Assembly: GCA_015956445.1 (NCBI GenBank)
Contig: WIUZ02000022.1
Coordinates: 614,600 to 678,599, forward strand
Length of the DNA: 64,000 nucleotides
Direction of reading: 5' to 3'
Source: Thelephora terrestris
Lineage: Eukaryota; Basidiomycota; Agaricomycetes; Thelephorales; Thelephoraceae
The translations under genes and the position numbers were made by a program. Position 1 is the first letter of the stretch. Every line of letters starts with the position of its first letter. Positions 1 to 64,000 of the stretch are shown one piece after another. The notes beneath the pieces are model-generated. The model saw only the letters and a list, made by a program, of their open reading frames with translations, ran no database searches and had not been told where the DNA came from.

Positions 1-2948
1 AGTATATGATGCGTCCTGTAAACCCATTGAACGGGTTATGGTCAAGAGAACGCTCAAGTTAAGCTGACCGATCCGCCGCGTCATACTCCTGACGTTCTCG
101 CCTGAGCTTAGTGTACTCGACGAAAAGGTCGTACACGGCATCCTTCGTGTGAGAAGACATCCCTCGTCGACTGCCAGATGAGTAGGCGGCCCGATCTAAA
201 CACCGTTGCGGTGTGCCGATGGCCTGCTCGGAACCTTTGATCACTCCCAAAATCTCGCCGAAGACCAAAGCCGGATCTAGCCCTAAAGTTATATGTGCTT
301 GTAGATAGACCTGTTGTGCACGCACCTAAGACTCGCGTAATTTGTTGCGGAAAGTGGTTCCAGTACCGTGAGAGGAACGTTAGGTAGGATATAAACCGAT
401 CTCCGTCGTGCTCTGGTGTGGGGACGCTCGTCGAAAACCCCCTGCGTCGTGTCCTCCGTGCCAACAGGGGGCTTGTGGGAGAAGTGCTAGGCCCTGGCGT
501 GATTGGAGTTGCGGGAATCATAAACCCATCATTATCATTTTCTACCCCAATGTCGTTTTGAACCATGGCACAAAGCTACGTCCAAGCTTATTAGAGGTGA
601 AGGACCGAAGAAGTTGATGCCATGCACACACCCGCTCGTAAGTGATGAACAATGGAAAATGATCGTCCGTCAGTTCGCTGAATCTCATAGGCAGGTCCGA
701 CCGCCATTGAGCCATATCATCCAGGTCTATGAATTCCATCTCATTTTCAGTGTTTTTACTCATCTTCTCCAGCACCTCGGGTGAATATGAAGCAGCTTCG
801 ACCGACAGCATAAGTTTTGAGAAGTATTCATCGACTTTGGTGGCAAGAACTCTGGATTGGGTAACAAAGATCTGGCGGGGTTTGCCCCACATGTGTGGGA
901 ATTCCTTGCAGGTGCGCTCAATGCCAAGCATCTTGAAGAGCATCGTAGTCGTCTTCCCCGTGCCGCTTCGACCAATGACGTAGCATGATGATGTGTTTCC
1001 AATGATTTCTTGCTCCTGCGCACTATCTTCACGTATTAAGCGTAACCGTCATACTGAAGCTTGGCACGTACGAGACGGCAAACACATGTGCAACGTCCTG
1101 ATCCGCGAGAATACCTTGAATAAGTACCTGTGAGCGTCGAATCTTGCGAAGGCTGACATGATCGCCTACTGTTAAGAAGAGCCTGCCAATGATTAATAAG
1201 GGCGTCCCTTCATACTGAGTTAGATTACCTGGGACAGAAGAACAAACTTATCCAGGCTGGCTCGAGATGAGTCAATAGACCGTGGAATGTTATACAAGGA
1301 CATACACGAGCATGGTGTGGATCTGTACGTCTGAAGCGTTAGCGTGCGTCGACATAAATTTTACAATGGGTTCATTCGCGCACATTTTTCAAGTCTTCTT
1401 CGCAAACCTTGACCAAAGGCGCACTCTCCTTGATCTCTTGGGTCGGTAACTGGGGAAAACTGGCAGGAAGGATAACGTTGTCTCCAACATTTACAGGCTT
1501 GTCCCTGAATGCGCATCTTGCGATGTAATCTGGACCCTTGTTCTCGAGCTGTCGGCTAAGTGTATCCCAGAATCGTCCGTGGTCCAATTGAGCATGCGTG
1601 TATACGCCAAAAACACTGATCGCTTGATTTTATGGGCAGTAGGTTGCAGGATCCTGGGGAAATCGTACAGAAAACAATCACCTTGGGTTTCACCCTGATT
1701 GTGTTCGTGAGAATTTAGTTGGCAATATTAGTAAAGAACCCACCTCGCCATGAGGGATGCAGTCGATGCGATACTATGTGAACACATTACTTCTGTCGCT
1801 AGGGGGGCCTCGATACTGACTCACAACAAGCCTTGTGTCACCAGTCATTTTAGCTTCGTATACTGGGATTATTGTCTTGGAACCTGTGAGTGGTTTATGA
1901 TTGTCACCGGAGAAGTGGCCTTGAGATAGTTCCCTGTTACCAAGTTAGGACGCGCGGAAGAGAAAGCGACTGGATTTCGCTCACTTCATTTTTTTCACGA
2001 TGATCTCAAACATGACACCGTTCCCACGTCTTGCTTCTCGCAGGTACTTTTGCGCCTTTGTTGATAACAAAATCCGCCACTTTCCAAAGCCCTCCACGTT
2101 ATCGAAGTACAACGAGGCCTTAATCGGTTCGGCGGTTGTGGACTCTGTCGTTGTGGTCCCTGACTCTTCAAGCTGACGTTTGAACACAGCTGACACTCTA
2201 GGCCGCCTTAGGAAATGGAGGTAGTCCTAGAACCGGGTAAGTGTCCCATGATGGACGCAAGGGATAGGTATACACGCACCCTCAATATTCCCTTCAATTG
2301 AAGTAGAATATCATCACACGCTGCGAAGACTTCGGGTTCAGTCGTCGGCACGCGAATTCCCGCACAATCAAAGGGATAAGGGTCGAGTTGTAACTTCCTC
2401 ATTGGTGCTTTTGGCTTTTTACGGTTGGTTGGAGATGAGGTTACACCGACAGGAGCTCGGTCTACGCATCCGTCAAGTTCCTTCAGCGCATCCAAAGAGA
2501 GGGTTGTTTTCCTTCGGAACTCCCCAAGCTCGTTACATTGTTCCGCCGTCACCACCTTTTCGGCGGGCGTTAGGGAAGAGGATAGTCGTTGGAGGAGTTT
2601 GATGCCCAGCGCCTCCATCACATTGGGCGTGTCGGGCACGGGGAACCGGGCGATAATACACTTCGATAATCTCTCGAAGGGTTGGTTACCTAAGGCTAGA
2701 GGAGCGCTCCTTATCAGATATACAGAAATCAATAGCATCAGAAACTTACTAGACATGATGTACTCAAAAACTTGAGGACGACAACTGAGCTCCGCAATTG
2801 CGTGCATGATTGTGGAATCGTCGTGACAAGAGACACTTTCAATAGAGCGCAGGGCGGTTTGGAGCCCACCTTGAGTGGTTAATGCATCGGGCTCAAGAAG
2901 AGCAGGGTTAAAGCTTTGAGAAGCTGAGGAAGCGCGTCTTGGTGGCAT
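1..2948 (-). CDS. TRANK1-like UvrD/Rep-type helicase, N-terminal part (3' end off the left edge)
   Basis: A multi-exon gene starts at ATG 2948 (MPPRRASSASQ) and runs off position 1. The first exons read 2948-2750, 2689-2280, 2226-1985, 1933-1825, 1773-1744 and 1694-1682, with many short ones after that. Recognisable family blocks are KASLYFDNVEGFGKWRILLS near 2100, FGVYTHAQLD near 1600, ILADQDVAHVF near 1110, a Walker A motif GRSGTGKTT at 944-973, and GLDPALVFGEILGVIKGSEQ near 290-230. The order matches basidiomycete TRANK1-like proteins: an N-terminal region, a small sheet domain, then a superfamily 1 helicase ATP-binding core. The frame is interrupted in many places, but every break I followed is removed by a GT-AG intron of 45-70 bp, so I read it as intact rather than a pseudogene. 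The remaining helicase motifs should lie left of the window. Its cellular role is not established; nucleic-acid translocase activity is inferred from the motif. Confidence 0.8.
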
Positions 2949-4292
2949 GTTATCGGTGAGAGAAAGGCTGGCCGCCACACTTTCTCGACTTGGACCGTGG
3001 TTTGGTAAATGGGGCGCTCAGATTTTGCAAAAATAGTAAAGGGCTGTCACGGTGTGTGATTTCATATACATGGGTAGAACGCGCATTGTGCCAATTGAGG
3101 CGACGTGGCAGCAGAGAGCAGCAGCCACTACTAATCTTATTATATCTGCAAACCACTCATCGTGGTATTCGAAGCTTCCTGAGTTCGTAGAAGAGTAGAG
3201 CAAGACGAAAAGCTGTGGGCAGAGGTGCAAGAAGTGTCGGAAGATGCCGACGCGGCAGCGCTCGAGAGACCTGAGCGGGTTTTTTGAAATTCGTGAATAT
3301 GAGAGTGTGACCGCCGAGAGCAACGAGAGTTACCCAAGAGATTGATTAACAACTAACTTGCTAGTACTAATAAACATTTGAAGGGGTTATATCTCTCAAT
3401 AGCTCATCCTCAGCCGACGCAGCGGCCGTCTCCACTCGTGGGTGTCCATGGCCCACAAGGCTAGAATCGGCCGTATCTTTTAATGTCGAATGTTGAGGGT
3501 GCTTCAGGGCTCAGCAGAAAGATACAGACAGATAACGTCACGATAGAGAATGTGAAGATGAATTAATGATAATCCAGAAGGCAGGTATACGTGCATCGGC
3601 CAGTAGAGACTAGAGGGAAAGTGAAAGCAGTGCCCTAAAAAAAGAAAGAATGTAGCAACCCGAAGTCGAGAAGAAATAAACGTAAGAGGTGCAGTACGAC
3701 GTAGTGGGAAGGAGACGTTGCGACCACAGCTCTGTGAAGTGCGACCAACAAATTGCCACCATGAAACACTAAACTTCCGATAAACCACAGAACCAAAGAG
3801 CGAATGCTCCACACACCGACGATTTAATCAACGCTCGTCAAGCTCCCAGAATCGTCATCGTCCCACGCTTCACCTCCCTCCTTGTCCTCCTCCACCTTCC
3901 CTCCGCCCGAGTTCCAGCTTGGAGAGTGTACATCCTCGTAGAAAACGTCATCTGTGTAGCTCAACCTCGCTCGTTCGTAGGCGGCGGGGGAACCGCGTAT
4001 TCCGGACAGCCCGATGCCTTGATCACCCAATCGATCAATTCGTGACCCACAGGAAAGCAAGAGGTGTGGGTGAAAATCGCACGAGTTTATGAGATCCGAT
4101 ACGAGGTTTACGCAGTTGAGTCGTCAATCACGTATCGAATCAAGGCAAACAGCACGCAATTGTGAATGGTGAAAAGAGGGACAGCCACAGGCGTGCAGGC
4201 GTGAAGACGCAGTAAAGATAGGAGGTGGAATGGCGAACGATAGCGAAGAAAAAGGTTCGTTGAGTGAACGGGTTGAATCGGATGATAGGAAA
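2949..4292. other. Intergenic: helicase promoter side and GRASP 3' side
   Basis: This lies between the helicase start (2948) and the GRASP stop (4293). A minus-strand ORF at 3824-4060 encodes 78 residues with a very acidic end (EEDKEGGEAWDDDDSGS). It could be an alternative last exon of the GRASP gene or a chance ORF; I could not decide. No tRNA, repeat or other gene is evident. Confidence 0.4.
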
Positions 4293-5709
4293 CTATGGCC
4301 TTGAATCACCGTTGGTGTATGAACCGCTGCTGTTTCTAAGCCCGGACAGCGGTCTTGCCTGAGTTGGTGTCATGTTTCTTGGGATCCCGGAGCCGAGGCG
4401 CGTGTTAGAGTGCGAATGCGAGGTTGGTGCGTTCGAAGGGAGGCGCAAAGGTATAGCGGTAACCTGAGGCGAGGAACTTTCGCTACTTTCGTAATCATAT
4501 TCCTCTTGGTCGTAACCGTGATCATGGTGTTCATGATCGTGGCCGCTTTGGTCGTGGTCGTGAATGTGTACAGTATGTCCGTTCCCGTGTGGTGAATGTT
4601 TCAGAGGATCGTTGTGGTTTTTGAGGTTGGAGTGACTGGAGTGAACGGAATGGAAGGACTGATTCCACTCCTGGTAATCATCGTCATCTGACACGGGAAC
4701 TGGTTGAGGAACTTCTCCGGGGACGAATAGTTGCTGCTCCTCAAAATCTTCCGCGCCTTCAAACAGCTCTGGAGGTATAGTTCCCGGTTCTCTATCCTCA
4801 GGTGGAGGTGGTATCCGATGCAGCAACCCGAAACTGAAAGTAGGAACAATTAGACGTCGTAAATGGGCAAAAGGAAAAAAAGTTACCCAAAGACGCATCC
4901 TAGTAACCCTTCCCCACCCCAGTGCCGATTAGGAACGAGAACGACCTCTCGGATGGTGCTGAAAAAACGAGGTTGAGCTAAAACTTCCCGTGACAGTCTT
5001 CAAACGCACTCAAAGTCATATGAATATACGTAGACTCGCAATGGCTTTTCGATATGCTGTCAGCTGTCTTAGCGGAGTCACCCTGGTGATCAAAAGCGCA
5101 TACATACAGCCTCGACGACATCGTAAAAGTCACCCTCAGCACTGAGAACTCCGCCGGACCATCCGATGATCCAGTCTCCATAAGGGACGAGACCAGCACT
5201 CTCTGCAGGACTGCCTTCCAAGACATCCAGGACATGCCATACACTCTCCAAGGAGAACTCGGGCTCGCACATGCGGACACTCAAGCCTAGCAGCGAAGGT
5301 TTGATATCGAATCCGTTGGCCGGGAGTTTTGAATGAACCCACGCCCTCGAAGGAATGATTGGGACAACTGTGGGTTATACGAGCGGAACCGTGACGGTCA
5401 AAGTGCGGGGCGAGGCAATGAGTCCAACATCAGAAACGCGGGTGAAGCGGCTACGGTACCTCTGCTCTCTTGATTCTTGCTATTCCATACGACAAGATTG
5501 AGCGTTTTCCCCTCGTGGGCCTCTACGATTTTCTCAAGCTCTGCCGCATCAAGGTTGTTGGTCAACGCATCGCCTTGGAGGCCCACGACGAAATCAAAGA
5601 AGGATTCAATATCAGTCTTGGAGGCAGGCGAAGAAGGAGTTACACGCAGGACGTGTAGGGCTTTTGAAGGCGGCTGGTTCTGAGACGGCAGCGATTGACC
5701 TGCGCCCAT
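4293..5709 (-). CDS. grh1: Golgi reassembly stacking protein (GRASP55/65, Grh1-like)
   Basis: Five exons (5709-5460, 5367-5108, 5056-5010, 4958-4887, 4833-4293) give about 389 residues. Two tandem PDZ-like GRASP domains are visible. The first contains ALHVLRVTPSSPA and LNLVVW. The second contains SVRMCEPEFSLESVWHVLDV, EGSPAESAGLVPYGDWIIGW and the strongly conserved VLVPNRHWGGEGLLGCVFG, followed by GLLHRIPPPP. The protein begins MGAGQS; a glycine at position 2 fits the N-myristoylation that anchors this family to cis-Golgi membranes. The tail after about residue 215 is low-complexity, with a His/Asp-rich stretch (HIHDHDQSGHDHEHHDHG) that might bind metal; this is inference. GRASP proteins act in Golgi stacking and unconventional secretion. 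All introns are GT-AG and keep the conserved frame. The start is fixed by the myristoylation-type N-terminus. Confidence 0.93.
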
Positions 5710-6065
5710 GGACACGTACCCCAGAGAGAGTTGATGCTAGTTTAGGGTTAGGCGGCACCGTTGATGGCACGTGACAACGCGGATTTCATCCTTCGAGTTC
5801 GACCCATGCGACTGATTTACGCCCAGTCGATTGACAGGTCCGAGAGCTGCATGAGTAGAGACATGTTGAATCTAGTACTGGGCCGCCATCATCCGCCTCC
5901 AAGTTTTCCCCATAGGTTACCTCGAAGTATGCGAATCAGTGGGACAGCAGTGGTATACAGGAAATATACGAAAAGTACAAATAATGCTACAAAAATAATA
6001 CATGAGGCCATCCGTTGCAATCTACTTACTTTGAACCCGACAAAGAACGCGCATATGGATGCCTA
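5710..6065. other. Intergenic between the GRASP start and the DUF6533 gene stop
   Basis: Both neighbours are on the minus strand, so this holds the GRASP promoter and the 3' end of the seven-helix gene. An A-rich stretch lies near 5970-6000. No gene is recognised. Confidence 0.4.
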
Positions 6066-7649
6066 TCATCCCCCTTCCCTCTTGCTGTGATCGGCGATGC
6101 CAACCATTTCTATGTCTGTTCGAAGGAAGGAACTCCCCTCGGCGGCGTCCCTGCAAGCGGTAATGTTATGGAGCGGACCTTGGTTGATCACAGACTCGTG
6201 AACCGCAGTCTCATCGAAGTTATCGATATCTGTCAACGTATATTGCAGCACGGTGGACGTAGTTGGAGCCGAAGTGGTGACCGCAGTCTCTGTGGCCGTT
6301 GCGGGGTGTCCTTGAGGCTCTCGAAGGTTGAACATTAGTCGGGAGACCAACACACATCCTAGGCTGGCGATTCGGTCAGCGTTCTTTCCGATGACCTCGA
6401 CCTCAATGATGCGCTCACATGTTCGCCGTCGTGGTCACGTCGCCGCGCGTTATTTCCTTGACGACCGTCTGAGAATTCAAACGCAATTGCTGAGGTGGTG
6501 ACTCACGGATCCGAACTTCAGCATTGAAGTCAGTCGCGCCTTCCAACAAACAGGCAAGAGGCACATACCAAGAATGTGATGATGTTAAACAATGAGACAA
6601 GGCACATAACTCTACGCACAATCACTCAGCATCCTTGGTACCTTCGATGGCAGTGTGAGGGAAAGGATGTACGTGAAGTATAGTGCACCTGGATAGCGAC
6701 CTGAGTAGAATCCAAGGGCGTTTCACGAGATGCTCCTACCGTCTCGCATTAGTACGTAGGTGAGCATGTGATCTGCCCTGCTCCTTCGGCTAATCTTCAT
6801 CGTCCTCAGGAGTGTCATTATTGCCACAACAAGATCAAAGATCATAACGCTACACCAGGCTGCAGCCAAACCTTCAGTTTAACTATAAGCGTCAGAACAA
6901 ACGGTCCACAATACGACAGCGCTCACGCCATGATCTGAAGGCATAGAGTAAGGGGCGCGGTTAGAAACCACTTGAATTTACTCACCGGGTCCATGAAAGA
7001 CCATTCAAGCAGCCAACTGACCCTTCGGGAAGCTCAGGGTCCATAGCGAGCTCCCTGCCTTGAGACATCATATACTAGACCGTTTGGCTGCACCTCAGCA
7101 AGGGGTAGGCGTATTTTCAGCGGTCATACTCACACCACCAATCGCAACGGAAGTGAGAGCTAGAGACATTAACCCGGCAAGCACCAGGGGGCTTCTATCA
7201 TACAAGGCGTAGGTCCTCGTGATGAAGGTCACTGCGCAAGGATAAGCTCGCTCTCCGCGAATGCATGATAGGGCAATATGGCGTGACCTACAACCGATGA
7301 CCAATTGCATTACGACCGCCAGGATTTCGTGGTACAAGTACTCAGGCTTGCAAAGGTGATATAGAACGGACTTGGGCCGAGGAAACATCTGGATGAATAC
7401 CGGGACATGACCAAGAACGCCGCAGTACCGGTTGACGAAAAATAAGACTGATCCCCACTGCCCGATGGTACGGCGTGACCAGAACAGGCGGAACTCGCGG
7501 TCAAAGGTCAACGCGTAGTCGTAGTAGAGTAATGCTGGGTGGCACGTTGTAGTCAGAACGATGGAAAGGTAGCATGTATCCAAAGCATGACACCTACTGA
7601 GCGAGATAGAGGTAAGGTAGTGGTTAGTGCGCCTGACCAATTCAAACAT
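6066..7649 (-). CDS. DUF6533-type seven-transmembrane protein
   Basis: The first two exons are clear: 7649-7598 and 7534-7295. Joined, they read TSISLTLLYYDYALTFDREF, which is the DUF6533 signature (LLLYDYxLTFDxE), followed by WGSVLFFVNRY. Later exons carry ITRTYALYDRSPLVLAGLM, AAAWCSVMIFDLVVAIMTLL, GALYFTYILSL and a last block VSRLMFNLREPQG, all typical of these basidiomycete membrane proteins, and end in a hydrophilic Thr/Ser-rich tail. At least seven exons are needed; I did not fix every middle boundary. The family is expanded in Agaricomycetes and looks like a seven-helix plasma-membrane receptor, but ligands and signalling are unknown. No frame-breaking lesion was seen. Confidence 0.75.
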
Positions 7650-9429
7650 TCGAGGTCAGAATGCCGGACTGTCGCGCAGGATGGGAAAAGAAGGAAAAAA
7701 GAACGCAACTGATCCCAGCCGTTCTGAACAACGGAGTCCATCTGGAAGCAAAGAGAAGAAGGGTAATGGCAATGTCCGCTTGCCACTGTCGCGTTGATGA
7801 CCATCGACCCCCGTCTGGATGCTTCCGTCACCCTGCAGGACCGGCACCGCTAACATCATTTACATAACTCCGTCGGCACCCATGACGCTTGGCGTGGTGT
7901 CAAACCTTCCGACGCAACCACCGCCTCAAGTTAGCCTTTTTGGTACGACTTCTCCGGTTTGGGCGAGGACACAGGGTGCTGCTCTTGAAATGTCATTGGA
8001 GATCACCAGGGAGCGATTTACGTCGATTGATCGCATTGACCCACGTTGGTCACAGGCAGGTTCCTGGACCTTGAAATTCGACAAATGTGAAGGATCAAGA
8101 ATGCCGAGTGCCGTGCCGTACCACCATGGCACCATCCACTTCCGCGGAAGCAGTCCCTGCGATCCGGAGCACCTGGAATCTGACAGCGTTTGACCCTAGT
8201 CGCTATCGCACGTGTGACATACAAACTGAAGGAGAGGTTCGGCCACAATGTTCGACTTCAACTCCGCTGAGGAACAAACTAAGCAGACAACAGTGTTGAC
8301 ACCTTTTTGATAAAACGGACAGGTCATCCGGGCCGTCCCAAGTCAGCGCTTCAGCCCCAGCTTTCACGAAGTGGGAACGATTTGGAACGATGGGAAATTC
8401 AGCCGTAGCGATCCCGCAGATGGGAGCTGCCGTAAGGGGGCTTTGAAACATTTCTGGTGATTGATGTATAACGCGAGTTCGAAGAATCGGCGTTGGTTTT
8501 GATACCGCTGGCCTGTTACGCTTACGGGCACCGGGTTCAGACGAGACGGACCGTGCTTACGCATGGAATCAGTCCTTATCTACGATAGTCTACCACACTA
8601 AACTCACCAACGAAAACACTCCAATTCGCTTGGGAACGCATGTGGGCCAGATTGTAGTTCCACCGAAGCGACTGAGTTTCACGCAATGGCGCAAATGTCT
8701 GCATGCGGCGAGTGGGAACTTGTTGACTTTAAATGATGAGCTGACTTCCACAGTGCATCTTCTCAAGCCCATAACGAAATTGACATGTAACGCCATTACA
8801 ACAGCAGCCGAACGGAGGGTGGGGGACTCCATTCGCATGAGGGGTCATTCTGGATGAGCAACAGCGGGGAGAGGACATTAACAATGGATCTCCAAGTTTC
8901 ATGCATTGAAACCGGGTAAGCGGGGTAAGCGGATGTGCTGGATGCGCTAGGAAGGATGCTTATCAAGAAGGCAGCTTGTTTCGAGAGGCTCGCCGACCAC
9001 CGGTAAAAAACCAGGGGAGCGTCCGCGAGCCTGTACATTTGGTCACTGGCAAAGTGTATTCTCATGAATAACCAATACGATCTACGAACACGGCCTCGTG
9101 ATATTACTTACCTCGTTCTATGCGTACTCAAGCCTGCCTTATCTACCATCACCTTTTTTCATCCAATAATCGTCGCCCATTCTCGACCACTCGTTGGTGC
9201 TCACCGGAGTTCTCACTGGGCTTCAACTTCCAGCTTCAGCGATTGGGTACCTCGATGGTGACGCTGGCTTTTGTTCGGCACTTTCCGGCACTCGATCTTC
9301 CGTCCTCGTCACCTCCCACAAGAGTGTCGTCGCGAACCTTCAACTGCGCGTGGGTATGTGGTGCGTAACTCGTGTATACCATCCTTCGTGTCAGCGTTTT
9401 TGACGACCGTCTTTTACGGTAGCTGACCC
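7650..9429. other. 1.8-kb stretch without a recognised gene
   Basis: Short ORFs occur on both strands (for example 7819-8193 + and 8590-8838 -), but none has a sequence I recognise, and I found no splice pattern that joins them. The part just before 9430 is probably the promoter and 5' UTR of the PPR gene. A decayed gene is possible. Confidence 0.4.
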
Positions 9430-12400
9430 ATGTTCTGCCGTTGTCGACACCTCCGAGCATTCCATCTTGACTCCCTTCTTCCCGTCTATCTGCCATCCGT
9501 TCCAACGCGCCGCGCCCCCAGGGTATCGTCTACCTCCAGAACTTTCTCCCAATCTTTTACGGACTCCTCATTTCACCATGACGACGCGGACCTATGCAAC
9601 AAGGACGGGACCTTTCCTGACATTAGCAGCCTCCGCGGTTCCATCCGTTCTCCCCTAGCATTTAAACCGGGTAAACAAGTCCTCTTCTTGGACGAGGAAG
9701 CGAATCTAGAGCCAGATTTGAAAGAGGGCCAGTTACCACCAGTAAATCTCCATGCAAAGGACCTTCCCCTCCCTCACCCTCCCAGTATCGATAGTCCCGG
9801 ATACCCGGATACCTCTCAAGATGCGGAGGACGTCGAAGAGTTGTGCGTCGACGATTCTGAGTACCCTGCTGCCAGCACATTGCTGCCTTGGCCCCAGTAC
9901 GTCGGAGAGCTCAAGCATGAGAAATACCGTCGACAGCTACTCAGAGCCGACAGTTTTCGCGACCCTGTCCGCGCGATTCGAATATGGGAGGACATGCGGA
10001 CGTGGAGTCGGGCCAGTCTTACAAATCTGTCCATCCTCCAATGGTGCCTCCTCGCGGAAGCAGGGTGCCTACATAGTCATCCATCCATCTTGAGCGATCT
10101 CCCAGCAGAACTGGTGGTCGCCCACGCGAATTCTCCGAAAGCACAAGACTCCATGGTGTCCAGGGTATTACAGAGGCTCACTTCCATACCCACTCACGGA
10201 TATGTCAGGGATGCCATTTTCCGCCCTCTCCTGCGACCCCAGCACTCCATCCCTACCAAGGTTTCGAAAGCCGATGTTACATTCCAAAAAAACCTCGATT
10301 ACCTGGCGATCGACCTGTTCAGCAAGTACTACCGAGATAACGCAGCTTCTGTAGCTGGCCTTCCTCGCAGCACGATTCTCCGCCTTGCAACCATCGCCGC
10401 CTACAGGCGTCCCCTAGCCTTGAAACACGGTGGATTGCTGAACGCGTTTTTCGCAGCCACTCGTCGGCATGGCTGGAAAATGTACCTTACCTTCCCCTCG
10501 CGCAATCCGACACACCTCAACAACGCTCCCACAGGTCATATCTGGGCGCTCTTCCATCTCGTTCAAGTTTACATCAATTCGGAGTCTCGACGAGAGGCTT
10601 TTGGCCTCTTCCAGAGGCTCGTGAAAGAGAAGATAATCACCCCGTCCGCGATCTCGCAGGTGAACATCAATCGAGAGGACCCGAGAACAGCTGTACTTTT
10701 CGCACTAATCAAGACCTGCCTGGACTACGAATGGAATACTGGTTCACTGGAGTTGATGATTCTCGCTGCCGAACGCGATCCCACGGTATTCGACGAGCAG
10801 ATGAGACCCCTAGTTAACGAGACGTTTTATGTTCTCCTTAAACAGGCTGCTTCGATGTCGCCCGCCCAAAGGTATAACTTACGGGTGTCAGCCGCTCTTC
10901 AGTCAAATCCGACGCAACACACTCCAGATGGGCCAAAGTTCCTCCTCCAACGAATCATGGCTTTAATCGTGGCACTCAGGCGGGCTAAAGGAACATTCGA
11001 GATCGAAGATAGGGTTATCCAAAATTTCTACGCAGTGGCAAGGCAATTGAATTTTCACCACATCGCAGAGGCCTTGTTCAACATCGGAAGGGCTAATGCA
11101 AGTTTGATAGCCTCCACACCGCTGCTACTGGTTTCCCCTTCGTTTGGAGCTTCAGATGGCCGATCGTCCGGGTTTCTTCCTGTTCAACCTCACCACGTTA
11201 CCTACAAGACAACTTTACGTCACATCCCACCTTCCAACCCTCAGCCGATCATCCCTTCGAAAGACCCGCTGGAACCCTCCGTTACGACGAAAACTCGGTA
11301 TCAGGCCCCTTGTGGGCCATCCCTCCTCTGGCTTTTCGAAGCCATGCTCAAGGATACCAAAAACGTGCATCTCTGCCGAATTCTCGCTCAAGAGGTCGTT
11401 GAATCGGATATTGATATCCCCGTCTACGATCGCGGCCATTTCGTTCGATTGCTCGCAAGTGCGGGCTTCGCTCGGGCTGCAAGGGACCTCTGGAAGCGCT
11501 ATTCCCAAGACGAGATCCAGGGAGTCATCGGCCACGCGGGTGCGATGATAAGGCTCGTCAGCCTGTTCTATCGCCTGGGTAAGGACTTGGAGGAAAAGGA
11601 GTTGGCTGTTGGCGAGGATTGGGAAGTCTTCAAAACGCTATCCTCAGAATCGGACGGGTTTCTTGACGAAGGCGGCGGCGTCGTGGTGGGGGCTATGGAT
11701 GGGGAGGACGCGAAGGTTCTCTTTGACGCTGATGCGGCCAAGGACTTTGCAAGGGAGGTCGTCGGAAAGTTTAGGGCCTGCAAAGAGCCCGTCCAAGCTG
11801 CGAGCAAGCCTGATCTCAACGCCCTCGCTCGAGCCTATTTCATGATGGACATGCCGGAAGAAGGGTTCACACTCTTCAAAGTCGTCAAAGCGACTCGTTC
11901 TCCAGACATGTACGACGTGAACGTTGGGTTGTCAGGCGTCGCGAAGTACAACCCGCAGCTAGCGAGCCGTATGGTCGACCGGATGGACGAACGCGGGCTG
12001 GCGCCTAACTCCGTGACATGGGGGACATTGATCCACATTGCATTTCTGAAGGGAGATATGGAAATGGTGATCAGTCTCGTGAAGCGGGCACAACAGCGGG
12101 GAATTTCCGAGTTCTCCTCGAGGACCATCGTCACCCTGATTCGTGCAAGCCTTTCCGACATCCTCCCTGGATCACAGGTTCCCAGTCATACAGTCATATT
12201 GAAGAGTAAGGACGGGGTCGGTCCGTTGCAGTTGACGCTCGGTGGGGAGGGGAGCGCAGATCAAATCAAACAAAATTTGGGTATGGCGTGGCATCTGATT
12301 GGGACGCTCGATTCTCAGGTTTACGTGGGGACATGGTCATCGGCGAGGTTCTGCCTCGAACGGGCTTTGTGGCTGGGGGATGCGAAGCTGGCATTCAAGT

Positions 12401-12579
12401 TCTGGGACAAGTACTTGGGTCATAAGACCCAGTGGAACGATGGGGCTCAGATCAAGCACCGGAAGCAGATTTCCGAGCTGGTAGTAATGGCGAGGGAGGA
12501 GCGGAAGCTTGAGGCTTCTGAGGCGATGAATATGTTGCGCAAACTATCTGGGACTTCAGAAGGCCTCGGATCACTTTAA
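9430..12579 (+). CDS. Large PPR-like protein, probably mitochondrial
   Basis: A single uninterrupted ORF encodes 1,049 residues. The N-terminus (MFCRCRHLRAFHLDSLLPVY, then RRAPRVSSTSRTF) is rich in Arg and Ser and poor in acidic residues, like a mitochondrial presequence. Near the C-terminus is a pentatricopeptide-type helical hairpin: LNALARAYFMMDMPEEGFTL, then MVDRMDERGLAPNSVTWGTL and GDMEMVISLVKRAQQRG. Helical-repeat stretches elsewhere (HIWALFHLVQVYINSESRRE; FALIKTCLDYEWNTGSLELM) fit a degenerate PPR array as seen in fungal mitochondrial RNA-binding proteins. The expected role is binding and processing or translation control of organellar RNA; the target is unknown. Unlike its neighbours it has no introns. 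Confidence 0.72.
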   Translation: MFCRCRHLRAFHLDSLLPVYLPSVPTRRAPRVSSTSRTFSQSFTDSSFHHDDADLCNKDGTFPDISSLRGSIRSPLAFKPGKQVLFLDEEANLEPDLKEGQLPPVNLHAKDLPLPHPPSIDSPGYPDTSQDAEDVEELCVDDSEYPAASTLLPWPQYVGELKHEKYRRQLLRADSFRDPVRAIRIWEDMRTWSRASLTNLSILQWCLLAEAGCLHSHPSILSDLPAELVVAHANSPKAQDSMVSRVLQRLTSIPTHGYVRDAIFRPLLRPQHSIPTKVSKADVTFQKNLDYLAIDLFSKYYRDNAASVAGLPRSTILRLATIAAYRRPLALKHGGLLNAFFAATRRHGWKMYLTFPSRNPTHLNNAPTGHIWALFHLVQVYINSESRREAFGLFQRLVKEKIITPSAISQVNINREDPRTAVLFALIKTCLDYEWNTGSLELMILAAERDPTVFDEQMRPLVNETFYVLLKQAASMSPAQRYNLRVSAALQSNPTQHTPDGPKFLLQRIMALIVALRRAKGTFEIEDRVIQNFYAVARQLNFHHIAEALFNIGRANASLIASTPLLLVSPSFGASDGRSSGFLPVQPHHVTYKTTLRHIPPSNPQPIIPSKDPLEPSVTTKTRYQAPCGPSLLWLFEAMLKDTKNVHLCRILAQEVVESDIDIPVYDRGHFVRLLASAGFARAARDLWKRYSQDEIQGVIGHAGAMIRLVSLFYRLGKDLEEKELAVGEDWEVFKTLSSESDGFLDEGGGVVVGAMDGEDAKVLFDADAAKDFAREVVGKFRACKEPVQAASKPDLNALARAYFMMDMPEEGFTLFKVVKATRSPDMYDVNVGLSGVAKYNPQLASRMVDRMDERGLAPNSVTWGTLIHIAFLKGDMEMVISLVKRAQQRGISEFSSRTIVTLIRASLSDILPGSQVPSHTVILKSKDGVGPLQLTLGGEGSADQIKQNLGMAWHLIGTLDSQVYVGTWSSARFCLERALWLGDAKLAFKFWDKYLGHKTQWNDGAQIKHRKQISELVVMAREERKLEASEAMNMLRKLSGTSEGLGSL

Positions 12580-12921
12580 TGCTTAATCATATTCAGGTTC
12601 ATCATCTCTCGCGTCCTAGAGAGGCGTAGTCTTAACTCTGGCAATTTTGCGTGGCTGCAAACCAAGGAGAGCAGAGTCTGGTAGAAAAAACTAAGTCGCA
12701 TGGATTGCCAACGGGACGAGAAACGGACCAGCGAAATACCGGCGGAGTCTGCCGTGACACGATCTCCCAGAAAAGGAATGTTCGTTACCACAGTCACGTA
12801 TTGAGTTTGCTCCGGCAAAAACGTTAAAAAATGTATCACAGACATACTCGCTCCGCGTCTTCCGTCTCCGGTGCCCCGTCTCCGTTGCCTATCCTCACTC
12901 CTCCTCTTCATCTTCACGGTT
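12580..12921. other. Intergenic: PPR 3' end and transcription-factor promoter
   Basis: 342 bp between two genes on the same strand. It contains C/T-rich tracts just before the ATG at 12922, common in basidiomycete promoters. No gene is seen. Confidence 0.4.
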
Positions 12922-15890
12922 ATGCCAGGTACTCGTCCGAAGAAGAAAACCGCGACTCCGCCTTCCGATGGCCCATCTCGTAAGGATAACGAATTCACCA
13001 AGGTGAAGAAAAAGTAGGTTGTGCCGAATTTTTCCCGTCAGCCCTATTCAGACCTCGCAAGCGGTCACCCTCCTCCCCCGCTTGTTCCTTCCCCACCATC
13101 TCTCTCACCCCCGACTCGATACCCCACATCCTCGACGCCGCTTCGTTTTCCCAATGTCCTTCCTTTTCTCCCTCATTGAATCGCTGTTGCTGACTGATTT
13201 CTTGCCCTTTCCCACGCATGTAGGCGTCAATCCCAGAGTATGATTCATTTCCCCCCAGCCCCTCTCAGTGAGAGATAGGGGAGCGTCGTAATGCAGATCT
13301 GACGCGTTTCTCAGGCTGCGATGCTTGCAGGGCTCGTAAAGTTCGGTGTGCACGCGACAACCCCGATGATCCCAAGCAAACTTGCAAGCACTGTATTGCA
13401 CTAGGTATCCCATGTACCTACGAATACCAACCCAAGAAACGAGGTCCCCCGAACTTGTAAGAAATCACCACCTTGCTTGGCGCTACTTGCTTTCTGATAA
13501 TCATCCTATCTTAGGTATTTGCGGCGTCTCCAAGAAGCTGCTGCCGCCGCCGCTTCTGCCCAACAACATGAACCTCAGCAGAACCAGGAACTTTCCGTGT
13601 CTTCGATCCAGACAAGAGATATCGCACCAGGCTCCTCTCAGAGCAGCGTTTTGTCTCCTAGCGTTCCATCACACTCGCCTACATTTTTGGATCCTTCGCT
13701 GGAATCAGTCACACCGATTTCAACTTCTTCATTGCCACCATCCCGGTACCCGATAGCTGCTGACACTTTCCAATCTCCATATCAACACCAGCCGATGTAC
13801 CAGGTTAATCCCGCGGCCGCTTCACTCAATCGTTCCCAAAAAAACGGAGACCCGCCGTTCCATCCCTCCGCTGATCAATTCAGTGCTTACCCCCTCCATA
13901 ATTGGTCGTATAGGCAGCACCAGCCCCTTTCGGTGCCTCATCCCTCAGTTATTCCGCCACTGAACTATTATTACCGGCCTCACCGTTTGGAGGATGTCGT
14001 CCCACGAGACACAGTCCTATTGATTCTTGCACTCTTTTTCGACTACGTGTATCCATTGACACCTTGCTTACACAAGCCATCTTTCATGGCCGATGTCCAT
14101 GCAAGGAGAGAGGAGCGTGATCCTCTCTTCTTTGCACTCGTCATGTCGACCGTTGCCTCGACGTTAATTCAGGTCCCTCGCTCCTACATACCAATGGAGA
14201 GGCAAGCGGTTAGGAAGTTGGCCCAGGCCTGCCATGAGGCGAGCAGGTACATCACTGTGGCAAGTTACGACCCACCGACAGCTTCGCATGTCATCATCCG
14301 ATACTTGTGGGTGTTCAAATTCTTGTTTGAAAGTTGGCTCAATACTCAAACCCCCTTTAGCGACTGCGTATATCATTTCTGCGAGGGACACGATGCGACA
14401 CAGCATGCCGCACTTGGTGAGGCCTGTCACATCGCTATAACTCTAAGGATGCACGAGGAATCGTCCTACGAGTCCCTCGACCCCATCGAGGCTGAGGTGA
14501 GGAGGAGAGCGTTTTGGTTGTTGTTTGGAGGTGAATGAGATCCGAATGTATCTCCAGTCTACCTGTCTGCTGACGGTAACGTCCCCCCCAGCTGATAAGT
14601 CCGAGTCAATTCTTCTCGGCCGTCCTATCTGTCTTCGGGACGAAGACTGCACTGGTACGTTTAGCTTATGTCGAAGTCACAATGTCTACTGACGTGATTT
14701 TTTCCGTGTTGTGATCAGTCCATTTCCCGAAGGAATTAGATGACGAATAGTGAGTCTTCTGCCTCCATTTTTTTCCATTTCAATTCCCCACATCTTCCCC
14801 ATCATTGTAATTACTCCGCTGACTACCTGTTTTGTCACTTTTGATGATCGAACTCAATCAGCATCACCACGACCGCGTACCTACCCCAACCCCACGGAAA
14901 AACCGCCATCGTTTCAGGCCTCAACTACACCTCTCGCATCTTCGCGCTCCTCGGAGAGATTCTTGTGAGGATTCGAGTTGACAAGAGATCACCACCTCAG
15001 GGCCAGTTTGCAACCGCGAGACTGGAAGAAGTCGAGGCCCTCCATTCGAGAATCATGGCCGCCTTAGCCCAGGCGCCACAATGCTTGCGCTTGAAGCCGG
15101 GGTTTCACATTGGACCCACGATGAGTGGCACCACAAGCGGCGGAGTGTCCCCCCCAAACTTTGGTGGCCCTAGCTTGCAAGCTGCTTTCGAAGAGGTTCG
15201 CGACTTCTTCGATAACCCCAAGGCCTCAAGAACGAACGCTCTGAACCCATTCCTGGTCATGCAAGCCAATCTGTACGTGACACAGGTGACCATTTTTCTT
15301 TGACCATGGCTGAGCAGTCATGCCTGACTTACTCACAAAGCAACTCGTTCGGTTCGTTATCGAACAATACCGGGACGAGTTGATGACGTCGCTCCAAGGC
15401 AGCATGGATGAAGAAAGGAAAAACGAAGACAGAGAGGTCGTAGTTCGGGATCTACTGAATATCTTGCACAGCATTCCTATCCAGTCCATCGCTACCAATG
15501 GACCTTCATTGGTATGTTGTTGCTACCAACGTCACGCAATTCATCAAGACAATGAATCTTCTCAGGTACACAAGGTCCGCTTTGTGGCATCGACGCTATT
15601 AGATGCTGTCAGAAAACCAGAAACCGCTCCTGCCTCCGCCGCCAGGGCCCATGGTTATCTCTGTAAGTCCCACGAGTGTTTGCTTCACCCCATGTACATC
15701 CCTGACAAACCTTCCAGGGGACTTCCTGTCTATTCTTTCCGAAATCGAACGAAATTACCTGTAAGTAGTCCGGTAGCCTTTTTATCGCATGTCCTTCGAT
15801 GTCATATTCTTTACGTCTAGCGTGGACGAGGATCGAGACTTGACCAGCAACGGCGACGGAAACACGAATTCCGTTCTTATAGCTAGCTAG
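12922..15890 (+). CDS. Zn(II)2Cys6 fungal transcription factor
   Basis: The first exons are 12922-13013, a 14-nt exon 13224-13237, 13315-13456 and 13515-14530; later exons lie near 14592-14658, 14719-14750, 14861-15283 and 15342-15510, then three small ones ending at TAG 15890. The spliced N-terminus is KKKRQSQSCDACRARKVRC, leading into a CX2CX6C...CX2CX6C binuclear zinc cluster (second half CKHCIALGIPC), then a basic linker and a Ser/Gln-rich region. From about residue 250 comes a fungal_trans (middle homology) domain, with PLTPCLHKPSF, GEACHIAITLRMHEES, RRRAFWLLFGADKSESI and LGRPICLRDEDC. The architecture is that of a nuclear DNA-binding regulator of metabolism or xenobiotic response. The regulon is unknown. 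No lesion was seen; introns are 50-110 bp, with one longer. Confidence 0.88.
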
Positions 15891-16984
15891 GGTATTGGAA
15901 CCATTTGAGACCCTGACACTGCTCCGCCCTCCCACCATTCTTCTTGGTGTTTCAACGCTGCTCTTAGTCGGGAACGGCCTCTTCATCCCCCTCTCGCTTT
16001 CTCTTCAACCAGACGATGCTGGTCGTCGTCTTCAAGAGTCACCTCAGAACTTCTCAAATAAATCCTGTCTTCCGCCGTTTCTCGGAGTCACCTCGCCTTC
16101 GCGAGAGCTGCGTCTACGCTGGCTATGTGACGTAGTAGAGCCTACAGCCCTTGTCGTTCCCCCACTATGGGTATCTTATTCTATATTAGCCTGTTCCTGC
16201 ACCACCCTAGTTCTCTGTAGCACGGCTCGCCTCGCCATTCCTGCTTGTACATCCTATGATTAGCCTATGCGTACGGTACACGGGCGAGCCCCTGTGGAGG
16301 TCTAAGTCTTGAATCCTGTGTTTTTAGTTAGTCGTTCTCGCTCACATTGCTACTCCTACGCGAGTTGGTTGCCGTTTGTGGTACTATCAAGGTTCGCTGA
16401 TGTATTTCTTTTATCTATCCCACAACTCCTAGATTTGTCCGGATGTTTTCGAATACATTTCCTGTCTGGTATGATCAAGCATCGTTTGAAAGTCACAATG
16501 GCTAAGGTTTGCCAACTCTTATCAACCCACCCTGTGCTGTGACGCCCGCCCCAATATCCTGTCTTTCACCCAAGAACGGTCACGATCTACGCCGTTCGAC
16601 GAAAAGTTCAAAGTGATCGGCTGTCGGCTGGCCTACGAACAATCGTCAGCAAAACCCGCAGCGATAGGGCACCGGTGGACTCCTATGCTCTCATCGGGGC
16701 AGACATTCGACGTCGATATGTCAGCGCTAGCACCCCGAATGACACCTACGGTTCACTCCGACCAACTGAATGTGGTTGCTCCTAGTCCCCCGGACAGGAT
16801 CAATAGCATCCACCGGGCCTCTTTCTCCAAGATTCCCTATCACAGTACGGCGTCGAGACACTCGAAACTCAGTTTATCTGTGTGTCGATATTCGCGACGG
16901 TTGCTACGCACGTAATTAAGATTTGAACAAACAGTAAACAAAGCAAGGTACGTATACTGTACACGAGAGCATCGGAAAATAACC
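15891..16984. other. Intergenic between two convergent 3' ends
   Basis: This lies between the transcription-factor stop (15890) and the prp8 stop (16985), so it should hold both 3' UTRs. ORFs at 15895-16263 and 16613-16915 (+) have no recognisable sequence and were not called. Confidence 0.45.
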
Positions 16985-25027
<8,043 letters not shown>

Positions 25028-26144
25028 AGTCGTCGACGTAGACGGGACAGTGAGTAGGGAGCTGACGCGGACTTGTAAATTCAGTCTCGACTCTCTTCGG
25101 CAAACCCCGACCCCTCACAATCACTGCCAGGGCAGGCACAAACTCAACTTGACTCGTTGTGCAGCTTTTATGTGTGTGTACTAGTACTGCTTGCCAAATA
25201 TCTCTACCCAGTCGGTAATCCTCCCTCGTGAAACATCACTGGATGAAACCATAACTGGGTTTTTGAACGAATCTTTTACCCAACGAACCACTATTGCCGA
25301 CTCTTCCCTACTCCTCCACGATATGTACACACCACCTTACTTGTCGATGCCGAGGGATCCGCTCTACCTGGGTTCTTCCGATGCTTGGACTAGGGGTGAC
25401 CTTGAGCTGGGTTTACACACCCCTTCTGAGCCGCCATCGCGTGGATTTACAAAGACCTCGAGTACGTCCATGCTCCGTCATTCACGGAATTGCTTCGAGG
25501 GCGTGTTGAGGGAGCTCGTGGGTAAACTTCCATACTACCTCCTCCACACAGCCACCAATGTTGGCACAGTTACCGGCCGAATCTTTCGCAGTGTCGCAGC
25601 CAATCCCGCTACCCCCCACCTGGTAGATCAAGGATCAGCAACTCGCCTGTTGCAAGCGCGACCTTTTCCTTGAAGTCGAAAAATTGAATTAGATGTAGAC
25701 CCTAAACACAGTTGTATCGATAAGAGTTGCCTATGCTAATAAGTCGCACGTTTCTATGCTTTGCTTGGGGTTTGCCAGCTTCGAGGCTCGGAGCGATCCG
25801 ATTTCTGACAAGTCCATCACAGGCCTTGCGCGAACCTGCCCTAAAGATCGCTCCTGTACCAGCGAAGGCAGCCCAGCCTGTTCATTGCCGTCGACGACAT
25901 CTAACTAAGGTCAGTATCCTCTCCGCAGCTGTTCATCGCGCGCAGCCCTTCTCAATTTTTCTCTCTTCATTGTTTTCGCCTTTTTACCTCTGGCTGCGCC
26001 GCTGGCACTGCGCGCACCGCCACGTCTTATCTCCACCAATCGAATCCCCTTAAAAACACAACGATCCAATCAACAGCTCTCGTCGTGAACCCCCATCTTT
26101 CTTGTAAACCCTTCCCCTAACGAACTCACGAATAAACTATCATC
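25028..26144. promoter_or_regulatory. Shared upstream region of divergent prp8 and actin genes
   Basis: Prp8 (-) and actin (+) diverge from this 1.1-kb stretch, so both promoters must lie here. C/T-rich tracts occur at about 25965-26035 and 26090-26120 before the actin ATG. An open frame at 25191-25673 (+) has its first ATG at 25323 and encodes about 116 residues from there with no recognised motif. It could be a small gene or chance. Confidence 0.5.
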
Positions 26145-27638
<1,494 letters not shown>

Positions 27639-28456
27639 AGTGTCGGTTAGAGACTGGGTGGGAGGGAGATCACCGTTTGTACATTGTTGAGCTCGTCGGG
27701 ATTCCTACCACGTCCTATTCTGTGAAATTCTCGTTAGGCCTGACCCTTTTTCCTGCCTACTAAATCTGGATCGGATAATGTGCTATATGTCTAAGTTCGT
27801 AGAACGTTATACTCTGCTCGTAATCAAGGGTATAGTGAAGGCGATTTGGCGGATGCGGTCCGCGGAAGGGTCGGGAGGCCCAGTTCCGACTGTGACTGTG
27901 ACCCCTGTCGGTGTTTTAGTCAGCCAATCCCGGAGCGTCGGCCAACTGCAATTTCCATATGTCAAGCGCCCCACGAGAGCGGGCTGGGCTCCCGGTTCCA
28001 TTTTCACAGGCGCGCATTCGCAGCCCCTAGTACTTATTGATGATCAGCAAGCAGCACTGGCAGTATATCTGATCTGTGAAATGTGACGAAGAGCGCGTCG
28101 AGCTCGGAGTGATTTGCGTCGGCAGCCCGGATCATTCGTCTCAGAGCACAGTCGTGATGCAGCGCCATCCGGGCGTCTACTGGGCGAAGCACCCGAAAGA
28201 TTCTGGGCCGACACTCGAGCTTAAGCTTATACAGGGGGGCGAAGAGTTATCAAGGGCGCTCGCCTTCATACTAAGCCGTTCGTGATCGTTGCAGGGATAG
28301 GAGCTGAGGAAAATAGAAATATCCAGGAGATTTCTTGATTACAGTCGCTGCGGCGTTTATCCACCACAGCCTCCGTTTTCTCTCCCTCCAAGCGAAATCC
28401 ATAGCTGTTCGGGGCGTCCTCCAAACTCCTCCCCGCAACCTTTGCGGGCTACCCCC
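27639..28456. other. Intergenic: actin 3' UTR and upstream region of the kinase fragment
   Basis: About 820 bp with no convincing gene. Small overlapping ORFs on both strands (for example 27778-28086) have no recognised sequence. Confidence 0.4.
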
Positions 28457-29927
28457 ATGCCACACTTCTTCTCCAACGAACGTCCCGACAACTCCATTAC
28501 CAACACCTCTTCCACACTTGGGCCAACCATCAGGAGCGCCGACACCGTCCTCGGTTCTGCCCCAAAGAACACCCGTTCCAAGCTTGAGTCTGTGAGCGAC
28601 GACCAATGGCTTCCGCCACCAGTCATTGCCAAACAATACGGTATCGATTATCCAACTCGCAAACGGACCAAGTTCAGCCGGAGTAAGCTGCGGGTATTTT
28701 GGGACAACCTCACGAAGAAGCTTGGGAATGGCACTGCGCCTTCGACGTCTTCTATCCCGGATGGTAGCACCGTGGACGGATCTCATCGTATGTGCGAACC
28801 TCCCCCCGGGGAGCCAGACGACGACGTGGATGAAGTGGTTGTAGACCGTGTCTGGTTCCAAGAGCAAAACAATCTTTCCACGGAGACCGAGTCCATCACT
28901 CCTGGAGACAAATACGGAGACAATCCCACCGGTGGCACAAACACAGACCGTGAGAGTCTTGCCGCTGTGGAAGGTTTCTGGGCGAGGTCGACATTCCTCA
29001 TCATTCTGCGGTGGAGGATCTGGCCTGCGCTTCTTGGTTTCTTTCGACTCCGCTTTGTTGACGAAAAATCAGAAGCCCACTATTTCAAGGAGTCTTGGTT
29101 CTTCAGAAAGCCACTGGCTTTGCTCTGCTCTGTGTTCTTCATCGGAAACTGGGTTCTCGGGATCGCTTTCCTCCCCAAACCCATCTCGCTCCCTGAGGAG
29201 ATATTCTATTATGGTGTAAGCTTCGGTCACTAGCTCAATCTCGAAAGGTCTCCTGATCTCCTCGTCACTCTCCGACTAGATTGCTCCTGTGTTCACCGTA
29301 CCTTTGGTCTTTATGGTGTCTACGATTTTCCGCGCGACCGCCCGTGGTTTTATCAGGTTTATCTTGCGTTCTCCATTTGGATCTGGCCTTTGTTCCAATC
29401 TGTATTGATGTACGTCCCATTGACCCCTTCCCATCGTTCTTTTAAAAACCAGATCAAATCAGGCGCCTATGCGGCTTTTACGACAAAAGCGACTCGCACA
29501 AGTTGTACTCTTGTGGATCGGAAGACTTCCTGACAACTTTCTAGTACGTCTCGAAGAATGCGGCCTCCGGCCTGAGACTCATGGTTGTACCCTCACAGTT
29601 ACACTTCTGCGCTTCAGACGCTGGGCCTCTTCGGCCTTAACTTCAACCGTTTCCCAGCAGTTTGTGGAGCGGTAGTCTTCTTTGTCATGTTCGTCTTCCT
29701 CGTCCTTTTTTCGCAGAGCTTCTTTATTGACCAAGCCGACGTCTCTAGCTCATGCTCGTTGTTTTTCCCCGCGGATCCCGGGTACACCAGGAATGCGATC
29801 AACTTCTTGGTATTCCAGGCGTTCTTGCTCTACGTTCATTACATGAGGGAGCACGTGGAGAGGAAGACGTACACGCTGAGAGATCAGCTCAAGATCCAGT
29901 TCAAGGTGACCCAGAAGGCTCAGGTTA
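28457..29927 (+). pseudogene. 5' half of a membrane-sensor (probable hybrid histidine kinase) gene, frameshifted and cut by a transposon
   Basis: Exons 28457-29215, 29280-29409, 29463-29543, 29599-29688 and 29749-29927 encode a cytosolic leader (MPHFFSNERPDNS), then hydrophobic helices (FRKPLALLCSVFFIGNWVLG; IAPVFTVPLVFMV; YLAFSIWIWPLFQ; SALQTLGLFGLNFNRFPAV; AINFLVFQAFLLYVHYMRE), ending RKTYTLRDQLKIQFKVTQKA. From memory this matches the six-helix N-terminus of basidiomycete hybrid histidine kinases, in which the dimerisation/His domain follows directly. No kinase or receiver domain appears in the window, so the assignment rests on the sensor half. Two lesions are seen. In exon 2, near 29314-29320, the family frame jumps by one base between PLVFMV and YDFPRDRP. 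The homology then stops after QV at 29927, at a TA, where mariner-like sequence begins. A different donor choice for intron 1 would keep the frame open, but only by giving a non-hydrophobic sequence. Confidence 0.62.
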
Positions 29928-31140
29928 CTGCGCCTTGCATATTTGCGTGAAAATGCAAACTCGAAAAAAAGCTGTTTGGTCGCGCTTGGTGTGACCCCGT
30001 CACGGTTGGAAACTCTAATTCCTCCCGCGACCATCACGACTCCCTCGTTATCAGTCGACATAAAGCAGAGGATCGTCCAGTTGTGACAGGAGGACTTGAC
30101 ACTACAAGAGATTGCGGATCGCCTGAAGGTATCCATTGGCGTTGTACACAAAACACTGAGTATCTACAAACAGTACGGCGAGTACGCAGATCCTTCAAAA
30201 AAGCGAACGGGGTGGCCACCGATCCTCGACAACGACAACGAGTGTTACCTAAAATCACTCTTGGAATCCAACCCATCAATATACCTTGACGAGATCAAGC
30301 AGAAACTCGAAGTAGTCTGTGGGGTTTCTGTCTCAATGGCCACCATCTCTCGTTTTCTCCGATCGCGCGACTTCACTTGGAAAGTGCTTGCCCGGCCAGC
30401 TACGGGAGCGAACGAGAGGGTTCGGACATGCTACCAGACGGAGACTTCAAGATTCACCAACCCTGACTACTTCGTTTTCATTGACGAAAGCCACGTTGAC
30501 CGGAAAACCGCACACTGTTCAAAAGGGTGGTCATTGATTGGGGTACCACCAGTGGAACGGTCAATGTTCCTCCGAGGCGTTCAATACTCGATCCTACCTG
30601 CACTCACAACTGAAGGGATTGTAGCTCTCGAGATTTTTGAAGGCTCCGTCAATAAGGCAAAGTTTCTACAGTTTCTTCGTGATGACGTGGTGCGCGTAGC
30701 CTCTTTTTCTGGCTTCCGATTTCTCAATGTGGTGTAATCAGGCTCCACAGTTGAATCCTTTCCCAGGAAAGAGAAGCATTGTGGTCGCCGACAACTGCTC
30801 AATCCACCACGACCCTCAGGTGAAGGAGTTAATCAAAAGCGAGTGTGGTAAGCACAGTTTCTGCCTGCTACACATGTATCACACATCTGATCGTGAAGCA
30901 GGTGCACTTCTCCTGTACCTCCCTCCATATTCTCCAGACCTAAACCCTATTGAGGAAGCATTCTCCTCTATTAAAGCCTCTCTGAGGCGAAACAGTAAAT
31001 ACTATACTAATGAGAGCAAGCTTCCATGGCTAATCCATGAGGCCGCCGCCTCAATCACTCCCGAAATGGCATTGGGGTGGTTTGCAGATTGTGGCTATGT
31101 TCCATAGCACTGTATTATTGAAGCGTGTATATTATTCAAC
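29928..31140 (+). mobile_element. Tc1/mariner-like DNA transposon, degraded
   Basis: It begins directly after the interrupted kinase homology at a TA dinucleotide (29926-29927), the usual mariner target, and contains a full-length-looking DDE transposase. I could not find a matching inverted repeat for the left end near 31110-31310, so the right end is placed only by the transposase stop and is uncertain. It probably lost its right terminus when later elements inserted. Confidence 0.6.
30054..31107 (+). pseudogene. Tc1/mariner transposase with a premature TGA
   Basis: Two introns (30690-30741, 30848-30901) restore one frame. An N-terminal helix-turn-helix (LTLQEIADRLKVSIGVVHKT) is followed by a DDE catalytic domain: FIDESHVDRKT (first Asp), VVADNCSIHH (second Asp) and YSPDLNPIEEAFSSIK (Glu), with about 35 residues between the second Asp and the Glu. 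The HTH frame continues upstream as SVDIKQRIVQL but is cut by TGA at 30084-30086, just before QEDLTLQ. A CGA-to-TGA change is the simplest explanation. No ATG is available in frame downstream of this stop before the HTH, so an intact product is unlikely. The role would be cut-and-paste transposition into TA. Confidence 0.82.
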
Positions 31141-31310
31141 GAGTGGGTAGTCAAATGTTGAACCGGAGGTCTGTGCCCGGCAATGGGTCAACCGGCTCCA
31201 CCGCTTCGAGCGAGAGCCGATGCCAGAGAGTGCTGAATAAGTGACCTGAAGGGACGGTATCACATCAGTGATCCGATCGATTGGTATGACGCTGTTGGGT
31301 TCTTGGGGAG

Positions 31311-31498
31311 TGTAGTGTTATTCTCTATGCAGAAGACAACTAACACCCTTTGGTTTGCTTAGAGACTAGAGTATAGAAACCAAGCAGGCTGGTTGATTAG
31401 TCAATGAACTCGACTAACAACTCCACAGGGTAGAGTGGGGTTCCTCTTTCCAGCTCTTGGTCCTGATGAGTTCGCTGGGGATCTACTTGTAGTGTGTC
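31311..31498 (-). repeat. Inverted terminal fragment of LTR-like repeat family 1
   Basis: Its reverse complement matches the last ~185 bp of the repeats ending at 33398 and 55513, including the terminal TAACACTACA. It directly abuts the 3' flank of the broken gene-family copy (CCATGTTCCTGAC at about 31498-31510), so it is a truncated copy rather than a whole LTR. Confidence 0.8.
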
Positions 31499-32286
31499 AG
31501 GAACATGGTATTTTTCAAACTTTTATAACACGCTCTTTATTCGAACTTTTCTTACCTTTTTCTTATGTTTGAATGCTTCACACTCCTTATCCTTCGTTCC
31601 CACCATTCAAACAAGAAAAACCGCACAGTGTATTACAGGCATAAATGGAACAATTACACTGGCACGAGCAGAAGTCTAAAGTTAGTAGTTGATCGCATCT
31701 TTGATGGGCACCCAATGCTCAAGGGTCCCATCCCAGTTCAGCCAACCTCCTCGACCCGCCAACAGCTCTCCGAACAGGGTGTCCCCATCTTCATTGCTGA
31801 GCTGAACGGTCATCTCAAGCCGATAAAAAGAGATGCCTTCGAACGGTCCTACCAGACAACCAGAGGTCACTGAAGACCTGAGTACCTGGTCCCACATTGT
31901 CAGGACTGGGTGTTCCCTCGGCAATGCTATTGACGTAGTCTGCAAGTGACCTCCCATCTCCCTTGTCCAAACCCTGGATGGGATCCTTGTGGGCAAGGCG
32001 GAGATGTTCTTGGAGTTGGATCTTGGACTCGACCTGTCGGAACGGTGTTGGACCCCTGGATTAATCATGATTTATTTACGATTTTTCGCACAATTAATAG
32101 TGTACATACAGCCCAAGGAAGAATATTCTATGGATAAACAATTGTTTATTCATTTGATAAGATAAGGACGAACAGATAAGATAAGAGATAAGATAAGCCT
32201 GGAAAGTCATGGAAAACCATGGAATTCCTTGGAACCTACTGGAAAACACTGGAACGTATTAGAAGGTAATGGAACATTCTAGAAGG

Positions 32287-33398
32287 TGACGGAATGTCAC
32301 AGATGTGACCACTTGTCACCCAAAGGAACAAGACGGAAAGCCATGGAACATGATGGAATGCTATGGAACAGTGTGGAATGCATTGGAATGTTCTGGAACA
32401 TTCTCCTGTAAATTAGTATATATAGACCTCAACCACACTTCTAAGGGACAAGTAGTTCACACCACCAGGACAGCAGCTCACCTACTGCTCAGGGAGAATC
32501 ACCAACAGCTCAGTCTCCACCTAGACTGAGGCTCTCTTTGCTAGTTTTTCCCCACAACTTTACATCTACCCTCTACCCCTTAGGACTGATTGGTTGAGTG
32601 ATTTTGAGTAATCACATACCACTTTCAGCCTCATCCTCTGTGTGAAGAAGCACTAAGTCAGAAGTACTGAATAAGCCTAGCACATTTGTGACGTCGGAGT
32701 TTTTGGTGTCTGTATTACTGAAGTCTGATACTTTAGGCAGATAGCCCTCCACCTCAGAAGAGTGATTGTCTAGGTGACAGCCAGATTTAGTAAGTACCAC
32801 AAAGGTCTACGACATATCCTACGACATACCGTTTTATCTCAAGTTTATTTGAAGTTATATTTGTTTGACGTACTAGGTGTCATCTGCAGCGAGTTTAAGG
32901 TATCTGATATACCTCTATAAATTCTACAACATATCTTGTCACTTTTACAACATATCAAGCACAGCCTCAGGTGTAAGTGTACACCTTCCTTATTTGGTTT
33001 AGCCTCACGACACAGCCTCAACACAGCCTTAGGTACAGCCTAAGCACAGGGCTATTACACAGCCTCAAGCACAGCCTCAAGGTCCATTCTTGAGTCAGGA
33101 ACTCCATTCCCATCAGAATACAGATTCCCATGATCAAGTTAGGTGTCTAATCAGAGTGGAAAGAGCCCCTGAGTGATAATATTACTGATTCCCTGGAATA
33201 ATTACTGAGGGACACACTACAAGTAGATCCCCAGTGAACTCATCAGGACCAAGAGCCAGAAAGAGGAACCCCACTCTACCCTGTGGAGTTGTTAGTCGAG
33301 TTCATTGACTAATCAACCAGCCTGCTTGGTTTCTATACTCTAGTCTCTAAGCAAACCAAAGGGTGTTAGTTATCTTCTGTATAGAGAATAACACTACA
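32287..33398 (+). repeat. LTR-like repeat family 1, copy inserted in the broken gene
   Basis: It shares its whole length with 54304-55513. The start resembles TGACGGAATGTCACAGATGT, there is a TATATATAGACC promoter-like box near 32418, and it ends AACACTACA. TG...CA ends, an internal TATA box and 1.1-kb size suggest a solo LTR, probably of a retrotransposon, although no polymerase is attached. Bases 32070-32286 just before it hold short GATAA and TGGAA repeats and also belong to the insertion. Confidence 0.7.
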
Positions 33399-34034
33399 CT
33401 ACCCAATAACCCGACAACAGGCGGTTGACTCGAGGCTTGAACCATCTTCCCTCATCTCCACTAGATCGGTCACCATCCGAGCTGCCTGGAACAAAGTAGG
33501 GTTGAGATGCTTGCATTTGATGACCCCACCCACGACTGCTGCGTTGACCACGATGTGTCGAACACACCTCAACGACCTTTGCTTCCTCTTCGGCCTTGTC
33601 AACCTCCATGTCCTTGATAGGAACAAGCCGACCAACTTGTTCGGAGAACCCTTCAACGCAACGTTGACAATTCTCCTTGTCGGATGCGGCCAAAGTAGAA
33701 GCTGGAGCCGGAGCAGGAATTAGAGCGGAGTTCTCCACTGGTGGAGTGGCGTAGGACGATGGATTGGGAGATGGGAGGACCACCTCATCGGCATACTCCA
33801 GTTCGAACAGAGCCCCCAGCGTACCCTGTCCCACCAAACGAGGCAACTTGTTGCAACGACATATCTTGTCCTGAAGGGACTTGACCATTGCGGTCAACAC
33901 CTCCACCTTGTCCTCGGGTTCATCGACCTAGATAATGTTAGCGGTCTTCTTTCACAATCGAAAGAAGAAGGCAGCGTTACCCTGTTGCCATCATTCCCGA
34001 TCTTCTTTGAGTGCCGATCCAGGCGATCATCTCT

Positions 34035-34813
34035 CACTGGGGGCAAGGGGTCAAATACCCGGTGGGTACATGCTGAATACATTGTGATCACAGTCAACAA
34101 GTGATCACAATGTGCCCAGTGGGGAAAATTTGAATACATTCAAAATGTGCCTGGCCATGTGAATCCAATGTGCCCAGTGGGTACATTTTGATTGCAATCA
34201 CAATGTACCCACCAATGTGTTCACAATGTGCCCAGCTCATCACATAATGGTTTCTTTCACAATGTTGTCCACAATGTGTCCAGCATGTGGCTGAGCCACT
34301 CATTCAAACTTCTTTCACAAAGTATCCAGTGATGTGTATAGAATGTGTACACCCATATACATAGTGATTTCTTTGAGAGTTCATGGTGAAATTGAACAAT
34401 ATTGTGATTACATTGTGATTACTTCAAAAAGAACCCCCTGGGGACATTATGGACATATCACTGGATAACCTTTGAAAGAAATTTAAATGTGTGGCTCAGC
34501 CACATGCTGGACACATTGTGGACAACATTGTGAAAGAAACCATTATGTAATGAGCTGGGCACATTGTGAACACATTGATGGGTACATTGTGATTGCAATC
34601 AAAATGTCCCCACTGGGCACATTAAGATCACATTGATGGGTACATTGTGATCACAATCAAAATGTACCCGCTGGGCACATTGGATTCACATGGCCAGGCA
34701 CATTTTGAATGAATTCAAATTTTCCCCACTGGGCACATTGTGATCACTTGTTGACTGTGATCACAATGTATTCAGCATGTACCCACTGGGTATTTGACCC
34801 CTTGCCCCCAGTG
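34035..34813. mobile_element. Long-hairpin MITE with CACTG...CAGTG ends (copy 1)
   Basis: The ends are CACTGGGGGCAAGGGGTCA and its reverse complement. The arms stay complementary for roughly 300 bp each, so nearly all of the 779 bp can fold into one hairpin. TCT flanks both sides (32034-type repeat at 34032-34034 and 34814-34816), a 3-bp target duplication. It sits inside a coding exon of the copy-1 pseudogene. CACTR ends with a 3-bp duplication fit the CACTA/CMC class (Plavaka-like in fungi); it has no transposase and would be mobilised in trans. Confidence 0.85.
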
Positions 34814-34985
34814 TCTTCAATCCAAAGCCTTCTTCACATTGTCATCCCTAACGCTCAGCCCTGCGATCAGTTCACAATGGTTTGCTACTGTCAGGGCCAC
34901 TCTACCCCAACAACTACCAGTGCACTGAGCCGACTCCGCAGAGTACTCACTAGTCCAACTAGCTTGTGAGAGAACGATCACGTCT

Positions 34986-35885
34986 CTATTCTTCCGGTAG
35001 GTTGTCCAAGGTCACTACAAGTCAGGTCGAAATCTTAAAGAGAAACCCAACCTAAACCGTACTTCGTTCGGTTTAACAAGCAAGGGTTGATCTCTACAAC
35101 AAGATTTGATGACTCCACCAGATGATCGACTGGACGCTCGAGGTGTTCTAATGTGAACGCTGAGGTTCTATAGTTACGAGGCGCAGAGGATGCGCGGAGC
35201 GGGAGGGAGAGCAGATGTGGGAATGCCTTGTGTTCAAACAAGAAACTCTGACTTGTCCTTAACTGCAACTGGGCTGAGAAGGGCAGAGGATTTCCTGAGG
35301 TAACAAAACTAAGGTACTACGATACAGCCACAGTTGCTACTTATACTAAAGGAGTGGCCATGACGTCAATACCCTAATATACCCTTATCAAGTCCGAACA
35401 ATAGGGAGATAAGGAGTGTGAGAACGCTAAGTAAGGGAAGCGAACAAATATGACGTGTGGGAGAATAAAGGACAAAGGGCCTTACTAGCGTGTGAAGGAT
35501 TGCATAAAAGATAAGGAATGTCCGCATAAAACATAGGGGTAAAGATAACACTAGTCCTAAAAGAAATAGGGGCATGGGGTCATGAAAGTTCGTACCTGGG
35601 GATCACACCCAAGGGCTAGGTGGAAACTACTTGAATGCTTCCTGTGGAGCGGCTAAAGATTAGGAACCATACAGCATCCCTTGTTGTCTGTAGGCGGTAA
35701 CAGCATCACGGACTAGTGGCAACCTCAACGTACGTCCGAACATGAGGAGGTCGGGCCTAGACTCATGGGACATGAGGGATTACAGATTCGCCGGCGTTTC
35801 ACGCTAACGGCTACTCCACATGCACTGGGCTAACCAGAAGGATCCTAAGGTGATGCTTCCGAATAGCGGCGAGTCCTTCCTCCGG
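34986..35885. other. No gene; left flank of the Gypsy insertion
   Basis: About 900 bp with no recognisable coding sequence. A palindromic spot AACCGTACTTCGTTCGGTT lies near 35055. It may be an older element remnant. It ends with CCGG (35882-35885), which reappears just after the Gypsy element. Confidence 0.5.
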
Positions 35886-36569
35886 TGACCTGCCTCCGTT
35901 TCGCTGGCTGTCCGACTCGTACTATACCCCTAGCAACTCCAGCACCCTCCTCAGCTATCCACCCATACGTCGCGACGCAGCGCGAAGCCGCCTCCTCCCA
36001 CACGACCCCTTGTCGACCATCGCCAGTCTCCCAATAGTCTCGCGACCTCCCTCTCCTCTTGACTTCGACAAAATCCTCTAAGTCCACGCTCCGAGTCCGG
36101 CCTCCCCGATCCCACGTGCCACCCGATCGCTTCCGTTCTCCCACCTGACTTGACTCGCCTCGCCCCCCTTGTTCGTCATTGTTCGGATTCCCCCGCATCG
36201 GTCCGCCGTCCCGACTCCGGAACACGTGCCCCCCGCCCTCTTGTTGCATTTCGTCGCCGTCTCGACTGTCTCGCCGTGTTCCCCGCCTCCCGCCTGTTCC
36301 ACTCCGATCCCGCCTTGACTTTTCGGTTAGATCCTCCATTTCGTTGTCCCGTAGTTTCCCACGATACCTTCATTCTTCTCCCCACTCCTCCCGCCGTCTT
36401 GTTCGTCCTTCGCGCATTCTTGTTCTTCCCTCTGTTCCGCTCTTCGTTTTTGTATGACCTCCCTACGCCCTTCACGAACTTCACGATTCCCGCTCTCTCG
36501 CGACATTTGCCTTGTTATGTTTTGTTCTCCCTGCTTCGTGTTCTACCTTCAACCACTCTCTCTACCTAC

Positions 36570-36577
36570 TATATAAG
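36570..36577 (+). promoter_or_regulatory. TATA box of the Gypsy LTR
   Basis: TATATAAG in the LTR, repeated at 48378 in the 3' LTR. Transcription probably starts roughly 30 bp downstream, near 36600, defining the U3/R border. This is inference from spacing. Confidence 0.65.
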
Positions 36578-36701
36578 TGTCAGTAGACAGTCCTGGTTCG
36601 AATAACAAAGTGCAGTTCCCCCTTTCCCTCTAAAGTTCAACTCAGCCTTGCGCTGTCTAAAGCCTCCAACACTCTTCGTTCCTCGCGACCAAGTCCTCTT
36701 T

Positions 36702-36872
36702 GAGCGCAGTGCTCGAAGAACCCTCTAGCTTTTCTCTTTCCTCGTCTCGACTTCTCTCGACGTGAAGCGCAGTGCTTCTCGACCTTCTCTACTCGTCTCG
36801 CGAGCGCAGTGCTCTACTCCAGTCTTGAGCGCAGTGCTCAGCTCTTAGCTCTTCGTGGCGAACGCAGTGTTC
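36702..36872 (+). repeat. Five spaced GAGCGCAGTGCTC-type palindromes in the LTR
   Basis: The motif GAGCGCAGTGCTC and variants (GAAGCGCAGTGCTTC, GAACGCAGTGTTC) occur at about 36702, 36764, 36802, 36827 and 36860. When the arms vary, both sides change together, keeping complementarity. The set recurs in the 3' LTR at about 48510-48680. They lie in the transcribed leader and could form small hairpins or bind a protein. Confidence 0.75.
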
Positions 36873-37193
36873 ACCACCTCTACTAGTTTCTTCTCGTCTC
36901 AGGTATTCTCTCGTTCTCTCGTCTCGCGCTGATAGCTTCCTTCTTAGTCACCTATCCCGCCGCGACCCTCTTCGTCGCGACGCTTGTCTATTGAGACTCT
37001 ACTCTATCGCCACCACTTCCTATTCCCTCCCTACTTCTCCCTACTCCTCCCTACTTCTCCCTACTTCTCCCTACTCCTCTCTACCTCTACCTGCTCTACC
37101 CTACCGACGTCTGCACAACCGGTCACCCACACCCTTCAGCTCCCTCTTCTTGCTACGTGTTCCCACGACTTAGCGAGACTGGGTAGTTCATTT

Positions 37194-37212
37194 TGGAACC
37201 CACGCCGGGACC
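37194..37212 (+). other. Candidate primer-binding site
   Basis: TGGAACCCACGCCGGGACC starts 3 bp after the 5' LTR and begins with TGG, as expected for pairing with a tRNA CCA end. The tRNA was not identified. Confidence 0.45.
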
Positions 37213-37718
37213 GGTTCAGAACGTCACCTCCTTGTTAGAAGACATCAGTCATTCCCCGAGGACGTGCCACGAGCGCGCGTCATCAGCCTACTCGTCCTAC
37301 CCCAGTTCTTACTCGCGCTCGAGCTCACGAACTCGCGACTCTCTCCCGAGCCAGGGAAGATCTTCTCGTTGCCCAGATAGCTGCTGTTGAAACTCAGGAT
37401 ATCCTCACCGCCATCGATAACATCATCTCTGCCCGACAAAATTTGCCTGCCGCCACTTCTACTCCCCTCCCGCCTTCCGACTCTGAGGATTCACCTTTCA
37501 GCACCCCCCCTTCGTCTCCGACAGCAGCACACGACTATCTTCCCCCCTCTCCAGTTCTCGAGCCTATCTCGCATCCCACCTCTCCTCTATCGTCTGTAGC
37601 CCCGGATTCTCCTCTCATCTTGACACCAGCCCAGTTATCTCCCACCCTCCCACCCGTGTCACGACCAGAATCCCCCATCCCTCCCCTCGCGCCAATCGTC
37701 CCGCCACCAGTTCCAGCT

Positions 37719-40097
37719 ATGACTACAGTAAACATGCCTATGCCGGGCAACCGCGAGGCCCCCAAATTTTCAGACGATGCAGACTTCTTCGACGAGTTCT
37801 TTATCAATGTCGCAGAGCTCGCTGCTCGCGCTGGCCTCGCCGATAAGGATGCTATTCGATGGGCTATACGCTACGCAGGCCCAGAGAGTGCCTCTTGGCG
37901 CTACCTCCCTTCCGTTGTCGATGAGGGTAACCCCACGCTCAAGCAATTCCAGGCAGAAGTTGCTAAGTGTTACCCACATCTCGGTAGCGACCGCCGGTAC
38001 TCTAGAGGCGATATGCAGCGTCTCTTAGAGAGGACCCAGCGTCTCAACGACATGTCTCGCGACGATCTCGGACGATACTTCCGTCGCTTCGTTACCTACT
38101 CCACCTATCTCCTCCGAAGGAATCGTCTCTCCGAGCACGAGCGCAACGGGCTCTATCTCCAGGGCTTCCCTCTCGACGTTCGCCAGTCTATCAGGCGACG
38201 TCTCGCGATTAAGGTCCCCGACACCGTCCCGAGTGAGGGATACGAGTTCGACGACATTCACGAGGCTGCCTTGTTCGTCCTCGCAGACGAGGCTCAGCCA
38301 GCTACTACTACGATCGTGAAGCAAGAGCAGGACACCGTCGGCCAGCTCCTCCAGGCTGTCTCCGACCTCACCCGTGTTTTCACCTCCAATGCTCATACTC
38401 AGCGTCCTCGTACCCCTCCCGCGAATCCTCCCGCTCCTCGCTATCGCCCAGATACTCCTCGTCCCGCTCCGGGAGGAGCTTATCAGAGTACCCCCCGGTG
38501 GAACCCCCAGTCCGCACAACGCCCGGAGCCCTACCAGGCTCCACAGCGTTCAGATCACTACCAGCAGCAGTATCAGCAGAACTGCATGTTTTGTAGCGAG
38601 CCTGACCATTTCGTGCGCGACTGTCCACTAGCTCTCGAGTATATGCGCGACGGCAGAGTCATTCGCAACGACTTCGGGAAGATTGCGCTCCCAGACGGCC
38701 GATTCCCCCCTCGTCATATCCCCGGTAAGAACATGCGCGAGCGTGTTGACAACTGGTGGAACTCAGAAGGCATTCAACGAGAGGCTCCCGCCCCAGAAGT
38801 CGTTTCTACCCACTACCTGGAAACTCTCGACGAATGTATCTTCGAGTTTGACGTCTCTCCTCACGAGTCTTCGTGCAACTTCGCGAACTGTCCCGATAGC
38901 ACCGACAACACCGATGAGCAGCTCTCGATGATACAGGCTCAGATCGACTCACTCCGCGAGGCCCAGGTTCTTGCAGTCGAGAAGGGTTCCAAGAAGGTGC
39001 AGTTCGACGGTGTTGAGATCGCCAGGAGAGTCGGCCCTCCTAGGAGAGACGGTCGTCTCCCCACTCCTCCTCCCCCCAAGAGTCCCTCTGTGAACGTTCC
39101 CTCCTCTTCCTCCTCCCAGTTTCCCCCTCTCGCCCAGTCTCAGCCAGCTCCCGCTCCACTCCCGATCAGGTCTGCTCTTAAGCCATCTCAGCCCTCGACG
39201 TCCCAGCTCTCGACTTCTGAGCCCACTCCTCCTACCCCTAACGTCTTCGGAAGACCTGGAGTTCGCGCTGGAGCTCTCCCTATCCCACGTTCACAAGGAC
39301 CCATGCGTCCCGTCTCGATTCCCGCCAAGCCCACTGCCGAGGAACCTAAGTCCCGTTACCAAGCCGCCATCGAGACAGACGTTAACACCTCCGATATCGC
39401 CAATCGGGTGCTCGATGCGAAGGTAACCCTCAGCAGTCGCGAGCTTCTCGCTGTATCTTCCGACGTCCGTCGACATATGAAGGACCTCGTTACTTCAAAG
39501 AAGGTATCAGCCAACTTAGTGGAAATCGACGACGACGGCCTCCCGAACGGTGCTACGACTAGCGGTTCCCTCCCGTCTTCCGTCTACTTCGATCTCGTGA
39601 AGTACGACCCGGCTTCGTCTGCCGCCGCGGCCTCCCTACCTCTTCGCGTCATTCGTCCCACCTTCGCGCCCGGCGTTGAGCCCGAATGCATCCTCGACGG
39701 TGGAGCACAGATAGTAGTCATGCGAAAAGACATCTGGGAACGCATCAAAGCACCTATCGCAGCAAACAAGGCTATGTCCATGGAGTCTGCTAACTCCTCT
39801 AGGACCACGACTCTAGGACTCATCGAGAATCACCCGGTCAAGCTTGGACCTATCACGATTCACCTCCAGATCCAGGTCGTAGACGACGCTCCCTTTGAGG
39901 TTCTGCTAGGAAGACCCTTCTTTGACGTCGTGAACTGCTCGGAAGTCAGCCGTTCCGGCGGGAACCACGAGATCCACGTCAAAGACCCTAGCACCGGTAC
40001 TCCCTACGTCTTCGCGACGGAGCCTCGTCCTAATAGAGCCTCTTGCTGCCCTCCCGAGAAACACGGAAACGCACAGTCCGCAAATTTTCAACACTAG
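37719..40097 (+). CDS. gag: Gypsy Gag with C-terminal retropepsin-like domain
   Basis: The first in-frame ATG is 37719 (MTTVNMPMPGNREAPKF). The open frame continues upstream to about 37240 without an ATG and encodes a helical stretch (AREDLLVAQIAAVETQDILT), so a spliced or non-AUG upstream start is possible. Next come a capsid-like helical region, a Pro-rich linker and one CCHC zinc knuckle (CMFCSEPDHFVRDC) that would bind RNA. Near residue 660 is an aspartic-protease-like segment, ECILDGGAQIVVMRKDIW, with flap-side LGLIENHPVKLG and the second-half block FEVLLGRPFFD. Retropepsins normally read D-S/T-G; here it is D-G-G, which may reduce or abolish activity. The product forms the virus-like particle in the cytoplasm. 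Confidence 0.9.
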   Translation: MTTVNMPMPGNREAPKFSDDADFFDEFFINVAELAARAGLADKDAIRWAIRYAGPESASWRYLPSVVDEGNPTLKQFQAEVAKCYPHLGSDRRYSRGDMQRLLERTQRLNDMSRDDLGRYFRRFVTYSTYLLRRNRLSEHERNGLYLQGFPLDVRQSIRRRLAIKVPDTVPSEGYEFDDIHEAALFVLADEAQPATTTIVKQEQDTVGQLLQAVSDLTRVFTSNAHTQRPRTPPANPPAPRYRPDTPRPAPGGAYQSTPRWNPQSAQRPEPYQAPQRSDHYQQQYQQNCMFCSEPDHFVRDCPLALEYMRDGRVIRNDFGKIALPDGRFPPRHIPGKNMRERVDNWWNSEGIQREAPAPEVVSTHYLETLDECIFEFDVSPHESSCNFANCPDSTDNTDEQLSMIQAQIDSLREAQVLAVEKGSKKVQFDGVEIARRVGPPRRDGRLPTPPPPKSPSVNVPSSSSSQFPPLAQSQPAPAPLPIRSALKPSQPSTSQLSTSEPTPPTPNVFGRPGVRAGALPIPRSQGPMRPVSIPAKPTAEEPKSRYQAAIETDVNTSDIANRVLDAKVTLSSRELLAVSSDVRRHMKDLVTSKKVSANLVEIDDDGLPNGATTSGSLPSSVYFDLVKYDPASSAAAASLPLRVIRPTFAPGVEPECILDGGAQIVVMRKDIWERIKAPIAANKAMSMESANSSRTTTLGLIENHPVKLGPITIHLQIQVVDDAPFEVLLGRPFFDVVNCSEVSRSGGNHEIHVKDPSTGTPYVFATEPRPNRASCCPPEKHGNAQSANFQH

Positions 40098-41690
40098 ACG
40101 ATTCTGTACCGGCGAAGCATCCCGATACCCATCTTCCCCTTCGCTATCCTCCTCATCCCAGCCCCGCAGAATCGTCTTCCGTCCGTGTTTCCTCCCGTGG
40201 TCTTCCAGGCCATATACCCTCTTTCTCCTCCTTTCCCTCTCATCAGTTTCCCTCTCGTTCCTCGGTAGTTTCCTCTCCTTTTGACTCTTGTTCCTCTTCC
40301 AGTTCTTCCTTGTCTGTAGATTCTTCGCGATCGTCCCACTCTCCTCCAGTTCCTTCCCACTCTGTTTTCACTTTCTCTCGACTGTTTTCTCCTCCCGGTT
40401 CCGTTTCTCCCGCTTCGTTTTCTGTTTCCCCTGAGCATTCCCCTTTTACTTCCGCTTCCGTAGACATAGATTCCGTTTCTCTCCATCCCGTTTCTGTTGA
40501 TCATTACGTTTATCCTCCAGATACCCCCTCTCGCCCTCCTCCCGTTGACCCGCCGTCTATTCGCGCGACCTTCGAATCTAGTGCTAGTCCCCAGTCCCTG
40601 TCTCCCTACCCCGCTAGCTACTGACTACGCGAGCCGACGACCCCTCGATCGGTCACAGGGGTGTCACGCCCACTTGACGTCCCGATCATCAAACCGTTCT
40701 CGCGATCCCCTCGACGTGCGTCATCGCCTACTGCTTCCGCATCCGTGGCCGTCCTCCCCGAACGGCACATGACGTGTTGATCGGCCGATGCCTCCCGATC
40801 CCTTATCTCGTCGCGATGACGCGTCCCCTCCCCCGGTCCGGTTCCCTTCTGTCTAGACACGTGTCGACTCGTTCCTTCTCGCTCGCCAATCATCTTCGAC
40901 TGCTCCCGCTCTCCCGCCCGGTTACGATCTTTTGATCTCGAACCCGTAGACTTCCCCTTTTGGCTCTGTTTCTCACGATCGCTCCATCCTCTCGGTAAGA
41001 CCTGTCCCAGCCTCGTTCCGGCTTCCCGATGAACCGTTCGTCTCCCTACCCTGCGTCGGACTCTCGTTTATCCCTTTCTATCTACCTGTTCTTATTCTCC
41101 CACCGTTTCTCCATTTGTTCGCTACTTTTCTCATCTCTTTCGCGTAGATCGCACTGTCCCTACCTATAAATACCCTGTACTAGCTAGTTGAACGAACAAG
41201 AAACCGCTGGGCCTCTTCACACCTCTTCTCCCTTCTGCTTGAACGACCTGATCATCGAAAACCTCCAGCTCCTCGCTCTGACATCGATTCCACTAGCCCC
41301 ATAGTTCCAATAGACCCCTAGCCTACTAGCCCATCGTCATCGTCTAGCAGGAGTTTGCTAGTACGGAGTTCTCCCTTCTCGTCCCGACAACGTCGCGACC
41401 TACCGCGGCTCCCTCTCCTCTGTCTAGCTTCTCTCCCCTTCCCGACCTCTGCACAACCGGCGACCCCTCACCCCCACTTCTGCTATTCTGGTCGTGTCCC
41501 GACTCCACCCGGATAGTAGCAGTTCACCGTACCATTCTCGCGCGAGTGTCTCCCCACGAGCACGCAGTCCCCCGAGAGCCCACTTGTATCCTTTGTCTCC
41601 CTTCTCTCCACTTCCCCCTCTCGACGTACTCTCTCCTCTGCTCTCGCTACGCTCCAGGAAACACTCCCGAGCCCGTCTCCCGGTCCCCTC
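40098..41690. other. Spacer between Gag and Pol containing an LTR-like segment
   Basis: The gag frame stops at 40097, and the pol frame is recognisable only from about 41690. The segment about 40555-41526 is homologous to the separate repeat at 53197-54186, ends in AGTTCA, and contains TATAAATACCCTGTACTAGC near 41165. It resembles an LTR of a related family nested in this element. The Ser-rich open frame at 40043-40624 may be low-complexity coding or chance. Confidence 0.55.
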
Positions 41691-41879
41691 AACCAGTTCT
41701 CGGCTCTAAGCCAATGGTATACCGACCGTCACGCCCAGAGTCTATCCCCTCCCGACGACCCCTACCTTGCCTCAGCCTTCGCCTATAAGAAGGTAGCCAA
41801 TAAGACTCGACCCGTCGCGACCACCCTCCCCGAGAACTTCCGGATCACTCGTCGAGACCATCCCGATCCCCTAGCAGGC

Positions 41880-44800
41880 ATGCCCCCGCTTCCAACTCGT
41901 CCTCCCGACTTCGTCCCTACTGGTCGCCTCACCCAAGAACGACGAGACCAGATGGACTTAGGAAGAGATCTCCTTCTCCCTGAAGAAGTCAAGCTTGCTG
42001 AGTGGATCGTCTGCACCCACAATACCGCCTTCGCCTGGACCGACGAAGAGAGAGGTAGCTTTGACCCACAGTATTTCGCGCCAATTCAGATCCCCCATAT
42101 CTCGCACACTCCCTGGGTTCATCGACAAGGCCCTATCCCTCGCGGTATTCTGAACGACGTCATGAAGATCATCGAAGACAAGTGGAGATCTGGCGTCTAC
42201 GAGCCGTCCTCCTCCTCCTACAATAGTCGCTGGTTCTGCGTCTATAAGAAGGATGGCAAGTCTCTTCGTCTCGTTCACTCTCTGGAGCCCCTGAACGCTG
42301 TTACCATTCGCAACGCCGCTATGCCTCCCTACACTGACGTAGTGGCCGAGGACTTCGCTGCTAGGTCGATCTACACCACGCTAGATCTCTACGTCTCATT
42401 CGACCAGCGGCAACTCCATCCCTCCTCTCGCGACATGACAACGTTCAATACTCCTTTAGGTCCCTTTCGTCTTACAGTCCTCCCGATGGGCTGGACGAAT
42501 TCTCCTGCTGTTCTCCAAGGCGACATCACGCATATCCTCCGACCCGAGATCCCTCACTGCACTCAGCCCTTCGCTGACGACGTCCCGATCAAAGGTCCCC
42601 GCACACGATACGAGCTTCCCGACGGTACCTTCGAGACTATCCCCGACAACCCAGGCATTCGACACTTTGTCTGGGAGCATTTCGAGTCCGTCCACCGTAT
42701 CATCCAGCGTGTCAAAGCCTACGGAGCCACGTTTAGCGGCAAGAAAGCTTTCATTGGAGTCCCTCGCGCTGACATTCTCGGACACATCTGCACCTATGAC
42801 GGCCGTATCGCGGATTCCTCCCGCATTCGCGCTATCGAAAACTGGCCCGTCCCGACGAATGTCTCCGAAGTACGAGCTTTCTTAGGCACTTGTGGCGTCC
42901 TTCGTATCTTCATCAAGGATTACACCCTCATTGCCCGCCCGCTTATTCAGCTTACTCGCAAGGACGAACCCTTCGCCATCGGCCCCGAGCACCTCCAAGC
43001 CATCGCTACGCTTAAGTCAGCTATCGCGAACTCCCCCGCTCTCAGACCCATCGACTACGACTCCGAGAACCCCGTCATTCTCGCCGTTGACTCTTGCATG
43101 AATGGCGCCGGCTACATTATCTTCCAGATCGGAGATGATAAGAAGCGCTATCCTAGTCGATTTGGGTCTATCACCTTCAACGAGCGAGAGTCCCGCTATT
43201 CTCAGGCTAAACTGGAGCTCTATGGCCTCTTCCGCGCTCTGAAGCAGACGCAGCTCTACACCATCGGAGTCAAACGCCTTATCGTCGAGATGGATGCCAA
43301 ATTCATCAAGGGGATGCTCAATAACCCTACTCTCCATCCTAACGACGCTATCAACCGGTGGATTGCTGCTATTCTCCTCTTCGACTTCGAGCTCGTACAC
43401 GTCCCTGCCGAGAAGCATACCGGAGCGGACGGACTCTCCCGACGTCCTCGCGCTTCCGATGACCCCCTTCCCGACGAAGGTGACGACTTAGAAGACTGGA
43501 TCGACAGTCAATCTGGTTTCTTTATCGAGGCTACTTCCCCACCTTCTCTCTTCGACTCCGCACCACCTCTCTCCCTCGTCTCCTCCCACATAGCCACCGA
43601 AGATCCAGACCTCGATCCCGAGTCGTCCCTCTCCTCCTCCTTCCCTCCCGCTGAGAAAGCCGGCGAGATTCCCCGTTCCGAGAAGGCTCTGCGCCGCGAG
43701 GCCAAGCTCTCGAAGATCCGCCACTTTCTCACCACCCTCGAACGTCCGCCAGACCTCTCTGATCAGGAGTATCGACAGTTCATCCGACAGGCCTACGATT
43801 ACTTCATCTTGGACTCCCGCCTGTTCCGGAAACATCGAGACGGTTACTCCCAGCTGGTTCCCCCTCCCGACGCCCGCTACCCCCTCATCGAGTATGCTCA
43901 CGACAATCTCGGTCACAAGGGTGTCTTCGCTACGACTAGGAACTTGCTGATTCGCTTCTGGTGGCCCTTCCTCAACGAAGACGTTCGATGGTTCGTCAAG
44001 ACCTGCCGAGAGTGCCAGTTTCGTCAAACTGAGTACTTCTTCATTCCCCCTATGGTCCCCGACGTCCCTTCCCTCTTCCGCAAAGCCCACATCAACACGT
44101 TCCTTATGCCCAAGGTCGGGAACTACCGTTATGTCATCCATGCTCGCTGCGCGATGACTTCATATCCCGAAGGACGCGCTACCACCTCCGACTCCCACTC
44201 CGTTATCGCCGACTTTATCTTCCAGGACATCCTTTGTCGCTGGGGCGCTCTCGACGAGTTAGTCACTGACAACGGTACCGCTTACATCGCTGCCCTCGAC
44301 CTTATCGCTGCTCGCTATGGCATTCGACACATCCGCATCTCTGGCTACAACTCCCGCGCGAATGGCATCATCGAGTCCAAGCATTTCGACGTTCGCGAAG
44401 CCGTGATGAAGACCTGCAAAGGTAACGAGTCTAAGTGGCGTCAAGTTCTCCCTCTCGTGTTCTGGGCCGAGCGTGTTACCGTCCGCAAGGCTACTGGTTA
44501 CTCCCCCTACTATATGGTTCACGGTGTTCACCCCCTTCTCCCCTTCGACATTCTCGAGGCTACCTATCTTGCTCCCACTCAAGACTTCGGCGTTTCTACC
44601 GAGGAACTCATCGCCATCCGGGCTCAACAGCTCGCGAAGCGTCCCGAAGATCTCGCGACGATGCGCCAACTCGTCACCCAGTCTAGGATCAAGAACCTTG
44701 AACGGTTCGAAAAAGAGCACGCCTCCCGCATCATCGACTTCGACTTCAAGCCTGGAGCTCTCGTCTTAGTCCGCAACAACCGTATCGAGGAAGCCCTCAA

Positions 44801-45086
44801 CCGGAAGACCAAGCCTCGCTACACTGGTCCTATGGTTGTGGTCCGCAAGACTATCGGCACCTCCTATGTCATCGCCGAGCTCGACGGTTCCCAGGCTCAG
44901 CTTCGCGTCGCTGATTTTCGACTTATCCCCTACTTTCCCCGCACTCGCGCCATGGTTCCTATTGTTCCCGACGTTCTCGACGACGAGTTTGACTCTACCG
45001 AAGACGACCCCGAGGACACCCTGTACTTTGGCTCGTTGGACTCCGATTCCTCTACTTACATTCACTTGGACGCTCCCTCTTTATGA
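41880..45086 (+). CDS. pol: Gypsy Pol: reverse transcriptase, RNase H, integrase
   Basis: The first ATG is 41880, but conserved pol sequence starts upstream in the same frame (ALSQWYTDRH and AFAYKKVANKTRPVATTLPE, from about 41690), so translation must enter from further left. RT is marked by RSIYTTLDLYVSFDQRQ, LPMGWTNSPAVLQGD and the active site FADDVP. RNase H has VILAVDSCMNGAGYI, ELYGLFRALK, VEMDAKF and GADGLSRR. Integrase has the HHCC finger (AHDNLGHKG...CRECQ), then VTDNGTAY and GIIESKHF with 34 residues between Asp and Glu. Where related elements read HIDT, this copy reads HINT (AAC), so the first catalytic Asp is Asn. A GPY-like module (KPRYTGPMVVVRK) closes the integrase. Integration by this copy's own enzyme is doubtful. 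Confidence 0.93.
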   Translation: MPPLPTRPPDFVPTGRLTQERRDQMDLGRDLLLPEEVKLAEWIVCTHNTAFAWTDEERGSFDPQYFAPIQIPHISHTPWVHRQGPIPRGILNDVMKIIEDKWRSGVYEPSSSSYNSRWFCVYKKDGKSLRLVHSLEPLNAVTIRNAAMPPYTDVVAEDFAARSIYTTLDLYVSFDQRQLHPSSRDMTTFNTPLGPFRLTVLPMGWTNSPAVLQGDITHILRPEIPHCTQPFADDVPIKGPRTRYELPDGTFETIPDNPGIRHFVWEHFESVHRIIQRVKAYGATFSGKKAFIGVPRADILGHICTYDGRIADSSRIRAIENWPVPTNVSEVRAFLGTCGVLRIFIKDYTLIARPLIQLTRKDEPFAIGPEHLQAIATLKSAIANSPALRPIDYDSENPVILAVDSCMNGAGYIIFQIGDDKKRYPSRFGSITFNERESRYSQAKLELYGLFRALKQTQLYTIGVKRLIVEMDAKFIKGMLNNPTLHPNDAINRWIAAILLFDFELVHVPAEKHTGADGLSRRPRASDDPLPDEGDDLEDWIDSQSGFFIEATSPPSLFDSAPPLSLVSSHIATEDPDLDPESSLSSSFPPAEKAGEIPRSEKALRREAKLSKIRHFLTTLERPPDLSDQEYRQFIRQAYDYFILDSRLFRKHRDGYSQLVPPPDARYPLIEYAHDNLGHKGVFATTRNLLIRFWWPFLNEDVRWFVKTCRECQFRQTEYFFIPPMVPDVPSLFRKAHINTFLMPKVGNYRYVIHARCAMTSYPEGRATTSDSHSVIADFIFQDILCRWGALDELVTDNGTAYIAALDLIAARYGIRHIRISGYNSRANGIIESKHFDVREAVMKTCKGNESKWRQVLPLVFWAERVTVRKATGYSPYYMVHGVHPLLPFDILEATYLAPTQDFGVSTEELIAIRAQQLAKRPEDLATMRQLVTQSRIKNLERFEKEHASRIIDFDFKPGALVLVRNNRIEEALNRKTKPRYTGPMVVVRKTIGTSYVIAELDGSQAQLRVADFRLIPYFPRTRAMVPIVPDVLDDEFDSTEDDPEDTLYFGSLDSDSSTYIHLDAPSL

Positions 45087-45335
45087 ATCTCTTGTTATTT
45101 AATTTCTCAAGTTTTCTTTTTGGACCACCTTCACCTTATGTTTCCCCTTCCTATCCCTATATCTATCGTCTGACCCCATCCACTCGTTTGAAAATTTCTT
45201 TTTCTCTATGTTTCCCTCTCTTCGTCTTATGCCTCCCGATTTCTTTCCTATGCTTTTTCCGTCTTATCCCGGACTCATTTCTCTTTACTTATTCTTGCAG
45301 ATTGCGCTCGGACTGATCTTGTGACCGGGGACGGT

Positions 45336-45357
45336 CATGATTTCAGGTCCCGAGGAG
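45336..45357 (+). repeat. Upstream copy of the pre-LTR purine tract
   Basis: TTTCAGGTCCCGAGGAG here matches TCTCAAGTCCCGAGGAG immediately before the 3' LTR (47668-47693). In this family the tract should occur once, next to the LTR, as the plus-strand primer. The two copies bracket the antisense gene. Confidence 0.7.
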
Positions 45358-45758
45358 CCCCATACCCTCGCGAACGCGTGCGCTCGCAGATAGTGAGGTA
45401 ACTCTTCGTGAGACCCACTAGAGACACTACCTCGAGTAGTCGTCCTCACCCAATTTTTTCCTCGCTTTGCGACTGATCTTCGGATCTGGTCACACCGCAT
45501 GCTACTAACCTTACGTCGCGACTCGTCGCAACGCTCCCCCACTCCTTTAGCTTTCCTACCCATGCTTATCACTCCCCAACGACTCCCGATGACTTCACGA
45601 CTATCCCCCTATCTCTCCTATCTCATTCTCCCCTCTTCACGATATTTCAAAACCAAGAAAACTGACATCTATTCACGACACAACAACGGAGACACAGTAC
45701 TGCTGATAGTCCAAGAAATATGCGCTAATCGAACGTCCCGACCTTCCTCTCTCCATCC

Positions 45759-47500
45759 TCACTCATCCACCACTCCCTCGTCATCTTTCCCTCCCTCTTC
45801 ACCATCCTCTCCTCCCGCACTCCCCCCAGCCCCCGAATCGTCTCCCGCATCCGACAACGCCAAGTCGCTACCTTCCGGCGGAACGTCTGTCACGTACTCG
45901 AGGTCCGAGTCCTCGTAAACGCCCTCACCGCCGTCAGCGATGATCGCCTCGTTCAAAGCCGCGAGGATCTGCTTCCCGACTAAGCGACGATCCTCGACTC
46001 TCGCAACGACCTCGTTGGCGTCCGCACGTTCTCGACGCAGGATCGAACGAAGCTCGGTTCGTCTCAGCTGGAGATCGAATCTCGACTGTCCCGATCTTCC
46101 CGCCGCGTTGCCCAACGGAGCCAGGTCAGCGAAGAAGACCGTGGCGATGTCCGGAGGCATCACACCCCCCGAGACCGGCACCGGAGCCAGAGAAGACGTC
46201 CCTGCAGCTCCCGACCTCGTTCTAGTCGACACTGAGGGCGCGACGTCCCTCAGCATCAGCCTAGGCACCGTGACCGTCCCGACCTCCGACGTCACCGCGC
46301 TCTTCGAACGATGATTGAGGGCGTCCTTCTTGCGCTTCGCAATGCCGGCTTCCGAAGGCTCGACATTCGGCCACTTCGCGATCCCGAAGTCCTTCACCCC
46401 GAAGGAGCACTTCTTCTTCCAGGTGTCACAGGGCTTACACTTGACCCGCTGATCGACCCCAGGGTACCAGAGAGGAGTGCAGTTCCTCTGGCTCTTCTTC
46501 TTCCTCGAACAAAGACCGCAAACCTAGGAGGACGTTAGCACTCTCGCTACGGATTCGCGAACGACCCACTCACCGCCCCCACTGCGCGAGGTATGCGTTT
46601 CTCGTCCAACGGCTCGCCCTCGACAACGGTCTCCCCGCTCAGGTCCAATCCCGCGACCTCCTCCACCTCTGAATCGTCCGACTCGACCAGCTGAGCCCGG
46701 CGCGGTTTCTTCGACCTCTTCGTGGATTCCGACGGCCCCTCCTCCTTGCTAGGCGAACTCGAGAGCACCCGCTTCGTCCCGACGGATGACTCCACCGCCG
46801 CAGCAGTCCTCTTCTGCGTTGGTTTCGCCCTAGGCGGCACCACTACTTCAGGCTTCCCCTGAGCCCTCCTCTTCCCCTTGTTGATTCGCGATGGAGCCGG
46901 AGCGACCTCATCGTCCACCATCTCGACGTCCCCTGGTTCCGCAGCTGCTGGAGTCGGTCCCGTCAAGATCCCTGCACCCGACGCCGGCGTTGGCGTCCTC
47001 TGAGTCGTCCCTCCCGCCGTTGTTCCTGCCGTTGTTCCCGCCGAGTCCCCGAAGTCCGGAACCATGTGCGCCTCGATGTGCTCGATCATCTGGGCAGCCT
47101 CCGCAAAGTCCGTGACGAGTCGCAGTGGAGGGATGTGAAAGGCCCTACAAGCGTCCCGATGCCTTGTCTACCCTCGCGCTGGCTGTTAGCTTCCGCCTCC
47201 TAGCCCCTAGATGACGTCACTCACCAGCCACGCCGACAAATGATCAGCCCACGGTCCGCGTAACTCCTTCTCCTCCTCAAGGCGCAGCTCCATGGTCTTG
47301 AGGCGCCAAATCATCAGTACCGACTTCGAGACGATCTTCACGCAGTCGGGAGACCCCGCGATGAGTGGCCGGATTCGTGCCTTGTTCCATTCACTCTTCT
47401 CCTCTGGAAAGACTTCGTTTTCCTCAAGAAGATCGAGTTCAGCAAACGGCGCGATCCCGTTGGGTCCCTTCGACGGAGTCCAGTCATGAGAGTAGTCCAT
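45759..47500 (-). CDS. Antisense, intron-containing gene in the Gypsy element: cysteine-cluster protein
   Basis: Three exons on the strand opposite gag-pol: 47500-47225, 47167-46574 and 46523-45759, all with GT-AG borders and in phase, give 544 residues. The N-terminal exon has charged helical sequence (WNKARIRPLIAGSPDCVKIV; MELRLEEEKELRGPWADHLS). The middle exon is a disordered, Lys-rich region with acidic Ser patches (GKRRAQGK; TKRSKKPRRAQLVESDDSE), nuclear-localisation-like. The third exon opens with VCGLCSRKKKSQRNC and continues to VKCKPCDTWKKKCSFG, a CX2C...C...CX2CX5-6C pattern like the cysteine clusters of Agaricomycete Zn-cluster proteins, and ends very acidic. It starts about 190 bp from the 3' LTR, which may supply its promoter. 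It could be a captured host regulator or an element-encoded antisense factor. Function unknown. Confidence 0.72.
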
Positions 47501-47693
47501 TTGAAAGCGGAGGTGTTGTCGAGAGAGTTTGCGATGAAGAGAGACGATGATGTGGCAGCGAGAAGTTTTTCCTTTTTGTTTCGCGCACTTACCCCATCCG
47601 GACGCTTCGTGTCGACCTCGTGCCAGCCTCGTGTTCGCCTCGCGCCTTCCTCGTGGCAACCAGGGATGGTTGATATCTCAAGTCCCGAGGAGA

Positions 47694-48998
47694 TGACCTG
47701 CCTCCGTTTCGCTGGCCGTCCGACTCGTACTATACCCCTAGCAACTCCAGCACCCTCCTCAGCTATCCACCCATACGTCGCGACGCAGCGCGAAGCCGCC
47801 TCCTCCCACACGACCCCTTGTCGACCATCGCCAGTCTCCCAATAGTCTCGCGACCTCCCGCTCCTCTTGACTTCGACAAAATCCTCTAAGTCCACGCTCC
47901 GAGTCCGGCCTCCCCGATCCCACGTGCCACCCGATCGCTTCCGTTCTCCCACCTGACTTGACTCGCCTCGCCCCCCTTGTTCGTCATTGTTCGGATTCCC
48001 CCGCATCGGTCCGCCGTCCCGACTCCGGAACACGTGCCCCCCGCCCTCTTGTTGCATTTCGTCGCCGTCTCGACTGTCTCGCCGTGTTCCCCGCCTCCCG
48101 CCTGTTCCACTCCGATCCCGCCTTGACTTTTCGGTTAGATCCTCCATTTCGTTGTCCCGTAGTTTCCCACGATACCTTCATTCTTCTCCCCACTCCTCCC
48201 GCCGTCTTGTTCGTCCTTCGCGCATTCTTGTTCTTCCCTCTGTTCCGCTCTTCGTTTTTGTATGACCTCCCTACGCCCTTCACGAACTTCACGATTCCCG
48301 CTCTCTCGCGACATTTGCCTTGTTATGTTTTGTTCTCCCTGCTTCGTGTTCTACCTTCAACCACTCTCTCTACCTACTATATAAGTGTCAGTAGACAGTC
48401 CTGGTTCGAATAACAAAGTGCAGTTCCCCCTTTCCCTCTAAAGTTCAACTCAGCCTTGCGCTGTCTAAAGCCTCCAACACTCTTCGTTCCTCGCGACCAA
48501 GTCCTCTTTGAGCGCAGTGCTCGAAGAACCCTCTAGCTTTTCTCTTTCCTCGTCTCGACTTCTCTCGACGTGAAGCGCAGTGCTTCTCGACCTTCTCTAC
48601 TCGTCTCGCGAGCGCAGTGCTCTACTCCAGTCTTGAGCGCAGTGCTCAGCTCTTAGCTCTTCGTGGCGAACGCAGTGTTCACCACCTCTACTAGTTTCTT
48701 CTCGTCTCAGGTATTCTCTCGTTCTCTCGTCTCGCGCTGATAGCTTCCTTCTTAGTCACCTATCCCGCCGCGACCCTCTTCGTCGCGACGCTTGTCTATT
48801 GAGACTCTACTCTATCGCCACCACTTCCTATTCCCTCCCTACTTCTCCCTACTCCTCCCTACTTCTCCCTACTTCTCCCTACTCCTCTCTACCTCTACCT
48901 GCTCTACCCTACCGACGTCTGCACAACCGGTCACCCACACCCTTCAGCTCCCTCTTCTTGCTACGTGTTCCCACGACTTAGCGAGACTGGGTAGTTCA
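47694..48998 (+). repeat. 3' LTR of the Gypsy element
   Basis: 1,305 bp, TGACCTGCC...GTAGTTCA, near-identical to the 5' LTR. It follows a purine tract (CCCGAGGAGA) and is followed by CCGG, the target duplication. Confidence 0.96.
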
Positions 48999-49372
48999 CC
49001 GGTTAGGAGACTGTGATGTGACTGTCCACGTGTGTGATCAGAGTCCAGGGTTGGTCGTTATCGTGATGTCATGAATGAGTCATAAAGGGTCGTAAAGGGG
49101 TCGTCAAGGTCATGAGACCTATTTTTAGTGCGCGCGTGTTCTAGGCGTTCCGGAACAAAGTTCTTCCAAGGCCGTCCCGCGGGCCGAGGTGTCAGCTTGA
49201 TGTAGTAAGCCAACGATGATGGTACAGTGGCGGAAGTTGATGTGACCCGGACCAATGAGGTTTGTCGAGGTAGGTCACGTGAAGGATCACCGATCTAGGC
49301 TATAAGAAGGACGTCTTCTTGGAGCCATCCTTGATCAGCAATACCAGCAACTTCCCCATCATCTTACCAAAC

Positions 49373-51114
49373 ATGTCCTTCCCAAACAACCATACCTACA
49401 AAGTCGCTAATGGGATCTCCACCATCTCCCGCATCGACCGCCGTGCCGCCAACCGTAAGACCTATGCCAATGAGGCGGGGGTTCCCTATACCACTGATGA
49501 CCAGGTATGGGGGAGAGCTAGGGCTTTTTGTGTTTAGCACTAACTCCTTCCTCTAGGTAGAGGTTGTACATCATCGGCGTAGATGTTGAGCTAACAACTT
49601 CTAGATCTTGGAGGTCGTCAAGAAGGTGGACGCTGAACGTCTCAGGGAGACGATTCCTCATTTGATGGGGTTAACCTGGGACGATGAGCTTTGGGTTCGG
49701 TCGATGATCGCCGAGAAGGTGATCTTCCAGATGCGGGGTAGGTTCGGGGAATTGGAGCACCCGATCAAGAAGGAGCTTTGGTACACCCTGCAGCGGGGGA
49801 TCTACGATCAGGACCTGTTGGAGCACGGGGCCACCGTTCCTCGGGCTGTCCGCCATGCCACCGCTTCCACTACTCTGTTGTGGTCGCTCGTTCGAGAGGG
49901 GGAAAACCGAGTAGGTTTTCAGTTTGGATATTCGAGTATGACTCTCGATTAACCGAACGGCCTAGGTTGAACGCTTAGAGCGCGAGGTGAAGGAAGCGAA
50001 GGCAGACGTCCTTCGTTTGTCAGCGGAGGGTCTTCAGATGAAGGAGACTATGGCCGCCTTCCAGCAGGGGATGAATGAAGCGTTGGAAGCGATGGTTGCT
50101 AACCATCAAGAGTTGATCGCCGGGTTGAAGGTCAGGGACAACAATATCAAGGGGGCCTTGAAGAGGAGGGACGATGAGGTAGCTTTCCTCATCTCAAAGA
50201 CGAAATGAGGGAAGCTGACATCTTTCTCTAGACTGAACAACTCGAGGATTTGGTGTCCGTTTTGACGGCGCGGGTCGAGTCTTTGCAGGACAAGACCTGC
50301 AACTGCAAGGAAGGTCCTGTCTTGATTGGGCAGGGGACAGCCGACGTTCCATTCGAGTTGGAGTACGCCGACGAGGTGGTTCTCCCATCACCTAACCCTT
50401 CGTCCTACGCCACGCCTCCCGTGGAGAATGCGATTCCCGTTCCGACTCTGGCTCCGGCTTCTACTTTGGCCGAGTCAGACAAGGAGAACTGTGGTCGTTG
50501 CCCTTTGCAACCAGTCAGTCGACTGGTGAAGATCGAGGATGAGGTCATGGAGGTTGACCGAGCTGAGGATGCTCCGAGAGTGGTTGAGGTACGTCCGGTA
50601 ACGAAGGGGCAGCGTTGTAAACGCTCTCGTTACCGCAACGACCATCGTATGGCTCCCTCGGCTTACCCTTACCCTCGTCCAGTCGAGTCAGATGGTGACG
50701 CGTCTGATCGAGACCAGGGGCGATCCTTCCGATATAGGGTCAACCGTCCCAACCAACAGGTCGAGTCCGAGATCCAGCTCCGCCACCAGCTTCGCCTCGC
50801 ATGGCAGGATCCCACCCAGGGGAGTGATGAGGGAGACGGAGAATCACTCTTTGACTACGTCGACAGCGCTCCCGAGGGAACACCCGGTGATGGAGATGTG
50901 GGACGAGGTGTTCAGCAGTTCGGTGACATCTGGGAGGCTGATCGGTCCGCTCGAAGGCATCTCTTCCTATCGGCTTGAACTCGAGGTTCAGCTGAGCGCA
51001 GAAGATGGTGATGCCATGTTCGGGGAGGTCCTTGCGAGGAGGGGCCAGCACTACGATCTCCGGGATGGACAGTTGATGACCTTTAGGCCTGCCGTAGATA
51101 GAGTTGACTTTTGA
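49373..51114 (+). CDS. Unrecognised 479-aa coiled-coil protein, intact member of a TE-linked family
   Basis: Five exons (49373-49504, 49605-49910, 49966-50178, 50232-50588, 50683-51114), all GT-AG and in phase. It starts MSFPNNHTYKVANGISTI. Residues ~45-145 form a compact domain (LTWDDELWVRSMIAEKVIFQ; LEHPIKKELWYTLQRGIYDQ). Residues ~147-240 are a coiled coil (VERLEREVKEAKADVLRLSA). Then come an acidic/Pro-rich stretch (EYADEVVLPSPNPSSYA) and a conserved last exon (ALPREHPVMEMWDEV; VQLSAEDGDAMFGEVLARRG). I recognise no known domain. The fourth intron is supported by copy 1, whose conserved frame changes at the same place. A TATA-like GGCTATAAG lies at 49298. Copies share about 250 bp of 5' and 200 bp of 3' flank with it, as expected for a duplicated or mobile unit. 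It begins 375 bp after the Gypsy element. Confidence 0.75.
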
Positions 51115-51302
51115 GGATTTGTATAAGCATCGTATAGCCTAGTTGTTCCATATTGCCTTGAATGTATGCGCGTTTTGTGTATGTTGAATGATGGGGGTGA
51201 AGGATAAGGAGTGTGAAGCATTCAAACATAAGAAATGGTAAGAAGAGTTCGAAGAAAGAGCGTGTTATAAAAAGTTTAAAAATACCATGTTCCTGACAGC
51301 TA
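51115..51302 (+). other. 3' flank of the family gene, shared with copy 1
   Basis: About 190 bp after the stop are conserved in copy 1 (31499-31680 on the other strand), ending TACCATGTTCCTGAC at about 51297. Directly after this the sequence turns into the inverted truncated copy 3. Confidence 0.75.
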
Positions 51303-51975
51303 CCATTGTCTCCAACGCCTCGTTTGTCTTCGTCTGGAACTCAGCCAGAGTAGCTTTCATCTCAGCGCACTTGGTCGAAGCACGGAGTGTATCAGCCTTC
51401 GCCTCCTTCACCTTGTGTTCCAATTGTTCAACCTAGGCAGTTTGGTTAACGAGAGTCATACTTGTATATCCAAACGGAAAACCTACCCGGCTTTCCCCTT
51501 CTCAAATCAGCAACCACAACAGAGTGGAGGCAACCATGGCATGGTGGACTGCTCTAGAAACAGTTGCCCCATGTTCCTGTTTATCGAGGTCGTAGATTCC
51601 CCTCTTCAGGGTGTACCAGAGCTCCTTCTTGATGGGATGCTCCAACTCGCCAAAGCGACCCCTCTTGTGCTGAAGGATTCATTCTGCCACGATGGAACGG
51701 AACCAAAGCTCATCATCCCAGGTCAAGTAGGGAGTTGTTCCGATGGTTAGAGCAAGACACTCTGGATCCACTTGAAGAGCAGCTTTGAGAAGCTAAGAGA
51801 TCGTCAGTTCAACGCTTGATCTGCTGATACTGTACAACCACTACCTGGTCGTCGGTGCAGTATGATTCTCCAGCTTCACAAGCATACCCTTTTTGAGAGG
51901 CAGCACGGCAATTGATGCAGGTGATGGTGCTGATGCTATCAGCGGCTTTGTAGGTGTGGTTGTTGAGGAGAGACA
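51303..51975 (-). pseudogene. Truncated inverted copy of the 479-aa gene family (copy 3)
   Basis: The minus strand starts at ATG 51975 (MSLLNNHTYKAADSISTITC), splices at YCTDDQ as in the intact gene, and continues with LTWDDELWFRSIVAE, ELEHPIKKELWYTLKRGIYD and the start of the coiled coil near 51420-51310. It stops where the intact gene reads MVANH. Exon 2 has two TGA codons, one after SIVAE and one where the intact gene has Arg CGA in LVREGE, so the copy is dead. About 230 bp upstream (51976-52220) are homologous to the promoter side of the intact gene (49125-49372). Confidence 0.85.
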
Positions 51976-52229
51976 TGGTGGTAAGTAAAAGGGAAGTTGT
52001 TGGTGTTGCTGATCAAGGATGTCTCCAAGAAGATGTCCTTCTTATAGCCTAGATCGGTGATCCTTCATGTGACCTTCCTTGACGCACTTCATTGGTCTGG
52101 GTCACATCAACTTCCGCTCCTGTACTACCATCGTTGGCTTACTACATCAAGCTGACACCTCGGCCCGTGGGATGGCCTAGGAAGAACCTTGTTCCGGAAC
52201 ACCTAGAACATGCGTTGAACTTACCACTA

Positions 52230-53195
52230 AGCCTTCGGAGTCCGAGAGGGCAGAGATGGCAGTTAGAAGGTCGGGTCCTCGGTTTAGAGGCGCGAGCCTC
52301 TAGGGAATCTGCGGGAAGCGAATGAACAGCGAGAGGGAAATTCGGGATATGAACGGGAGAACGAGGCAGAAGACAACGGGAAAGCCAGAGAACGAAACTA
52401 CCGATAACAAACAAAGGGAAACATTGGGATACGTCGGGACAACAGAGTCAGAAATCGGGACACCAGCGGGACACGAGAGACCAGAGGGACGACGAGAACG
52501 AGGGCGAGACGACGAGGGAACCGAAGGGAGGACCGTAGCAACGCTGCTAGGCCTCGGAAGAGAGAGAGAGAGAGGAAGAGAGAGAGAGGGAACACTGCTG
52601 AGTGATTCTGTGGTCTATCGAATACAGGGGCCTTTATATACAATGCTAAGGGCTCTGAGAACGAAGGGAACCAAGGGAACGAACCAAAATGATGTCAAGA
52701 GACCTTATGACGAGTCTATGACATAGGGAAGGCGGGGGATCGAAGGGAATGATGAAGGAAAGGAATGTGGTTGAGAAACGAACCAGAGGGAGGTCTGGAG
52801 TCGCAAGCAGGGCGATCGATCGAGATGTGATCGGGATGCAGGGAATGGAGATAGGGAGATGAAAAACTAAAGATATAAAACGTACTGAAAAGTCGGGACA
52901 CGATCGGACTGATCGGGACGTAATCGGGACGAGATCGGGACAAGGTGTGAGGGAAGAAGAGTCTGAGGGAAACTATCTACTGGGGAACGCAGGTCTAAGT
53001 CGCAGGTCGAAAGGGAAAACATCGGGAAGTCGCGAGGGAGAATAGGGAGAGAGGGACATGTGGCGAAGTGAAGGGACAGGCGAATCCTCATCGGGACAGT
53101 TGAGATGCTGAGGGAAGTCATCTAGACCTCGCGCAGCGGTTGTCGATAGTCGAGAGAAGGTCGCGATTCCGGATAGTGTCCGAATACGGTCACGA
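52230..53195 (-). repeat. LTR-like repeat family 2 (copy at 52 kb)
   Basis: Purine-rich on the plus strand, with no gene. The part 52600-52860 is homologous to 56700-56950 (shared GGCTCTGAGAAC, GATGTCAA, TCTATGACATAGG, TGTGGTTGAGAAA). On the minus strand it has a TATATAAAGGCCCC box near 52640, so it is probably a minus-oriented LTR remnant. Confidence 0.6.
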
Positions 53196-53196
53196 C

Positions 53197-54186
53197 ACCG
53201 CTGTCCATTCGCGCGATCTTTGAATCTAGTATCGGTATCCAGCCTCCACCTCCCTACCCCGCTAACCGCCAGGTACGCGATTCGACGACCCCTCGATCGG
53301 TCACAGAAGTGTCATGCCCGCTCGACGTCCCGATCGCTGAACCACTCCCGCAATCCCATTGACGCACGCCCCTATTCGCTATCTCTGCCTCCGTGTCCAC
53401 CCTCCCCGAATGGCACGTGACGTTGTGATCGGCCGATGTCTCCCGATCCCTTATCTCGTCGCAATGACGCGTCCCCTCCCCTGGTCCGGTTCCCTTCAGT
53501 CTAGCACGTGTCAACTCGTTCCCTCTCGTTCGCCAATCACCTTCAACTGCTCCCGCTTCCCCGCCTGGTACGATCTTTTGATCGCGAACCCATAGACTTC
53601 CCCTTTCGGTTCTGTTTCTCACGCGCTCCATCCTCTCGGTAAGACCGTCCCAGGCCTCGTTCCGCCCCCCGATGAACCGTTCGCCTCCCTACCCTGCGTC
53701 GGACTCTCGTTTATCCCTTCTATCTACCTGTTCTTATTCTCCCACCGTTTCTCCATTTGTTCGCTGCTTTTCCCATCCCTTTCGCGTAGATCGCACTGTC
53801 TTTACCTATAAATACCCTGTACTAGCTAGTCCAACGAACAAGAACCCCCCGGCCTCTTCACACCTCTTCTCCCTTCTGCCGACTACCTGATCATCGAAAA
53901 CCTCCAGCTCCTCGCTCGACATCGATTCCACTAGCCCCATAGTTCAATAGCCCCCCTAGCCTACTAGCCCATCGTCCACTAGCCCCCTAGCCCTCGTCAT
54001 CGTCTAGCAGAGTTTGCTAGTACGGAGTTTTCCTTCTCGTCCCGACAATGTCGCGAACCTATCGTGGTCCCTCTCCTCTGTCTAGCTTCTCTCCTCTTTC
54101 CCGACCTCTGCACAACCGGTGACCCCTCACCCCCACTTCTGCTATTCTGGTCGTGTCCCGACTCCACCCGGATAGTAGCAGTTCAG
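53197..54186 (+). repeat. LTR-like repeat homologous to the Gypsy gag-pol spacer
   Basis: It aligns along its length with 40555-41526 inside the Gypsy element (shared CGACGACCCCTCGATCGGTC, TATAAATACCCTGTACTAGC, GACTCCACCCGGATAGTAGC), and both end in AGTTCA. It is likely a solo LTR of a related Gypsy family. Confidence 0.75.
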
Positions 54187-54303
54187 CGTAAGAAGAGGTA
54201 GAGAGGTGTAGAGAGTGCAGAAACATCGCGAAACATCACGAAGGCGTTGCAAGGGAAAGGGACATAGGGATGTTGCTGCCGAGTACTCCAGAGAATGGAG
54301 GCA
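54187..54303. repeat. Short repeat holding the empty site of hairpin element copy 3
   Basis: GTAAGAAGAGGTAGAGAGGT and the following GTGCAGAAACATCGCGAAAC recur at 63090-63105 and 63938-64000, where the hairpin element splits them. Here the AGA target is single and uninterrupted. Confidence 0.8.
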
Positions 54304-55513
54304 TGTCACGAAATGTCACAAATGTGATGATTTGTCACACAAAGAACAGATGGAAACTAATGGAACATGGCGGAAGTATTATGGACATACTGTGGAAGGG
54401 CTGGAATGTTCTAGAACATTCTTGTGTAAAATAGTAGTATATAGACCTCAACCCCACTTCTAAGAGAAAAACAGGTAACCTACTGCTCAGGAGAAAAGCA
54501 CAGTTTGCTCTATCCTCACATAAGCTGAGCATCCCTTTGCTCAGTGTCTCTTTCCCCCCCCCCCCCCACTTTACTCTACCCCCTCTCCCTCTACATCTAC
54601 CCCTAAAGTATCTACCTCAATTCCCTTAGACTGACTGGTTGAGTGATTTGAGCAATCACACCATATTTAGCCCTACCCTCTGTGAGAAGAGTTCTAAGTC
54701 AGCAGAACTGATAGCTTAGTACACTTGAGACATTGGAATCTTGGTATCGTGTATACTAAAGTCTGAACTTGGCAGATAAACCCCCCGCAAGAAGTGACTG
54801 ACTAGCCCGATTTAGCAGTACCACAAGGACTCACACAATTTTACGACATAGGTTTATTATCTGAAGATTATTGAAGAGATATAAGTTAGACGTACTAGAC
54901 GTCATCTGCAGCTAAGTTTAGGGTATCAGTTTATACCCTCCCCCGTTTACGACATATCTTTCATCTTTAACAACATATCTAGCACAGCCCCAGTGTAAGG
55001 TACACCTTCCTTTTTAGGTCTAGTCACCGACACAGCCTCAACACAGCCTGAGCACAGCCCTAAGCACAGCATCAAAGCACAGCATCAAAGCACAGCCTTA
55101 GGGCTTCAGCCTCAAATACACCCTTTGAGCATCCCCCTCTTTTCCCCTCCCCTTAGGTCTACCCCTGTAGATCATCCCCTCCACTCTTGATCCTCCCTTA
55201 GATCAGGAACTTCATTCCCATCAAATTACCACCAATCCCCACACACCAGGTAAGCGTCTAATCAAGGAACAGGGCAACTGAGTGATATAGTACATCTGAT
55301 TCCCTTGGAATAATACTGAAGGACACACTCACAGAGTAGATCCCTCAGCGAACTCATCAGGTCCGAGAGCCGGAAAGAGGAACCCCGCTCACCCTGTGGA
55401 GTTGTTAGTCGAGTTCATAGACTACTCAACCAGCCTGCTTAGCTTCTATACACTTAGTCTCTAAGCAAACCAACTGGGTCTAGTTATCTTCTGTATAGAA
55501 AACAAACACTACA
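54304..55513 (+). repeat. LTR-like repeat family 1 (copy at 54 kb)
   Basis: Starts TGTCACGAAATGTCACAAAT, has TATATAGACCTCAACC near 54438, and ends AACACTACA, like 32287-33398. It contains a C-run at about 54557-54567. No internal coding region of a parent element was found next to it. Confidence 0.75.
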
Positions 55514-56430
55514 CACCCATGAGCACAACAATGGTCACGGTCTTTCACATTGTCCTCTGATATTGAGGAGGACGGATGCGAAGCAGCTGTGAACAATTCG
55601 GTCAAGTACCACCTGATCATGGTGACCTGGCATAGCATGGGGTGTTCCACATCCACTGCTGTGGGTCTTGAAGTGCAGGTAGGTGGGGGTGGAATCCCCA
55701 GCCACTAGTGGTGCAGGCTGGTGAGAACAATGCTGGTCTTCACAAGGAATGCAGCAGCGAAAAGGGCATAAATGTGTCTGTGTGCGTTGAGCGAAGAGAA
55801 AACATCCATGTGCAGGCCACCTACCATATGCCAGCCACACTGACCTTCAGGTAGAGCCACAGAGACTCCTTCATAGGCAACAGGAGTACATTACTCACGG
55901 CTGATACACTGCAACATCGCACCATCAGCCCGAGGATGATATCTGCCTTGCGGGTTGGAGACAGAAGGAGGAGAACTCCGAGGAAGAATAGTACCCCCCT
56001 GAGAGGGAACAGAGATAGTCAGCCGAGCCGAATGCATGCCCCCAACTTCCAGATGCGTGTGGAGGGAGTTTCAAACAAAAAAGCAGGTGGACACCATTGA
56101 ACGAGGATAGTGTCAGGCCGACGTGACCTCTGCGTTCAGTAGTACTCTTACTACCCAAACCTATCGTATTAGGGGTCAAACACACAGTAATCGCCCAATA
56201 CAAACCCAGGGATATGAGAAGTCTCTTCACAGACTTAGAGTAGAAGAAAGGAGAAAGAAGGAGACTAGAGTCTTCAGATACTCTTTCTCTAGCACACAGC
56301 AGAGAGGTCACGGTGAACAGAGGCTATATGGGCTAAGGTCCGATGGGGAGAAGATGGGGTGCCCTGTCAACGTCAATGAAGGTGGTCCTTGGTCGTACAA
56401 TGCCTCCTAGCTCCGTAGGGACAAGTAGGG
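55514..56430. other. No recognised gene
   Basis: Minus-strand frames at 55840-55535 and 56311-55925 give Cys/His-rich or Ser-rich sequence with no family I recognise. It may be the interior of a decayed element. Confidence 0.4.
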
Positions 56431-57165
56431 AGGACTGGAAGGTGAGTAGGGAAGAGTAGGGAAACATTGGGAAACATTGGGAAGGTCGGGAGACGTAGAT
56501 AACAAGATAGAACTAGATATAAGGATGACGACAAGAACTTTGGGATGTCGGGATCTTTGGAACGACAACGAGAACGCAGGGATGATGAGGAGGACGCAGG
56601 GACGCAGGGACGACGATGAGAATGATAGGGAAGACGAGGGAGGCTATAGGGAGACGACGACAACGAGTGGAGAGTGATAGGAGAGGAAAACATGGGAATC
56701 AGTCCCCTGGATTTGTCTGTTGCTAGTCTATTGAATACAGAGGCTTATATACTACTCTAGGAGGCTCTGAGAACAAAGGAAGCAAGAGGGAATGAACCAA
56801 ATGATGTCAAATGAACCAAATGATGAGTCCATGACATAGGAAGGGCAAGGGATCGAAAGGAACGATGGAGAAAGAGATGTGGTTGAGAAATGAACCAAAA
56901 GGAAGTGATTGAGCATAGGGATCAAGGGATCGAGGGAGGTGGTGTAGGGAGATGTCGCGAAGGTGTAGGGAAGTTGGGAAGAAATATAGGGAGGAGTCGC
57001 GAATGGTGTAGTGTCAGGAGGGATATAGGGAGGTTGGGGGGGGGTAGTGAGAGATAGGGAGCATAGGAATACGTCGGGAGAGTCGCGAAGCATCGGGATG
57101 AATAGGAAGTATAGGGAAGGGAATAGTGAGGTGGAGGGAGATATATGGATATGTAGGGAGATGAG
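56431..57165 (-). repeat. LTR-like repeat family 2 (copy at 56-57 kb)
   Basis: Homologous to the 52.6-kb copy (GAATACAGAGGCTTATATAC; CCATGACATAGG; TGTGGTTGAGAAA). Rich in GGGA-type purine runs and contains no gene. Confidence 0.6.
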
Positions 57166-57174
57166 CCCATTCAG

Positions 57175-57930
57175 CTACTTTTTCCCCATGACCCATGGCC
57201 GTACGGTGTGACAAAATCCCATGACCCATGGGCCATACGTCGCCGTATGACAGGTACAAATCCCCATGACCCATGGACCGTACGATGGTGTGTGGGCCCC
57301 ATGACCCAGGGTTGTACAGTGCTGTATGACAGTATGGCCTGTCCATGACCCATGGGTTGTACGATGCCATACGGTGGTATGCCCTTCCCATGACCCATGG
57401 GCCATACGGTGGTGCTGCGACAGCCATCCACCCTGCCCATGACCCATGGGGCGTACAGTTGCCGTACAGTGGTATGCCTACCCATGACCCATGGGTTGTA
57501 CGGCGCCGTACGGGGGTTTGCCCTACCCATGACCCCCAAGGACCATACGGCACCGTACGACAGTATGCCCTGCCCATGACCCATGGACCGTACGGCACCG
57601 TACGACAGTATGCCCTGCCCATGACCCATGGAGCGTACGGTGCCGTACGGTGGTATGCCCTGCCCATGACCATGGAGCGTACGGCGCCGTACGGGGGTTT
57701 GCCCTACCCATGACCCATGGACCATACGGCACCGTACGACAGTATGCCTGCCCATGACCCATGGAGCGTACAGTGCCATACGGTGGTATACCCTACCCAT
57801 GACCCATGGGTCGTACAGTGCTGTATGGTGGTATGCCCTATCCATGACCCATGGAGCGTACGGCCATACAGTGGAATGCCTTGCCCATGGCCCATGGGTT
57901 GTACAGTGCCGTACAGTGGATTACCTTGAA
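57175..57930. repeat. Minisatellite of ~60-bp palindrome-rich units
   Basis: About 12-13 units, each with CCCATGACCCATGG followed by a CGTACGG...CCGTACG inverted repeat and GTATGCCCTGC. Units vary mainly in the GTACGG segment. The same units appear reversed at 62330-63060. Confidence 0.9.
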
Positions 57931-57934
57931 AGAA

Positions 57935-58255
57935 TATTTAATGGATTACCTAATAAGGAACTATATGATGGATTACCTAAAAAAGAAATATTTGATGAAT
58001 TACCTAAAAAGGAAACATTTGATGAATTACCTAAAAAGGAAAATTTGATGAATTACCTAAAAAGGAAATATTTGATGGATTACCTAAAAAGAAAATATTG
58101 ATGCATTACCTAAAAAGAAAATATTTGATGGATTACCTAAAAAGGAAATATTTGATGAATTGCCTAAAAAGGAAATATTTGATGGATTACCTAAAAAGAA
58201 AAATTTGCTTGACTGCCTAAAAGAGAAATAGTTGATGGATTACCTAAAAAGGAAA
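57935..58255. repeat. 27-bp tandem repeat
   Basis: Units like GATTACCTAAAAAGGAAATA (27-bp period) repeat about 12 times. Inverted copies lie at 59570-59830 and 62222-62320. Confidence 0.9.
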
Positions 58256-59275
58256 TATCTGATTGATTCTGGAAAACAGCAACCTCCTAACCTAACCTCA
58301 AGGCACTGCCAGGTCAGGATCCATTCACCTCTTGCATTATTTTCTGTTTGTAGTCCTGACTAACCCAAAGTGGTTAAGCTAACATCATCCAATCTAACCT
58401 AACCTAACTCAATTCAACCTAACCTAACCCAACCCTCACCTACCTAACCTAACCGTAACCTAACCTGACATAGCCATCTAACCCATTTCAACCTAACCTA
58501 ACCTGCAGTGGTCTATCCACCTGACTATAGCTTTGCCTAGCTGACCCATGACAAACAAGTCCTGACTTAAACTTGACCTTGCCTAGCACACCAACAGGTA
58601 ACATGGGTTACAGGAATGCAGTGCAAAGTGCATACCCCTTGGGGGACTCCACTTGTATTTAGCCATAAGCTGCTATCACTTGAACACACCTACTAACCTG
58701 GACCTACCAGTTGGTGGGACCTGCAAGCCAAAAGGTCCTTGGACTGGTATTCCATAAAAGATCCTGCCACTCAATTACCACCAACCACATTCACAAAACA
58801 TCTCTTGCCCAGCCAAACTCAGCAACAACTCAAATTTACCTACCTGACCAGACCCAGAATCCGCTGGGTGTGTTCCTCCACATTACAGGCCCACAGACCT
58901 ATAGACTTATGAATTAATGAGCCCACTGGGTCATAGGTTCAGCCAGGTGGATTGGCTTTATTTGTCATCAAGTTAATATCTGGTACAAGAGAGGTGAATA
59001 TGGTTGGGTGCAGGCACAGCTTAGGGAATATAGTCCATGGACCTGTTGGCTTGCAGGTCTACCAACTGGTAGGTCCAGCTTAGTAGGTGTGTTCAAATGA
59101 TAGCCAGCTTATGGCTAAATACAAGTGGAGGTCCCCCAAGGGGTATGCACTTTGCACTGCATTCCTGTAACCCATGTTACATGTTGGTGTGCTAGGCAAG
59201 GTCAAGTTTAAGTTAGGACTTGTTTGTCATGGGTCAGCTTAGGCAAAGCTATAGTCAGGTTGGATAGACCACTGC

Positions 59276-59400
59276 AGGTTAGGTGAGGGTTGGGTTAGGG
59301 TTAGGTTAGGGTTAGGTTAGGTTAGGTTAGGTTAGGTTAGGTTAGGTTAGGTTAGGTTAGGTTAGGTTAGGTTAGTGAGGGTGGGTTGGTTAGGTTAGGT
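59276..59400 (+). repeat. TTAGGT hexamer array
   Basis: A run of GGTTAG units, with a few TTAGGG, inside the right palindrome arm; the left arm has a shorter, degenerate counterpart (58400-58510). Confidence 0.9.
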
Positions 59401-59881
59401 TGAATTGAGTTAGGTTAGGTTAGATTGGATGATGTTAGCTTAACCACTTTGGGTTAGTCAGGACTACAAACAGAAAAATAATGCAAGAGGTGAATGGATT
59501 CCTGACCTGGCAGTGCCTTGAGGTTAGGTTAGGATGTTGCTGTTTTCCAGAATCAATCAGATATTTCCTTTTTAGGTAATCCATCAACTATTTCTCTTTA
59601 GGCAGTCAAGCAAATTTTTCTTTTTAGGTAATCCATCAAATATTTCCTTTTTAGGTAATTCATCAAATATTTCCTTATTAGGTAATCCATCAAATATTTC
59701 TTTTTTGGGGAGATCCATCAAATATTTCCTTTTTAGGTAATTCATCAAATATTTCTTTTTTAGGTAATCCATCATATAGTTCCTTATTAGGTAATCCATT
59801 AAATATTCTTTTTGAGGTAATCCACCGTACGGCACCGTACAACCCATGGGTCATGGGCAAGGCATTCCACTGTACAGCGCG

Positions 59882-62219
59882 GTGAACAGGGGTTCTTTCT
59901 GGAGACTTCCGTGGTGGCAGAAGATCAAGGCCCAGAGAGTTCCTGTGAAGGTGGGTCCTAGGTTGTACAGTGTCAAGGAACTCCAAGCAGCGACTGGGGA
60001 AAGTTGCGAAGAAAGCGCGAAGGCAGAGAGACCAGAAGAGAGCTAGAGACAAAGCAAGAAGAACGAGAGATCGCGAGAGTTCCGAAAGAGTTCCGAGGGG
60101 TTCCGAAGGGAAGATTACGAGGGGAGCAGAGAACACTAGGGGAAGACACTGAGGAAAGCAAGAAGACACTGGGCGACGAGGGGACTAGAGCAAAGCTTCA
60201 GACTAGGAGGAGGGAAACATGGCTGACTGGACTTCAATAGGATGGAGCACAATGATCTCCAGAGTAGCTAGTACAGGATATATATACTAAGGTCTGCTCT
60301 GAGAAGGATCCAGAGAAGAAAGGAGGGAAACTGCGAAATAGGGACCTATGATGCAATGGCAAAGTCATAGGGGAAGAGGAGAAAAGGGGAAAGTCGTCAT
60401 GAAAGGGGAAAGTCATCATAAAGGGGGAAACTAACACTGGGGGAAAGGGGTCACTTACCCAGCCAATACATTGTGATTACATTGTGATTTTTTAGACAAT
60501 GTGTCCAACCTTTGGCCAGGAGGTACATACTGAGTTCTTTTACAAAGTACCCATCAATTCAACCAGAATGTGGCCAGTTGGTCCACCTTGATCACTTTTA
60601 CAAAGTGCCCATCAATTCGATCACAATGTGCCCTGTGGGTCCATGCAGGATACTTTGTAAAAGTATCCATCAAAGTGGCCACTGGGCACTTTGTGAAAGA
60701 AACCCCTGGGTTCTTTTACAATCTTGCTTACAAAGTGTCCAGCATACACCTGGGCCACTCACTGAGAGTTCTTTCAGAAAGTATCCAGCAATGTGTCCAC
60801 AAAGTATTCAACAAGATACTCAATGGTTTCTTTGAGAGTTTGTTGTGAAATCCAACCACATTGAGAGTTCATTGTGAAAACATCAAGAAGAACCCCCTGG
60901 GGACATTGTGGTTGCATTTCTGGGTACTTTTTGAAAGAACTCTCAATGAGTGGCTCAGGCACCCAGTAGGATACATTGTGAACAAAATTGTGAAAGAAAC
61001 CCCTGGTTTTTTTCACAAAGTGCCCAGTGGCCACTTTGATGGATACTTTTACAAGTATCCTGCATGGACCCACAGGGCACATTGCGATTGAATTGATGGG
61101 CACTTTGTAAAAGTGATCAAGATGGACCCACTGGCTACATTGTGGTCACATTGATGGGTACTTTGTAAAAGAACTCAGTATGTACCTCCTGGCCAAAGGT
61201 TGGACACATTGTCTAAAAGATCACAATGTAATCACAATGTATCTGCTGGGTAAGTGACCCCTTGCCCCCAGTGTAAGCAAAGGGGAAAGTCTTCTGGAGA
61301 AGAGGAAGCTCCGGCGAAGGAGAGGAAGCTCCGGCGAAGAGGAAGAAGTTCCGAAGAGGAGGGGTTCCGAGGGAGGTTGCGAAGGTTGCGAAGGAGAGGA
61401 AAAGCGAAGAGGAGGAATGAGGACTGAGGACAGCAAACCTCAGAATCCCACATCCCCAGAACTGGAGGCACTACATCTCCTTGGGACTTCAGAGAACACC
61501 ATCCCTGGTTGCACCAAGACAAGGGAGACTTTCCTTGGGACTTCAGATAGTGACTGGGTCATCCTGGTGATTCTGGTTGGGATAGAGCCTATGGGGATAG
61601 AGAGACAAATCCTCAAAAATCGCGACATCAGGAGACATGAGCTGAGATTCCTGATGGAAGAAATCTGGAGGTTCTCCAAGATTTGCGAAGGTACCGGAGT
61701 TCCGAGATAGAGTCGCCAGAGAGAGAGAGGTATCCAGGAAGATTGGCAAGTTGGGAGGATGAGAGGAAGTTCCAAGATGATCTGAGGAACTAGAAAGTCG
61801 TCCATGGGGAAAGACCCAACTCTAGGAAGAAGATCCCAAAAACAGCAAAGAAGTCGTCGAGTTTCTTCTGAACTAGAATAAGATTCTAGGTATCCTGAGA
61901 GGAACTCTGGAGGCTTGGGGAGAATCTCAAGGGAATCCTCTGGGGAAGTGCCAGCAAACGAGTTTTCCATGTTTTCTATGTCTCTGCCATCAGCCAGAAG
62001 GGTAGAGAGTGTGTCGAGGAATGAGGGGAGGACTGGAAACACCATATGCTGAGATGTCTGGCAAGGAGGAGAGCGAGTTTTGAGAAGATCTGCCAGGGAA
62101 CTGGAAGACTGGAGAGAGGACACTGAGGAGGAAGGGGTGTTGCTGGACGAAAAGAGAGAAGACAAATCAAAACTGATGATGAAGGAGAATCATGAAGTTG
62201 CGAAGAAGATCCGGAGGCA
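59882..62219 (-). repeat. LTR-like element interrupting the palindrome arm
   Basis: It starts TGAACAGGGG and ends CCGGAGGCA, so in the minus direction it runs TGCCTCC...GTTCA, like the Gypsy LTR ends here. It has a minus-strand TATA-like TATATATCCTGTACTAGC near 60290-60270 resembling the other LTRs. A hairpin element (60435-61273) is nested in it. No gene; ORFs such as 62165-61440 (-) are unrecognised. Flanks do not show a simple target duplication. Confidence 0.55.
60435..61273. mobile_element. Long-hairpin MITE with CACTG...CAGTG ends (copy 2)
   Basis: 839 bp, ends CACTGGGGGAAAGGGGTCAC and the near-complement TGACCCCTTGCCCCCAGTG. TAA flanks both sides (60432-60434, 61274-61276). The arms are complementary almost throughout, with subterminal ACATTGTGATTACATTGTGA repeats. 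No ORF for a transposase. Confidence 0.85.
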
Positions 62220-62221
62220 CT

Positions 62222-63067
62222 CCTTTTTAGGTAATTCATCAAATATTTCTTTTTTAGGTAATCCATCATATAGTTCCTTATTAGGTAATCCATTAAATAT
62301 TCTTTTTGAGGTAATCCACCGTACGGCACCGTACGACCCATGGGTCATGGGCAGGGCATACTGTCATACGGTGCCATACGCTCCATGGGTCATGGGTAGG
62401 GCAAACCCCCGTACAGCGCCGTACGCTCCATGGGTCATGGGTAGGGCATACCACCGTACGGCACTGTATGACCCATGGGTCATGGGCAGGGCATACTGTC
62501 GTACGGTGCCGTACGCTCCATGGGTCATGGGTAGGGCAAACCCCCGTACAGCACCGTACGCTCCATGGGTCATGGGCAGGGCATACCACCGTACGGCACC
62601 GTACGCTCCATGGGTCATGGGCAGGGCATACTGTCGTACAGTGCCGTACGGTCCATGGGTCATGGGCAGGGCATACTGTCGTACGGTGCCGTATGGTCCA
62701 TGGGTCATGGGTAGGGCAAACCCCCGTACGGCGCCGTACAACCCATGGGTCATGGGTAGGGCATACCACTGTACGGCGCTGTACGCCCCATGGGTCATGG
62801 GCAGGGTGGATGGCTGTCCAGCACCACCGTATGGCCCATGGGTCATGGGAAGGGCATACCACTGTACGGCATCGTACAACCCATGGGTCATGGACAGGCC
62901 ATACTGTCATACAGCACCGTACAACCCATGGGTCATGGGGCCCACACACCATCGTACGGTCCATGGGTCATGGGGATTTGTACCTGTCGTACGGCGACGT
63001 ATGGCCCATGGGTTATGGGATTTTGTCATGCCGTATGGCCCATGACCCATGGGGAAAAAGTAGCTGA
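62222..63067. repeat. Second copy of the palindrome right arm
   Basis: It begins with the 27-bp repeats (duplicating 59735-59830), then minisatellite units, and ends GGGGAAAAAGTAGCTGAA, the inverted match of the left end at 57171. It thus supplies the right terminus missing at 59880. Frames stay open across it in several directions because unit lengths are near multiples of three. Confidence 0.8.
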
Positions 63068-63105
63068 AACCTGTGGAGATAGGGATGCATAAGAAGAGGT
63101 AGAGA

Positions 63106-63937
63106 CACTGGGGGCAATGGGACACTTACCCAGCAAATGCATTGTGATTACATTGTGATTTTTTAGACAATGTGCCCAGCCTTTGGCCAGGAGGTACATG
63201 CTGAGTTCTTTTACAAAGTGCCCATCAATGCGACCACAATGTGGCCAGTGGGTCCATCTTGATCACTTTTACAAAGTGCCCATCAATTCGATCACAATGT
63301 GTCCTGTGGGTCCATGCAGGATACATTGTAAAAGTATCCATCAAAGTGGCCACTGGGCACTTTGTGAAAGAAACCCCTGGTTTCTTTCACAATTTTGTTC
63401 ACAATGTATCCTACTGGGTGCCTGAGCCACTCATTGAGAGTTCTTTCAAAAAGTAACCAGCAATGTGACCAAATGTCCCCAGGGGTTCTTCTTAATGTTT
63501 TCACAATGAACTCTCAATGTGGTTGGATTTCACAACAAACTCTCAAAGAAACCATTGAGTATCTGGTTGGATACTTTGTGGACACATTGCTGGATACTTT
63601 CTGAAAGAACTCTCAATGAGTGGCTCAGGTGTACGCCGGACACATTGTAAGCAAAATTGTGAAAGAAACCAGGGGTTTCTTTCACAAAGTGCCCAGTGGC
63701 CACTTTGATGGATACTTTTACAATGTATCCTGCATGGACCCACAGGACACATTGTGATCGAATTGATGGGCACTTTGTAAAAGTATCAAGATGGACCCAC
63801 TGGCCACATTGTGTGCATTGATGGCACTTTGTAAAAACTCAGCATGTACCTCCTGGCCACAGGCTGGACACATTGTCTAAAAAATCACAATGTAATCACA
63901 ATGTAATTGCTGGGTAAGTGACCTATTGCCCCCAGTG
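63106..63937. mobile_element. Long-hairpin MITE with CACTG...CAGTG ends (copy 3)
   Basis: 832 bp, ends CACTGGGGGCAATGGGACAC and its near-complement. AGA flanks both sides (63103-63105, 63938-63940). The same host sequence occurs without the element at about 54190-54290, giving a direct empty site. Confidence 0.88.
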
Positions 63938-64000
63938 AGAGGTGTAGAGTGCAGAAACATCGCGAAACATTGCGAGGCGCCGCGAGGGAAAGGGACGTAG

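Follow-up and report, generated by a model that had tools for sequence, protein, structure and literature searches.

The window, a 64,000-nucleotide stretch of the Thelephora terrestris genome, contains at positions 35886–48998 a Ty3/Gypsy-type LTR element. Its two LTRs are 1305 bp each, lie at an offset of 11808 from one another and show 2 mismatches between them. The LTR termini are TG..CA, and the outer flanks of the element both read CCGG, as in a short target duplication. Apart from the Pfam domains listed in Table 1, the gag–protease frame gives a weak match to a zinc knuckle, below the cut-off. In the pol frame, PF17917, PF17919 and PF17921 score above the cut-off and the reverse transcriptase (RT) model PF00078 just under it; RT and RNase H precede the integrase zinc domain, which is the Ty3/Gypsy order, and no catalytic integrase model is among the Pfam matches to this frame. 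The initial annotation had missed a solo LTR that interrupts the gag-pol of this copy. The solo LTR has CCGT on either side (40542–40545 and 41527–41530), and its first 276 bp share 98% identity with the LTR start in locus L041. Copies of the element on contigs C58, C23 and C24 are without it. The 3′ flank of the C24 copy is 100% identical to that of the window, so this copy probably represents the window locus on a second contig. That contig starts inside the element, and its stretch adjoining the solo-LTR insertion site is only 93–98% identical; the absence of the solo LTR there may stem from the assembly, with a contig edge possibly misassembled inside the element. The solo LTR (41437–41526) and the element's own LTR (48907–48998) have a similar 3′ end despite belonging to different subfamilies.

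Table 1. Features of the Gypsy element and its antisense gene (window positions)
Feature	Position	Strand	Remarks
5′ LTR	35886–37190	+	TG..CA, CCGG flank
gag and aspartic protease ORF	37239–40097	+	PF13352, PF13975 and PF13650 above cut-off
Solo LTR of RT87 type	40546–41526	+	981 bp, inside gag-pol frame
pol ORF	41520–45086	+	RT, RNase H, integrase zinc domain; first codons fall within solo LTR
First hairpin	45322–45337	+	TGACCG-GGGA-CGGTCA
First tract copy	45342–45357	+	TTCAGGTCCCGAGGAG; C15:659941–659956
Exon 3	45759–46523	−	six-cysteine cluster, C-terminal part, stop codon
Intron 2	46524–46573	−	50 nt, phase 0
Exon 2	46574–47167	−	RHRD motif, low-complexity and basic stretch
Intron 1	47168–47224	−	57 nt, phase 0
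Exon 1	47225–47500	−	ATG at 47500
Upstream box	47579–47608	−	30 bp, 79–108 bp before ATG; candidate promoter; common to relatives outside Gypsy elements
Second hairpin	47657–47672	+	CAACCA-GGGA-TGGTTG
Second tract copy	47677–47692	+	C15:662276–662291; one base ahead of 3′ LTR; presumed plus-strand primer
3′ LTR	47694–48998	+	inferred U3/R border ~48400–48420, ~20–40 bp past TATATAA

Between pol and the 3′ LTR, the minus strand carries three in-phase exons separated by two introns, and the coordinates given for them in the initial annotation hold. The joined exons comprise 1635 nt, corresponding to 544 residues and a stop codon, and both introns start with GTGAGT, contain an internal GCTAAC and end with TAG. 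The same gene is present in lineage B, which includes the C58 copy, as distinct from lineage A, the window element; the three C58 exons show 77%, 69% and 80% identity to those of the window (80% over 228 residues). Inspection of further copies, which the initial annotation had called for, revealed that they are not all broken. Four of the ten A/B loci examined hold a full-length gene (544 residues in the window and on C24, probably one locus, and 548 on C58 and C14). The defective ones comprise a frameshift on C13, a gene split by insertions on C45, two genes cut by contig ends, and those on C23 and C12, which stop at 323 residues and have an insertion close to where exon 3 begins. In the RT87 subfamily the gene is full length at five of eight loci (606–608 residues); one of the remaining loci is without a matched second intron, and of the two without a matched start, one is truncated by the end of the locus.

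Comparison of the A and B genes yielded a dN/dS of 0.291 by the Nei–Gojobori method (0.221–0.377 in 300 bootstraps), with 85, 75 and 166 substitutions at the first, second and third codon positions, respectively. When the matched A/B codons were read in all six ways, the gene frame alone was stop-free; the other five readings gave dN/dS values of 0.42–1.56 and 3–22 stops per sequence. All sense frames contain stops, which rules out the explanation, considered in the initial annotation, that the antisense frame mirrors a sense-strand coding region. The genes of RT87a and RT87b have a dN/dS of 0.322. From these substitution patterns, the three-exon antisense gene looks to be under purifying selection.

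The encoded protein had been credited with a cysteine-cluster motif, and alignment of nine exon-3 sequences bears this out: six cysteines (C2, C5, C15, C29, C32 and C39) are invariant in all nine, and P17, W19 and F41 are shared along with them. The six cysteines are present in 13 of 15 family models, the models arrB and C19a being without the cluster; the first-triplet spacing is 6 only in C19b and TE83X and 8, 9 or 11 in the others, with a linker of 13–18. For comparison, the Zn2Cys6 consensus is C-x2-C-x6-C-x5..16-C-x2-C-x6..8-C. Among solved structures, the best match of the cluster profile is AlcR (PDB 1f4s), with an E-value of 4.2e-5 summed over two partial stretches, the better of which reaches 0.0025; with the whole of exon 3 as query AlcR scored only 1.1, and a profile of exon 1 had no match among solved structures. 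AlcR, the activator of the ethanol regulon, is a Zn2Cys6 protein with a long linker. It resembles the present cluster in its C-x2-C..C triplets, its long linker and the [ST]F that follows the second triplet, whereas here the cluster lies mid-protein, the first triplet is spaced by 6–11 residues and a Pfam match is lacking. Pfam and NCBIfam searches of the protein returned no match of weight and no zinc-cluster Pfam model. Viral contigs searched with exon 3 gave nine pattern matches, with no relative among them.

Within the same genome, matches were found at no fewer than 52 places with exon 3, at least 79 with an N-terminal query and at least 97 with the RT. In the A/B and RT87 elements the gene lies antisense downstream of pol, as judged by eye from the coordinates. 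In subfamily X, with 83% RT identity, the gene of the one element modelled (L048) is much diverged and has kept two phase-0 introns at the same sites as well as the cysteine cluster. The slot, orientation and exon structure are thus common to three RT subfamilies, namely A/B, RT87 and the single modelled X element; these show the pattern termed aORF-3R, an antisense frame between pol and the 3′ LTR in most copies, and subfamily Y does not. In the one RT49 element examined, whose LTR was not located, no relative of the gene occurs within 4 kb past pol. Separately, stretches like window positions 49300–51300, with short open frames, occur at about 40 places or more at 83–90% identity (40 of 647 candidates scored), and similar frames adjoin an RT64 element (L050). 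Window positions 57014–63067 contain long repeats, direct as well as inverted, in which open frames recur periodically on both strands (for example PWVMGRAY and HGSWAG).

Relatives of the gene with the same introns also occur at places without an RT match. The largest group is an array on C1, where four genes were modelled, one of them without the cluster; the array is repeated on C23 at 99.6% and partly on C16 and C8. Other such relatives include a pair on C19 and single genes such as that on C6. At the DNA level, the C1 array resembles the element in the gene alone. On its left, the array block begins abruptly at about C1:2634202 (L033), and its first 94 bp recur at other loci. Judging from these recurrences, the block of at least four family genes (C1, C23, C16 and C8) may itself be mobile.

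Some of the relatives also share a candidate promoter with the element. The upstream box of the window matches that of lineage B at 25 of 30 positions and those of the four array genes at 19–22, each value being equalled by none of 500 single-base shuffles; the matches to RT87a (17/30) and RT87b (16/30) were equalled by 9 and 56 of 500. The lineage B box agrees with RT87a at 20 and RT87b at 19 of 30 positions (0 and 1 of 500 shuffles). Box copies within one subfamily are not independent, and the informative matches are those between subfamilies and to the array. The box was absent upstream of five of the 12 other genes tested (X, C19a, C19b, C6a and C12a). Over 40.6 Mb, a 15-bp core of the box has 12 exact matches, of which 11 adjoin listed matches to the gene and one (C59) adjoins an RT match only, as assessed by eye. 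Allowing one mismatch gave 14 matches, at least ten of them at loci of the gene family, the other four being at C1:2018388, C8:171862, C56:2311724 and C58:1216054; the core pattern read backwards, as a control, had five. As a possible target of the protein the box was sought in U3 and not found; within the window it occurs only at the gene itself.

Comparison of the window with the C58 copy in 250-bp bins revealed that the element is a mosaic. Identity is 98–100% over 39000–45249, the solo LTR aside, remains at 97% to about 45508 and then falls to 75–89% through the gene and U3; in the C14 copy it drops to 95–98% in part of gag. By region, A and B are 77–83% identical in the exons, 92.5% in intron 1, 77.6% in intron 2, 88% upstream of the gene, 100% over the hairpin and tract, 77.6% in U3 and 98.4% in R–U5. 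The silent divergence between A and B is 0.016 in pol versus 0.535 in the gene, and that between RT87a and RT87b is 0.135 in the RT versus 0.959 in the gene. These alignments show that the history of the gene and U3 is not that of gag-pol and R–U5. In retroviral replication, both U3 copies derive from the 3′ end of the RNA and U5 from its 5′ end. A single template switch near 45508 accounts for the pattern on this basis, and the changes of identity near 45,508 and at U3/R are what would be expected if reverse transcription had switched once between co-packaged RNAs; the point at about 48400–48420, shortly past TATATAA, where identity rises again would mark the U3/R border. Intron 1 and the stretch upstream of the gene (47501–47693, 88–100%) are more alike between A and B than the exons. 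A template switch does not account for this conservation, for which constraint is one possibility.

The initial annotation also reported a purine tract both after pol and before the 3′ LTR, and two copies are indeed present, each as part of a duplicated module of about 36 bp that includes the hairpin. Searched with up to two mismatches, the tract pattern has 92 matches versus 51 when read backwards, so isolated weak matches carry little meaning; the exact and one-mismatch matches, however, fall in pairs at elements. Eight A/B and four RT87b elements have the gene flanked by both copies, and pairs were also found in RT87a. At the six X-type pairs, the gene was modelled at one (C15) and weakly matched at one more (C2). 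As the initial annotation had suggested, related elements without the insert were checked at the tract: in subfamily Y, which lacks the gene, the element ends in twin tracts, 56 bp apart in the copy analysed, the second one base before an LTR that is 99.9% identical to the 5′ LTR. The Y-type pattern has 61 matches versus one backwards, and 48 of them form 24 pairs spaced 54–56 bp. Eleven of these pairs lie within 4.5 kb downstream of a listed RT match, as judged by eye. A more distant RT64 element has a single tract before its LTR. The hairpin is found at both tracts in A/B and RT87 and at the second tract only in X; the first tracts of X and Y are without it and stand outside the 11 aligned hairpin rows. 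In these rows, which are related, 98.5% of cells are paired versus 4.5–49.2% when the alignment is slid, and three of the six pairs show changes on both sides; covariation exceeds that of all 500 shuffles, and the count of pairs with both-side changes was equalled in 177 of 500.

The remaining 13 of the 24 twin-tract pairs (C1:750339, C10:471799 and others) have no listed RT match within about 15 kb upstream, which suggests that a group of non-autonomous elements shares this 3′ module. On the minus strand of the window, positions 61477–61545 represent another twin-tract 3′ end, in which the tracts are spaced by 54 bp, a stretch resembling a hairpin precedes the second and a likely LTR start follows directly; as no RT is among the listed matches on its upstream side, it is perhaps a non-autonomous relative.

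The twin tracts can be read in more than one way. They may have been in place before the gene was inserted between them, or may be what its loss left behind. Rather than a scar of capture, the first tract might be a working second start of plus-strand synthesis, like a central polypurine tract, a reading that we regard as tentative and somewhat doubtful. The two copies of any one subfamily agree in their core variant (CTCGAGG in RT87 and CCCAAGG in Y) and otherwise differ slightly, and the first-copy hairpin of A/B and RT87 has been kept while differing from the second by compensating changes. Yet common variants might also reflect descent or homogenisation, the first tract is not a long pure purine run and has one change of its own in A, and the first copies in X and Y are without the hairpin. 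As to where the gene came from, it may belong to another mobile element, the family on the repeated block having been loaded into the Gypsy elements or exchanged with them. The recurring array block with its sharp left edge would fit such a source, as would the gene tree, in which the A/B genes group with the array genes (88/95), apart from the RT87 genes, with modest support and long branches. Against it, no inverted copy of the left edge was found in the 13.4 kb searched, and A and RT87a differ as much in the RT (silent divergence 1.73) as in the gene (1.61), which favours common descent, albeit with both values near saturation; on balance we consider this origin unlikely. Forcing all Gypsy-borne genes into one clade was disfavoured (p-AU 0.027, or 0.036 without X), in a tree with long branches and with groups named after the matches were known; the family tree excludes the degenerate models C12a, C6b and C4b and keeps arrB and C19a despite their missing cluster. 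The RT protein tree has an unresolved base, and the RT DNA tree joins X with Y (87/89) without rejecting a topology that holds the gene-bearing elements together (p-AU 0.133), so the RT trees do not decide between gain of the gene and its loss in Y. These results are compatible with one capture followed by exchange as well as with several captures. Because the array block is itself repeated, we do not take the array as a settled, simple host source.

The gene might also be a mere passenger, a host gene caught by chance together with its promoter and useless to the element. There are indeed relatives outside Gypsy elements that have the same introns and the upstream box, and subfamily Y manages without the gene; nevertheless, its retention in one and the same position across three subfamilies, at a dN/dS of about 0.3 and where no other open frame is kept, makes this quite improbable. 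Alternatively, the antisense unit could act as RNA, forming dsRNA with the genomic RNA, and its reading frame would then be incidental. Such a role has been discussed for antisense transcripts of other elements in the accessible part of one report (PMC7264820). However, the excess of third-position changes, the dN/dS of 0.29, the invariant cysteines and the kept splice sites favour a role at the protein level, and we hold an RNA role to be very improbable.

The reading we prefer, to which we assign a probability of about 0.6, is that of a Ty3/Gypsy-type element with its own reverse accessory transcription unit between pol and the 3′ LTR, predicted from the sequence to encode a spliced, DNA-binding regulator. 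In this putative model, the antisense gene would be transcribed from the integrated copy and spliced. The introns probably persist through cycles of retrotransposition, since in the genomic RNA they are present only in the reverse orientation. The predicted protein would enter the nucleus, bind DNA via its Zn2Cys6-like cluster and regulate the element or counter host control of it. Because the gene sits next to U3, the two would stay together when gag-pol is swapped. A bolder extension, which we put forward as speculation that is unlikely to hold in full, is that the twin-tract modules form a 3′ cargo slot of the clade and that this slot was loaded more than once, in antisense, with intron-containing genes from a single DNA-binding family together with their promoters; gene and U3 would then make up one exchangeable cassette of regulator plus target, which template switching combines with new gag-pol backbones.

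LTR elements are known to have antisense accessory genes, for which an explanation is lacking. The present clade offers material for testing: elements with and without the gene, empty twin tracts, relatives outside elements, a candidate DNA-binding domain and a candidate promoter site. It also illustrates how a gene with introns could be carried by an LTR element over many cycles, and hints at a reason for the position of such genes beside the 3′ LTR, where linkage to U3 is kept when elements recombine. Mosaic elements arising by recombination among family members are described in the available text on recombining LTR retrotransposon families (e.g., PMC5668417); unlike in the cases described there, the part exchanged here is a 3′ block of antisense gene and U3.

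A literature search, with most subscription papers beyond reach, found no intron-bearing antisense gene between duplicated tracts. The initial annotation knew of no fungal case of an antisense gene in a Gypsy element, which has to be corrected. According to the accessible parts of two reports, Boty/BcGypsy1 of Botrytis cinerea is a fungal Gypsy element that likewise has an extra antisense gene between pol and the 3′ LTR (PMC7264820), named brtn and attributed to Zhao 2011, Virology (PMC8365987). The former, as far as its available text goes, describes antisense ORFs at this place in plant elements, namely Grande gene23, RIRE2, Retand and PvRetro13, and also names Boty. The plant genes resemble the present one in position, orientation and presence in most copies; Grande gene23 is equipped with a promoter of its own and encodes a nuclear protein, and the plant proteins show no clear similarities except an SMC domain in PvRetro13 and a transposase-28 domain in Retand (PMC7264820, accessible part). 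The two introns, the six-cysteine cluster, the relatives outside elements and the paired tracts set the present gene apart from these plant cases as described there. The element is thus of an ordinary kind and antisense accessory genes as such are already known; its own accessory gene is unusual and well conserved.
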